Shown piece after piece: positions 1 through 64,000 of a stretch of 64,000 nt of DNA. Position 1 is the stretch's first letter. Each line of letters begins with the position of its first letter. The position numbers and the translations under genes were made by a program. The DNA comes from Zygnema cylindricum (Eukaryota > Streptophyta > Zygnematophyceae > Zygnematales > Zygnemataceae). The stretch is from NCBI GenBank assembly GCA_037447655.1, contig JBBHKE010000595.1, positions 62,001 to 126,000 on the forward strand. Reading direction: 5' to 3'. The notes below the pieces were generated by a model. It ran no database searches. It worked only from the letters and a program-made list of their open reading frames with translations, and was not told where the DNA came from.

Positions 1-336
1 TAAAAATTAAAAAAGAAAATTAAATAACAAAAATTTAATAGCAAAAATAAAAAAAATAAAATATTAATAAAAGAATAATAATCATAAATTAATAGTAACA
101 ATAAAAATAGTAATAAAAATCAATCGGTTTAAAATAGATAAAAAATAAAAAATAATAAAAATAATAATAAAGAATTTATAATACAAATGAGATAATAAAT
201 AATAAATAATAAATAATATTAATATAAAAATAATAATATATAGTGAATACTATTTAATTGCGAATAATAATAAATTGTAATAAAAGTAAAAAGTAATAAA
301 TAAAAAGAAGAAATAAATATAAAGCAATAAATTATA
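1..336. other. AT-rich intron-like spacer, unit start
   Basis: AAT/TAA-rich DNA with no credible gene. A stretch ending in caatcggtttaaaatagata (about 120-140) recurs near 4735, 6858 and 9656. It therefore marks the same position in a repeated unit of the LRR locus. Confidence 0.6.
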
Positions 337-2828
337 AATACGAATGTGAATGTGAAAATGAATATGAATATCAATGTGAATGTAAATGTGAAATTGAATG
401 TGAATGTGAATGTGGATATGATTGTGAATATGAATGTGAATGTGAATATGAATGTGAATGTGAATGTGGATATGATTGTGAATATGAATGTGAATATGAA
501 TATGAATGTGAATGTGAATGTGAATGTGAATGTGAATGTTAATATGAATATGAATATGAATGTGAAATTGAATGTGAATGCGAGTGCGAATATGAATGTG
601 AACGTGATTTTGAATCTGAATATGAATTAACATGTGAATATGAATGTGAATTTAATGTGAATATGAATGTGAATGTGAATGTGAATGTGAATGTGAGTGT
701 GAATGTGAATATGAATATGAATATGAATATGAATTTAAAATTGTATCTGAATATGAATGTGAATATGAATGTTAATGCGAGTGTGAATTTGAATACGAAT
801 ATGAATGTGAATGTGAATGTGAATCTGAATATGAATTTGAATGTGAATGTGCATGTGAAAGTGAGTGTGAATGTGAATATGAATACGAATTTAAAATTGT
901 ATCTGAATATGAATGTGAATATGAATGTTAATGAGAGTGTGAATATGAATACGAATATGAATGTGAATGTGATTGTGAATCTGAATATGAATATAAATGT
1001 GAATATGAATGTGAATTTGAATAGGAATATGAATGTGAATGTGAATCTGAATATGAATATGAATACGAATGTGAATGTGAATATGAATGTGAATGTGAAT
1101 GTGAATAGGAATTTGAATACGAATATGAATGTGAATGTGAATCTGGAAATGTTTGTGAATATGAATGTGAATGTGAAAATGAATGTGAATGTGAATGTTA
1201 ATGTGAATGTGAATATGAATATGATTGCGAAATTGAATCTGAATATGAATATAAATGTGAATATGAATGTGAATGTGAATCTGAATATGAATATGAGTAC
1301 GAATGTGAATGTGAATATGAATATGAATGTAAATGTGAATGTGAATCTGAATATAATTGTGAATATGAATGTGAATGTGAATATGAATGTGAATATGAAT
1401 ATGAATGTGAATGTGAATTTGAATAGGAATATGAATGTGAATGTGAATCTGAATATGAATATGAATGTAAATGTGAATGTGAATCTGGATATGATTGTGA
1501 ATATGAATGTTAATGCGAGTGTGAATATGATGAATACGAATATGAAAGTGAATGTCATTGTGAATCTGAATATGAATATAAATGTGAATATGAATATGAA
1601 TGTGAATGTGAATGTGAATGTGAGTGTGAATGTGAATATGAATATGTATATGAATTTAAAATTGTATCTGAATATGAATGTGAATATGAATGTTAATGCG
1701 AGTGTGAATATGATGAATACGAATATGAAAGTGAATATCATTGTGAATCTGAATATGAATATAAATGTGAATATGAATGTGAATTTGAATAGGAATATGA
1801 ATGTGAATATGAATCTGAATATGAATACGAATGTGAATGTGAATGTGAATGTGAATGTGAATGTTAATGTGAATGTGAATATGAATGTGATTGTGAATCT
1901 GAATTTGAATATAAATGTGAATATGAATGTGAATGTGAATCTGAATATGAATACGAGTACGAATGTGAATGTGAATATGAATATGAATTTGAATTTGAAT
2001 GTGAATGTGAATATGAATATGAATATGAATATGAATATGAATATGAGTGTGAATATGAATATGAATGTGAATGTGAATCTGAATATGAATATGAATACGA
2101 ATGGGAATGTGAATATGAATGTGAATGTGAATGTGAATAGGAATTTGAATATGAATATGAATGTGAATGTGAATGTGAATTTGAATGTGAATCTGGATAT
2201 GTTTGTGAATATGAATGTGAATGTGAGAATGAATGTGAATGTGAATATGAATATGAATATGATTGTGAAAGTGAATCTAGATATGAATGTGAATGTGAAT
2301 GTGAATATGAATATGAATGTGAATGTGAATGTGAATGTGAATGTGAATATGAATATGAATGTGAATGTGAATATGAATGTGAATATTAATATGAATGTGA
2401 ATGTGAATGTGAATATGAATATGAATATGAATATGAATATAAATATGAATATGAATATGAGTGTGAATATGAATATGAATGTGAATGTGAATATGAATAT
2501 GAATGTGAATGTTAATGTGAATCTGAATATAATTGTGAATATGAATGTGAATGTGAATATGAATGTGAATATGAATATGAATGTGAATGTGAATGTGAAT
2601 CTGAATATGAATATGAATATAAATATGAATATGAATATGAGTGTGAATATGAATATGAATGTGAATGTGAATATGAATATGAATGTGAATGCGAGTGTGA
2701 ATATGAATACGAATATGAATGTGAATGTGATTGTGAATCTGAATATGAATATCAATGTGAATATGAATATGAATATGAGTGTGAATATGAATATGAATGT
2801 GAATGTGAAGATGAATATGAATATATAT
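337..2828. repeat. 2.5-kb hexamer satellite (GAATGT/GAATAT)
   Basis: About 415 tandem hexamers of GAATGT and GAATAT with scattered variants such as GAATCT, GAATAC and GAGTGT. There is higher-order structure. The phrase tttaaaattgtatctgaat starts at about 734, 890 and 1655, and gttaatgcgagtgtgaatatg starts at about 1509 and 1692. The motif lacks stops in most frames, so very long Asn-Val/Asn-Met frames on the + strand and Ile-Phe/Thr-Phe frames on the - strand open across it. These are composition artefacts. The left flank matches short versions of the same array at 4889 and 7046. Confidence 0.95.
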
Positions 2829-3289
2829 TTAAATATAACTAATAGTAATAAACAGGTATCGTTTAAATAGAAATAGATATCTTAATAATAAAAAGTATAC
2901 ATCTGATTTATTATTAATAAAAATGTCTTAACTATAACAAACAATAAGGTAATATTCTAATTATAATGATTTGTAACAATACTGAATACTAAATAGTTAT
3001 GTAAAATATAAAATTGATAAATAATAATGAATAATAATAAAATTAATGATGATACTTCTATTAATAATAATTAGCAATTCTTATAAAACTTAATAATGAT
3101 AATTAAAAAAAGCAATTATAATCTACAGAAAGTAAAGTAATGAAAAAAACTAATAGTAACAAAAAAATAAAAATAACAAAAATTAAAAAAAAATAATATA
3201 ATTTTATTTGTCATAAATTAAAACATATACCAATAAAATCTAAAGCTATAATGGCAATCAAAAAAAAAATGGTCATGATTGTAGTAACT
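2829..3289. other. AT-rich spacer right of the satellite
   Basis: No gene is visible. The stretch starting ctaatagtaataaacaggta (2838 onward) recurs near 10827, so the satellite's right flank belongs to the same duplicated intron family as the DNA after the fourth LRR exon. Confidence 0.5.
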
Positions 3290-3506
3290 ATAATAACCAT
3301 TCCGGCTTGTTGAGATAGCGTGCTTCTGGAGAACACTGACAGAGGGGAAAAAAAGGGTGGAGGAAGGAATTTCTTATGGTGATTTTTTTGATGGTTCAAG
3401 GGTTTATACTGGGGGTCTGATGGGGTGTTTGAAAGCTAGCTAAGCTAATTACGAGACCGTTTGGGGGGTGTGGGTGTTGGTGGGGTGTGAATGTTCGATG
3501 CCACAG

Positions 3507-3578
3507 ATATCTATCTCACAACCAGTTGAGTGGAAGCATCCCATCGTCCATCGGTCAACTCACATCCCTCAAAGAATT
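3507..3578 (+). CDS. LRR exon 1 (72 nt, phase 2)
   Basis: This exon encodes one plant-type extracellular leucine-rich repeat, YLSHNQLSGSIPSSIGQLTS followed by LKEL. Repeats of this LSGxIPxxIGxL type form the ligand-binding solenoid of plant receptor-like kinases and receptor-like proteins. It is preceded by gatgccacag (acceptor AG at 3505-3506) and followed by gtaagacacg (donor). Its length is exactly 72 nt with phase-2 borders, the classic one-repeat-per-exon layout in plant LRR receptor genes. The frame stops just past the donor, as expected if it is spliced. It is the first of seven sister exons. No signal-peptide exon was found upstream, so this is an internal part of a gene or an unassembled array. 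Expression is unknown. Confidence 0.7.
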
Positions 3579-4888
3579 GTAAGACACGTGACACTTATGA
3601 TAAAATTTAAATAAATTTGAAATGAGAACCAAGAAAAATATTTACAAATACAGTATTTACAAAAAAAAAAAAATACTAAATCTTCTTATTACTAAGTGAT
3701 ACGAAAATTACTTACATACATATATATATGTAAGTAATATGTAGCAATATATTCGCAACACCAAAAAAATAATAATAAAAAAGTCTCAAGGGGTTTTGAA
3801 AGCTAGCGCGGCCAATTTAGAGACCGTTTTGGGGGTAAATGTTTAATTGCTAATAATGATTATCTGCAATAACACTGACAATAATTTAAGTTAATATTAA
3901 ATAACAACAACAAAAACTAATTACTAAACACACACTCACTAATAAGAATAAAAATTCATAATAATTAATGATACAAATTATTAAAACAATAATTTTTAAA
4001 GAATAATACAAAATAAAACTATTTTGTATACTAATAATCATCAATAATAATATAATGTACTAATAGTTAAAATTAGTAGTAAATTTTAAAATTCTAAAAT
4101 ATATTAGTCAGTAGCAATATAAATATATTAGTCAATAAACATAACTACTACATATTTTGTTTAGTTTCAACGATTAATAATAAAAAGTGATGATTGTAAT
4201 TACTATTAATAATTATTAAAAATAATAATAACAATGATTTAGAATAATAAAAGTATGAAATATATTAATAGTAATAAGAAGAAAAAAATTAATGAAAGCA
4301 TGGATGATAAATACTTATAGTACTAACACTAAAATAAATACCAAAAATATGTAAAAAAATAGTGGCAATAGTTAGAATAATACTAATGATTATAAGAGCA
4401 ATATTAGTAAAATGATATTGATAATGTGAACGATAATAATAGTGATAACGATGTCGATACTGATAATGATAATTGAAACAATGAATGATAATAATAAATG
4501 ATAGTGACAAATGATAATATTTAATGATAATGACAAATAATAGTAAAAATAATAGTAAAAAATTAATGGCTAGAATTTACAATGAATACTACCAAGGGCA
4601 TTAAAAAGCAATAATAATATTAAAAACTAAAAAAAAAAATTAAATAACAAAATTAAATAGAAAAAAAAAATAATATTAATAAAAGAATAATAATCATAAA
4701 TTAATAGTAACAATAAAAATAGTAGTAATGATCAATCGGTTTAAAATAGACGATAAATAATAAATAATATTAAATTAAGAATAATAATATATAGTGAATA
4801 ATATTTAACTGTGAATTATAATAAATTATAGTAAAAGTAAAAAGTAATAAATAAAAAGAAGAAATAAATAAAAAGCAATAAATTATAA
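3579..4888. other. Intron-like AT-rich DNA after LRR exon 1
   Basis: No coding sequence. At about 3783-3836 lies a block (gctagcgcggccaatttaga) that precedes a further LRR exon in the 8.3-kb unit. Here it jumps directly into sequence homologous to about 8744 onward, so that second exon has been deleted. From about 4617 the next unit begins. Confidence 0.6.
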
Positions 4889-4921
4889 ATATGAATGTGA
4901 ATGTGAATATGAATGTTAATA
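4889..4921. repeat. Short hexamer array (about 5 units)
   Basis: About five GAATGT/GAATAT hexamers, preceded by aaaaagcaataaattataaa. The same left flank occurs before the 2.5-kb satellite and the array at 7046. This is the unexpanded form of the same intronic locus. Confidence 0.8.
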
Positions 4922-5620
4922 TGATTTCATTAATAATTTGTAATAGCTATATAAATGATAGTAAAAAAAAATTGAATAAATAATTATAAGTATAATTACT
5001 ATTTATAATAATAATCATCATTAATCTTAAATATTAAATAAAAATATTTATAGCTAAGAATATACATACATTAGGTCATAAATAAAATTATTAGAATTAA
5101 TTTTATTCTAAAATAATATACATTTTTCCAAATAAAGATAATAATAAATAATAAGAAAATTAATGTTTATTCTACTATCAATAATAATAAGCAATACTTA
5201 TAATTAATAATAATGATAATTTAGAAATCAATAATAAATCATAGTAAGAAAAGTAATGAAAATAATTAATCGTAACAAAAAAACAAAGTCAACATAAATA
5301 ATAAAAAGTTATTATAATAATATTAGTAATAAAATGCAACAAATAACAATAAAATTTAGTGATACACTGGCAATAAAAAAAAATAAAGGCCATGATTCTA
5401 GTAACTAGAGTAACTATTCCGGCTTGTTGAGATAGCGTGCTTTTAGAGAATGCTAGAGAGAGGAAGAGGGTGGAGGAAGGAATTTTTAAACGTGATTTTT
5501 TAAAGGGGGGTTGAGGGTTTATACTGGAGGTCTCATCAATTTTTTGAAAGCTAGCTTTGCTAATTACGAGTCCATTTGGGGGGGTGGGTGTTGATGGGGT
5601 GTGAATGTTCGATGCCACAG
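4922..5620. other. Intron-like spacer and pre-exon block before LRR exon 2
   Basis: AT-rich DNA, then the recurrent block from about 5415 to 5620 that ends in the splice acceptor gatgccacag. No other gene is visible. Confidence 0.6.
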
Positions 5621-5692
5621 AGATCTATCTAGCAACCAGTTGAGTGGAAGCATTCCATCGTCCATCGGTCAACTCACATCCCTCCGACAATT
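5621..5692 (+). CDS. LRR exon 2 (72 nt, phase 2)
   Basis: One LRR, DLSSNQLSGSIPSSIGQLTS followed by LRQL, between acceptor ccacag and donor gtaag. Its splice sites, length and phase match exon 1, and it differs at a few variable positions (SS for SH, RQ for KE). In LRR receptors these solvent-exposed positions determine ligand contacts, while the LSGxIP framework is structural; here the framework is untouched. Distance to exon 1 is 2114 bp. Phase-2 borders on both sides mean the exon can be gained or lost without changing the reading frame, which suits its repeated duplication here. The downstream second exon of this unit has been deleted, as after exon 1. Confidence 0.7.
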
Positions 5693-7045
5693 GTAAGACA
5701 CGTGACACTAATGATAGAATTTAAATAATTTTGTAATGAGAACCAAGAAAAATATTTACAAATACAGTATTATTAAAAAAAAAAATTCTAAATCTTCTTT
5801 TTACTATGTGATACGAAAATTACTTACATACATATATATATGTATATATATATGTAAGTAATTTGTAACAATATATTCGCAACACCAAAAAAATAATAAT
5901 AAAAAAGTCTCAAGGGGTTTTGAAAGCTAGCGCGGCCAATTTAGAGACCGTTTTGGGGGTAAATGTTTAATTGCTAATAATGATTATCTGCAATAACACT
6001 GACAATAATTTGAGTTAATATTAAATAACAACAACAAAAACTAATTACTAAACACACACTCACTAATAAGAATAAAAATTCATAATAATTAATGATACAA
6101 ATTATTAAAACAATAATTTTTAAAGAATAATACAAAATAAAACTATTTTGTATACTAATAATCATCAATAATAATATAATGTACTAATAGTTAAAATTAG
6201 TAGTAAATTTTAAAATTCTAAAATATATTAGTCAGTAGCAATATAAATATATTAGTCAATAAACATAACTACTACATATTTTGTTTAGTTTCAACGATTA
6301 ATAATAAAAAGTGATGATTGTAATTACTATTAATAATTATTAAAAATAATAATAACAATGATTTAGAATAATAAAAGTATGAAATATATTAATAGTAATA
6401 AGAAGAAAAAAATTAATGAAAGCATGGATGATAAATACTTATAGTACTAACACTAAAATAAATACCAAAAATATATAAAAAAATAGTGGCAACAATAAGA
6501 ATAACACTAATGATTACAAGAGCAATATTAGTAAAATGATATTGATAATGTGAACGATGATAATAGTGATAACGATGTCGATACTGATAATGATAATTGC
6601 ATCAATGAATGATAATAATAAATGATAGTGACAAATGATAATGTTTAATGATAATGACAAATAATAGTAAAAATAATAGTAAAAAATTAATGTCTAGAAT
6701 TTACAATGAATACTACCAAGGGCATTAAAAAGCAATAATAATATTAAAAACTAAAAAAGAAAATTAAATAACAAAATTAAATAGTAAAAAAAAAATAATA
6801 TTAATAAAAGAATAATAATCATAAATTAATAGTAACAATAAAAATAGTAGTAATAATCAATCGGTTTAAAATAGACGATAAATAATAAATAATATAACAA
6901 AATAGATAATAAATAATAAATAATATTAAATTAAGAATAATAATATATAGTGAATAATATTTAACTGTGAATTATAATAAATTATAGTAAAAGTAAAAAG
7001 TAATAAATAAAAAGAAGAAATAAATAAAAAGCAATAAATTGTAAA
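5693..7045. other. Intron-like AT-rich DNA after LRR exon 2
   Basis: Nearly a copy of the DNA after exon 1, with the same exon deletion junction near 5960 and the next unit start near 6738. It includes a short TA dinucleotide patch at about 5832-5855. No gene is visible. Confidence 0.6.
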
Positions 7046-7253
7046 TATGAAAGTATGTGAATATGAATGTGAATGTGAAAATGAATGTGAATGTGATTTT
7101 GAATGTACTATGAATATAAATGTCAATACGAATGTGAAAATGATTGTGAATGGGAATTTAAATGTGAATATGAATCTGAATATTTCTATGATTACGAATG
7201 TGAATGTGAATATGAATGTTAATATGAATATCAATGTGAATATGATTTCATAA
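7046..7253. repeat. Intermediate hexamer array (about 200 bp)
   Basis: About 34 degenerate GAATGT/GAATAT hexamers at the same intron position as the arrays at 337 and 4889. It is intermediate in size between the 33-bp and 2.5-kb versions. Confidence 0.85.
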
Positions 7254-7938
7254 ATAATTTGTAATAGCTATATAAATAATAATAAAAAATATTCGAATAA
7301 ATGATTGTTAGTAAAATAACTAATTAGAATAATAATAATCATTAATTGTAATAATAAATAAAAATATTTATAGCTAAAAACAATAAATAATTTTTATTTA
7401 ATACATACATTAGGTCATAAAGAAAATTATTATAATGTACATAATACCAATTAAAAATATTAATAAATAATAAAAAAATTAAAGTTTATTCAACTATCAA
7501 TAATAATAAGCAATACTTATAACGAATATTGATGATAATTAAGAAAACAATTATATCATAGTAAGAAAAGTAATGAAAATAATTAATCGTAACTAAAAAT
7601 AAAATCAACATAAATAATAAAAAAATATTATAATAATATTAGTAATAAAATGTAACAAATAACAATAAAATTTAGTGATATAATGGCAATGAAAAAAATA
7701 AAAGGCCATGATTGTAGTAACTATAGTAATTATTCCGGCTTGTTGAGATAGCGTGCTTTTAGAGAATGCTAGAGAGAGGAAGAGGGTGGAGGAAGGAATT
7801 TTTTAAACGTGATTTTTTTAAAGGTGGGTTGAGGGTTTATACTGGGGGTCTCATTGGGTTTTTGAAAGCTAGCTTTGCTAATTACGAGACCATTTGGGGG
7901 GGTGGGTGTTGGTGGGGTGTGAATGTTCGATGCCACAG

Positions 7939-8010
7939 AGATCTATCTTTCAACCAGTTGAGTGGAAGCATTCCATCGTCCATCGGTCAACTCACATCCC
8001 TCGAAAAATT
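7939..8010 (+). CDS. LRR exon 3 (72 nt, phase 2)
   Basis: One LRR, DLSFNQLSGSIPSSIGQLTS followed by LEKL, with acceptor tgccacag and donor gtaagacacg. Frame, length and phase match the sister exons. A reading frame that starts in the preceding block (7766) runs into the exon without a stop. That block contains a start-like ATG, but its sequence is shared by all the units and looks intronic. The next sister exon lies only 361 bp downstream, making this the only unit that keeps both of its LRR exons. The pair probably shows the ancestral two-exon unit. Confidence 0.7.
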
Positions 8011-8299
8011 GTAAGACACGTGACACTAATGATAAAATTTTGATAAGTTTGTAATGAGAACCAAGAGAAATATTAACAAATATAATATTATTAAAAAAAA
8101 ATATTAAATCTTCTTATTACTATGTGATACAAAAATTTCTTACATATATATATATGTATTTATGTATATATGTATGTATATATTAGTAACAATATATTTG
8201 CAACACCAAAAAAAGAATAATAAAAAAGTCTCATGGGGGTTTGAAAGCTATCCCGGCCAATTTAGAGACCGTTTTGGGGGTGAGTGTTTGGTGCCACAG

Positions 8300-8371
8300 A
8301 TATCTAAATGTCAACCGGTTCAGTGGAATCATTCCATCGTCCATCGGTCAACTCACATCCCTCCGACTATT
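8300..8371 (+). CDS. LRR exon 4, divergent (72 nt, phase 2)
   Basis: One LRR, YLNVNRFSGIIPSSIGQLTS followed by LRLL, between acceptor gtgccacag and donor gtaagacatg. It is the most divergent of the early exons (NRFSGI for NQLSGS) but keeps the LxxNxFSGxIP framework, so it is probably an older repeat that defines a second exon type. Its upstream block (gctatcccggccaatttaga) survives in units 1 and 2, where the exon itself has been deleted. That gives a useful polarity: a two-exon unit was duplicated and then trimmed. Confidence 0.7.
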
Positions 8372-10059
8372 GTAAGACATGTGACTCTAATGATAAAATT
8401 TTAATAAATATGTTATGAGAACTAAGAAAACTAATTACAAAATATAGTATTATTAAGAAAAATAATGACTTAGTTTGTTTGTTACTATTTGACACAATAA
8501 TTACTCACATACATTTATATATAAAAAATTATTTAAACCATAAATAACAATAATTGCCAATAATAACCACACATTGTAATATTTATATAACAATTAATAA
8601 TGTCAAAAAGGCATATAATGATTGGAAATCAATAATGGAAAATTAGAAAAAGTGAAAAGTTAACGATTATATTTAATATTTATACTTTTTAATAGTAACG
8701 GGCTTAACTAAAAAACTAATATTTGTCAGTAACATTAATTGCTAACTTTCATAATAATTCCTAATATTGATTATTTGCAATAATAATGACAATAATTTGA
8801 GTTTATATTAATAAACAGCAACAACAACTAATTGCTAAGAATACTTCCTAATAAGAATAAAAAATTATACTAATTAATGAAACGAAAAAAAAATGTTATG
8901 ATTAAAGAATAATACAAAATAAAATAATTTTATATGCTAATAATCATCAATAATAATATTATGTACTAATAGTTAAAATCAGTAGTAAATTTTTAAATTT
9001 TTAAATATATTAGTCAATAGCTATATACATACATTAGTCAATAAAAAAAACTTTTTTTTTTTTTTTAGTTTCAACGGTTAATAATAAGAAGTTTTAATTG
9101 TAATTAATATTAATAATTATTAAGAATAAGAATAACAATGATTTAGAATAATAAAAGTATGAATAATTAATAATGAAAAGAAGAAAAAAATTAATGAAAG
9201 CATTGATGATAATTACTTTTAGTACTAACAGTTGAAGAAATACCAAAAATATATAATAAAATAGTGACAATAATAAGAATAATATTAATGATAACAGCAA
9301 TATTAGAAATAATGATAATGATAATATGAACGATAATAATAGTGATAACGATAATGATAACGATAATGATAATTGTAATGATAAATGATAATAATAAATG
9401 ATAACAGCAATTGATAATGTTTAATGGTAATGACAAATTGTAATGATTAATGATCAATAGTAGTAAAAAGTAATAGTAAAAAATTAATGACTGTAATTTA
9501 CAATGAATATTAACAATGAAATTGCAGAAGCAATAATAACATTAAAAAATAGCAAAAAAAAAGAAATAAAAAATTAAATAATAAAAATTAAAAAATAATA
9601 ATAAAAGAATAATAATCATAAATAAATAGTAACAATAATAATAGTAATAATAATCAATCGGTTTATAATAGATAATAAATAGTGAATAATGAATAATAAT
9701 AAATTGTGAATAATATTAAATTGTAATAAAAATAAAAGGTAATAAATGAAAAGAATAAATCAATAAAAAGTATTAATTAATTAAAATAAATTATTAAATA
9801 AAAAGTATTATATCAATATAAATTACTAAATAATAAAAAATACTAATTAATAAGAAATAGTTAACAATGAAATTTACTAATCGATAAAAATCATTTTTTA
9901 AATAAATTTATTAATCAGTAGATTTAATCAATTGATATAAATCATCAATGAATAAAATAATTCATTAATGTAAACTGTTCATATCAAAAAATATTTGTTT
10001 ACAAAAGTTATCGATAAATAAAAAAAATGCATATTAAATAATCGCTGTGTATTAAACAC
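8372..10059. other. AT-rich intron-like spacer
   Basis: No gene is visible. The repeat-unit marker recurs near 9538-9690. Homopolymer T (9050-9065) and many AAT trinucleotide runs are present. Confidence 0.5.
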
Positions 10060-10695
10060 AGAGTGCGCAGCAAATTGAAACGCTCACAATCCAAAACATA
10101 AAATACACTCACAGAACATTCACCAGGAAAATTCCACCAGTAAAATATAATTATAGATATAAAAAATATGATAATAATAATAAATATAATATAAAATGTA
10201 GATATAAATCTATTTATAATTATGAATATAAATATGAATATCAATGTCAATATGCTACTTATCCATCTTAATAATAAAAAAAATCATCCATTTTAATAAT
10301 AACTTAGTTGCTAATAATAATGTACAATAATATAAAAAGTAATAAAAAATTGGCATAACAATAATAAATTTCTTGCGAATGCGCAGCAAATTGAAACGCT
10401 CACAATCCAAAACATAAAATACACTCACAGAACATTCACCAGGAAAAATCCACCAGTAAAATATCATTATAGATATAAAAAATATGATAATAATAATAAA
10501 TACAATATAAAATGTAGATATAAATCTATTTATAATTATGAATATAAATATCAATATCAATATCAATATGCTACTTATCCATCTTAATAATAAAAAAAAT
10601 CATCCATTTTTATAATAACTTAGTCGCTAATAATAATGTACAATAAAATAAAAAGTAATAAAAAATTGGCACAACAATAATAAATTTCTTGCGAG
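10060..10695. repeat. Two-copy tandem duplication, about 317 bp
   Basis: The phrase gcgcagcaaattgaaacgct starts near 10063 and again near 10380. The following ~300 bp are almost identical, ending in aataataaatttcttgcga in both copies. Each contains a short gaatataaatatgaatatca remnant of the hexamer array. No coding function is apparent. Confidence 0.85.
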
Positions 10696-11825
10696 TAAGA
10701 CATAAATATTCTAGAAAAACAAATTTAAATAATAAGAAAAAAGGATTTTAATGAAAAATTATATAAATAAAAACCAATAATAACAATGATAGCAGTAAAT
10801 AATAATAGCATTAAGTGATAACTAATAGTAATAAACAGGTACCGTTTTAACATTAAATAGATATCCTAATAATACTAAGTATACATCTGAAAAATAATAG
10901 AAAAATAATCTTAACTATAACAAACAATTAGGTAATGTCTTAACAGGAATGATTGATAATTATACTGAATGTTCTAGCAACAATAAACAGTAATAAAAAG
11001 TATTTAATAATAATTTAATAATATATATATATATATATATATTGTATATATATATAATCATATAATTAGATTTAATTATACGTCTTATATATTGTTTGTG
11101 TTATTAGTAATCATTAGTATAATTCTAGCTATAAATGTCAATTAAAATTCAGAGTAGTAATTGTGTAAACAGTATTATAAATGATGAATAACATGTTTAC
11201 GTATATAATAAATGATGTTAATATTAATTGTTTAGCTTTATGATAAATAATAATATTAACTAGTAGCTATATAAATTGATAATTATGGAAATTTAAGTTA
11301 CGAAAACAAAAAACAATAATTAACAAATATTAGTAAATATATATAATAATAGTCATCAATAATATTAAAAAACAGTAATAATTTCAATAGTTAAAAATAA
11401 TAATAATGCTTTATGGTTTATAGATATATTAGTGAACAACAATCATAGATAGGGGCAATTTTTATATATGATAATAACAGCTAATGATAATAATAATAAA
11501 AAAAATTGATAATAGTTGTAATACTAATATACAATGATAATTATTGTAGTAGTAATTAACAGTGATTTTTATATAATGAAAAAGTTTTATAAAAGATTAG
11601 AAATAATTGTGATTGTTGATGATGGTAAACAAGAATAATAAACGTAATGTACAATAAGAAAATTATTGAAAAGATTTAATAACTAACAGAAAAAAGAGGA
11701 TAACAAAAATAATTAAATTATTTAACGTCTATATAAAAAAGATTAATAATGAAAAAAATCAATGCCACAAATATATAATGATATAAAAGAAAAAAATAAT
11801 AATACTAATATCAATAAAAATCATT
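10696..11825. other. AT-rich spacer with a TA microsatellite
   Basis: No gene is visible. A (TA)n run lies at about 11023-11056. Sequence near 10827-10890 matches the right flank of the 2.5-kb satellite. Confidence 0.5.
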
Positions 11826-12006
11826 CCAACCGGTTGAGATGAAAGGCCATGGCGTGCTATTAGAGGTTAGAGAAAAGGAGGAGAAAAAAGGTTCAAAAAA
11901 GAGTTTTTAATTGTGATTTTTATCTCTCATGTAGGCTTCAACGCTAGCCCGACTAAATAGGATACTTTTGGGAGTGTTGGTGGGGTGTGAATGTTCGATG
12001 CCACAG

Positions 12007-12078
12007 ATATCTATCTCACAACCAGTTGAGTGGAAGCATTCCATCGTCCATCAGTCGACTCACATACCTCGTATCCTT
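12007..12078 (+). CDS. LRR exon 5 (72 nt, phase 2)
   Basis: One LRR, YLSHNQLSGSIPSSISRLTY followed by LVSL, with acceptor ccacag and donor gtaagactca. The 5' half is identical to exon 1. The 3' half has changed at framework positions (G to S, Q to R, S to Y), which suggests weaker constraint or independent divergence. The preceding block (from about 11826) is shorter and more diverged than in units 1-3, so this unit is older. A 680-bp purine tract follows 250 bp downstream in the intron. The inverted LRR exon at 33674 has the same neighbour, on the opposite strand. Confidence 0.65.
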
Positions 12079-12329
12079 GTAAGACTCATGACACTAATCA
12101 TAAACTTGAAGTAACAAAGTAACGAGAACTAAGAATGACAATCACAAAAAATAGTGATTAATAAAAATAATAATTACCAAAAATAAAAATTCCTGGAAAT
12201 ATTTATTACTATTTAATAAAATATATACTAACAATTATAACAATTATTTATAAATACTTATACAAAATAAATAATTGTTAATAATAAAATAATAATTTAT
12301 AATAGTGATAATTAATGATGATTATAATA

Positions 12330-13005
12330 TAAGGATAGGGAGAGGGTAAACGACAATGGAAAAGAAAAGGGCAAAGGGATGGAGCGGGAGAGGAGGAAAG
12401 GAGGAGAGGGGCAAAGAGGCAGAGCTAGAAAAGAGGAGGGGAGGAAGAAGGGAGGAGAGGGAAGGAGGGAGGGGGGAGAGGGATGGGGTGGGGGGGTGGG
12501 GTAGGGGGAGGGAAGGAAAGAGGAAAGATGGATGGAAGGAAAGGAAGAGGGGGAATGGAGAATGGGAGAAAGATGGAAGAAGAAGGTTGAACGGGATGGT
12601 GAGCGGGAGGGCACAGAGGAAAGAAATGAAGGGCCGCAAACATGACATTATTATACATATGATATAATATAACAGGGAGAGAGGGTGAGGGAGGAGAGAG
12701 GAGAGGAGAGGAAAGGGTGGGAGAAGGGAGAGGGAGGACAGGAGGAGATAGGAGAGGGAAGAGGAACATATATATAAATGAGGAATAAGGAGGAGGAGAG
12801 AGAGGGGAGGCGGGAACAGTGAGAGAGGCAAGAGCGGTAGGGAGGGATAGAGGGGGAGGGAGAAAGAGGCGGAGGGAGAGTCGAGGGTAGGGGGACTGGG
12901 AGAGGGGGAGGGAGAGGGGAAGGGATGGGGGGATAGGGGTGGGGAAAGGGGGTGAGAGGGAGGGAGAGAGGAAGAGGGAGTGAGGGAGCGAGAGGGAAAG
13001 ATAAG
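12330..13005 (+). repeat. Purine tract (GGGAGA/GGAGGA), about 680 bp
   Basis: Almost pure G/A on the + strand, built from GGGAGA, GGAGGA and GAAAGG words, with one AT-rich interruption near 12640-12675. Long Pro/Ser/Leu frames on the complement are compositional. Mirror-symmetric purine tracts of this kind can form triplex DNA; that part is family knowledge and was not tested. Confidence 0.9.
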
Positions 13006-13381
13006 GATAAATTGTAATATATGATAATAAGGAATAAATTAAACTAGTATAAATCGTATTGAATAACAATAACAATAAATAGTAATAAATCAATTTTTTT
13101 ATATTAACAATATTTTTAATGAATAATAGTTAATATCTGTTATTGATACAAGCAATAACAAAAATCATAATAGATTATTGTTACTAGGAATAATAATAAA
13201 TCGGTTTTTTGATAGAGATGTAAAAAAGGGTGGAGGAAGGAATTTATTATGATGGTTTTTTAAAAAGGGATTAAAGAGTTTACTTTGGAGGTACCATGAG
13301 GTCTTTGAAAACTAGCTTGGCTAATTACGACACCGTTTGGGGGGGTGAGTGTTGGTGGGGTGTGAATGTTCTATGCCATAG

Positions 13382-13459
13382 AGGTCTATCTCTATCTGGC
13401 AACCAGTTGAGTGGAAGCATTCCATTGTCCATCGGTCAACTCACATCCCTCCAAAACTT
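13382..13459 (+). CDS. LRR exon 6 with a 6-nt in-frame insertion
   Basis: One LRR, GLSLSGNQLSGSIPLSIGQL followed by TSLQNL, between an altered acceptor (ccatag rather than ccacag) and donor gtaagacacg. It is 78 nt instead of 72 because tctatc is duplicated. This adds two residues (a second LS) just before the conserved Asn and keeps the phase. An LRR of 26 residues can still fold as an irregular repeat, but the register at the Asn ladder would shift. It is the left member of a duplicated segment whose right member contains exon 7. Confidence 0.65.
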
Positions 13460-13739
13460 GTAAGACACGTGACACTAATGATAAACTTTTAATAAATATG
13501 TAATGACAACTAAGAAAAATAATTACAAAACATAATATTATCAAGAAAAATAATTACTAAATCTTTTCATGACTATTGGATACAAAAATTACTTATGTAT
13601 ATATTTATATATATATACATATATATGTGTGTATATACATATTGATATATATGTAAGTATATATCTGTAAGTTTTTTGTAACAATATAGTGGCAACAATA
13701 AAAAAAGAATTATGAAAAGGTCTCATGGGGGATTGAAAG

Positions 13740-14600
13740 CTAGCGCAACTGTACCTTGATCCCGTTGTACTGGACTTACGTTCCTCAGTTTTACAAAGTG
13801 CGGAACATTTTGACATACATAGCATGCCACGCTATGCGGAACATTTTGACATACATAGCATGCCACGCTATATACAGTGAAAAATATAATAAAATATATT
13901 ATAAAGTACTATTATATAGCAAACTATATTTTTTCCACGTATCGCCGATAAGGAATTTGTTGGTCTCGAAGTGATATATCGAGGCCCTTCACCGTTTGAT
14001 AACCGATAGCTATTGGTATCGGTTTTATCGCAATAACTTTTTTCCCGATACATAGCACTAGGAAGAAGGGATGGGTATCGAGGAGGAAGAAGTGGGTTGT
14101 GGACAAAAGCGTTGTTTTGTGTAGATATTGCAGTATGCCATTGTCCTTGTTTTCCCTCTATTTTTTAAGGGGTTGTTTTTTTAATTTGAATGGTCTTAAG
14201 AATTATTTTTTTGTCTACCAATTTTGTTTGTTTAGTATGCTTCAAAAGCAAGATCAAAACACAAATGTTTTGTTGCAAAACTAATGCACCACTTTGTATA
14301 TGAAAATGATTATGATTCTCTAATAAAGACTTTCACATCGTAACCAATATTTATGAACATAATTCTATCCCTTCACCTTTTAAAATCTGAAATGAAATTT
14401 GATCTTTTAAATAATCAGATCTTAACATTTGTAGTGCAAGAGTTAAAAATTTCAGATAAGGGTCATTTTGAAGAATTTCCACAAAATGTCAAGGTCGGCT
14501 ACAAACTATGTGCATATCAACTAAAATGATATCATTCATTGATTATTTTTCTAGCAAAAAAGAGTTTTTATATGTAAGTAAAGAAAAAATCCCCAAATCA
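13740..14600 (+). repeat. Intron segment duplicated at 18846-19665, left copy
   Basis: Begins gcaactgtac and carries a block with gatatatcg and gataaccgatagc motifs. It is matched over about 850 bp by 18846-19665. The two copies follow LRR exons 6 and 7 at equal distance, so they are paralogous introns from exon duplication, not LTRs. Matching short frames on the - strand (13868-14053 and 18936-19121) are a by-product. The left copy is cut at about 14600 by a copia relic. Confidence 0.8.
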
Positions 14601-14735
14601 CCTATGGTTCCAAGACTTCTCTGCTCTACTTAAGATCTCTTTCCTTTGTACCTTTTACCAACTTTATTAAAAAAAAAAGTTGTTTTGATTTCTCTTTTGT
14701 CTTTTCATTTTTTCCTTCCTACTTTATCTGCTGCC

Positions 14736-15850
14736 ATGTCATCCAATGCAATAGGTTATGGGCCTTTAAATGCTAATACCGTTGCTAAATTTAATGGCTT
14801 GGATTTCTATAGATAGAAGTATCTAATCGCGCATCCTTTTCGTCGCCAAAAACTCTGGTCCATTATTCACAGTAGTGAGGTTGAGCCCTCCAAGGATGCT
14901 ACCAAACCTGCGTGGCATCTCCATAGTGAGGAGGCTCACTCTCGATTAGTTCTAGCTCAAGAATCTACCCAACTTGACCTCATCCGTGACGCACACTGGG
15001 CTCATGACGCGTGGACATTGCTGTCCAATGCGTACGAAGTTAAATCCTGGTCTAACAAAATTCTCCCTCGTCGGCAATTGAATTCTTGTCAGAAACTGCC
15101 CACCAACAAATCTATTCAACAGTTTGTTATCTATTCAACAGTTTGTTCACAAGGTTAAGTCTATTGTCGGCCGACTCAAGAGTATAAGTGCTACAGTAAT
15201 GGAGGAGGATATAATTTCAGCGATCCTAAAAGGCTTACCTTCCTCCTATTCCGCATTTATTTCCTCTATTGACAACTCTTCCGCAGTTGTCACTATTCTG
15301 TCACTTACTGCCGCTTTGGTCCACGAAGAAACTAAGCAAAGTCTTTCCCCAGCTCCTAGTGTTGCTTTGGCAGCAATCCTTTCGTCCACCCGGCCACCTA
15401 AGACCTCTTCTTGTCGTTACTGTTGTGAGGATCACCCACGTCATTGATAATTGCCCTATTCTTCGTCGGAAACTCGAACTACATGGAGGATCTTTGTCGG
15501 ATCGTGTTTTTTGTAAATCTGTAGATTTAGACGTAGACGATATGTCAAGATTCGAATCGAACCGTCGTTGAAATCCGTAAACGCGACAGCGAGACAAGAT
15601 TCTTCATGAAATTTGAACCTGGTTACGGCGGGCTAAGGAAACCTAAAAAAGTGACTCTCCCTCTCTATCTCTCCAAGTGGTCAAAAAGAAGGGTGAAGGG
15701 AGAGACAATTTTGATCGCAATTGTCATCGTCATTGCGGCCATCTCCCTCTTTCCTCAACTTGTCATTACTGCCGTGAGATCACCCACATCATTCACAATT
15801 GCCCTGCTCTTCGTCGAAAACTCGAACGACATAGAGGATCTTCGTCAGAA
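14736..15850 (+). pseudogene. gag: Element A gag relic with zinc knuckles
   Basis: Starts at an ATG at 14736 (MSSNAIGYGPLNANTVAKFN) and reads as a copia capsid of the UBN2/Retrotran_gag_2 kind, with KLWSIIHSSE and a later GLPSSYSAFISSI segment. An in-frame stop interrupts it after GLDFYR near 14811. Two CCHC knuckle copies lie at about 15410-15460 and 15757-15800. The second reads CHYCREITHIIHNC, an intact CX2CX4HX4C. The second copy, with its RRKLERH tail, looks like a local duplication of the first. The protein would have packaged element RNA; it cannot be made as one chain now. Confidence 0.8.
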
Positions 15851-16233
15851 ACTCGAACGACAAGGAGGATCACACTATACAGGAGGGTGTGGACGGAACA
15901 ATGGGCGCGGTCCTTATCCATGTCACGCTTTAATGGCCAAAGCTATTTTTTCCCCAAGCCACGAATGTTTCGCGTGGACAAATATTTTCATTCAATCTCC
16001 AGGGTACGGCATTGATTCTCTAAGGTACAGCAACAGTATTGTTGGCGATATTCCACATTTGCCACTAGTCGCCCAACCGTACTATCATTATCAATACGGT
16101 CAATCAATCCCTCCCCCAATCAGGCTGTCCTTATAACCTCGCCAGCTGTTCAATATACTACGCCTCCACCAAATTGCGGATTTGCTCTTACCACATCCGC
16201 GGTCTCCAATCTCCTTGTAATAAATTCAACTAC

Positions 16234-16560
16234 GACGACCAATTTATGGATAGTTGACTTTGGCACTTTTCATCACCTCTCCTCAACCTCTGATTGGTTC
16301 ACATCCATATCGCCACTTCGTCCTCTTTCGACAATCTTGCTCAATAACAATGTCGCCTTAACAACCACTCACTTCAGACAAATCTCCACTGCTAGTTTTT
16401 CCACCGCCACGTCAACAATATCTCTCACTCACGTAGTATTAGTCCCTGGTCTCAAAAAAAAATTATTCTTTGTTGGCGCCGTGCTTAATCATGGCGCCAC
16501 AACAGTCTTTTTCACTACTACTCTCACTTTCTTTCTCCGTAAAAGTCCTAAGTAAGACTC
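16234..16560 (+). pseudogene. Element A protease relic
   Basis: Reads WIVDFGTFHHLSS near 16247, the copia aspartic protease motif WIxDSGAxxH with DSG changed to DFG, so the active-site serine is lost. The downstream LVPGLKKKLFFVGAV corresponds to the usual VPxLxxNLLSV segment. It was broken by a change of frame before the integrase. Confidence 0.7.
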
Positions 16561-16689
16561 GGCATAACGTCAATCTTTATCCGCAAAAATCCCAAGTAGG
16601 ACTCGGCATAAAGTCAGGATCAATCTACATCCAGTTGAATTTCCACTCCATTGGATATCCCAACATTGCTGCATCGTCATCTCCTCACA

Positions 16690-17522
16690 CATTTGCGAAA
16701 TGGCATCTTCGATACGGTCATCTTTCCTATTAAAGCCTCCAATTATTGAGCAAATGCCTCGACACTGGACTTGACTCGTTTCCCAACAAATATCTTGCCA
16801 TTTGCTCAGGATGCGTTGAATGCAAATTGTCTCTTATATCCTTTCTTTCTAGCAAGTCTAAATCCAATGACCCCCTGTCATTAATTCACTCTGACCCTCT
16901 GACCTTCTCTGACCTTTGCAGCCCGATGTCAGTGCCTAGTGGTCTTGGCGCACTTTATATTGATAGATGCCCAGTTTTGTCACCTTTTTCTCCTCTATCA
17001 AAAATCCGACACCTTCCAAATATTTCAACAGTAGAAGGCCTTAGTTGAAAACTCCCTAAACTGCCGCATTATATGTCTCAAAATTGACGACAATGGGGAA
17101 TTCTTTTCCACTAAATTTTCCAAATTTCTCACTACTCATGGAATCATTCACCAATCAACAGTCGCCAACACCCCGCTGCAAAATGGAGTTTCTAAGAGGT
17201 ACAACCGTACCGTAATCAACATGGCCGTTTGCACTTCGTAAAAATGCCTATTTATTTTTGGGCAGAATCTGTCACGACTGCTAGTTATCTAAAAAATCTC
17301 TGTCCCACTTCCGCCTTTCCAAGTGTCACTCCTTATGAAGCCTGGACAAGCATCAAACAAAACATCTCTCACCTCCGAGTATTTGGTTGCATCCCTTGGG
17401 TTAAAAACCTTACGCCGGCCGGAAAATGGCATAGTCGGGCAAAAGTTGACATTTTAGTCGGTTATTCGACGGAATCAAAAGCTTATCAAATTTATCTCTC
17501 AGACGAATGCCAGGTTATCTGA
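16690..17522 (+). pseudogene. Element A integrase relic
   Basis: FAKWHLRYGHLSY near 16691 is the pre-integrase HxxxxH zinc motif. IDDNGEFFSTKFSKFL near 17082 carries the second catalytic Asp. NTPLQNGVSKRYNRT near 17168 is where the catalytic Glu should be (xNGVxER); here Glu is replaced by Lys. VTPYEAW and HLRVFGCIPW near 17320-17400 are the copia integrase C-terminal landmarks. Several frame changes lie between these pieces. Confidence 0.75.
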
Positions 17523-17959
17523 AGCCGTGACGTCATTTTCAATGAAACTCCACTCCTTGTCCAACTCACCAATCCCTCAACCTCCTCCTTCCCTACTCCT
17601 CCACCTGCTATCTCCCTCGATGAGACTTCATCCTCACCTCTTTCAATCATCTTTCTTCTTTCTTCCACTCCCTTTTTACCGACCCTTCCATCTCTTTCTC
17701 CTTTACCCTTACTCAGGTCCACGTCAAAAACACTCTTATCATCCCCTCCGTCAATCAATCACACATTTTTTGACCCTTATTCTCTCTCCCCCATAAATCG
17801 CGTTCATTCCGCGAGCCTCTCTTTTGCCTCTTTCTATTAAACCTCCTCTAGCCATTTTCAAAAGTGAACGCATTCAAGAGAAACAGCTTTGTCAAAACCA
17901 TGGCACAACCAACATTACCAAAATTGAGACCGTTTTTGTTTCTCAATCATTTTCTGCAG

Positions 17960-18445
17960 CCATAGCCAATCCAGTTGCTCCTTGGAAATCCGCTACTGAT
18001 CGAGTTTGCCTACTTACAAAAAAATGGGATTTGGGAACTTACCCCACTTCCTCATGGCCAAAAGGTCATAGGTTCTAAGTGGGTCTTCCGCGTCAAAACG
18101 AAAGCAAGGTCGACTTCAATGAAACCTATGCACTTGTCGCCAAATTCACCTCAATCCGTTTACTTCTTTTGCTCGCTGCCGCTTGCGACTAACACGCGCA
18201 TCACATGGATGTACAGACTGCCTTTTTTTATGGAAAATTGGACGAAGAAATATTCATCCGCCAACCTGAAGGCTATATCTCGCTTGGTACAAAACACCTT
18301 GTCTGTCGGCTTCTAAAGTCTCTTTACAATCTCAAACAGGCCCCAAGTCTCTCTACGGTCTCAGATAGGCCCCTCGCGTTTAATATAAACACTTGTAGGT
18401 TGTTCTTCTCAAGGAGGAATTTCTCAAGCTTGATGCAGATTTTGG
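17960..18445 (+). pseudogene. Element A reverse transcriptase relic (5' part)
   Basis: LQKNGIWELTPLPHGQKVIG followed by SKWVFRVK (about 17990-18100) and HMDVQTAFFYGKLDEEIFIR (about 18204 onward), then LKSLYNLKQAP, are copia RT landmarks. The SLYxLxQAP motif occurs twice (about 18316 and 18348), a small internal duplication. The YVDD catalytic segment and RNase H are absent. The element ends at about 18445. Confidence 0.8.
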
Positions 18446-18551
18446 TATATGGGTTTTACGGTTTTATGGGGTTTTTGATAGTTAGCTTTGCTAATTATGA
18501 CACCGCCGGAGGGGGTGGGTGTTGGTGGTGTGTCAATGTTCGTTGCCACAG

Positions 18552-18623
18552 AGATCTATTTGGCAACCAGTTGAGTGGAAGCATTCCATCGTCCATTCGT
18601 CACTTCACATTCCTCCAAAACTT
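18552..18623 (+). CDS. LRR exon 7 (72 nt, phase 2)
   Basis: One LRR, DLFGNQLSGSIPSSIRHFTF followed by LQNL, between acceptor tgccacag and donor gtaagacacg. It shares the QNL tail with exon 6, which supports a recent exon 6/7 duplication, but lacks the 6-nt insertion. The C-terminal half is diverged (IRHFTF for IGQLTS). It is the last full LRR before the terminal LRR/EGF-like exon at 19823, about 1.2 kb downstream, and its phase-2 donor matches that exon's phase-2 acceptor. Confidence 0.7.
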
Positions 18624-18845
18624 GTAAGACACGTGACACTAATGATAAAATTTTCATAAATATGTAAAGAAAGCCAAGAAAAACAATTACAAAAAATAAT
18701 ATTATCTATAAAAATAAAGACAAAATCTTTTTATTACTATTTGAGAGTAAAATTACTTACTCACACACATATATATAAGTTTTTTGTAACCATATAAACA
18801 GTAAAATAAGAATAATAATAAAAGTCTCATTGGGGATTGAAAGTC

Positions 18846-19665
18846 GGCGCAACTGTACGGTGATCCCGTTGTATTGAACTTATGTTCTTCCGTTTTACAG
18901 AGTGTGGATCAGGTTAACATACATGGCATGCCACGCTATACATAGCGAAAAGTATAGTACAGAATATTAGTAAATACTATTATACAAAAAACTAGATTTT
19001 TTCCTTGTATCGCCAATATGGAATTTGTTGGTCTTGAAGCGATATATCGCGACCCCTCACCGTTCGATAACGAATAACTATCGGTATCGTTTTTATCGAG
19101 ATAAGTTTTTTCCTGATGCACAACACTAGGAAGAGGAGATGGGTTTCGAGGCGGAAGAAGTGGGTTGTAGACAAAAGCGTTTATTTGTGTAGATATTGCA
19201 GTATGCCGTTGTCCTTGTTATCCCTCTATTTTTCTTAGGGTTTTTTTTTTAGTTTGAATGCTCTTAAGATTCGATTTTTGTTTACCATTTTTGTTTGTTT
19301 AGTATGCTTCAAAAGCGTGATCAAAACACAAATGTTTTGTTGCAAAACTAAAGCACCACTTTGTATATGAAAATGATAATGATACTTTAATAAAGACCTG
19401 CACATCGTAACCAATATATATAAACATATTTCTACCCCTTCACGTTTTAGTTTCAGAAATGAAATTTAATCTTCTAAATAATCATATGTTAACATTTATA
19501 GTGCAAGAGTTAAGAATTTCAGATAAGAGTCATTTTCAAGAATTTCCACAAAATGTCAAGGTCGGCTACAAACTATGTGCATGTCGACTAAAATGATATC
19601 ATTCGTTCATTAGTTTTCTCGGCAATTTTTTTTTTTATGTCTAGTTAAAGAAAATAATCCCCTTT
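18846..19665 (+). repeat. Duplicated intron segment, right copy
   Basis: Paralogous to 13740-14600 (see that entry). It continues uninterrupted into the intron before the LRR/EGF exon, so this copy shows the intron's form before the copia insertion. Confidence 0.8.
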
Positions 19666-19822
19666 CAAATTCTTTGAAGAGATATTAAATTTTTACCCCG
19701 CATATCTTTCTTATGATTTGTTGTCATGCTTTTATACACATTTTGTTTTTTTTGACGTGTTGTTATGGATTTTCGTAGCTTACCGAGTTGTTTTTCTTTT
19801 CAAATGTTGTCCATATTTACAG

Positions 19823-20106
19823 TGATATTTCAAACAACTACTTCACTGGGCCCATTAAAAGATCCAGGGGACACCCAAACTGTGGAGAGTTGGGTGCAAA
19901 TTGCTTGTTTGGCTCCAGCCTTCCATCCGGGTGCATATCCAAAAATCAGCGGAGCAAGAGTGTTTGCGAAGCGTTTTGCAATGCGACCCAAGTAGGAGGG
20001 CCTTGTGGGGGAAGGGGTATATGCTCCAATGGCACAAACGGAATTTCACGTACATGTGCATGCAATGACGGTTACAACAATCAAGCGAACAAGTTCCTTT
20101 GCCAAT
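19823..20106 (+). CDS. Terminal LRR plus EGF-like Cys-rich exon
   Basis: After a strong acceptor (ccatatttacag) the exon opens in phase 2 with DISNNYFTGPI, a truncated last LRR. It continues into a Cys-rich module: an NCGELGANC segment, three further Cys, then GPCGGRGICSN and CACNDGYNNQ, the CxxxGxC...CxCxxGY signature of an EGF-like domain. The donor gtaagtct at 20107 leaves phase 1. EGF-like modules after LRRs would lie outside the cell near the membrane. Upstream phase-2 exons splice into it in frame. A decayed paralogue of its first 70 nt lies at 32134. I cannot assign a family; no transmembrane or kinase exon was found downstream. Confidence 0.65.
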
Positions 20107-21372
20107 GTAAGTCTTTTTTGGCAAGATTCACGAGAAATGTGTTCTATAAGGAAATAACAGCAGATTGTTGGTTTTTTAATTATTCTCATGCTCATTTTTT
20201 ACGAGTAAAATATTCACGTTATTTTTTTGACGCATGACACAAATTTTAGTCAATGAAGTATTCAAGAATAAAAAAACGCAGCATGTTCTTGTGATTCAGG
20301 AGTATATTTTTAATGAACGAGACACTTTTATTTGTCTAAATGTGAAATATACTCACTTGGATGTAAATAATATGCCCTTTATGTTTATAACACATTCACC
20401 ACTATGTTTTAGCATGCGTGCAAAGTTTGGAACCTTTTTTTATTGTGGAAAGCAAATACAAACATGTGGGAATTTTCCCAGGTGCACAAAACCTCTCATA
20501 TACTTTTGTACTTCTGCTTCTTTGTGAAATGTTTAATTTTCTAATAGAAAATCTCGTGTCTGCATTTTGATATTGTCAAAATAATACATAACACCTTGAC
20601 AAAGAAATAAATTGCCAAAACGCTTTAGCCGCCATTCAATTTGTAAAAACATCAAAACAGTTGGATGGAATATCAAATATTCTCCACTCACAGTCGGGAA
20701 TGTTTTCATGTAAAGTAAACTTTCGTTTGCTAATTTCATAGACGAAACACTTTTGAGGTTTGCGTTTGATAGAACTTGGCATATCGATTCTGGTTGTAAA
20801 ACCTGACTTCTGGATAATTTATTGAGGGAAAGACTTACACTTATTAGAATCAATTTGTATTGCCGAATATGTTTTTGCGATTTGATATTTGCAATATTTT
20901 TGCTTAATGAATGTTGCCTCACCGTTGTTGCAAGTATTAGGGCAGCAACAAATTCAACAACCAACTGGTGATGGAAGTTTGAAGTTATTGTTGCTATTTC
21001 ATTGGAAACATCTGGGAAATAATCAAGAGAATAGGAAATAGTTCAAAAATTTCATTGCGTGCCGAATATTTGGGATTTTTGGTTATTGTCAGTTCTTTCT
21101 CCAAATTTAGTAGTCAATTGTTTAATAGATGCGACAAATATTGCAATTTTGTACCCTTTATTGAACAAATGTTCCCCGGACCAATTCGTATCCCATTATA
21201 TCGGTTTTTATTAGTCTCTGTTTATTTTTTGTTACATTATGGTCTCGTAATTTCTTTTGGAATTTTCGGTGTTCTTTTATCCAATATATTCCACATTATT
21301 TAATAAACATAAAAATTGCCTTTTTCCAAATTTTGTATGAAGACAATCAATCGCATTTTTAACCTGATTTAG
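20107..21372. other. Putative intron after the EGF-like exon
   Basis: About 1.27 kb of T/A-rich DNA with scattered short frames, none with a recognisable domain. It begins with a consensus donor and can end at the acceptor gatttag (21366-21372). Joining these keeps one open frame into the Pro-rich segment. Confidence 0.4.
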
Positions 21373-21860
21373 TCAAAATATTGAGAAGCTTTGTAGAACG
21401 AGGAAAAAAACGGTTGCTTGATATGACTGACATCAAATACTCTTCTCTAAATGGTTTTGTAGTGGTGAAGTCACAACCGCCTCCTCATTCCTCTCATTTT
21501 CCTTCTCCTCCTTCAAAATCCCCACCTCCTCGTCTCACTCCTTCTCCCTCGCCTCTTTCAAAATCCCCACATCGTCTCCCCCCTCCAACCTCACATCCTT
21601 CAAAGCCTCTACCTCCGCTTCGATCCCCTCCTCCCTTTCCTCTTTCAAAATCTCCACCTCCTCATCAATCCCCACCTCCCTTACCTCCTTCAAAATCTCC
21701 ACCTCCTCGTCGATCCCCTTCTCCCTTACCTCTTCAAAATCTCCACCTCCTCGTCGATCCCCTCCTCCCTTACCTCCTTCAAAATCCCCACCTCCTCGTC
21801 GATCCCCTCCTCCCTTACCTCCTTCAAAATCTCCACCTCCTCGTGCACGTCTTTTGTTGA
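21373..21860 (+). pseudogene. Pro-rich (SPPP) exon with a 1-nt frameshift
   Basis: Spliced from the phase-1 donor at 20106 to the acceptor at 21372, the frame opens as KILRSFVERGKKRLLDMTDI. From about 21475 it becomes Pro-rich, with SKSPPPRRSPPPLPP-like units of 15 residues (45 nt, caaaatctccacctcctcgt core). Such SPPP repeats occur in extensins and in the hinge before the membrane span of SERK-type LRR kinases. Near 21731 one C is missing from acctccttc, so the frame turns to LQNLHLLVDP and stops at 21860. Restoring it is not attempted here. The other strand is also open (15-residue EEVEILKEVREEGID-like units), but that is an effect of the 45-nt period. Confidence 0.45.
21490..21850. repeat. 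45-bp pyrimidine-rich minisatellite
   Basis: About eight units of a 45-bp C/T-rich sequence (ctccacctcctcgtcgatcc core), increasingly regular toward 21850. A period divisible by three keeps both strands open. Unit boundaries recur at caaaatc. Confidence 0.85.
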
Positions 21861-21864
21861 GGAA

Positions 21865-22830
21865 GTAAGAATTTGAACGTGAAAGAAATGTAAGTTTTTG
21901 TTGGAACCAATACCGGCTGGACAACCCAACAAATGGAGACGAAGAAACCTTAAACATACTTATATGCATTTGATTAGACATATGGTTTGGGAGATTTATA
22001 TGCCCGTTGTAGGTATGGCTTTGGATTCAAAAAGCTGTCGTTATTTTGATTGCTTATCACGTTTTAGGTTAGTCAAAAAACTGTGTTTGGCAATTTTCTG
22101 TTGTTCTTTTCTCTAAAGTTTTGCTTGTTTGTTTGTGTTGTTTTTTCATGTAGTTGCAAGAGTATTTTCCAATACCAACCTTTTAACAATATTTATCAAA
22201 GACACCTCCAAGTTAATTTTCCCCGTTTTTTATAAGTTTAATTATATTAAGTTTGAATTAAAAAATATTTGTTGAATGGCGTGGGCTTGACCCTTTTTTA
22301 TTTATTTAACTAGTCTCTACATTTTATTTTGATGTGCTTGTATATATGCCTTCGAGTAGTGATTGTGATCAAACAACAATATCCCAAATGACGATGGAGA
22401 AATGTTTACCTTCAGCCTTTTAATACGTAAGCTGATTTTATTACGATGCCGAATGTGGAAATGGAGCGAGAGTAAGAATACAACACTATAATATGTTGTT
22501 ATCCACCTTGTGACAAAAATTGGATGACAATATTGAATATGAAAGAAATACATGTGTCACAAAATCATAAATGACTTTTGATATTACAAAAAATTTAAAA
22601 AAAAAAAATATCGTATTAGAAAAATAATTTGGAGAATTCATAGTATAGCTTTAACAGCAAAAGCTCAATCATATTTTTACTACAAATATTGTTTCACTAT
22701 AGTCAAGTGTTAATGAAACGTTTTACTTATGTTTTTCTAATGTTTTTTAATCATGTGTACTACTGTTAGGTATCAGGTGAAATCATAACGAGATGATTTC
22801 AATATTCGATTTATCAAAATTCAATCTATT
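21865..22830. other. Spacer downstream of the Pro-rich exon
   Basis: A gtaag at 21865 could be a donor. A short frame at 21898-22116 shows no domain I recognise. I see no kinase or membrane exon here. Confidence 0.4.
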
Positions 22831-22904
22831 AAGGTCCTCGATATATTGTACCGTGCCACTCCATGTTAAGGTCCTCGATATACTGTATCGTACCACTCCC
22901 TGTT
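22831..22904. repeat. 37-bp tandem duplication
   Basis: The sequence aaggtcctcgatatattgta and its continuation is repeated immediately as aaggtcctcgatatactgta, with few differences. No function is evident. Confidence 0.75.
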
Positions 22905-23899
22905 GTTTTGAGACAACTGCTGGCACTGAAGATGAAAAAGATGCAGCAGTAGTCATCGTAGAACAAAACAAAAAAGGAAGCTTCCACAAATACCGATGGC
23001 TGAACAGCAACTTTGACAGACTATAACTTTCAGAAAAATGATCCAATGGTCTTGAAAAGTTACCACAGTTTAGATAACATACAAAAAAACACACAAATTT
23101 TCAATGAATTCCGCTCACAGATCTGGAGATATGTAGAAATGAAATTACATAAAACTGAGTGTACAGTTTTCATATCATTTGTTCCTAATGAATCAAATTC
23201 ACTAAGTCCTTCTATACACCGAAACTACACTAAGCTGTACGGAGGCATTCCTGCCATACATATAACATTCTAACACAACAAATAGTATGAGTATACCTGT
23301 GTACTGAAGGTATGTCATAAACCACATTCTCAACACTAAACAACTAATTCACTACAAACAAAATCTTATTTTACCAACTATTTACACCGAAGTTCAGACA
23401 ACGTAAAGTGATAGTGATCTAGTCATGCCTCGTCAGTATTTGTTAGCGGCGGCTGTCAGCCGTCCGACTAGAGGATTTGGCACCATAGAACTGACTTCAC
23501 GAAGTCTCGTGGTCCTGCCGAATTTCCGTACGTCTACGGAGGACATACTCACGCATTTCTCTCAAGTGACGACGCGTGTCCCAAGTGTGAATGAACCGTG
23601 AACTCCCAACTTCAGTGTCACACTAACTTTGGTAACCACTGAACCGAACTCAACCAAAAATAGCTTAAGTCCTGAATAGCTCTCTCTCCCTCACAGCAAA
23701 TGCATAAAGAGGACTAAAGCTTTCTAAAAACAACACTCTCTTCTAGCCAAAGAACATTATGGATGGGTATGTTTTTTGCAATATTCAGACACCATCGCCA
23801 ATGAAATTCTATAAGCTCTATTGCCACACAGAATTTGCACATCCAAATAAGCTTATCTAGATAGTGCCGACTCCAAGTTTATATAAACACAAATGATTA
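22905..23899. other. Unassigned spacer
   Basis: Short frames on both strands with no recognisable domain. tgtacggaggcattcctgcc near 23237 resembles tgtacggaggcataccagcc near 47286, hinting at a shared repeat. Nothing else is visible. Confidence 0.35.
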
Positions 23900-24650
23900 A
23901 ATCTTTGACAACCAAAACCCCATTACAGCTTCACCCCTTTGAAAGAAGACTTTCTGTGTGCTCAGTTCCACACAGAATGCAAAATTAGAATATGAGATTT
24001 GGCACATTCAACCACTTTGACTTTCCCTTCTAAATGCAGCCACCCTGGCAAGCAAAACCTCTGATTGAATACCCCCTTGTATAGGTTGGACTCCCTTGAG
24101 TCCGCAGCAAAAGGAATCATTGAATATGGTCAACTGAATTGATAGTTATGGCTGGCCAAAGTTTGCCTTTTGTACAGATGCTCTCTTAAAGAGGCAGCTA
24201 CCTACCAGAAATATTCTAAGTCCTATTCCCTCTTTAAAACTCTATCTACTGTTGTACGGCACCAATCACATTAATGTGTCGTACAAAAAGTACAATTGTA
24301 TGTGTACTTTCAGCACGGCCATCGTACCATATGGCCGAAATGTCGACACATGTCTATCCGAATTTGTTCTCATAATCTCCGGAGTTGCCGAAATCTGATG
24401 TTGACGTGCCACGTGTCACTTGATGTGAAAATGACCGGAAAACGCCAAAAACACATATTTCGCGATCGCGGCGCCAATTGTGGCCGTCCGATCAAATCCG
24501 ACTATATTTCTAGCCGTTGAAAATAGACGCGCGGTATTTGTTTCGCGGGCAAAACAAATGCGCGGTATTCGTTTCATACAATACATAAAACCGTACTCCG
24601 TACTATGTATAGCCGTATCTAGGCACTACGTATATATTTCCATTTGAATG
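23900..24650 (-). mobile_element. Diverged LTR of the family-D copia, inverted
   Basis: Read on the - strand, this region follows the same order of landmarks as 56510-57400, the leader of copia element D. These are a GC-rich block with tgacacgtgg, a run with gtacaaaaagtac, gccagccataac, then ctcaagggagtcc. No coding part is attached on its gag side (left), so it is a solo or truncated LTR. The ends could not be placed by eye. Confidence 0.5.
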
Positions 24651-26476
24651 AACTAGTCCACGTGTAACTAGATAAATATTTATCAAACCCCATATGTGTT
24701 AGTACAAGCCTTAGACTAAATGCATAAAGCTATCGGCTATCAAAATCTTGACGGACGGTAGGTACCAGGATCAAATCTTAGGTCCGTCAATATACTTTTT
24801 AGTAAACCTACCATTTATCTACACCTGTCTCTCTAGAGAGCTTAGGTAGCCATGGCTCTAGCTCCCTTTCCAGCATTCAGTGACTACAACAAAAGTGGGG
24901 GCTTGGAGAAAGGAGTTAGAGGCAAACTACTTCTGCTCTTTTTCTATCATAATAAAGACCTAGAAAATACTGAAATATCACCAGGCGACATTTGGAGTTT
25001 TAAAAAGGTTCCCCATTTGAGTACTATTTTGGTCTATTGGTGTTCAAGTGCAAAGTTTTAATTGGATTCGACATAGTAGCCTAGACATGATGGCACCACG
25101 TCTACACTGTAAAGCTATATTTATATGTTGTCACATCGACATTAGCAAATTGGAGATATTATTTTATCAATAGTTGGACATAACGATTGTCGAAAAAATT
25201 TCTTACGATCTTGGTGAAGAATACCAGGTTCTCTCGTAGTGAAAGGGAGCAAGATTTTTTGGTAAACGATATATACTTCTCAAAAAGGTATCGCTAAGTG
25301 ATATATCAAACAGGTTATCACCATTTATTAATTGTCACCTAAATCAACGATCCATCGCCGACGGTATTGATAGCTTGAAGTGTCCTTTCGTTTAAGCATA
25401 GCCTGTTGTAGATTTTTATAAATTTAGTAATTCGGTTTCGATGCAACACTTGTTGTTTGTCATCGAATTCAAAGTTCGACTCTTTTATCACCACTATTGT
25501 GGCTTTAATGGTACTATGTTTTTTTAATCCGTTTACAATTGGGAAATTAAACGAGGGTCTCAACCCCTAAAATCAACCAAAAGAAGATTTGGGTGTGACA
25601 TATCATGCTCAACAAGACCTTGTATATCAATTTGTGCCATTTGCAAGGAAGATTTTAACCACTTTGTACAAGTTGTTTGAGGATTTTCTACCTTCGTAAT
25701 TGTGCATGTAAAACATTTGAATATGGAGGAGCTCTTTACCGAACCTCCTCACTATTTTTAACCATCAACTTGTATCGGTCGCTCCTCAAAGGGCAAAAGT
25801 CGCGGCTCTCCTCCAATGAAGCACGGTGCAGATTATAAACGTGCTCTCGAAGGCTTCCACCAGATCATCCAATCCACGCTAACTATCTTCAAGCTTGTGG
25901 ACTTTAATTTGTTAGGGTTGTGGGTAGTGTTATACATTAGATTTTTTCTCTTTGAGGGTAGTCATCTTTTGTAGTTCTAATTAGTATTGGTGCTTACTTT
26001 TTTAGTGAGTGTTGTCTTTGTTATTTCTTCTCTATGCCTTTACCAATTTTCTCTTGGCTATTGTAGTTTTTAAATGTGTTTTTTTACACTCTTTTTTACC
26101 CATATGGTTATTCCCTCTCACTTTTGGCAATAAAGCGATATCATTTTTCCATGTTTTGTTTTTTTTTACTATCCGTGGGTGGCTTACGAGTGATTTCAAT
26201 TGCTATTTTTCAAAGTATTGAAATTTATCCAGGTTTGTTTGTTGCCAGGTGAGATATGATTTTCGTAAATATATAAAAAAATCTCTTATTATGATAGGCC
26301 AAAAACGGTTGGGAGTGGAAAAAAATACATTAGTATAAATTGTCAAACAAGGAAATGAAAGGGGAAAAGGTTTTAGGGTGTCTTACCAAAAGGGTATAGG
26401 AGAGGTCCTCGTCAGATAGGTGCACGACTATCATGGTGCACTTTTTGGACGACAATTTGACAGTGCTAATCTAGTC
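24651..26476. other. Unassigned spacer
   Basis: Only short frames without domains. Near 25260-25320 there is a small cluster of gatatat/tatcgc words similar to those in the introns at 14.0 and 19.0 kb. I see no gene. Confidence 0.35.
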
Positions 26477-26910
26477 TTACATGGATTTCGTCAACTTTTT
26501 CATGGATTTAAATAACGCTTGAATTTGAATTCGGCGGGCGGTCCATTTGGTTTGAGTATAAGTCGGTTGAAGACGATTCGAAGCCTCGACAAAAGAGCAA
26601 GCGCCACGAATAAGACGAGTGCACTCGATAGGAAGTGACATCACTATGAGAGCGTGCGCATCCTCATCCTTTTGTAGCCATGTTGCTATTACCAACTTTT
26701 TTTTAGCTTTTTCTACAAGTGTAGAGGAAAGGATAAGAGGTTTTGAAATTTCTATAAAGTGGTCCCAAATCTTCTCGTATTTGAAAAAATGCATGTCTGA
26801 AAAAGACCGATCATATAAGTTTTGGACATCAAACTTCTAGATGTTATTAGAAGTGGCATGGCCAGGCGCATAACCTATTACAGGTGGATTGGCAAAAGCC
26901 ATGAAATTAT
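26477..26910 (-). pseudogene. gag: Copia gag relic (UBN2-type)
   Basis: On the - strand a frame from about 26910 reads MAFANPPVIGYAPGHA, then after a stop FDVQNLYDRSFSDMHFFKYE, KIWDHFIEISKP, and WLQKDEDAHALIVMSLPIEC. This is the layout of a copia capsid (W..KD..A...I..SL). It ends in KSMKKLTKSM, the usual site of a LxxLKM motif. No protease, integrase or LTR is attached, so it is an isolated fragment. Its sequence is unlike the gag of elements A-D, so it represents another copia family. Confidence 0.6.
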
Positions 26911-27261
26911 ACACAAGAGAAATAACAATGTATTGGAAAGAGAAATTGTTATGTATTTTGGGATGATTTCATTAAGTGAGAATATTCACTTATAAAATAC
27001 ATAGTGCTAATTACTGTGAAGTTTAATTACTGTGATTTTACGTACTTGACACTACGACTAAATTCTAATGTATGTAGTCCACATTCCAACATATGTAGTG
27101 TAGAATAAAGGATTGACTTTGTGACGGCAATGTACAAAATTAACTAAAACGTAAAGTAACGACGTAGAGTCAAGCGACAGAAAGTACGACAACACAAACA
27201 AAATACAAAAGAGAATCACAACAAGTAGAAATAGACATATGTAGAACAAAGAGTGAGACGG
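26911..27261. other. AT-rich spacer
   Basis: No coding or repeat structure stands out. Confidence 0.35.
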
Positions 27262-27480
27262 TGATCAAAGGACTTGTAAATAGGGCGGCAAAAGTGGACC
27301 GACGCATGTAATGACAAGTGACGGGTACGGACAAAGACCAAGAGAGAGAATGTACCGACGCATGTAATGACAGATGACGGGAACGGACAAGACCAAGAAA
27401 GAGTCGCCCAAAGGACTTGTACGTAGGGCGGCAAGAGTGGACCGGCGTATGTAATGACAGGTACGGACGGGACCTGGAGA
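27262..27480. repeat. Nested tandem repeat (about 146 bp, with 28-57-bp subrepeats)
   Basis: aaaggacttgtaaatagggc near 27265 recurs as aaaggacttgtacgtagggc near 27411. Within and after each, accgacgcatgtaatgacag-like subrepeats occur at about 27298, 27355 and 27441. Not recognised as a known element. Confidence 0.75.
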
Positions 27481-28054
27481 GACAAAAATTGAACCAATAA
27501 AATGACCCTTTAACAGTTCAATGATTGATAGCCGCGGGAAATCAGGTGGGCCATGTATTTTATTTCGCACGTAATAAAGAGGCCAAACTAAAAACATAAA
27601 AAACTGAAACTGCCCTAGAAAAGTCGAAAAACTTTTTTAGATGTAGAATGAAGGAAACCTATTTCTCCAATTCGGGAGAAAATCCCAAAAGAGTAATGAC
27701 ACTCGTAAAAGAGTCTCACGAACTTTTAGCCTTCTCGTACTTTTTGTTCCTTCTGTTTGTACTCAGATCCACAATCCGACATGTGTGTACGGAGAAAAGA
27801 TGTTTTAAGAGACGAAAAAAACATCAACGCTAATTCCGATTCACGGTTGTACGTACCCAAACGTACAAGAGGTGTACATGTCAAAGTTGACCATTGACAA
27901 TTTGTCGCTTTCCGTATGCGGCATGGTGCGGAAAAGACAAAAGACAAGATTTACAACAAGGTTCAAAAGTAGGCGTTTTATCGTAGGCCTTTGGTCGGCG
28001 CCTTTATCGTAAGTTGTGTTATGGGCTTTTCATGTGATCTTCTTAGATCGCTAC

Positions 28055-28165
28055 TTTTATCAGCGACCGTCCGATGGTCCGAATGTGATGGCTGGTCCGA
28101 ATGTTCTAATTGGTCCAATTTTTGGTCCGAATATTTTAATTGGTCCGAATAGGTCCGAATACAAT
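28055..28165. repeat. Short ggtccgaat tandem cluster
   Basis: Six or seven copies of ggtccgaat or ggtccaatt at 10-25-bp spacing (ggtccgaatgttctaattgg and variants). Confidence 0.7.
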
Positions 28166-28701
28166 ATGGGTCTTAAGGTCATATTGTATGTTCTGCATAC
28201 AATAGGCATATTATATGTGCCTACTTTCACCTACTTTTGGACTATGATTTACAATGGTAAAATATAAGCATTAGACACGTGGAGGTCACCGGGTCCGCTC
28301 GATTGAAGGTTAAACACAAAGAGATGAAAATATAACCTATGTTCAGAACGATCTACATAAAAGGTACTGTACTTTCCAGCATTCTCATATATAGACGTGG
28401 CGTGAAATGTCACGTGTCTGAAAAAGTGCGTGGCATGCTGCGGCCTCTCACGAGCGACGAATTCGGCTAGATTCATGAAACAGCCAATACCGATAAAAAG
28501 TTCATCGAATCTTCAGGTTTTGTCTTTCTTTGACAGGTAACACATATTGTACTTCTGCGTACGAAGTGAACAAAAAAGCTGTACGATTACATACATAGGG
28601 TACAACGAAAATGAAATAGCAATAAAAAAAAAGTGGCTCGCAACTGTAATTATTAAAAAATAAATATTAGAAATTAACACAATTTTTTTACAAGAACAAG
28701 C

Positions 28702-28773
28702 GGGTGTTTGGTCTAGTGGTATGATTCTCGCTTAGGGTGCGAGAGGTCCCGAGTTCAATTCTCGGAACACCCC
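28702..28773 (+). tRNA. trnP-AGG: tRNA-Pro (AGG)
   Basis: A 72-nt intronless tRNA gene. The acceptor stem GGGTGTT (28702-28708) pairs with AACACCC (28766-28772), with C73 as discriminator. The anticodon stem CTCGC/GCGAG encloses loop TTAGGGT with anticodon AGG at 28734-28736, which decodes proline codons after A34-to-inosine editing. Box A (TGGTCTAGTGG) and box B (GAGTTCAATTCTC) are intact. Upstream caagaacaag supplies the CAA start motifs typical of plant tRNA genes. A T run (attttag, then ttttttt near 28820) may terminate Pol III. CCA is not encoded. It looks functional. Confidence 0.97.
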
Positions 28774-29119
28774 CTCTCCCGGGCACGGCTTGGACAAAAA
28801 ACCCACATATTTTAGATTTTTTTATTCCATCAAAATAGATTCATATGGGATTGGAGAGTTTTCTCCAAAAAGGTTATAAATTTTTCACCGTTCGTCTATT
28901 GTTCAACTCACGATAAATTGATACACACACAGTTGATATTGTCATAAACGATTTCTAATGTATGAAAGCTTGACTTGTAGGGTTCAGCGATATGATTTGT
29001 CTATTTAGTAAACACAACTTACAAAGCACATTTGTTGGGAATGTTTTTAAAACTCTTCAAAATATCTGATTAATGTAATGAGTCCTTTTGACATGGAATT
29101 TCAAAAGTTCTGAAAAAAA
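28774..29119. other. Spacer 3' of the tRNA gene
   Basis: AT-rich with T runs; nothing else is visible. Confidence 0.4.
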
Positions 29120-29207
29120 GCTTGAAAACCCTGAAACCCTGAAACCCTGAAAAACCCTGAAAAACCCCACAAAACCCAAAAAACCCTAAAAACCCTAAAA
29201 AACCCCT
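29120..29207. repeat. Interstitial telomere-like repeat
   Basis: Degenerate CCCTAAA/CCCTGAAA units (ccctgaaaccctgaaaccct, later ccctaaaaaccctaaaaaac), about 11 in number. They abut the outer edge of the inverted repeat that starts at about 29208. Plant-type telomere DNA is (CCCTAAA)n; these units have drifted in A-run length. Confidence 0.8.
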
Positions 29208-30760
29208 GAAAGGCATCAACCTTGATTCAGGTAAAGCAAGACATACAAAAGGTGTGGACAACAAACCTTTTTTATTACATAGTTTTATTTTTACTTTTGC
29301 TTATTAAAAAACATTTTCTACACATGAATGACTCATTTGACACTAAGACTGATTAATAAAATTCTACCAGGGAGATGAAAAATGTATTTATAACCGATTT
29401 TTTCTGGTTTTCATGAGCATTTTTTTACTTTTTCCTCAAAATACCGATTTTTTTATGGTCTTCATGGTCAATTTTCTTTTATTACTTCAAAAAATCATCT
29501 ATCAATGTCAAAATACACGTGGTATTTTTTTTTTTTGAACAAACCATACGCATTTGTGCACACTTTTGACGGGTAATAATTATCCAAATAAACAAAAAAA
29601 ATGTAAAACCAATTAAGAAACTCGTTAACATATAGGTAAATAAAAAGAACAAAACACCATAGCAAAGGGCTTCTGTCACCATCCCCTCCTCCCCAACCCC
29701 TCTTTGCTAAAAAAAAAAAAAGTATAGTCCGCAACCAATGAAGGAAAAATAACCTAGATAAAATAAAGGAGGAAACAAAAACAAAAATGTCATGTTCGCA
29801 CATCAGATTAATGCCACTTTCAATGCCCCTAACCCTTTAGCCCCTCTCCTCTACCAATTCATTATTTTATAACTAAACATTCTTAAACAAATAAAAAAAT
29901 AAAAATAGGACAATTTAGCATTACAAAAGGAAAATACAACTCCTACAATAAAAAATCAAATATCGCCGATGAAAAGTCAAAAGATATGTATGTTTTTCTT
30001 ACATTTTTTCTCATTAAAAACTAAGATGTTATTTTTAAGCATCTAACATCTTTTTTTATTGAGTATCATCCTTTCATCTCTTTTTATTATTGTTTATTTT
30101 TTATTATTTATAATTCATTGTTACTCTTATTTGTTATTTCCATTATCGATTATTCATTGGAATAGTTTTTTAACATTTCTTGCCATGATTTTCTATTATT
30201 TACTGGCATTGTTGTTACTACTCTAATTAACAGTTACTAGTATATTTGAAGTTTTTTTTTAATATGCTATCTTATGATTATTAGAACAATTATTATCACC
30301 GTTATTGCTATTATTATTATTCGTATTTTTTACTTATTTTACTTTCATCCTTATTATTTTTGTTACTATTCGCATTATTTTTACGATCCTAAAAAGACAT
30401 GCATGAAAAAAGTAATCCGCAAAACCAATATAAAAAAATCCACTTAAAAATAAAAGGGAGATTACATTTATTAAATGCAAGGTTTTTCAGTCCGAGTTTA
30501 GTTCAAAGACAAATCCCCCTTGTCTCCCAGCCAATTTCGGCCTCTCTTCCTCCACCCCTTCCTCCATAGATGCACTTACATTTTCTTTGTTAAATTCTTT
30601 TAGGTATAAAAAAACAAAAATAAAACTTCACGAAGAGAAAATACATCCAAAAAAAAAAAATCTAAAATGTCAAAGTAAAACTAAAGAAAAAAATGGATAA
30701 TTGTTAAAGCACTCTTTGTATTAATAAATAATGATAAATAGTAGGAAACAATAATAAAAA
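29208..30760 (+). repeat. Left arm of a large inverted repeat
   Basis: Its reverse complement matches 30960-32043 in order. Matched landmarks are ggcatcaacc (29211) with tgatgcc (32034), acgggtaataattatccaaa (29570) with its complement at 31690, and ccgagtttagttcaaag (30494) with the complement near 31210. cctctcttcctccacccctt (30541) pairs with 31152-31177. The arms have diverged and the left arm is longer, so it is old and has indels. Short T-rich frames inside are not genes. Confidence 0.8.
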
Positions 30761-30959
30761 ATAGTAATTTGAATAAGAAAATTTAAAAATATTAGTAAGT
30801 TACAATTACTGTAGTCATAATAATGACAAAAAGAAGAGATAACAACAGTAATAAAAACCACAAATTGTAATAAAAATCAATTAATAATAAAAATGATAAA
30901 TAAGAAAAAATGATGTTAGATAGCATTTGTCTATAATCATAAAAAACAAAAAAAATAAT
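30761..30959. other. AT-rich centre of the inverted repeat
   Basis: Spacer of about 200 bp between the arms. It is AAT-rich with no open frame or recognisable motif. Confidence 0.6.
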
Positions 30960-32043
30960 GCTAATAATATTTTATAATTAACAAAATTTGTGGAGGGAAT
31001 TAATAAAAATGAAAGTAATAAAATTAATGGCCTCTTTGGTTTTACTTTGACATTTAAGATATTTTTCCTTTGGAAGTATCTCTTTGTAAAGTTTTATCGT
31101 TTGATTTTTCGTATTTTAAAGAGTTTTAACTTGGAAACTGTAAATGAATCCATGGATGAAGGGGTGGAGGGAGGGCGGAATTGGCTGGGTGACAAGGGGG
31201 ATTGTCATTGAACTAAACACGGACTTAAAAAACTTGCATTTAATAGATGTAATTTCCCTTCTGTTTCTTAGTGGATATTTTATATATTGGTTTGCGGATT
31301 ACTTTTTCATGCAATAAAAGAAAGAGGGGGGAGGAGTGTGACAAAAACCATGTGGTGACGTGTTCTTTGGTTTTTTGGTTCTTTTTCCAATATTTTCTTT
31401 TTGATTGGTTTTGGCACAATAATTATTCCTATATTATTATTAGAATTTCATAAATCAAATATTTATTTAAAAAATGCATATTTAATATTTAAAATATTTA
31501 CATGTAACTACCTTTTTAATGTCTATTTAGGGTCATAACAATGGTATTAATAATAAAAATAATAATAAGGACCAAAGAAAAATAAATAAAAAATATGAAT
31601 AATAATAATAGCAATAACGGGGATAATACTTTTTTTAATTGTCATAAGCACAGAGTTTAATATATTGTTTTACCATTTTTTTGGTTTATTTGGATAATTA
31701 TTACCCGTCAAAAAGGTACAAAACTGCAAGGGGTTTGTTCCAAAAAGGAATATACCACGTATATTTGGGCATTGATGCATAATTTTTTTGAAGTAATATA
31801 TGAAAATGACCATAAAAACCATTAATTATCGGTTTTTTGATGCAAAAATGGAAAATGCCTGTAAAACCCGAGATTATCGGTTCTAAACACATGTTTGCTC
31901 TCCCTAGCAGAATTTGATGTGAAATGAGTGATTCATGTGCAGAAATATATTTTAATAAGCAAACTTCAAGTAATTTTACGAAAAGGTTTGTTGTCCGCAC
32001 CTTTTGTATGTCTTGTTTTTTATGAATGAATCTTGATGCCTTC
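30960..32043 (-). repeat. Right arm of a large inverted repeat
   Basis: Inverted partner of 29208-30760 (landmarks in that entry). Its right end is followed within 30 bp by the intron and start of a decayed LRR/EGF exon copy. The stretch aaacacggacttaaaaaact next to a GGGGGATTG run resembles the flanks of MITE-like plant elements, but no terminal inverted repeat or target duplication could be defined. Confidence 0.75.
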
Positions 32044-32133
32044 TTAAACATGTTTATTTTTTAAGACGGGTTATAATGGATATTGATGGCTTGTCGAGTA
32101 ATTTTCTTTTACGATGGCAAACCATTTTTGCAG

Positions 32134-32203
32134 TGAAATTCATAGTAACTACTTCACCGGGCCGGTTACCAGTGTCAACGGGCACCCACAATGCGGCAAA
32201 TTA
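32134..32203 (+). pseudogene. Truncated copy of the LRR/EGF exon
   Basis: A tttttgcag acceptor is followed in phase 2 by EIHSNYFTGPV, then NGHPQCGKL, aligning with DISNNYFTGPI and GHPNCGEL of the exon at 19823. About 60 nt of the preceding intron also match (atggatattgatggcttgtc against atggattttcgtagcttacc). Homology ends at about 32203 in AT-rich DNA, so the Cys-rich domain is missing. It is a remnant of a second copy of the LRR receptor-like gene. Confidence 0.7.
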
Positions 32204-32261
32204 TTCTTTTTCGTTTATATTTTTATTTTTTATTTTCATTGTTAATGGATCATTATACATG

Positions 32262-32345
32262 TACGTATATATATATATATATATATATACATATGTATAT
32301 GTATATATAAATATATAAATATATACATATATATATATAAATATA
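32262..32345. repeat. TA microsatellite
   Basis: (TA)n runs with ACATATGTATATG interruptions, about 80 bp. Confidence 0.9.
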
Positions 32346-33149
32346 CACATATAAAGACACAAATATACACAATTTGTTGAACTTTCGATTATTATTTTTC
32401 AGTATGTTTCATAAATGCGTCATTGTTTTCATTACTATTTTTTATGATTATTTATTACTATTAATTGTTACTATTTATTCTTCTTTACTGTTATTGATTA
32501 CTATCATTATATAATTTAATATCATTTATATATTTATACTAGTGTTAACTACATAATATTTAATATGATAAGTTTTTTTTTATTGATTATTATTTTTTTT
32601 CTTATTTTTATATTTTAATGTATTTTTTTATTATCATTAGTCAAAAAACATATGTGTACATATGTGCAAATATATTTATATATAGTAAAAAAAATAATCA
32701 TTATTTTTCATTATGTTTTATCTTAGTTTTTCATATATATATATATATATATGTGTGTAAATATATATATATTGTTTTTACGATCTGTTATTATTTATGA
32801 TTATTTTTACGTTATTTATTGCTTTTTGTAATTGTTGACGACACTTATTCTTGTGTTTTGTTTAAACTACTCCTATTTGTTATCATTAACAACCATTTAA
32901 TATACATCTAAATTTATAATTTATATTTTTTTCATTTACTTTAAATATATTCTATGTTTTTATTATTATCTATCATTACTAAATTTTATATCATAATTTA
33001 ACATTGTTCCTTTTTTTTTTTAAAGTGACATTTTTTGTTTTCTTTTTTTTCCCTATATTATTAATCTTTTACCATTATTTTTGCAAACTATTTATTATGT
33101 TTATTTTATTTGTTTATTATTGTCTATTAGTATTCGTAAACCCTATGCC
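32346..33149. other. AT-rich spacer
   Basis: TTA/ATT-rich, resembling the reverse complement of the AAT-rich introns of the LRR array. No gene is visible. A second TA run lies near 32734-32775. Confidence 0.5.
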
Positions 33150-33640
33150 TCACTCACCCACTCCTTTCCATCCCTCCCCCTCTCTCTCGCCCTCCCCTCT
33201 CCCCCCCTCCTATCCACCTTCCCATATTCCTCTCTTCACCTCTCCTTTTCTCCCCCTCTCCCCTCTCTCCCTCTCCCCCTCTCTCCCGTCCTCACCCTTT
33301 TCCCTCTCTCTCTCCCTCTCCCTCCCCCTCTCCGTCTCCCTATCCTTTCTCCGTTTTCTCATCCTCTCTTAATCCCACTCCCCCTCCCTCTTCCTCTTTC
33401 TCTCACTCCCCCTATCGCTCCCCTATCCCCCTCCCCTCTCCCCTCTCCCTCTCCATTCCCCTCTCCTCTTTTTCTCATTCTCACTCTCCCTCCCCTCTCC
33501 GCCTCTCCCCCTCCTCTTACCCACCGTTCTTGATCGCCCTCCCCCTCTTCGTCTCTCTTTCTCTCCCTCACCGCCTCTCTCCCTCTCCCCCTTCATTCCC
33601 CTCTCCTCCATTCCGCCTCCCCACCCGTCCAAAGTTTTGA
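33150..33640 (-). repeat. Pyrimidine tract, about 490 bp
   Basis: Almost pure C/T on the + strand (ctccccctctcccctctccc type). It is the complement of the purine tract at 12330-13005. It lies just 3' of the inverted LRR exon, as the 12.3-kb tract lies 3' of LRR exon 5, so both probably descend from one LRR-plus-tract segment. Confidence 0.85.
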
Positions 33641-33673
33641 TGCGCAACACAACCATAGTGTCATATGTTTTAC

Positions 33674-33745
33674 AAGAATTGGAGGGATGTTAGTTGACCG
33701 ATGGACGATGGAATGCTTCCACTCAACTGGTTGCGAGATAGATCC
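33674..33745 (-). CDS. Inverted LRR exon (72 nt, phase 2)
   Basis: On the - strand an acceptor cacag is followed by exactly 72 nt encoding DLSRNQLSGSIPSSIGQLTS followed by LQFL, then a donor gtaaaacata. Frame and phase match the + strand exons, and the framework is intact. The exon is therefore a displaced, inverted member of the array. It could belong to a second LRR gene on the - strand, but its 5' side (33746 onward) shows no further LRR exons before element B. The donor is weaker (gtaaaa) than in its sisters. Confidence 0.65.
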
Positions 33746-34068
33746 CTGTGACAAAAGATATCAACAAAACCAATCATAAAATAAAAGTAAAAAAAACAAA
33801 TTGAAAAAGAGCAAGTATGAAGGAACATTTTTCAACGATAATATTTTAAATAAGTATTCACTTCAAAGACAAAAACCTTAAAAGTAAACGTCAAAAAATC
33901 AAAGAGAGGATCATCAGGCGAGAGGCTCTGGGCAGAATCAAAGGGAAGGAAATCAGAAGATAAAGATAGTGGCAAATCCGGATCGGCAAATGGACGTCGA
34001 AGGTCAGGCAAGGTAAATAGGAGGAGGTGGTGGGAGATCGAGGAAGAGGAAAAGGGAGAGGGAGAGGC
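33746..34068. other. Spacer left of copia element B
   Basis: The last ~50 bases before the element are purine-rich (gaggaagaggaaaagggaga type). A short - strand frame here (33832 onward) has no recognisable domain and runs into the LTR. Confidence 0.45.
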
Positions 34069-34520
34069 TGTAAGGATCGATACACTCAAAGGTAGAAGAA
34101 AGATAGAGTATTGCGGAAGCAAAAGACAAGAAGAAGAAAACACTCTAGCAAAAGACAAATATATTTCACCGGAAATTTTCCCCTTACAAAAAGATTAATG
34201 TCCTCCAAACGACTAAGTCCTAAATACTTCATATCAAGCAGGCAAAGTACTACTCAAGCGACGTCGTACAAAAGTACGCCGCGCGAACCAATCAAAACAA
34301 AGTACCAACGAAACTACATAGAGTACGCGGTACCGTACAAAACAAACATACCGCCGTACAATACTAGGGTACCAACGTACTACGCATGCAACACCAAAAC
34401 CAAACAAATAAAACTAAACTAATCACGCCACGCCAAACAAAGCCTCACGTAAACTATATAAAATATAATAAAATACGACACTCAACAAAACTGAGACGTT
34501 GCTTCACAAAGAAATTAACA
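34069..34520 (-). repeat. 3' LTR of element B
   Basis: 452 bp, starting tgtaaggatcgatac and ending attaaca on the + strand, so TG...CA bounded. Near-identical to 39483-39937. Confidence 0.95.
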
Positions 34521-34534
34521 ATCCCCCTCTCTTT
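34521..34534 (-). promoter_or_regulatory. Polypurine tract of element B
   Basis: On the - strand AAAGAGAGGGGGAT lies directly before the 3' LTR. It is the expected primer for plus-strand DNA synthesis. Confidence 0.85.
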
Positions 34535-34547
34535 GTGAAACCCCATC

Positions 34548-35216
34548 TTAAACTGAAAACAATCCTAGTTTAGGTCGTCCACGCAAAAGTACGTCATAAA
34601 CCGCCGCCTTAGTCAACATGTCCGCGGCCTCCTCCAAAGTCGACACGTACGTAAATTCAATCTCCTTCGCAACAACCAAATCTCGTACAAAATGCCACTG
34701 GATACGTATATGTTTTGTTCGCTTGTGAAAGACCGGATTTTTCACAAGCGCCATCGCACTCATGCTGTCAGTAAAGATCTGCAAGCAGCCAATTAAAACG
34801 CCCAACTCACCAAACATCTCCTTGATCCACACAGACGACTTCGCAGTATGACACGTAGACATATATTCTGATTCTATGGAACTTAGCGCAACCGTAGGTT
34901 GGAGTCGCGAACTCCAAGATATTGTCGCGCCGCCCAAAATGAATGCGTACCCTGACGTGGATTTTCCACTGTCGAAATCTCCACCCCAATCTGCATCGCA
35001 TTAACCGATACACTGCAAGGAGTCCCTTTTGGACGCATACACCAAACCAAAGTCGATCGTACCAGCCAAATAGCGAAATATCCGTTTCACTGCCTCCCAA
35101 TGATTCTTTTTTGGAGCGTTGCAATAACGACTGACAACTGACACCGCCGACGCAATATCCGGACGCGTGCCTACACTTAAATACATTAAGCTACCAACTG
35201 CTTCACGGTATGGAAC
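34548..35216 (-). pseudogene. Element B RNase H region
   Basis: Reads VPYREAVGSLMYLSVGTRPD at the RT/RNase H junction, then GGATISWSSRLQPTVALSSI followed by ESEY, and KNPVFHKRTKHIRIQWHFVR near the C-terminus, ending GRPKLGLFSV. These are copia RNase H landmarks (SSxExEY, HxRTKHIxIxxHFxR). In-frame stops lie at about 35217 (TAA, before VPYREA) and 35001 (TAA, after LQCIG). RNase H would remove the RNA strand of the hybrid during reverse transcription. Confidence 0.85.
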
Positions 35217-36110
35217 TTAAACATTTTCTTCCTTTTCGTACTTCCTGTCTTGTACCTTTGGATCTAATGGCGTCGAGACAGATTTCGCGCCAATCATACC
35301 AAATCTTGTCAAGACCTCTCTACAGTACTGAGCTTGACTTAATTTAATTACATTCTCGCTGGACCTTATGACTTCTATCCCCAAGATGTACCTTACTTCT
35401 CCAAGATCTGTAACTTTAAAATGTATACTTAGGTACTCTTTTAACTTATTAATAACAGACAAAGTGTCACTAATCATTAGGAAGTCATCGACATACAAAG
35501 ATAAAATAATTTGATCCTTTCCCTCTCCTTTCAGGTAAACTCCGGAATCCGAAATTGTACAAACAAAATCATAATTAGTAAGTACCTTATGAAGACGAAG
35601 GTACCAAGTCCTCGGCGCTTGTTTTAATCCGTATAAGGATTTTCGCAGCCGCCATACTTTTCCTTCTTTTGAAGGCACACCCTCGGGCACCTTCATGTAA
35701 ACCTCCTCTTCTAATTCTCCATTTTAAAAGGTTGTTTCTACGTCCATTTGATGTATATGCCTGTTCCTCGCGGCTGCAATAGCAACTATCATTCTCAAAG
35801 AATCAAATTTAACAACCGGTGCATAAGTTTCCGAATAATCAACCCCCTCTATTTGTTGAAAGCCTTTACACACCAATCTTGCCTTATATTTCAATATCTC
35901 CCCCGTAGCACCAATTTTTGTTTTAAATATCCATTTAGCATCAATCGCCTTCTTCCCCTCCGGTAACCTCACCTCCTCAAAAGTTTTATTATCAATAATG
36001 GATTTTAATTCCCTCTCCCACGCCGGTTTCCACTTATCCTCCCAATCCATAGAACTTCGTGCCTCGGCGTAAGATTGGGGATCGCCGGGCATATTCTCGG
36101 TTAATGATTG
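35217..36110 (-). pseudogene. Element B reverse transcriptase region
   Basis: Follows the putative readthrough stop at 36111-36113 in the same frame. Landmarks are GDPQSYAEARSSMDWEDKW, EGKKAIDAKWIFKTK, YSETYAPVVKFDSLRMIVAI, HQMDVETTF, the SLYGLKQAPRTWY motif, and an intact catalytic YVDD (SLYVDDFLM). One in-frame TAA at 35724 falls in the FLNGE motif. Apart from that the RT core is open. The + strand positions run opposite to the reading direction. Confidence 0.85.
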
Positions 36111-36113
36111 TTA
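36105..36113 (-). promoter_or_regulatory. Stop with CAR-YYA context, IN/RT boundary (element B)
   Basis: Reading the - strand: AEEAFIL-type end of the integrase frame (SEEAFIL), then TAA CAA TCA, then SLTENMPGDPQSYAEA in the same frame. CAATCA fits CAR-YYA, the hexamer that makes plant stop codons leaky (known from tobamovirus replicase and the SIRE1 retroelement). The same position in element C has TAG CAACTA. Confidence 0.55.
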
Positions 36114-37900
36114 CAAAATAAATGCCTCCTCCGAGGCCGCCGAAATAAAATAATTGGAATTTTCAATATTTCCACCTTTGCGATCAAATGATAACAGATC
36201 CGGTTTCTTCCCCTTTGTCTTACGTTGACTCCTTCTCAATGGGATGTCGTTTTCTTTTTCATTTGCGGATTTTTCGATTTCGGTTTCTTTCTCGTGGAAA
36301 GAAGCACTCGGAGATTTAGAACTTTTAAGTCGGTGAGTGTCCAAAGACATTCGAGATTTTTCACTTCGGATCTCGTCAAAATTAATTAATACCGGATGAG
36401 TTTCCGAAATAGCTTTCCCCCTCTTAATATTGACGATCGGATCCGCCTCATTTTCGGAATCCGAATCATCGAGATGAGGAAAAGAGAGAGTCTCATTCAC
36501 TTCAAGAAAATCATGATTAGTAGAGAATTTTTCGGAACGAGAAATAACAACTTTGAGATCCTCATGGAAATTCACATTACGACTCTCTTCAATGAAATGC
36601 CGAATCGGATCATAAACCAAGTATAAGCTCCTTTTGGAGCTATACCCCACAAAAATTCTTGACCAACTACGAGAAGAAAATTTACCTCGTCGTTTTACCG
36701 TTTCGATGTACACCGTTGCACGGAACCCCCAAATTCGTAAATGATGTAACGAGGGCTTTCAACCATACCATAACTCGTGAGGAGTCTTATTGCCCGAAAT
36801 GGAGGTAAGTCGACGGTTACAAATATAATTAGCCGTTAAGATTGCATCTTCCCATAAGTACTCCTTCCATCCCGATCCGTGAATCATCGAGCGCACCATT
36901 TCTTGAAGTGTGCGATTTTTGCGCTCGGCGATTCCATTCGATTCCAGTGAGTAAGATGTCATAAATTCTTGTCGGATCCCCCATTTCTTGCGATACAGGT
37001 CAAATGCCTTGAACTCCCCACCATTATCAGATCGAACCGCCTTTAATTTCCGCTCACATTGCCGTTCGGCCATAACATGCCACTCCTCAAATTTTGCATA
37101 AGCATCGAATTTATTTTTGAGGAGATAAACCCATGTAAATCTTGAATAATCGTCGACAATAACCATTATATATTTGTTTCCCCGCAGGCTTTCAGGCTTG
37201 ACATCACCACAAAGATCCACGTATACTTTTTCAAGTGGATGCGTTGACCGAAAATTCGCGTCTTTATTAGGATGGGGTTTGCGGATCTGACGCCCTTGAC
37301 TACATCCGTCACAACCATTGACTTTTCTCCTGACGTCAGATCTAAACTACGCGTGCAACCGACTTTGATCATTCGTTTCAAATTTTGTTTTGACGTGTGG
37401 CGCATGCGATGGCGCCATAGCGTCAGATCTCTTTTAATTTTGGCGATCTGTCCAATGATGCCGTCATCATGACGCTTTGACTTTGGACGCCTCCATAAAA
37501 GACGACTATGGAAAGCGTCAGATGCTCCGTCCTCATCGATTGTCACGCCATCACTACGTGCAATTTTGATTGTGGAATCTCCTAATGCGTACACGCTCGC
37601 GCCAGATTTTTGGATTTGGGGTACGCTCAAAAGATTCGCAGAGCCGCCCGAAATATAAAATACGTGCAACAGATGGATTTCGGAGATTCGTTCAGATCCA
37701 TTTGGATCTAGCGTAATCAAGTCAAGTCGTACAGTACCAACTGTACCAATGGAAATGACTTGATCACTAGCGACCGTAATACTTTTGGGTACAGTCAAAG
37801 CGCGCATTTCGTCGAAAAGCGTGCCGTCCGTACATACATGATGCGAAGCGCCGGAGTCAATAATCCACTCCTTGTCGTTTTGCGCTTCGAAAGACGTCAT
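36114..37900 (-). pseudogene. Element B protease-integrase region
   Basis: Protease motif EWIIDSGASHHVCTDGTLFD near 37866, then the pre-integrase segment LTLWRHRMRHTSKQNLKRMI with an HxxxxH zinc motif, the DLCGDV Asp near 37216, VRSDNGGEF near 37030, and ESNGIAERKNRTLQEMVRSM with the catalytic Glu. The C-terminal part (36713-36114) includes FVGYSSKRSLYLVYDP and an acidic-serine tail. A frameshift lies near 37190 and a TGA at 36759 (after HELWYG). Spacing from the second Asp to the Glu is 33 residues. Confidence 0.85.
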
Positions 37901-37914
37901 TTCGTTTGTGATAC

Positions 37915-38436
37915 TTAGCGTGGAAAAGATAGTTGGGCCTTCGTCCCTCTCATCATTTTCCCCAACGAAGTGCCCATGGCAACTGAATCGGCCGCCACGT
38001 CCACCGCGCCCCCCTCTATCAAATCGGCCACCGCCACGTCGACCAAATCTGCCGTTGCCGCTGCCGCGACGTTGCCGCGACCGCCGCGGCCGCCGCTGAC
38101 GTTAGATCTCGCGTAACATTGGGGACTAATATGTCCCCATTTCCCGCAATAGTGGCATTGTTTTTCTTTTTCTGGGCAAGAGGAGGACATATGACCAGGT
38201 TTATTGCATCGAAAGCAAGTGATAGTAGATTGATCTTGGAACGAGGATTGGCCGGGGAAATTTCCCCTCCTTTCGGTGCTTCTTCCCCTTCCCCTAGATC
38301 CGCCTCCTCTTCCCCTTCCCCCTCTTCCCCCTCGGAGAAAGTTTAGATCCGCGGGTTCTTCGGAGGATGCGTTCAGAGATCCACCCAAGGCCGAAGCTTT
38401 AGGAGGACCTCTGCGATTTCTCTCGGTGGTTTTGAG
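37915..38436 (-). pseudogene. Element B nucleocapsid with two zinc knuckles
   Basis: An RGG-rich leader (LRGGRGGRGRGGGSRGRGR) precedes two CCHC knuckles, CFRCNKPGHMSSSC and CHYCGKWGHISPQC, each CX2CX4HX4C, separated by EKEKQ. A Gly/Arg/Asp-rich tail follows, with a frameshift near 38.05 kb. A TAA at 38437 separates it from the capsid frame. It would bind the element's RNA in the particle. Confidence 0.85.
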
Positions 38437-39423
38437 TTAATTCACGATGAATTTGTTACTCGGATTTGTTTGTGCCCAAAGAATTTCTTTGAGATAAGTA
38501 AGATTGTCGGGTAAGGCGTTGATGAGGCCGATCACTTTGTCTTCCTCGATAATAATCCGACCGTTATTCGAGAGTTGCTCCACAATAATATTGTATCGCT
38601 TGATCGCATCATCGATCGATTCGTTAGACTTTATCTTAAATTGGATAAAGTCCGTGTAGGCATATTGCCCCTTGTTTTGGAGCCCCTTCTCGAATTGGCC
38701 TTCGAGCGCCTTCCAACACTCATGCGCCGTATCTCGGGTGAGGAAATGATCATGCACCGAAGCGGTGCAAGATTGCATGAGGCCGGTGATGGCCGCAAGA
38801 TTTTTCTTCTTCCAAAGGCGGCGAGCCTTCGGATCGTCGATCGGCATCTTTTCTTCTCCATTCACGATCTTCCAAAGGTGACGGAGAATGAGTTGCGCCT
38901 TGATATATTTCTTCCATATTTGGTAGTTAGATCCGTTAAAAAGAACGATCTTCCCCGGCATAGAAGGGATCGGTAACTCGTCATCGGATTCATATTCAAG
39001 ATCCGAGTCGTTCTCGATCACAAACTTCCCCTTTCGGAGAGCCTCCCTCAAAATATCGTCATCCTCGACCCCTCCATCCGAAGCCACTTCAAAAGTATTC
39101 AAGATCGGATCCTCCTCCTCCACTTTAAACTTCCCCTTTCGATTGGTATCCGTGATCCGTTGATCTACAAGAGTGAGAAAGCCGTCAAACAACTCATTGA
39201 GACGATCTTCGGTCAATACCACCCCTTCTTGTTTCTCTTTCTCCTCTTTTGGAAGTGGGTTGGAGGGAGAGCCCTTTTCAAAAGTCGTCTCTCCTCCGAA
39301 GCCGAAATCTTTCACACTCTGATCTAGAGATGAATCGGTCAGATCCGGTAGATCCGGTAGATCCGGATTAGGAGCCGCAATAGGAGAAGGTGTGGATGAG
39401 GACTTCTTTTTCTTTCCCCCCAT
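38437..39423 (-). pseudogene. gag: Element B gag (capsid)
   Basis: Start chosen at MGGKKKKSSSTPSP (39423) because element C starts MGKKKKCTPS at the same point. An upstream in-frame ATG at 39441 would add six residues. After a disordered Pro/Asp/Lys-rich leader (about residues 1-150) comes the UBN2-type capsid: GKIVLFNGSNYQIWKKYIKA, LWKIVNGEEKMP, LMQSCTASVHDHFL, AHECWKALEGQFEKGLQNKG, and NESIDDAIKRYNIIVEQLSN. The frame ends at a TAA at 38437. The protein would form the virus-like particle in the cytoplasm. Confidence 0.85.
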
Positions 39424-39468
39424 GGCGACAAGACTTTCCACCTTGAGATCTTTTAAAGGAGCAAACTA

Positions 39469-39480
39469 GCTTCGATACCA
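39469..39480 (-). promoter_or_regulatory. Primer binding site of element B
   Basis: TGGTATCGAAGC on the - strand, two bases after the 5' LTR. It is a near match to TGGTATCAGAGC, the complement of initiator tRNA-Met, so minus-strand synthesis would start here. Confidence 0.85.
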
Positions 39481-39482
39481 CT

Positions 39483-39937
39483 TGTAAGGATCGATACACT
39501 CAAAGGTAGAAGAAAGATAGAGTATGATGCGGAAGCAAAAGACAGGAAGAAGAAAACACTCCAGCAAAAGACAAATATATTTCACCGGAAGTTTTCCCCT
39601 TACAAAAAGATTAATGTCCTCCAAACGACTAAGTCCTAAATACTCTCATATCAAGCAGGCAAAGTACTACTCAAGCGACGTCGTACAAAAGTAGGCCGCG
39701 CGAACCAATCAAAACAAAGTACCAACGAAACTACATAAAGTACGCGGTACCGTACGAAACAAACATACAGCCGTACAGTACTAGGGTACCAATGTACTAC
39801 GCATGCAACACCAAAACCAAACAAATAAAACTAAACTAATCACGCCACGCCAAACAAAGCCACACGTAAACTATATAAAATATAATATAATAAAACGCTC
39901 AACAAAACTGAGACGTTGCTTCACAAAGAACCTAACA
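39483..39937 (-). repeat. 5' LTR of element B
   Basis: 455 bp, tgtaaggatcgata to cctaaca on the + strand, matching 34069-34520. TATA-like tatataaaatataatataat lies within it (about 39873-39892), a candidate promoter on the complementary strand. Confidence 0.95.
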
Positions 39938-40345
39938 GAGGCGGGGGAGGGAGAGGAGGAGATGGGAAGAAGCCGAGAGGGGGTGAGGCGGAGAGGGGGA
40001 AATGGGGAGAGAGAAGAAGGAGAGAGGGAGGGGAAGGGCGAGAGGGAGGCGGGTGGTAGTGAGAGGGGGGGGAGGGGGAGAGGCGGATGGAGAGAGAGAG
40101 AAGGAGAAAAAAATAGAGAGGGTGAGGGAGAGGCACATGGAGAGGGATAGTGTGAGGGCGAAAAGGCGAGGGGAGGGGGAGGGGGGAGGGGGAGGGTGAG
40201 TGCCAGGGCGAAAGAGAGAGTGCGAAGTTGAAGGAGAAGGGATGAGGGCAGGACAAAGGGGAGAAGGGGAGAAGGGGGGGGAAAGATAGGTAGAGGTTGA
40301 GAGGACGAGAGAGGAAGAGGCAAAAAGGGGGAGAGGGAGAAAGAG
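39938..40345 (+). repeat. Purine tract, about 400 bp, target of element B
   Basis: GGGAGA/GGCGGA-rich DNA, continuing the purine tract that lies left of element B at 34020-34068. It starts with the target duplication GAGGC. Overlapping long frames on both strands are compositional. Confidence 0.9.
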
Positions 40346-40410
40346 AGGTCCCTAAAACCCTAAAAAACCCTGGAAAACCTAAAACCCTAGAAAACCTAAA
40401 ACCTTACGAA
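40346..40410. repeat. Telomere-like repeat at the tract end
   Basis: ccctaaaaccctaaaaaacc and aaaaccctagaaaacctaaa: about seven CCCTAAA-like units, degenerate. They abut the purine tract. Confidence 0.75.
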
Positions 40411-40554
40411 TCCCTTCCAATGAAACAATGATCTCACTGTTTGTCTGCTCTCCTTTTTCTCGCTACTGAATCGTGTTCCTTGTAAGCCTTTTTTAGTTTT
40501 AATCTGACATTTAAAAGTTGTAAAATAAATATGTTTAACAAAGTTTGGTTTCCT

Positions 40555-40680
40555 AAAATAAAAACAATCTTTTGTTAAACAAAAAATATTTTTTGTTAAA
40601 TAAAAACAATCCTTTGTTAAATAAAAATTATCCTTTGTTAAATGAAAAAAATCCTTTGATTAACAAAAACAACCTAAGCA
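40555..40680. repeat. 21-bp tandem repeat
   Basis: Five to six units of aaaaacaatcctttgttaaat with point changes, at 21-bp spacing. No function is known. Confidence 0.8.
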
Positions 40681-40710
40681 CCTAGACCTTGATGACTTTG
40701 ACAATAATAA

Positions 40711-41470
40711 ATGTGCCTTTTAAGTTTTGACTCTGCAATGGGATGGATTAAGATACAGGCAGTTAGATACAGGCTTTTTTTAACATCATACCTTACTCAG
40801 GTCACAGGTAAGATTGTGAGGTCTTTAGTGTCAGAAGATGATACAGGGACATTTTGTCTTAATCATATTGAGAATGCCAAGGAAAGACTTTTATTGGAAT
40901 ATAAGGTACGTGTCAATCTACGTGTGAACAGAAAAACAAAAAGAGGAAAAAAAAAAAAAAAAAAAAAAAAGCAAAAAGAAAAATAAAAACAAAAGAAAAC
41001 AAAAAAAACAAGAAGCAAAAAAAGAAAGAAAACAAAAAGAAAACAAGAAGCTGTTGAACGAACAATTTCCCTGGCATGCCTCATTGTCACAATTGTCACA
41101 TGGGTTTCTATGGAGCAGATAGTTCTGAACAGAACTGGAGGCTGCTAAAATCTGTCAGTCATGATAAACATTTTTAAAGATAACAAAACGACTCAAACGT
41201 TTGTTCAGTTTTCTGTTTCAGTTCGCTGCAAATGGAAGACTACTATCTGCATACGATATGAAAAGAAGACTTTTTTTTTCATTTTCTCTCTCTTTTTTTA
41301 GAAAGCTGATAAAGACAGATTGTTTGGTGATGGCCATGAAAATTCTCCCTCCGTTAAAGGAAAATATTGCAATTCCAAGGGAGAATGAAAAAACAGCTGC
41401 TGGAATTGAGCACAAAGCACCTCGTAAGCTTCTCACTGAGGCAGCCAAACTAACAATGGATGCTATTTAA
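40711..41470 (+). other. Possible exon pair, unrecognised
   Basis: A frame at 40711-40905 (ending NHIENAKERLLLEYK) stops at a gtacgt donor-like site. After a long T-rich tract, a strong acceptor (ctctcttttttta followed by g, AG at 41300-41301) opens at 41302. The longest frame in the second part ends HKAPRKLLTEAAKLTMDAI at 41470, but it is not in the phase of the first. I do not recognise either piece. The polyA-rich stretch at 40946-41050 lies in the putative intron. This could be a relic or chance. Confidence 0.2.
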
Positions 41471-41559
41471 ATTTTGCTATTTAAATTTGGGCACAGAGAT
41501 TCAGGGAGAAGTTAGAAGGGAAAGATTGTGAGTTCGAGGTGATAGTGAATGAAAATCTT

Positions 41560-42665
41560 GGACCATGAAAGAAATAGTATAAGTCTGAGATTCCCTATAG
41601 ACACGTGGTCAAAAGTCTAGTAAATATTATGAATTGTACCAGGCCGGATATAGTAACTGGTATAGGAGTCCTTATTAGAAGTCTGCAATTCCAAGAAAAT
41701 AAGATTGGGAAGTAGCAAAAAGGGTACCAAAGTACTTAGTGGGAACTAGAGCTGTGTGGTTACTACTTGGTTGGGATAAGGCGAAATGAAGTGATACAAG
41801 TTATGGAGATGTTCTCAGCAAAAAATCCACAACTGGATTCACCTTAAAGGTTGGACATGGCAAAAAAAAGGAGAAACAAACTCCAAAAATGTCACATCTT
41901 GGTCAATAGTGCAAGCCAAATACAAACTAAAAGAAAAATATACCACAACGATTGCTGATGCTAAAAGGATTGCATAAGTAGAATCCACTCCTAAGAAATA
42001 ATTAAATATATGATGATATACTTTCGACTCTACAACAATTCCTCCTACCATTTAAGGATTCCACACCACAGTTTGTAATTCGATTTACCGTCCTAATCCC
42101 AAATTAACAAGCTCCAAATATGAGCTTGCCGTAAAGGAAAAAAAGTATCCGTGACGAATTCTTAGGGAACAACACAGATTAAAGAATGAGCCTTCTTAGG
42201 TTGATTATCAATATCTACTCCAAAAAGGTCATGGCTCAGTCCACAAAGGAGGCTGGATACATGGCTGCCAAAGCAGAGGACAAAGAGCTTCTCTGGGTCA
42301 AAAACTTCTCTGGGTCAAAGAAATTCCCTAGGTCAAAAAACTTCTCTAAGTCAAAGAAATTATTTGGGTCAAAGCATTTCTACAAGATTTTGACTTTATG
42401 CAACAAGGGACCAGGGTTGTGTGAATAATCGGTAGCCATATCACCGGTTAGCAACCCAAGTCATCACTTTAAAAGCAAACTAATAGATATTAGATTGCAT
42501 TTTGTGAGAAAAATGGTTTTTTCAAAAACACCAAAACGAAACTACTTGTGAGAAAAAACGCATAGCAGTAATGATGCGCAAAAAGACTCTAAAAGCTTCT
42601 AAGTTAGACTACGGCGTGGCTGAACTTCTAATGCGTAAGGGGAGTATTTTGAAGTAAGCTTGAGT
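41560..42665 (+). pseudogene. Copia RT/RNase H relic
   Basis: Near 41600 the + strand reads VVKSLVNIMNCTRPDIVTGI then DWEVAKRVPKYLVGTRAVWL, the copia RT/RNase H junction (xxMNxTRPDI, WxxxKRxxxYLxGT). Near 42226 VMAQSTKEAGYMAAKAEDKE followed by LLWVKNF is the SSTxAEYMA motif. Near 42478 KSKLIDIRLHFVRKMVFS is the C-terminal HIDIRxHFVR. At 42296-42385 a repeated ctctgggtcaaa unit (about 18 bp) inflates the WVKNF segment to KNFSGSKKFPRSKNFSKSKK. All pieces are broken by stops, and no LTR is attached directly. Confidence 0.75.
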
Positions 42666-42969
42666 TCCTTCAGTTAAATGTTAGAGCGAAAAAAAAAAAA
42701 ACGAAAAATATATGATAAAGGTAAATTGATTAGCCTACCCTATAAGTGCTGCAATTAATTTTGTATATGATCAGGTGACAAAAAATATCAGATAAAAGAA
42801 TCTATTTTGTGTTCCACCATTTTATATTATTCGGGCAACAATCGACGTTTTGTGATATTTGTCCTCGCAATAAACCTTTTTCAGATATTTGGTTGACGAT
42901 AAAAATGTGACGTTGCGATTTTTGGCTCTACGCTACTGTACTGTGAGTTCAACGATAGGTTTAGGATCT
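42666..42969. other. Spacer after the RNase H relic
   Basis: Nothing recognisable. The start (about 42640-42660) resembles the junction between RNase H and LTR at 47970-47992. Confidence 0.35.
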
Positions 42970-43650
42970 TAAGTATCTGCGAAATTCAATTATAACCACA
43001 AATTTGAGTTAGAATTTCAAAATTCAATTCCGAGTTATAAAGTTCAAGTTCTAATTGCAGTTTAAAATCATATTATATAAATTAGAATTCAGGAATTCAA
43101 TTAAGAATAGCAAATTCTGAATTGTAATTGCAAATTTCAATTTGTAATTTCACAATTCAGATTAAAATTTTAATATTTTAGTAAGATATGCAACTTAGAA
43201 TTACGATTTGAGATTTATATTGAAAAATTTCAGTTACAATTGGAGTATTAAATTTAGAAATGCAAAATTCAAGCTAAAACTCCGAATTTCCGAGTTTTTC
43301 CGATTTATTTCTTTATTTTTATTTGTTTTTACAAAATTAAATTCAAAACTTCAGTTAGAATTGCAACTTACAATTGCACAACTTCAACTCAAAAGTATGA
43401 AATTTGATTTAAAATTGCACAGGTCAAATTAGAGTGGCATAATTTAGCTTAGAATAGGAAAATTCATGTTAGATTTTCAAAACACAATTTGAAATTGCAA
43501 AAATTAGGTTGTATTTGCAAAACTTTAAACATAATTTAAAACCAAAACTGCAAGTTTCAATTTAGATTCGCAAAATTTATTCATATTTGCAAACTTATTA
43601 TGGCAAAATTAAATTAAAATTAGCCAAAATTGAGGCACTAATTAAATGTT
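42970..43650. repeat. Degenerate aaattcaa-type repeat field
   Basis: About 680 bp in which aattcaa, ttgcaaaatt and gttagaattgc words recur every 20-27 bp in both letter orders. It looks like an eroded short-period tandem repeat. Frames through it (KLKLRISEFF and so on) are by-products. Confidence 0.6.
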
Positions 43651-43913
43651 TACATTCTGATATACTCGCAGATATCCAGTTGTAGGAAAAATCACGTATT
43701 TTATTTCTCTTTTCAAAACAAAAATAAATGGCTATTACCATACTTTTGTCACATAGATTCTTTCTTTCAAAAATATGACATTCAGTTATAAAGACAATTT
43801 GAAACGCATAGAGACCCAACCAATAGTAATTTGAGATTTCGTACTGCTATTGGACAGGTCAATGAAGTCCGAAGATCTCACCACGTGGTTTCTAAGGTTT
43901 GTGAAGACCTCCT

Positions 43914-44829
43914 TGTTGAAATATAAAATCTTTAATTTAGTAAACAAGGCTGTGGGGAGAGAATAAAGACTTATAATATTTTTTATCTGATTCAGATCTA
44001 AAACTTACCTTTGATAGTGTGACAGTAGCAGATAGACAGTAGAGTGTACTATACTACTTCTGCAGGGACACGTGTCGACAGTCAGAGATGATGCACGTAT
44101 TATGGAGTGGGCGCCGACAACCACATACGCGTGTCACAAATCTTACGGGGGTCTTCGGTGAATCGGACGAACGAAGACTAAACCGAACATCTGGGAGAGT
44201 AATGTACGAAATCGAAAGTAGATCGTTGATACGAAACAGATTGGACGGACGCGATCAAAGTGGGGACCACCATGACTAAGTGCGCCAAATGCACTCAGGA
44301 TGTACGTACCACTGAACCAACATTCATCTAGACTTTTGTGACTGATGCTGACTAAGCATAGGAAACATTAATTGCACAGACAATATCTGTTAATATCTGA
44401 AAAACAAATAGTTAACGTTTAGTGCATTAATATATAGTGTTACACTGCTCATTTAGCGACAAGTGGTAATTAGGGTTTTGGAAATATTACAGGTTGTATA
44501 CTTTGTCGTAAGTCAGGGTAGTACTATAGTACAGCCACCCGAATTTGTGTGACCAGTAGATACTCACTGTGAGAATATAGTTTAGGACTTAGCCAATTTT
44601 GAGTCATCCAGTTTTTGAAGTATGATATTTTAAGGGCAGTTTTTGGGAAACTTCTAGATATCATATCTTATGGTTTACTCCATCATTTGGGCTGCAATTT
44701 TGGAAATTGTCAATTTACTTTGTTTTGTATCATTGTGGCAAATTTAAGACATATTGGCCTTTGAGTCATATTTTGTGTCAGCTGAAAGTTGGCTGTTCAA
44801 TAGGTGCTTGATAGATTCTGCTCTTTTCC
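43914..44829 (+). mobile_element. LTR and leader, copia family F, copy 1
   Basis: Starts tgttgaaatataaaatct and contains ggacacgtgtcgacagtc, gggcgccgacaaccacatac and cacccgaatttgtgtgacca. It matches 47992-48986 over its whole length, up to and past a shared ATG. The LTR 3' end and PBS could not be fixed by eye. Downstream only ~60 nt of gag start remain (see 44830). Confidence 0.7.
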
Positions 44830-44903
44830 ATGTCTACTTTCACTACTACTGATGTTTTTCCTCCTGCAACGGTGGTTGTAGAACAACAGTTTGAACACTC
44901 ATG
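44830..44903 (+). pseudogene. gag: Family F gag start fragment, copy 1
   Basis: MSTFTTTDVFPPATVVVEQQ starts at the ATG near 44830 and parallels MSTSTTTAGSPPATVVVEHH at 48987. The frame then meets sequence that reads as a copia relic on the other strand, so the junction near 44900 is a rearrangement breakpoint. Confidence 0.6.
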
Positions 44904-46827
44904 CCACAAGCTTAGTAGATACTCTTTGGAGATGTTTGCTGCAGATTTGTAAAAGCTGCCTTGTTCCAGCACATGTGGGTCGATGCTCCCGTGTCCATGA
45001 TCCATCCTGCATCCTTGGGACCCTCCATGGCTGCCGCCATAGCAAATAACTCCGACTCCTCTTGCTCATTGAAGCTCAAAGATTCATCTACATGAGTTGC
45101 AGAAGTTGAAAAGTGATCATTTCCTTGGGTAGAATTTCCATAAAAGCCTTTGTGATATTGGCTTTGCTGCCAACTCTGCTTGTATAAACCTGTCTCATTA
45201 GCCTTTTCAGCTTAGGACATTACCTGTATCCCTGACCCTTCTCAGAACATTAGAAAAAAGAGTAGACGATTGTCTATGTTTGGGCTCTGATTAAACTGAT
45301 TAAAACGATTTTGATTCTGGTTAAATTGATTCCTATTGTGATTAAACTAATTTCTTTTGTAAAATATTGTGGTAAAAGCTTCAACCTTTCCTTCTCATTC
45401 AAGGAGTTTAGTATTGGACTCTTCCTCCAATATAAGATTCAATGCTAATTGAAATGACCAACTAGCTTTAGCATGACTTTTTAGCTGAGCAAGCACACCA
45501 TTCATGCTACTAGGAAGACCTCTAATAAGCAAAGCTGCGTGATGAAACTCAGGAAAATGAGTCCCCAGTAGAGGAGTGTGCATCAATAAGTGAACAAAAA
45601 TTGTCACAATACTAAACCATAGTCCCCGTCGAGTATTTGTTACCCCAATTATTTCCAGCCACCAAGAGCGCCTCTTGAACATTCGCTTTCTCAAAAGCAT
45701 ATTTCAGTGATGTCTAAATCTCCCTTGTCCAAATCTCCCTTGCCTTCTTTATTTTCAGTCAAGACATGACCAAATTTTATAAAATACAAAGAATTAGATT
45801 GTTCCTTGCTGTTGATTTCTTTTTCCTCCAACTCGGATTTGTTTCATCAAGGGAGCCATCCAAGACCCCCAATATGTCAACAGTTTCAAACGAAGATTCA
45901 ACCATCGCCGCCTAGTACGCATACTTTCACATCATTCCGAACAACATAAAATGTCGGTAAGTAAATAAATTCGTCAACACACGGTGTAAGCCTTTTGTCA
46001 TCGGTCGAGTCTTGTCTCTCACTCACTAAAGCACTTGATTCCTTTCTTGTTGAGGGTCGAACTAGGTTGTTGTCCCATTCATCTCTGAAATTCCCTGTAA
46101 CACATGCACTTTTATACGACGGACATACCTTGAAGGTATGTCCTAAATCATTATAGTAAAAGCAATTTTGAGGTTGATCACCAAACTCACTCTTACTTTT
46201 AATTTTCTGAAAATGAGACTTAGATTCCTTTAGATTCCTCTCATTTGATAAGACCTTTTCATTAGCATTTTCATCTAGAACAACTCGTGTAGCTACTGTT
46301 AAGCTCCAATCCTTTTTATCAGTTAAAGTTAATCGATCTAATACACTTTTATTTTATTTAGGTAGGCTTCTCATTAACAAGAGAGCTTGTTGAGCATCTG
46401 TAATATTTCCTCTTGCCAAATCATTTTGTGCAAATAATACTTGTAGGTAAATAGAGTGTTTCTCCATACTGCCTCCTACATACTTGTATCCAATTATTTT
46501 GGTAACACTACTAAGCGAATGATATAAAGACGTTTTTGCATACATACATTTTAAGCACTTCCATAATTCAGCTGCAGTTTTAAAACTTATGTATGTCATT
46601 ACCAAATTCTCAGTCAAAGAGTTCTTGATAACCCTTAGACACTCATGTTTTTTCTTTTTCCATCCATTTGATGTTTCGGCCAAGGTACCGTCCACCACAT
46701 CCATTAGCTCTATCATCTCGAAGTAGCTCTCGAGTTCACTCTTGCAGTATTGATATTTATATCCATCATATATGGGTAGCCATGGGTGTGGGCTCATAAC
46801 GTGTTGTCCATAGCCTATTTCAACCAT
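44895..46827 (-). pseudogene. Copia gag-protease relic
   Basis: On the - strand from 46827: MVEIGYGQHVMSPHPWLPIY is a gag start, with AELWKCLKCMYAKTSLYHSL and LLLMRSLPK typical of UBN2 capsids. A further gag stretch at 45700-45395 reads AALLIRGLPSSMNGVLAQLK. Near 46170 CFYYNDLGHTFKVC is a zinc knuckle with its second Cys changed to Tyr. Near 45010 DAGWIMDHGSIDPHV resembles the protease WIxDSGA motif with DSG lost. SKEYLLSLWHEC near 44910 is the pre-integrase LWHxRLGH start. Several stops and frame changes are present; no LTR of its own is seen. Confidence 0.7.
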
Positions 46828-46859
46828 GGATTACACTTAGAAACACCACAAACTACCCC

Positions 46860-47800
46860 TAAAACTAGTTGTGTTTCAGACAGCACAAATTACTCCACAA
46901 AAAACAAAATCACCTCAAATTGCAATAATATGCAGTATACTATAGATATTGTAAACTCCTAGAGATACAGCTAAATCCACTGAGGAATCTAAAAGGTTTA
47001 AGCTCCAAAGTTTCCCAAAAACAGCTGGTAACTTCTCAAACTAACAAGGTAGACTTCTCACAGAGTGCTATGTAAACAACATTTCAGAATGAAACTTCAC
47101 AAATATATAGTTTCTAGATTATTGAATAGATCCACAAAGTTTCACATCAAAATATTAACCAGAGTGATCACACTAACAGGTCAAAGTTGCAGAAAAAAAG
47201 TTTGCCGTGTCTTTGATTAACTTAGCTGTGATACTCAAAATAATCTAAGTCCTACAAGTTATACTCAGAGATTTCATTAAGGATTGTACGGAGGCATACC
47301 AGCCTAACGGTATCTACCATCTACCTAAAATATTTAGCAAAAAGACAAACCTTTGTTGTACAGAATATTTACGCCGACACCTCCGCAGTCAACTTGCTTA
47401 GTTACTTTAGATCCTCTTATGAATCTTCGTCCGCCGACTTGATTCATACCAATCGCAGTTGCGTTGTCCGTACGGATCATATCCAAAATAACCGCAGCTG
47501 CGTTTGTCTTGTCTGCGTCGCTGCTGCACTGTACCGACGGCTTATATTTCAACTTTTCGCTCATTTCACATCAATTCGCTTCGCGATCCGCCGTCCATTT
47601 CTCAATGCTTATTCACCCCACTCACCGATTCCCTTACGTTACTTTAGTTTTATCCGTGCGTTTGCTCCCCCAATCCATGAGTCCATTCGAACCTCCACAT
47701 TGAATTGCATTACGCACATCTGTTGCAACCGCACAAAATGTCGCGTTCGCACGAAACATACTTTTTAAAACAACACCTCTAACCCTAGCAATCACTTTAA
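46860..47800. other. Unassigned spacer between copia relics
   Basis: Near 47286 tgtacggaggcataccagcc resembles 23237. The stretch 47394-47768 is relatively GC-rich and open on both strands but shows no domain. It may be part of a degenerate LTR. Confidence 0.3.
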
Positions 47801-47970
47801 GAGAAAAAGCATGGATATTAGACTTCACTTTGTATGAAAAATGTGCTTGCGAGAGTCATGAAATTGTGTTTTTTACCGGATGAGAGGATGGTAGCTGATA
47901 TGTTAACTAAAGCCCTTACAACTCCTAAGTTGCGGTTTTGCAGAGAGGTTATTAGGCTGAGTGTGTAACT
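47801..47970 (+). pseudogene. Copia RNase H C-terminus, family F
   Basis: SMDIRLHFV, then in a shifted frame LPDERMVADMLTKALTTPKL followed by RFCREVIRLSV and a stop at about 47966. The VADMLTKAL segment is the C-terminal signature of plant copia polyproteins. It lies 20 bp before an LTR start, as expected for a 3' end. Confidence 0.8.
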
Positions 47971-47991
47971 AAGTCTAAATATTTAAAGGAG

Positions 47992-48986
47992 TGTTGAAAT
48001 ATAAAATCTTTAGTTTAGTAAAGAAGGTAGTGAGGAGAGATTAAAGACTTAGAATATTTTTTGTCTAATTCAGATGTAATACTTACCTTTGATAGATGTA
48101 ATGCTTACCTTTGATAATGTGACAGTAGCAGATAGAGAGTAGAGTGTACTATACTTCTGCAGGGACACGTGTCGACAGTCGGAGATGATGCAAGTTTTAT
48201 GGAGTGGGCGCCGACAACCACATACGCGTGTCACAAATCTTACGGTGGTCTTCGGTGAATCGGACGAACGAAGACTAAACCGAACATCTGGGAGAGTACT
48301 GTACGAAATCAAAAGTAGATCGTTTATACGAAACAGATTGGACGGACGCGATCAAAGTGTGGACCACTATGACTGAGTGCGCTGTACGCACTCAACACGT
48401 TCGTACCACTGAACCAACATTGATCTGGACTTTTGTGACTGATGCTGACTAAACATGTGCAACATTAATTTTACGGACAATATCTATGAAAATCTTAAAA
48501 ACAAATAGTTAACGTTTAGCGCATTAATAAAAGTGTTACACTTCTCATTTAGGTGCAAGTAGTAATTAGGGTTTTTGAAATACTCACGGTACCATGACGC
48601 ACAGGTTTTATACTTTGTCGGAAGTAAGAGAAGTACTATAGTACGGCCACCCGAATTTGTGTGACCAGTAGATACTCACTGTGAGTATTTAGTTTAGGAC
48701 TTAGCCAATTTTGAATCATCCAGATTTGGAATTATGATATTTTAAGGGCAGTTTTTGGGAATCTTCTAGACGTCATATCTTATGATTTACTCTGTCATTT
48801 GGGCTGCAATTTTGGAAATCTTCAGTTTACTCTGTTGTGTAACAGTTTTGCAAATTTGAGGCATATTGGTATTTTGAGTCATATTTAGTTTTGCAAATTT
48901 GAGGCATATTGGTATTTTGAGTCCTATTTTGTGTCTGCTGAAAGTTGGCTGTTGAGTAGGTGTTTTATAGTTTTTGTTGTTTTTCA
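47992..48986 (+). mobile_element. LTR and leader, copia family F, copy 2
   Basis: Starts tgttgaaatataaaatct after an RNase H end, so it acts as the 3' LTR of the relic to its left. It is also followed by a 5' leader and gag ATG, so it is also the 5' LTR of something to its right. Such LTR sharing arises by recombination between tandem copies. A 12-bp and a ~55-bp internal duplication (acctttgatagatgtaat; aaatttgaggcatattggta, twice) distinguish it from copy 1. Confidence 0.7.
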
Positions 48987-49080
48987 TGTCGACTTCCACT
49001 ACTACTGCTGGTTCTCCTCCTGCAACGGTTGTTGTAGAACATCACCCTTTGTCACGTTCCCTTTTGAGAAAAAAACAATA
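48987..49080 (+). pseudogene. gag: Family F gag start fragment, copy 2
   Basis: MSTSTTTAGSPPATVVVEHH continues HPLSRSLLRKKTIIKPP before homology to any gag is lost. Truncated. Confidence 0.6.
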
Positions 49081-49727
49081 ATTAAACCTCCAACAATTAC
49101 TAAAAATAATAATAATAAAATAATAGTTAAACCTCCACTCCACCCACTACTCCTCCAACTAATGGGATGGTACTTTTGGACCTTGATTTTAAACAAAAAA
49201 GAAATAAGAGAAGGGTTTAAATGCTATGAGTTTTACAGTTTTATGTTATGACTTTTGGAGTAATTATTAGTTTTTTCGCGAAAGAAACGCAATACCTACA
49301 GTGAGGGAAAGACAATTGTGCAATCTTGTTATTCTATTTCAAAAAAAAAAAATCCGATTTACATATGAATTAGTAAGATACAATTTTTCATTATAACAAT
49401 TTCATAAACAACAAAAAAGAGTAGTTTTATCTTACAATGTTGCACTTTACAGTAGCTGTTTAGGTATTAAACCAGGAAACAAAATATTTTTTTATGAGGA
49501 AATTGTTAATTCACTAGATAGGATCTAAAATTCAATGTAAGAAAGAAAAAAATGGTTAATCCAAACACAAATTTCGGTTACATCAAAACATAAAGTCTGT
49601 TAACAAATTTAATAATAGAAAAAAAAATCTCTAAAGTTGCTAAAATAAATATTTGAAAGAAGAAGAGGCCCATCAAATGGGGAAGGGAGAGACTGTGTCT
49701 GGTGAAATGTTTTCAACACAATAGGGA
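49081..49727. other. AT-rich spacer
   Basis: No gene or clear repeat. It ends at the purine tract that element C entered. Confidence 0.4.
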
Positions 49728-49775
49728 TGGTGGAGGGAGGAGGGAGGAAGGAGGGAGGAGGGAGGAGGGAGGAGG
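49728..49775 (+). repeat. GGAGG purine tract, left of element C
   Basis: (GGGAGGA)n-like repeat whose last five bases GGAGG (49771-49775) form the left target duplication of element C. It continues at 55778. Confidence 0.9.
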
Positions 49776-50257
49776 TGTTAGGACATTTGTGGAATCGGGT
49801 GTTAGACGATTCAGTCTTTTGTTCGATTTCTCGTCTAAGTCTTGTATGTCGTTTCGCGTCACGTATATTTGTTTGTTCGGTACGGTAGTATGTTTGTTGT
49901 ACGTTTGTTTTGGTTCGTTGTGTTGTGTTGTACCGGGTGTGCTGACTAGCACACTGTTTCAGTCTTGTTTCAGTCTTGCTGCCAGATGTTGACTTGTAGT
50001 GAGGTGTTTGAGAGGCACGTTTTTTTGTGCCGTGTATTCTAAAGTTTGTTGTGTGTTCTGTAGACTATATAGTAGTCAGTTTGGGTAAAAGGTTAAGTAA
50101 CAAAAAGGGAGAGAAATTATGTACAGAAAAAGCTTCGGTGTAATATATTTTTATATTGGCCGATGTGATCTGTGAATGTTCTTATGTGTATGATTAATGG
50201 TGAATGCTTCCGCTGTGCCATTAAGTTTAATCTGAGTGGTTTATAGTTCTCTTTACA
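49776..50257 (+). repeat. 5' LTR of element C
   Basis: 482 bp, tgttaggacatttg to tctttaca. It holds an 11-bp tandem duplication of tttcagtcttg near 49957-49981 that is absent from the 3' LTR. taatatatttttatat near 50140 is a TATA-like candidate. Confidence 0.95.
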
Positions 50258-50259
50258 TT

Positions 50260-50271
50260 TGGTATCGGAGC
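50260..50271 (+). promoter_or_regulatory. Primer binding site of element C
   Basis: TGGTATCGGAGC, two bases after the LTR, resembles the complement of initiator tRNA-Met (TGGTATCAGAGC). Confidence 0.85.
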
Positions 50272-50311
50272 AGGCTTTACTCCCAGGGAGGAGTGTGTGA
50301 GGTTCGGCAGG

Positions 50312-53300
50312 ATGGGAAAGAAGAAGAAATGCACTCCATCTTCAGCTGTCGGTCAAAGGCTTACACCGGAGCCTTCGGAGGACCAGCGATCCCCCGAAGT
50401 TCCTTCCCGTGAGCCTAGTGAAAGGGAACTCAGCTTTGGAGGGGGATTTGGAGGGGACAGACCCGGTTTTGTTCCGAAGTCTGAAGAATCCCTTCCTCCG
50501 GATCCCTTCAGTCAGAATAGGACCAGTGGCAGTGGTACCAGTTTTGAGCCCAGTCCTCGTTTTACTTTTGATGAGTGGATGCGGGCAATGAAAGAGAGGA
50601 GTAAGGTAGAAAAGAAAGTCAGTAAAGGAAAGAAGAAAATGAAGGGGCCGAGTCCCAGCTCCAGTGACAGTGAGAGTTCGAAAAGCTCGAAAAGTTCAGA
50701 AAATTCAGAAAGCAGTGAAGATGAAAAAGCTAAGAAAAATAGGATACGGAAAGGAAAGGCAAAAATGGTGGATGAAGACCTGGATGTTGGAGATGACGTT
50801 GAGAAAGATGATTCTTTCCGGATGCCCGGAAAAGCCATATTGTTTAATGGTTCGAATTATATGGTGTGGAAGAAATACATCAGAGGACAGTTGGTCCTTA
50901 AAAATTTGTGGAGGATAGTTACAGGTGAAGAAAAGAGGCCCAAGGATTTGAAAGGTCGACAGTTGTGGTTGCGAAAGGATATTTCCGCCTACACTGGATT
51001 AATGCAAAGTTGTACGGGTTCGGCTTTAGACTTCTTTTTGGCCTACGGCACTGCACATGAGTGTTGGGTGGGCCTTGAGGGTCAGTTTGAGAAAGGAGTA
51101 CAGGATAAGGGGCAATATGTCTTCAAAGAATTAATTCAATTCAAGTTTAAGCCGAATGAATCAATTGATGATGCTGTTAAGAGGTTTAATATTCTTGTCG
51201 AACAACTTACCAATCTTGGTAGAATGTTGGATGAGGAGCACAAACTTCAAGTTTTTCTAAACGGCCTTCCGGAGTATCTTCGGAATCCTTGTGATATTCT
51301 CCAGTCCAAGAAGCGGGCAACGTATGAATATGCCGTGAGCTATTTAAAGAAAGTAGATAAAGCAAGGGAAGGTTCGAGCAAAGGGGCCGGAAAAACAGCC
51401 TCGCTCAATGTTGCTGCCGCACTTGAAACCCCAGATCTCAATCTACTTCGTGGAGGGGCTCCAAGGGGAACACCCCGAGGTCGAGGTGGCGGCGGTAGAG
51501 GAGGTGGAAGAGAGAGACCGAATGGCAGTAAGGTTCAGGCTGATTCTAATGCCTCGAACGTTACGTGCTACAAGTGCCAAAAACAAGGACACTTTGCGGC
51601 TGAATGTCCAGACAAGGAAAAACAGTGTTACATTTGTAAGCGTTGGGGGCATGTGAGTACACAATGTTATGATAGAGTTGATGGTGGTTCGGAAAGAGGA
51701 GGTGGACAAGGTGACCGTGGCCGTGGCCGTGGCCGTGGTGGAGGCCGAGGTCGTGGGCCCAGTCGTGGAGGAAGTCATGGGTATTACACGGAGTTTGGTG
51801 ACAAGTCCGGAGATGGATTTCAAAATTTCTCGATTTCACTTGACATGGATTTGGATTCGGTTTTTGATGAGGATGCTACTACGGAGTGGATTATTGACTC
51901 CGGTGCAACTCATCATGTGTGTACGGATAAGACACTCTTTGAGGAGATGATCACGTTGACAGTTCCAAAGAACATTAAGGTTGCTAGTGGCCATGTGATC
52001 CCAGTTGATACAATCGGAACCGTTCGGTTGGACTTACCGGTTCAAGATGTGTTCGGAAATGAGAGAGTGACTTCAACAAGGTTTCATAATGCTCTCTACA
52101 TTCCGAATGGAGCCGTGAATCTTGTAAGTGTACCACAGATTCAGAAAGCCGGCGGTCAAGTGGTTTCAAAATCAGATTTCAGTATCGTAGTGGAAAATTC
52201 TAAAGGGACACAAGTGGCTTCTGGATTCGTGACGGATAGCATGCATAGTTGCTTGATTTGGAGAAGACCGAAAGTTAAGGGTCAGGCCGTGTCTTTGGCC
52301 AATCAGTTTTCACTCCAGAAAGGTAACCTCAGTCTATGGCATCACCGTATGTGCCATACCTCCGAGGGGAACCTTAAGCGGATGATTCGAAATTCTTCGG
52401 TTCGAGGAATGGAACTCACTACCGGAGAGAAGGTGAATGGATGTGGTGGTTGTAGTAAGGGGAAGCAAAAACGCAAGCCACATCCGGTTAAAGATGTAAA
52501 GCATCGGGCCAAAAGTCCATTAGAACTTATTCATGTGGATCTTTGTGGCCATGTTATGCCAAGGTCTTTGGGTGGGCATCTCTACATTTTTGTTATTGTT
52601 GATGACTATTCACGGAAATCTTGGGTTCATTTGTTGAAGCATAAATCGGATGCTTTTGAGAAGTTTCAAGAGTGGGTTGTGATGGCCGAGCGTCAATCGG
52701 ACCACAAATTGAAATCGGTGAGGTCGGATAACGGAGGTGAATTTGTGGCTTTCACGGAGTTTTGTAAGGAGAAGGGGATTAGGCAGCAATTTACGGCTCC
52801 TTATTCTCCCGAATCGAATGGGATTGCGGAGAGAAAGAATCGAACTCTCCAAGAAATGGTCCGTGCCATGATACATAGTAGTGGGCAAAATTTCTTTTTG
52901 TGGGGAGATGCCATTCTCACCGCCAATTACATTTGCAACCGGCGGTTGACTTCAATTTCGGGTGATAAGACCCCGGATGAGTTGTGGAGTGGGGTTGTGC
53001 CGTCCGTCCGACATTTACGCATTTGGGGATGTAAGGCAACCGTCTATGTTGAACGTACACAAAGGATGGGGAAATTTTCTGCGAGGAGTTGGACAGGAAT
53101 ATTTGTTGGGTATAGCACCAAAGGGAGCCTGTACCGTGTGTATGACCCGAGTAGGAGAGTGGTGTTTGAATCTCGAAATGTTGATTTCCACGAGGATCTT
53201 AAATCCGTAATGGAATCAGCTGGGAAAGTACAGAAGGATTTAGATTTTGAGGAGAAACATGAAGTGGAAGAGAATTCGGATTTGCAGGAATCGGATTCCG

Positions 53301-53620
53301 ATGAGGAAGAAGTTCCTCTTACCAAAGTGAAGTTCGATCGGTTTGTTCCAATTCGAAAATCAGATTCCGATGTCCGAAGCGATGGGATTTTGAGTTCTCG
53401 GTCTTCAGTAAGAACTCAGTCTACATTAAAATCAAAAGGTAGCTTACCATCAGTGAGGGAAGAGAATGATAAAGAAGAAGATGTGAATGTGGTTCGGCGA
53501 AGTACCCGTGAGACGAAGGGGAAGAAACCGGCCAGATTATCGTTTGATCGGCTTGGTGGAGATGTTTCGAACTCTAATTACTTTATTTCAGAGGCTAAAG
53601 AGGATGACTTCCTCTTATAG
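50312..53620 (+). CDS. gag-pol: Element C Gag-protease-integrase polyprotein
   Basis: 1102 residues from the first ATG after the PBS (MGKKKKCTPS; a GTG five codons upstream is in frame but not needed). Order: Lys/Ser/Glu-rich leader (1-165), UBN2 capsid (about 170-345, GKAILFNGSNYMVWKKYIRG), RGG-rich stretch, two CCHC knuckles (CYKCQKQGHFAAEC about 419, CYICKRWGHVSTQC about 439). The aspartic protease follows (WIIDSGATHHV, Asp about 529), then integrase zinc motif HHRMCH...CGGC (about 676) and catalytic core D743, D806, E840. The core is DD33E rather than the usual copia DD35E. An acidic/serine tail follows. The frame ends at TAG (53618). The protein would build the particle, mature it and integrate the cDNA. 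No lesion is seen. Confidence 0.95.
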   Translation: MGKKKKCTPSSAVGQRLTPEPSEDQRSPEVPSREPSERELSFGGGFGGDRPGFVPKSEESLPPDPFSQNRTSGSGTSFEPSPRFTFDEWMRAMKERSKVEKKVSKGKKKMKGPSPSSSDSESSKSSKSSENSESSEDEKAKKNRIRKGKAKMVDEDLDVGDDVEKDDSFRMPGKAILFNGSNYMVWKKYIRGQLVLKNLWRIVTGEEKRPKDLKGRQLWLRKDISAYTGLMQSCTGSALDFFLAYGTAHECWVGLEGQFEKGVQDKGQYVFKELIQFKFKPNESIDDAVKRFNILVEQLTNLGRMLDEEHKLQVFLNGLPEYLRNPCDILQSKKRATYEYAVSYLKKVDKAREGSSKGAGKTASLNVAAALETPDLNLLRGGAPRGTPRGRGGGGRGGGRERPNGSKVQADSNASNVTCYKCQKQGHFAAECPDKEKQCYICKRWGHVSTQCYDRVDGGSERGGGQGDRGRGRGRGGGRGRGPSRGGSHGYYTEFGDKSGDGFQNFSISLDMDLDSVFDEDATTEWIIDSGATHHVCTDKTLFEEMITLTVPKNIKVASGHVIPVDTIGTVRLDLPVQDVFGNERVTSTRFHNALYIPNGAVNLVSVPQIQKAGGQVVSKSDFSIVVENSKGTQVASGFVTDSMHSCLIWRRPKVKGQAVSLANQFSLQKGNLSLWHHRMCHTSEGNLKRMIRNSSVRGMELTTGEKVNGCGGCSKGKQKRKPHPVKDVKHRAKSPLELIHVDLCGHVMPRSLGGHLYIFVIVDDYSRKSWVHLLKHKSDAFEKFQEWVVMAERQSDHKLKSVRSDNGGEFVAFTEFCKEKGIRQQFTAPYSPESNGIAERKNRTLQEMVRAMIHSSGQNFFLWGDAILTANYICNRRLTSISGDKTPDELWSGVVPSVRHLRIWGCKATVYVERTQRMGKFSARSWTGIFVGYSTKGSLYRVYDPSRRVVFESRNVDFHEDLKSVMESAGKVQKDLDFEEKHEVEENSDLQESDSDEEEVPLTKVKFDRFVPIRKSDSDVRSDGILSSRSSVRTQSTLKSKGSLPSVREENDKEEDVNVVRRSTRETKGKKPARLSFDRLGGDVSNSNYFISEAKEDDFLL

Positions 53621-53626
53621 CAACTA
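53618..53626 (+). promoter_or_regulatory. Putative readthrough stop, TAG CAA CTA
   Basis: TAG at 53618-53620 ends the Gag-PR-IN frame. The next six bases CAACTA match CAR-YYA, and the same frame continues as RT (QLVNDTISGFGDPQSYSEA). Element B has TAA CAATCA at the identical place. In plants UAG CAR YYA allows a few percent of ribosomes to insert an amino acid (tobamovirus replicase; the SIRE1 element uses a leaky stop). Here it would set the ratio of structural plus IN proteins to RT. Inference only. Confidence 0.6.
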
Positions 53627-54520
53627 GTGAATGACACAATTTCCGGTTTCGGAGATCCTCAATCTTATTCGGAGGCTCGGAATTTGGGTGAGTGGGAAAC
53701 TAAGTGGAAGGCGGCTTGGGAAAAGGAATACAAGTCAATTGTTGATAATCGGACTTTTGAAGAGGTTGAATTACCATCGGGTAAGAAAGCTATTGACGCC
53801 AAATGGGTATTTAAGACAAAGACAGGTGCGTCTGGTGAGGTGATAAAGTATAAAGCGAGATTAGTGTGTAAAGGTTTTCAACAGCGAGAGGGGGTTGATT
53901 ATACTGAAACGTATGCTCCCGTTGTTAAGTTTGATTCTTTGAGAATGATTGTGGCCTTGGCAGCGGCTGGTAAGAAACACATCCATCAAATGGATGTGGA
54001 GACGGCTTTTTTGAATGGTGAGCTTGAAGAGGAAGTGTATATGAAAGTTCCGGAGGGGGTGACTTCTCAACCAACTATTGTGTGGAGACTTCGGAAGTCT
54101 TTATATGGGCTGAGGCAAGCCCCGAGAACGTGGTATTTAAGACTCCATAAGGTGTTAATTGATTTCGGTTTTGTTCGGACTACTTCAAATTCCGGTGTTT
54201 ATTTGAAAGGTGAAGGTGAGAATGAAGTGATATTTTCAGTTTATGTTGATGAATTCATCATGAATTTGGATAGCTTGATTGTGATTATGGATTTAAAAAA
54301 ATTTATGCGGCAACATTTTAAAGTGACGAATTTGGGGGATGTGAAATATATTTTAGGAATTGAGGCTATTCGGGATGCATCTGGATGCATCAAGCTCAGT
54401 CAAGAGCAATATTGCAAGGAGGTTTTAGCACGGTTTTCTATGACTGATGCTAAATCGCTTTCAACTCCCTTGGATCCGAAAGAGCAATATTTGAGTGTCA
54501 AAAAATTTGGAGACAGTTAA
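53621..54520 (+). pseudogene. Element C reverse transcriptase (readthrough frame)
   Basis: In frame with the upstream polyprotein across the TAG. Copia RT landmarks: SGKKAIDAKWVFKTKTGASG, YTETYAPVVKFDSLRMIVAL, HQMDVETAFLNGELEEEVYM, SLYGLRQAPRTWYLRLH. The catalytic box reads YVDE (54242-54253) instead of YVDD, so one metal-binding Asp is replaced by Glu. Element B keeps YVDD. The frame is lost near 54500 in a run of six A. With the two lesions this copy's RT is probably dead or weak. There is no ATG near its start, so expression would depend on readthrough. Confidence 0.85.
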
Positions 54521-55180
54521 GGTGTCGTATCGAGAAGCAATCGGCAGTTTGATATATTTGAGTGTGGGAACGCGTCCAGATATTTCAGCTGCAGTTTTTG
54601 TTGTCAATAGGTATTGCCAAGCACCAAAGAAATCGCATAGGGAGGCGGTGAAACGGATCTTCCGATATTTGGTTGGCACGATCAGCCTCGGATTGGTTTT
54701 TGAATCGGAAGGAGATTTGGAATGTTTTGGAAAGTGCAATGCAGAATGGGGAGGAGATTATGATTTCGGAAAATCAACTTCTGGATATGCATTTTTATTC
54801 GGTGGAGCAGCTATTTCATGGAGTTCAGTCGACTATGGCCAGTGGCCTTAAGTTCACCAGAGGCCGAATATGTATCAGCCTGACATGCGTCGAAGGCTGC
54901 GGTTTGGGTGAAAGAAATGCTTGGAGAGTTATGCATTCCAGTTGGATGTATGAATGTATTTTTTGATAGCATGAGTTCTATGGCAGTGATCAAAAATCCT
55001 ATATTTCATAAAAGGACTAAACATATCAGAATTCAGTGGTATTTTATTCGAGATTTAGTGAGAGAAAACGAACTTGAATTTGTCTTTGTTACTAGTGTAG
55101 AGGAAGCAGCTGACATGCTTACTTAGTCAGCAATACAAGATGTTTTTGTGAGAGGTAGGCCTAAGCTAGGCTTGCTGTGA
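54500..55180 (+). pseudogene. Element C RNase H, frameshifted
   Basis: After a 1-nt shift in the A run (about 54500-54506) the frame reads VSYREAIGSLIYLSVGTRPD, KSHREAVKRIFRYLVGTISL, and GGAAISWSS. A second shift near 54830 leads to ALSSPEAEYVSA, a TGA, then VKEMLGELCIPVGCMNVFFD and NPIFHKRTKHIRIQWYFIRD, and a TAG after AADMLT, ending GRPKLGLL at 55180. The protein is recognisable but not translatable as one chain. Confidence 0.85.
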
Positions 55181-55191
55181 GAATATTCCAC

Positions 55192-55205
55192 AATGAGAGG
55201 GGAAA
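55192..55205 (+). promoter_or_regulatory. Polypurine tract of element C
   Basis: AATGAGAGGGGAAA directly before the 3' LTR; plus-strand primer site. Confidence 0.85.
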
Positions 55206-55777
55206 TGTTAGGACATTTGTGGAATCGGGTGTTAGGCGATACAGTTTTTTGTTCGATGTCTCGTCTAAGTCTTGTATGTCGGTTCGCGTCACGATATTTG
55301 TTTGTTCGGTACGGTAGTATGTTTGTTGTACGTTTGTTTTGGTTCGTTGTGTTGTGTTGTACCGGGTGTGCTGACCTGCACACTGTTTCAGTCTTGCTGC
55401 CAGATGTTGACTTGTAGTGAGGTGTTTGAGAGGCACGTTTTTTGTGACGTGTATTCAAAAGTTTGTTGTGTGTTCTGTAGACTAATATAGTAGTCAGTTT
55501 GGGTAAAAGGTTAAGTAACAAAAAGGGAGAGAAATTATGGACAGAAAAAGCTTCGGTGTAATATATTTTTATATTGGCCGATGTGATCTGTGAATGTTCT
55601 TATGTGTATGATTAATGGTGAATGCTTCCGCTGTGCCATTAAGTTTAATCTGCTTCGGTGTAATATATTTTTATATTGGCCGATGTGATCTGTGAATGTT
55701 CTTATGTGTATGATTAATGGTGAATGCTTCCGCTGTGCCATTAAGTTTAATCTGAGTGGTTTATAGTTCTCTTTACA
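55206..55777 (+). repeat. 3' LTR of element C with a 104-bp internal duplication
   Basis: 572 bp against 482 in the 5' LTR. The excess is a direct repeat of about 104 bp starting cttcggtgtaatatattttt (55550 and 55653), each running to gccattaagtttaatctg. Elsewhere the LTRs are about 97% alike by eye. The duplication arose after, or during, insertion. Confidence 0.95.
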
Positions 55778-55960
55778 GGAGGGAGGAGGGAGAAGGGAGG
55801 AGGGAGGAGAAGGCCGAGAATAGGGGAGTGAGGTAGGGAAGCAGAAGGATGGAGGAGGAGGCCGAAAATAGGGGAGTGAGGTAGGGAAGCAGGTGGGGGG
55901 GTGGAAGAGTGCGAAGAGGAGGCTGGAGGCGAAGAGGATAGAGGAGGGAGGAGGCTGAGA
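55778..55960 (+). repeat. GGAGG purine tract, right of element C
   Basis: Continuation of the tract at 49728. It includes a ~48-bp tandem duplication around gaataggggagtgaggtagg (about 55817 and 55866). Confidence 0.9.
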
Positions 55961-56084
55961 ACGATATTGACATTTCCTCATTATTCCTTATAGTTTGCAT
56001 ATTCCCTAGCTCAACTATTCATGAGTGAGACAATAAATAGATACACCAAAAAAGAACTATAAGAATTATAAGAGGAAGGAAATG

Positions 56085-56300
56085 ATAGAGGGAGGTGGAG
56101 TTACTGAAAATACAAAACCTGTGGAGGATCCGTCCGAGGGAGGGGGGGGGAGATGTACGGAGTAGAAAAATTGGAGGGAGGGGAACATGAATTTTCGGAT
56201 GGGGGTGGAGGGTTTGAGGGAGAGGGGGAGGAATTTGAGGGAGGGGGTGGAGGACTCGAGGGAGTGGGTGGAGGGGGAGGGGGAAGGGTGTGGTAAGGTG
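56085..56300 (+). repeat. GAGGG purine-rich tract
   Basis: Repeated ggagggggaggaatttgagg-like words; mixed purine-rich DNA, partly open as a short frame (56187-56384), judged compositional. Confidence 0.7.
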
Positions 56301-56339
56301 TGGTGGGTATGCTTACTTTTGTTGAAAAAGGTATTTTAT

Positions 56340-56505
56340 AGTCTTCCAGCAGCCCTCATACTTGTCGTAGTCACTGAGGACTAGCAGGACTCTAGTTTTA
56401 TCCAAAACTCAGGAGGTCCCTAGTAGGTGTTAAACTGGTGACCCTTGGATTTCGGCCGTACGGCGTAGCCGTTAACCTCATCCGCTAGGTCATTACGGAA
56501 TGTTA
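56340..56505 (-). mobile_element. Possible tRNA-derived SINE head
   Basis: On the - strand gacctagcggatgaggttaa (box A-like, TAGCGGNTNAGG) is followed about 35 bp later by gggtcaccagtttaac (box B-like), then a non-tRNA body. This is the usual SINE order. I could not find an A-tail or target duplication, and no second copy is in the window. Confidence 0.3.
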
Positions 56506-56509
56506 TACA

Positions 56510-57400
56510 TATGCGGTTCGGTTCTTATTTATATTGTAACACGTAAGCTCACTTAAACATATTACGGGACGAAACGAACATGAAACGTGCGAGACCGCAC
56601 GAAATAAAGTACCGCCCGAAACGACATCTAATTTTGACGGATGAAATTGAAAGTCGTTCACGATCGACGGCTCGCGGAGGAGCCGGAATTCCGGAATGGT
56701 TTTTGGCGGTTTGCTGAGCATATGTCGGCGGGTGACACGTGGCGAAAGATGATTGGACAACGGCTATCACGGAGGGAGCAACTTCGGTTCAGGAACTTAC
56801 GCGCGTCAGCGGAGCGGCCATGTCGTACTATGGCCGTACAAAAAGTACAGCGGTACCCGTAACTTCTTGTACCTTACGGTCATTTGATTGGATAGGTACA
56901 CTACACCGTGAATCGTTTTCGCGTAAAGGTTTCTTTAGCGTGTAGGAACAATTACCGTCATTTACGCTAATTAAGAATTTGGAAATTTTCATCGAAATCG
57001 TTTATTCTAATTAGGAATTAGGGTTTTTTTTAAATATTGTGGATAATTCTATTTGAGAATAAAAACAAAAAAAAGGTACCTTAAATAGCGTCCATTACGC
57101 CAATACCGATTCAAGGTGTAGTAGTAGGCTTAGAGAGGTAGTTTAGGACTTAGAATATTTCTTGAATTCAGCCTCTCTCCCAGAGTGCTTCTATATTTAT
57201 AGGCCATCTTTGGCCAGCCATAACTTAATGCTCAGGTGAGCAAATTCAGTGATTCTTTTTGCTGCGGACTCAAGGGAGTCCAGGATACACAAGGGTGTAG
57301 TTGGTTAGAGTTTTTTCGTGCTAGGGTGGCACTTATTTATTGCCAAAGTCAAAATTGCAAATATTATCCTAGAGGCTTCATATAAGCTGGACATTCTGTG
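56510..57400 (+). mobile_element. LTR/leader region of copia element D
   Basis: Precedes the D gag start and matches the inverted region 23900-24650 in landmark order. Contains gtacaaaaagtacagcggta, tgacacgtggcg, ggccagccataac and ctcaagggagtcc. LTR ends and PBS were not placed. ggcttagagaggtagtttag lies near 57129. Confidence 0.55.
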
Positions 57401-57405
57401 GACCA

Positions 57406-58295
57406 ATGGAGGTCACAGAATTTCAAGTTACGGGCCCACCCTCTAGGGTGCCCATTTTTAATGGAACAGGGTTCATTTATTGGGAAACCATGATAAGGGG
57501 TGCACTAGTTGAAAAGCGGCTATGGGGCATTGTGAGTGGTCGTGTGCGTCGGCCATCCGCAAAATTGGGAGTTCCACCAGGGTTTCGAGGATCTCCGTTC
57601 ACACGAGGATCTGCGGGGGCAGAGGCAGAAGATGATGTTGGAGAGAGCATCGTGTCGGACATAAGGAAGGAGAAGGGTAAGGAGAAACTTACACCGATGC
57701 CTACTTGATCGGTTTTGGCAGCAGGTGTTCAGAAAACCGAGGCCAATGATAGTGAAATCTGGGATTTCAACAATACCGTGGCGACTCATTTTTTTCTCGG
57801 GCGTCTCACCAAGGCAGTGGCTACACCTCATCCTCATGTGGACAGGGCGCACGAGTTGTGGGAGGCTCTTGTCAACATTTACAAGAGTGGTACAATTCAG
57901 CAGCACAAGCTGGCAGATCAGAAGGTACAGGCTTATGGGTACAAAGGGGGAAAGATGTTAGATTTTTGTAATGACTTGGCCGGGTTATTTATGGAGTTTG
58001 AGAGTGCAGGGAAAAGGGAGACCGAGAAAGAGAAGGTGAATGCTCTGTTGATGAAACTCCCAGATGATTATGAAAACATTGTTAACAAGGTTCAGGACTT
58101 GCCAGATCATCGATGGATTTGGAACTCCGTTGTGGGAATGATTTTGGTTCGGGAAAACACAATTGAGATTCGTAGAGGAGGAAAGAGTGTTCCGGCATTG
58201 GCTGCTGGAACTAATTGGGGAGATAAGGATTCCAAGAAACCTTATGGAAACTTTGGTGGAGGGGAAGAGGAAATCAATCGGAAGGATCTGGATCG
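57406..58295 (+). pseudogene. gag: Element D gag (capsid)
   Basis: Starts MEVTEFQVTGPPSRVPIFNG then FIYWETMIRGALVEKRLWGI, a UBN2-type copia capsid. An in-frame TGA at 57706 interrupts it after LTPMPT, within a Gly/Glu-rich linker; translation in the same frame continues LAAGVQKTEANDSEIWDFNN and HELWEALVNIYKSGTIQQHK, then LLMKLPDDYENIVNKVQDLP. A frameshift between about 58270 and 58296 separates it from the zinc knuckle. It is unrelated in detail to the gag of A, B or C. The context after the TGA (tcggtt) does not fit CAR-YYA. Confidence 0.85.
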
Positions 58296-58954
58296 AGGCC
58301 TCCGAAAGGGCTTTGTCACTTTTGTAAGAAGCCGGGACATTACATGGCGGAGTGTACTAAACTGACAGAGTTGAGATTGAAGGAGGAACAAGTCGGAAAA
58401 CCAGCCGCAAAGAAAAAGAAGGCATTTGTGGCAACACAAGTCATCGGAGAGGACTCTGATGAGGACGATGGAGAACTCCTCCTCAACGAGGAGCTGGAGG
58501 TGAAAGGTGAGCCGGAGATTCCAAGGAGGCAAAAGTGTGCTTTCGGTGGAGTAAGAGAAACTCCTGAAGAAGGATGGATTATTGATTCAGGAGCCTCTAT
58601 GCATATGTGTAGAGAAAAACCATTGTTTACCAAAATGAGAAAGATCCCTACTGTAGAGATAGAGTATGGGGATGGGAGAATAGTCACCACTAATTTAGTG
58701 GGATTTGTGGATCTGAGAGTCTTGGTTGATGGAAAGGCATCCATAGTCACTTTCTCTGATGTTCTTTTTATCCCAGAGTTGAACAAGAATCTTATCTCTA
58801 CGTCGGTCTTAGATGATAAGGGTTTTGAGACTAGTACTAAGAAAGGAGTCTTTGTTGCTAGGTATGAGAATGAAGTGTACTTCACAGCTGAAAAAGGTAG
58901 CCAATGAATGTTTAGGCTGAATTTGAGTAATGGAAAGACGGGAGTTTACTATGC
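58296..58954 (+). pseudogene. Element D zinc knuckle and protease
   Basis: RPPKGLCHFCKKPGHYMAEC contains an intact CX2CX4HX4C. An acidic linker (GEDSDEDDGELLLNEELEVK) leads to the protease motif GWIIDSGASMHMCREKPLF, with DSG intact, then IPELNKNLISTSVLDDKGFE and a pre-integrase start KKGVFVARYENEVYF. The frame meets a TGA at 58905 (after EKGSQ). Copia homology continues (FRLNLSNGKTGVYYAV) to 58954, where gypsy LTR sequence begins. The rest of D must lie beyond the window if the gypsy insertion is simple. Confidence 0.85.
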
Positions 58955-59135
58955 TGTCGTGCATGAGGGAAAAGCAAGAGCGAACATGCATCCCAACCAA
59001 TAAAGTCATGCTCCAGACGTATATACAAAGGAAAATAAATGAGCAAGGAAATATATATATACAACATCCAAAAGAATAAAGGTGATCAAAGGAATAAAAG
59101 GGAAGAATACTCCCCTAGCGTGAAGTGACCCCTAT
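58955..59135 (-). repeat. Gypsy E terminal repeat, outer copy
   Basis: Starts tgtcgtgcatgagggaaaag and runs to gtgacccctataat. It matches 60270-60447 with few differences. On the - strand it ends ...CACGACA, a proper LTR 3' terminus. It breaks element D at 58954, so it is the true left edge of the insertion. Confidence 0.8.
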
Positions 59136-60269
59136 AATTTACTCAGCCACAAGGTAGCCACTAGGCTCTTGGGTCTTCTACGTATTCTTTACAAGAGTTA
59201 TCTCATACGAAAGCAACGAAGCAAAATAAATAATTCTAACCAAAATCAAAGAAAACTCAAAATTCGGCCAAAATTGATACTCCCATTCCCAACCGAAAAT
59301 ACAAACAACACAAAAACAAACACCCAAACCGTTCAGCTGTCCGTGGGAAGGGCAGCTGGATCCGGATGCTTCTCCACACGAATTAAAATCCACCACTTCC
59401 CAAAAATGACACAAGTTGGAGGGAAACCTTCCGGACTTGGCTTTTAGCCGCGTGGATTAAAAGCATGGGCAGAATTACATGGGAGAATGTACGTAAACTA
59501 TCTAGCCTCTACAGCTAGCTAGCAAAAGAAAGAAAGAAACTTGAGCAATCGGTGAGAGAGGGAGCAAGAGAAAAGCTCCGCCGCCAAGAGAAAATTCTTG
59601 TCCAAAAGCTAGAAATTCTAAGTCTGAAAATAGACTAAGTATTAGCTATGCTATGCCTACACAAACCCTAACCTAAGTCTATGCTAGTTCACATGAACGA
59701 ACTACTTAAGATGTTTGGCCAATAGGCGACCAACATCGTCCGCCGTACGCCTAACAAAATCCACAGTCCGAGGGTAAAAACCCTCCCTAACTACATGTAC
59801 GCTCCAACCTACATGGGTTCGCGACTTAAATATATAATGGTACATCAAAGCTTCGATGGTACTCCCGGATATCGCGCTGTATCGCCAAACGCTACTTCAC
59901 GTATGTACTCCAAAATTGTGTACCTGCGCACGAAACGAAACAATAGTACGCACGAAATTAGTACATATACAAATAGACGTGTACGCGAATCACGTACACG
60001 TCAAAGATAAGTGAACCGATGTGCCTTTGCACGTGCGAACGAAAATCATGCACGCGCACAAAAATAATCTTCCGTGCGTGTATGATTTCGTTCGAGCGTG
60101 TTGAATATCGCGTGCGTGTGCGCAATATCGTGCGTGCGTGCGAAATATCGTGCACGCATGCAAAATATCGCTCGCGCGTGCACAATATCATGCATGCGTG
60201 CGCAATATATCGTGCGCGCATGCAAAATATCGTGCATGCCCGCGACCGACACCATGCGGCATGACAGCT
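59136..60269 (-). repeat. Gypsy E LTR interior or inserted segment
   Basis: About 1.1 kb between the two copies of the terminal repeat. No protein is visible. The sequence cttcggatggtac-like and acgtac-rich words look like LTR DNA, and the right part is a CG/TG-rich minisatellite. It could be the body of a long LTR whose edge is duplicated, or a second LTR copy's flank. Confidence 0.45.
60050..60245. repeat. CGTGCGTGC/AATATCG minisatellite
   Basis: About seven units of 20-26 bp, each an alternating purine-pyrimidine run (gtgcgtgcg, cacgcatgca, gcgcgtgcac) followed by aatatcg. Alternating CG/TG runs can adopt Z-DNA. It lies in the gypsy element's U3 side, where tandem repeats often act as enhancers. 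The function is inferred. Confidence 0.85.
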
Positions 60270-60450
60270 GTCGTGCATGAGGGAAAAGCAAGAACGAACA
60301 TGCATCCCAACCAGTAAAGTCATGCTCCAGACGTGTATACAAACGAAAATGAATGAGCAAGGAAATATATATATACAACATCCAAAAGAATAAAGGTGAT
60401 CAAATGAATAAAAGGGAAGAATACTCCCCTAGCATGAAGTGACTCCTATA
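60270..60450 (-). repeat. Gypsy E terminal repeat, inner copy
   Basis: Second copy of 58955-59135. Its right end meets a run of ten C (about 60452-60461). On the - strand this gives GGAGCTGGGGGGGGG just before it, a good polypurine tract directly 3' of the integrase gene. Confidence 0.8.
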
Positions 60451-60466
60451 ATCCCCCCCCCCAGCT
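60451..60466 (-). promoter_or_regulatory. Polypurine tract of gypsy E
   Basis: GGAGCTGGGGGGGGG on the - strand, between the integrase stop codon and the terminal repeat. A similar poly-C with the same flanks (ctatattcccc...cagctgg) lies at 63841-63862 inside the polyprotein. Confidence 0.6.
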
Positions 60467-60468
60467 CC

Positions 60469-61542
60469 TTAGCCTGCCGAGGAGCTGGTCAAAGCGGTCG
60501 GCAGCTCACGACAGCCATGGCAAAACCAATGGCCAGCTGGCACAGCTGTCAATGGAGGAACTAAGCACTCCATGTGGAACCCTTGGTTACAATGGTCGCA
60601 CAAGAGCATGGAAGTTTCGCCGTCTGCTCGCCTGCAAATAGTACATTCCGTCGCCTCTGTGATTGGCATTCTCATCGGATCCATATTCTGTGACAAATCC
60701 GGTAAGTAACAAGGTGCACAGTTCTTCGAATGCTCTCGAATTATCCTTGTATCCGCACCCTGCAAACTCAACATCCCATTAGCATCCATTTCCACCACAC
60801 GAAGAATGTGTGGTGAAACATCGGTGTCCAAAGTGTCGAAAGATTGTCGTCGAAGGTACACGTAATCCCCGACTTGGTAAGATTTCTGTTGAGGCTTGTA
60901 ACTGCCACTTCGCGTGGTGGCGAACCGCAAAGTATCCCGATGTTGGGCAATCTGCAAATTATCAAAAGCCATGGGCATCTCACGGGCGAAAAGCAAAGCA
61001 CGGCGAGTTAGTTCTTCCAAGAATATGGTCTCAGACATTAGAGGCAATGGTAAACTTGCTGCTTTCTGAATATTCCGACCGAGCAAGGGTGCTCGACCGA
61101 AGAGAATATAGTACGGGCTGAAATTAGCCAAACTAGCCTGTACAGACATCCGGTACCCCATGGTGATATAGCCCAAGGATTCGTCCCAAACAGAGATGTG
61201 TTTCTCCAAACAATGCTTTCGAAGAGCCCGCTTGAAAGTTTGGACAGCTCGTTCCGCTAAGCCATCGGCTTGTGGGTGATCACGACTCGTCCGGCGATGA
61301 TCAATTAAAGCTTCATCCAACATCTCTTGAAATTCCCCGCGGAACTCTGTACCTTGGTCCGTGAGAACCTCCGCCGGAGCTCCATAACGCATGAGGACGT
61401 GCTCTTTAAAAGCAGTAGTGGTCAATTTAGCGGTCTTGTGGGGAAGAGCGACCACCTCTACCCATTTGCTAAAATTTTCAATCATTATCATAATATATTG
61501 TTTCCCTTTTTGAGATAAGGGAAACGGTCCGGCGAGATCCAC
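60469..61542 (-). CDS. Gypsy E integrase core with C-terminal PHD finger
   Basis: 357 residues from MDLAGPFPLSQKGKQYIM. The catalytic core shows the Asp of DLAGPF, LTDQGTEF and a Glu in HPQADGLAERAVQTFKRALR, the gypsy DDxxE order. After a linker with YQVGDYVYLRR (the GPY/F-like part) the last 60 residues form a PHD finger. It is C4HC3: CTIC, CDHC, GFHMEC, WFCHGC, with 11 residues between the first two Cys pairs. PHD fingers bind histone H3 tails, so this could steer integration to marked chromatin, as chromodomains do in chromoviruses. The true start lies upstream; a TAG at 61544-61546 (RxSVDLAG) splits it from the zinc-binding part in the same frame. Confidence 0.85.
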   Translation of the reverse strand: MDLAGPFPLSQKGKQYIMIMIENFSKWVEVVALPHKTAKLTTTAFKEHVLMRYGAPAEVLTDQGTEFRGEFQEMLDEALIDHRRTSRDHPQADGLAERAVQTFKRALRKHCLEKHISVWDESLGYITMGYRMSVQASLANFSPYYILFGRAPLLGRNIQKAASLPLPLMSETIFLEELTRRALLFAREMPMAFDNLQIAQHRDTLRFATTRSGSYKPQQKSYQVGDYVYLRRQSFDTLDTDVSPHILRVVEMDANGMLSLQGADTRIIREHSKNCAPCYLPDLSQNMDPMRMPITEATECTICRRADGETSMLLCDHCNQGFHMECLVPPLTAVPAGHWFCHGCRELPTALTSSSAG

Positions 61543-61545
61543 GGA

Positions 61546-62100
61546 CTAGCGATAAAACAATCCTCGGATGGGCAATGGCTGCAGAGACACCTGCCGATTA
61601 GAGAAAGAGGTGCGTAACCGGTCGCATGTGGCGCATTTGTGGAGAATGGCCGCCACATCTGCTTGCATTCCGGACCACCAATAGCGTGCCTGTACAAGGC
61701 TCAAAGTACGCTTGGTCCCGTAATGGCCAAGCTCGGTATGTATTTGCTCAATCAAAGACAAGCGCTCGGTTGGCCGGGGAACATGCCGATGACTGCTGTC
61801 CGCCAACAATCGAACTAAAGATCCGCCGAGCCACAGATAGTTTTTGGCTCGTTTTTTTACTCGGTCTTCTTCCTCGGCGGTAGTACCGGGCCGAAATGTT
61901 TGAGAGGAGAGGAAGAGGATTAATGGGCCGTCGCGCCACGGATCTGTGGCCAGTCATGAGTAATAGACGAAAGACAGTAAGTGATATAGGAACCAGCCGA
62001 CATGGCCGGTACCTCGTCCTCGTCGAAATCTTGCCGGACACCGTTATCGGTGGTCCGGGGAAGTGGATTCCGAGAAATCCCGTCGCGTTCAAGCTTAACA
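61546..62100 (-). pseudogene. Gypsy E RNase H/integrase linker and HHCC domain
   Basis: DPWRDGPLILFLSSQTFRPG, VKKRAKNYLWLGGSLVRLLA, then HTELGHYGTKRTLSLVQARY and HKCATCDRLRTSF give the integrase N-terminal HHCC zinc domain. It is read in the frame of the integrase core. Two frame changes (near 61965 and 62100) cut it off from RT/RNase H. The DGISRNPLPRT end of RNase H lies in a different frame from the rest of it. Confidence 0.8.
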
Positions 62101-64000
62101 AACCGGGCCGATGGATGATCTCAACGTCGTACTCTTGTAAAATTAAAGCCCATCGGGCAAGCTTCCCTGAAAGCTTATCGTTGGTCATCAACCAATGAAG
62201 GGGTTGATGATCAGTTAGGAGCGTGAATGGCTTGCCGTAAAGATAATGTCGAAAATGAACAATACCCCATACCGCGGCGAGACATTCACCCTCATAACTA
62301 CTGTAATTAGATTCAGCTCGGTTATTGCTCCGGCTAGCGTATGCCACTACGTATTCCTCTCCATTCAACTCTCTTTGCGTTAAAATAGCCGCAATGCCTG
62401 GCTTCCCGAAATCGGTTTGTAGGCAAAAGGGAAGCTTGTGGTTAGGAGGTCGAAGAATGGGAGCGCTAGAGAGGGCGGTTTTCAGTTTTTGAAACGCTTC
62501 TACTTGGGCGGGTCCCCAAACAAAAGGCACTTCTTTTTTGAGAAGGTCATTGAGGGGAGAAGCAATCGTACTAAAATTTAGTACAAACCGACGGTAATAA
62601 TTGGCTAGTCCGAGAAAAGCCCTCAGACTAGTGAGATCTGTGGGAGCTGGCAATTTCGTGATTGCCTCTACCTTAGCTTCCAAGGGGGTGATGCCCTCAG
62701 CCGAAATAAAATGGCCGAGGTAGGGCACTCCCTCCGCACCGAACGTACACTTGGCTGGGTGACACTTCAGCCCGACTTTCTTCAACTCGGTGAGAACCCA
62801 CTCAATATGGCGGGCGTGTTCCTCGACCGTGGCGGAAGCGATTATCAAGTCATCGATGTAGCACCGGGCAAATTTACATCCACCCAGCACCGAATCCATG
62901 ACTTTTTGAAACACGGCGGGTGCGTTTTTAAGACCGAAAGGCATGACTGCCCATTCCCACCGACCATCACTGCCCCAAAATGCAGTTTTATGCCGATCTC
63001 TTTCCTCGATTTCAATCTGGTTAAACCCTTGACGCAAGTCAAGAATGCTAAAGAACTTTGCACCACCTACATGGTCAAATATTTCCTCCGCTAGAGGCAT
63101 AGGGTGGCGGTCTTGAACGGTCCGAGCATTGAGCTCTCGATAGTCCCCACACATTCTTCGCTCAGTAAAATTTCCGTCGGAATCTTTCTTCCTAGGCATG
63201 ACTGTGGGGGCGGCAAAGGTGGAATCCGACCGATAGATTAGACCGGCTTCTTCCAATTCAGCGCATCTTTTGTCCACCATCTCCCATTCCATTTCAGAGA
63301 GACGGTGTTTCGGCTTAAAGATAGGTCGATCGTCTTCAAGGTCGATAGACATTTTGTAAGTAGAATGACGTCCAAGGTCATTCATGGAGAAAGCAAACGC
63401 ATCTATATGACGGGTGACTGTGTCACTTAATAGTGCCTGTTCCGCCATTGTGAGACTGGAACCGAACTTCCACTTGGGCGTCTCCGGACTCTTAATAGTG
63501 AAAGCTTCCATTGCCTGAGCAAATGCAATTTGCTCATCGGCGATGAGTGAGTGGCCTAACTCGTATTTTACCGGAGTTTGCTGCAAGCAATTCACCCAAT
63601 GGTGCCAGCTACGCGTCGGAAATGCAGCTGTCCAGTGCGGTGGAGGGCCAAGAAACGATGAAATTGTGGATTGAACGGCTGTATAGGCCGGGATTTCCCA
63701 AGACATATGACTGGGGTTGAGGAAATCATAGATGGAGATGTCCTTAACCGCCGGTGTGAGAGAAGGGAAGAGAAAAAACTGAAATGGATTTCCCTTTAGA
63801 CTAGGAGAGGTGCGAGAGGAAACAAGCCGTGAAGGAGCCGCTATATTCCCCCCCCCAGCTGGTTGCACGGGGTGATTCTGTGCGTAGCGACCAGCTGCAA
63901 GGCCGAGACCTAAGACAAATGATAAAGATTGAGGATCCATGACCCTACCCAACAAAGTGCAACGCTGTCTATCCGTAAGGCCGGGGGCCGCAGTCGTGCC
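62101..64000 (-). CDS. pol: Gypsy E reverse transcriptase and RNase H, partial
   Basis: Open from the window edge (64000) with no stop to the frame change at about 62100. Using the residue count from 63955: N-terminal region 1-200 with no clear protease motif, RT about 210-400 (FKPKHRLSEMEWEMVDKRCA, DYRELNARTVQDRHPMP, FFSILDLRQGFNQIEIEERD, VMPFGLKNAPAVFQKVMD), and catalytic YIDD at 366-369. Thumb AFLGLANYYRRFVLNFSTIA follows, then RNase H from about 510 (LQTDFGKPGIAAILTQ, TDHQPLHWL). RT copies element RNA into cDNA and RNase H removes the template. The start codon is outside the window. YIDD is intact, so this part looks recent. Confidence 0.9.

Follow-up and report, generated by a model that had tools for sequence, protein, structure and literature searches.

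A candidate type I readthrough stop between integrase and reverse transcriptase in a clade of copia elements

The replicase gene of tobamoviruses contains a stop codon followed by the hexamer CARYYA, which is described as the type I stimulator and as acting on UAA too, not only on UAG; type I sites are described as needing the hexamer alone (PMC3542737). Among copia elements, the soybean Sirevirus SIRE1 also has a leaky stop, which is attributed to stop-codon suppression (PMC2829016, PMC2194720). An in-frame stop likewise splits the copia polyprotein of Tca2 from Candida albicans and VdLTRE5 from Verticillium (PMC2194720, PMC3441728), both of which are given as lacking CARYYA (PMC3441728). A survey of 13,863 plant LTR elements describes groups with two ORFs, the first of which carries GAG or GAG-PROT (PMC6317226). 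How the ratio of particle proteins to enzymes is set is unsettled for many copia elements. A preceding sequence-only reading of the DNA studied here had proposed a leaky stop between integrase (IN) and reverse transcriptase (RT), and had noted that leaky stops are familiar before envelope-like genes, as in SIRE1, and not at this position. We recognised no report of a leaky stop at an IN/RT junction in the part of the literature that was searched.

The window, i.e., the whole stretch of 64,000 nucleotides of Zygnema cylindricum DNA that was analysed, contains two copia elements, designated C and B, with the following features:

49776..50257, + strand: 5' LTR of element C (ends set by eye, from the alignment)
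50312..53617, + strand: Gag-protease-integrase frame of element C, 1102 codons, Gag ATG at 50312 (Pfam)
53618..53620, + strand: in-frame stop TAG at the integrase end of element C (sequence)
53621..53626, + strand: hexamer CAACTA of element C, matching CARYYA (sequence)
53621..54517, + strand: RT frame of element C past the stop, containing RVT_2 at residues 43-284 (Pfam), first in-frame ATG at codon 109
54510..55174, + strand: RT end and RNase H of element C, broken by frameshifts near 54510 and 54827 and by two stops
55206..55777, + strand: 3' LTR of element C, 94% identical to the 5' LTR, with an internal duplication of ~103 bp
39483..39937, - strand: 5' LTR of element B, 96% identical to the 3' LTR
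36114..36758, - strand: integrase end of element B as far as the TAA, including the SH3-like domain and the basic tail (Pfam, alignment)
36111..36113, - strand: in-frame stop TAA of element B, at the position homologous to the TAG of C (sequence)
36105..36110, - strand: hexamer CAATCA of element B, matching CARYYA (sequence)
34560..36095, - strand: RT-RNase H of element B, a single frame with three stops (alignment)
34069..34520, - strand: 3' LTR of element B (alignment)

Ahead of its stop, C encodes the Pfam domains Gag, zinc knuckle, Pol_BBD, pre-integrase, rve, and SH3-like. The RNase H was assigned by alignment to P0001, a related protein described below, and the B piece gave no Pfam match. 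PBS-like sequences follow the 5' LTRs of both elements (TGGTATCGGAGC at 50260 in C, TGGTATCGAAGC in B, whose Gag ATG lies at 39423), and we take both to belong to tRNA-Met. The elements thus show the order Gag, protease, IN, RT, RNase H inside LTRs and with a PBS, by which Ty1/copia elements are defined. No match was obtained when the 5' LTR region of C was compared with that of B. The frame of B changes twice on the way from gag to IN, and both copies are dead; in the RT of C, YVDE replaces the usual YVDD (approximately 54200-54260, + strand), which is one further sign of a dead copy. The duplication in the 3' LTR of C is a perfect tandem repeat (55550-55754, + strand) of a sequence present once in the 5' LTR.

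Several other features were observed in the window. Remains of other, more distant copia-like elements lie at 14781-18345, 57442-58715, and 41587-41855 (all + strand) and at 44870-45004 (- strand). At 60472-61545 (- strand) an rve integrase core is followed in the same frame by a PHD finger (PF00628), probably as part of an LTR element. The region 539-2881 has long open frames on both strands that consist of simple tandem repeats, and is AT-rich (25% GC in 1-4000), and a tRNA-Pro gene with the anticodon AGG is located at 28702-28774 (+ strand).

In C and B alike, the motif NSNYFIS precedes the stop and GDPQSY comes after it. The stop codon differs between the elements (TAG and TAA), as do two bases of the hexamer, and the CARYYA class is kept in both, exactly as the sequence-only reading had described. 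Its further statement that C has no other in-frame stop from gag through most of RT also held, as the frame is open from 50312 to the TAG and again over 53621-54517; two further stops, TGA CATGCG at 54881 and TAG TCAGCA at 55124, lie beyond this point. B has five other in-frame stops in the stretches that align to P0001 (TAA at 38439, TGA at 36761, and TAA at 35726, 35219, and 35003), and none of the five is followed by CARYYA, again as had been claimed. The hexamer consequently follows two of the nine in-frame stops of C and B, and these two are exactly the IN/RT stops. In the window as a whole, CARYYA follows 26 of 7,488 stop trinucleotides (0.35%; counted in every frame of both strands and with the two IN/RT sites). 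If the two sites were independent, CARYYA at both would arise by chance with a probability of ~1.2e-5. Because C and B share descent, this value is valid only to the degree that bases free of selection have become randomised, as the saturation of synonymous sites suggests. Both elements show the sequence features of a type I site, namely a stop, CARYYA immediately after it, and a downstream frame that is coding and constrained. The hexamer itself was read in these two elements of one window; the relatives P0002-P0004 and P0234 were compared as proteins.

RT lies in the same frame as IN in both elements. The linker from the stop to GDP is two codons shorter in B (8) than in C (10), so an insertion or deletion has left the frame intact. 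Past the stop of C, no AUG occurs in frame ahead of the RT core, and the first one, codon 109, is located inside RVT_2, so reinitiation at an AUG could not yield a whole RT; in B, codon 7 past the stop is an in-frame AUG. Four folds of the RNA near the stops gave no stable structure (z values of -0.36, -0.42, -1.65, and -0.71). For the 120 nt past the stops (z -0.36 and -0.42, with a fold model without pseudoknots), no structure of the kind expected for type II or type III sites was seen, and an arrangement like that at the pol/env boundary of SIRE1 was not found in C and B, as their stop lies ahead of RVT_2.

The selective constraint on the frames was analysed by comparing C and B codon by codon in seven segments and calculating pN and pS. 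In six segments pS was between 0.77 and 0.89, showing that synonymous sites are saturated, and in the IN tail it was 0.68. Bases not under selection should therefore be scrambled. The pN/pS ratios were 0.35 for gag, 0.46 for the region from protease to pre-integrase, 0.23 for the IN core, 0.55 for the IN tail, 0.20 for RT, and 0.18 and 0.23 for two parts of RNase H. RT after the stop is thus constrained like the IN core before it, and the constraint on the IN tail that leads up to the stop is only weak. The low ratio of RT despite saturated synonymous sites indicates that RT stayed useful after C and B had separated.

When proteins were searched for similarity to the IN portion of C (best 120 of 220 matches listed), four close relatives were found, P0001 to P0004, and a wide gap in score follows P0004 (1e-104 to 4e-74). 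Among the best 120 of 546 matches of another search, a Tanacetum protein, P0121, came close behind P0001 with 39% identity; a further search listed the best 120 of 7,875 matches, and more members of the clade may lie beyond the best 120 of 220, 546, and 7,875. Two scans of viral contigs revealed no encoded relative. A search of GTDB contigs gave one distant copia-like contig (L001, 32% identity), whose copia-like integrase is located at positions 1525-2625; the contig comes from a metagenome-assembled genome of Trichormus and perhaps represents eukaryotic contamination. An IN tree was built from 41 rows, including 35 outgroup rows chosen from 229. In this tree C, B, and P0001-P0004 formed one group (100/99) with the topology ((C,B),P0001),(P0002,(P0003,P0004)), in which P0001 is the nearest of the four relatives to C and B.

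P0002, P0003, and P0004 (1022, 1072, and 1064 residues) lack RT. Counted from the basic motif R(R/K/T)S.R, they end after 37, 40, and 40 residues, and the stop is reached after 41 residues in both C and B. P0001 (1574 residues), by contrast, is the only open gag-pol frame among the four relatives on the IN side (best 120 of 220 matches listed); it continues into RT, and the place of the stop is taken by Cys, residue 39 counted from the motif. The protein thus ends at the junction in five of the six rows. More intact relatives with a sense codon at this position had been named in the sequence-only reading as evidence that would refute its proposal; P0001 is one such case and by that rule refutes it in part. 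As the protein end at the junction occurs in both deep branches, the simplest histories are an ancestral stop that was lost in P0001, or two gains. The end of a contig could account for the end of any single relative. A control set of 233 listed proteins, 232 of them with an IN end, contained 66 without an RT match, i.e., the three relatives and 63 others. None of these 63 ends 30-50 residues past the basic motif: 59 do not have the motif, and of the four that do, the nearest (P0005) ends at 52 residues, already beyond the point where RT starts. The distance from the SH3-like domain, a cruder way to locate the protein end, was dropped, as its values are 103, 116, and 137 residues for the three relatives and 8 of the 63 others fall within 103-137. 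Since this distance fails to separate the relatives, the case rests on the basic motif.

On the RT side, the RT-RNase H protein P0234 (517 residues) begins just past the junction with a leucine as a non-AUG start, and its first Met is residue 118, within RT. It belongs to the same clade (100/99; tree of 29 rows, 23 of them chosen outgroup rows). We regard P0234 as weak support, because the 120 RT proteins listed start at many places, 10 of them at 0-19 residues before the RT motif, and because P0234 and P0002 possibly derive from one element. If its linker has the length of that in B, the leucine (TTG if called as a start) would imply a hexamer ending in G and not in A. P0235 and P0236 were rejected as uninformative for the junction, since their starts lie inside RT.

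The stop could mark the end of Gag-protease-IN, with RT-RNase H made from a spliced mRNA that joins an upstream AUG or removes the stop. Splicing regulates other LTR elements such as Drosophila copia and pea Ogre, according to PMC2194720 and PMC6317226, and sequences of C that resemble splice acceptors are TTTATTTCAG, located upstream, and TTATAG, located at the stop itself. Near the stop, the region checked, B has TTTATTTCGG and TTGTAA in their place and thus lacks both AGs, and splicing leaves CARYYA in both elements without an explanation; we consider this route unlikely. As the acceptor-like AGs near the stop of C are missing from B and reinitiation at an AUG could not yield a whole RT in C, readthrough is the simplest route to RT. 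Another explanation, which we consider quite unlikely, is decay: old copies would have acquired the stops at random, as inactivating mutations, and the hexamers would match by coincidence or through shared descent. The other stops and the frameshifts in both copies, the difference of 4-6% between paired LTRs, and the sense codon in P0001 would fit this assumption. However, it accounts poorly for the junction stops, since the proteins P0002-P0004 end at the same position, the constraint on RT persisted long after C and B had separated, and CARYYA follows just 0.35% of the stops in the window.

The same constraint bears on the assumption that an ancestral stop was tolerated because open-frame partners such as P0001 mobilised the copies in trans, the copies themselves supplying Gag-protease-IN only. 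Kin of this type exist, as P0001 itself demonstrates, but RT and RNase H should then have decayed, yet they are strongly constrained between C and B, which makes this explanation very improbable. Reassigned codes occur in some algae and protists, and a host decoding UAG and UAA as an amino acid would see no real stop at the junction. This was rejected on the codons of C and has next to no probability, as the 1102 Gag-IN codons contain no TAA, TAG, or TGA and 39 CAA or CAG.

Judged from the sequence features, the IN/RT stop of this copia clade is probably a programmed type I readthrough site of the tobamovirus kind. The regulated stop proposed in the sequence-only reading is supported as the best reading by the protein end in three more relatives, the constraint on RT, and the frame kept across the linker. 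Readthrough itself, its rate, and a stoichiometric purpose are our inference from the stop position, the frame, the hexamer in C and B, the constraint on RT, and the recurrent protein end. Most ribosomes would terminate at the junction stop and release Gag-protease-IN, and a minority, aided by CARYYA, would insert an amino acid at UAG or UAA and translate onward in frame, yielding Gag-protease-IN-RT-RNase H. The expected outcome would be plentiful particles and integrase and a scarce polymerase part. It also seems rather likely that the stop is a recoding point of the whole clade, placed inside pol and not between gag and pol, with IN made at Gag levels, RT-RNase H rationed by type I readthrough in parallel to the tobamovirus replicase, and the stop lost in at least one lineage (P0001). 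If a leaky stop inside pol is confirmed, integrase need not be scarce in such elements and RT would be the limited part, and a recoding signal of the plant virus type would be found at a new site in LTR elements.

In tobamoviruses, too, the polymerase domain lies downstream of the leaky stop, and the leaky stop of SIRE1 likewise has a CARYYA-type context. Tobamoviruses are RNA viruses, and their natural type I cases are described as generally UAG (PMC3542737), whereas B is an LTR element with UAA. The SIRE1 stop is located between pol and the envelope-like gene (PMC2829016), in contrast to the stop of C and B, which lies inside pol. Tca2 and VdLTRE5 are described as having UGA at the gag/pol boundary (PMC2194720, PMC3441728), in place of TAG or TAA at IN/RT. 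In the plant two-ORF groups the polyprotein is split as well, but the first ORF is reported as GAG or GAG-PROT (PMC6317226), whereas in C it comprises Gag, protease, and IN.
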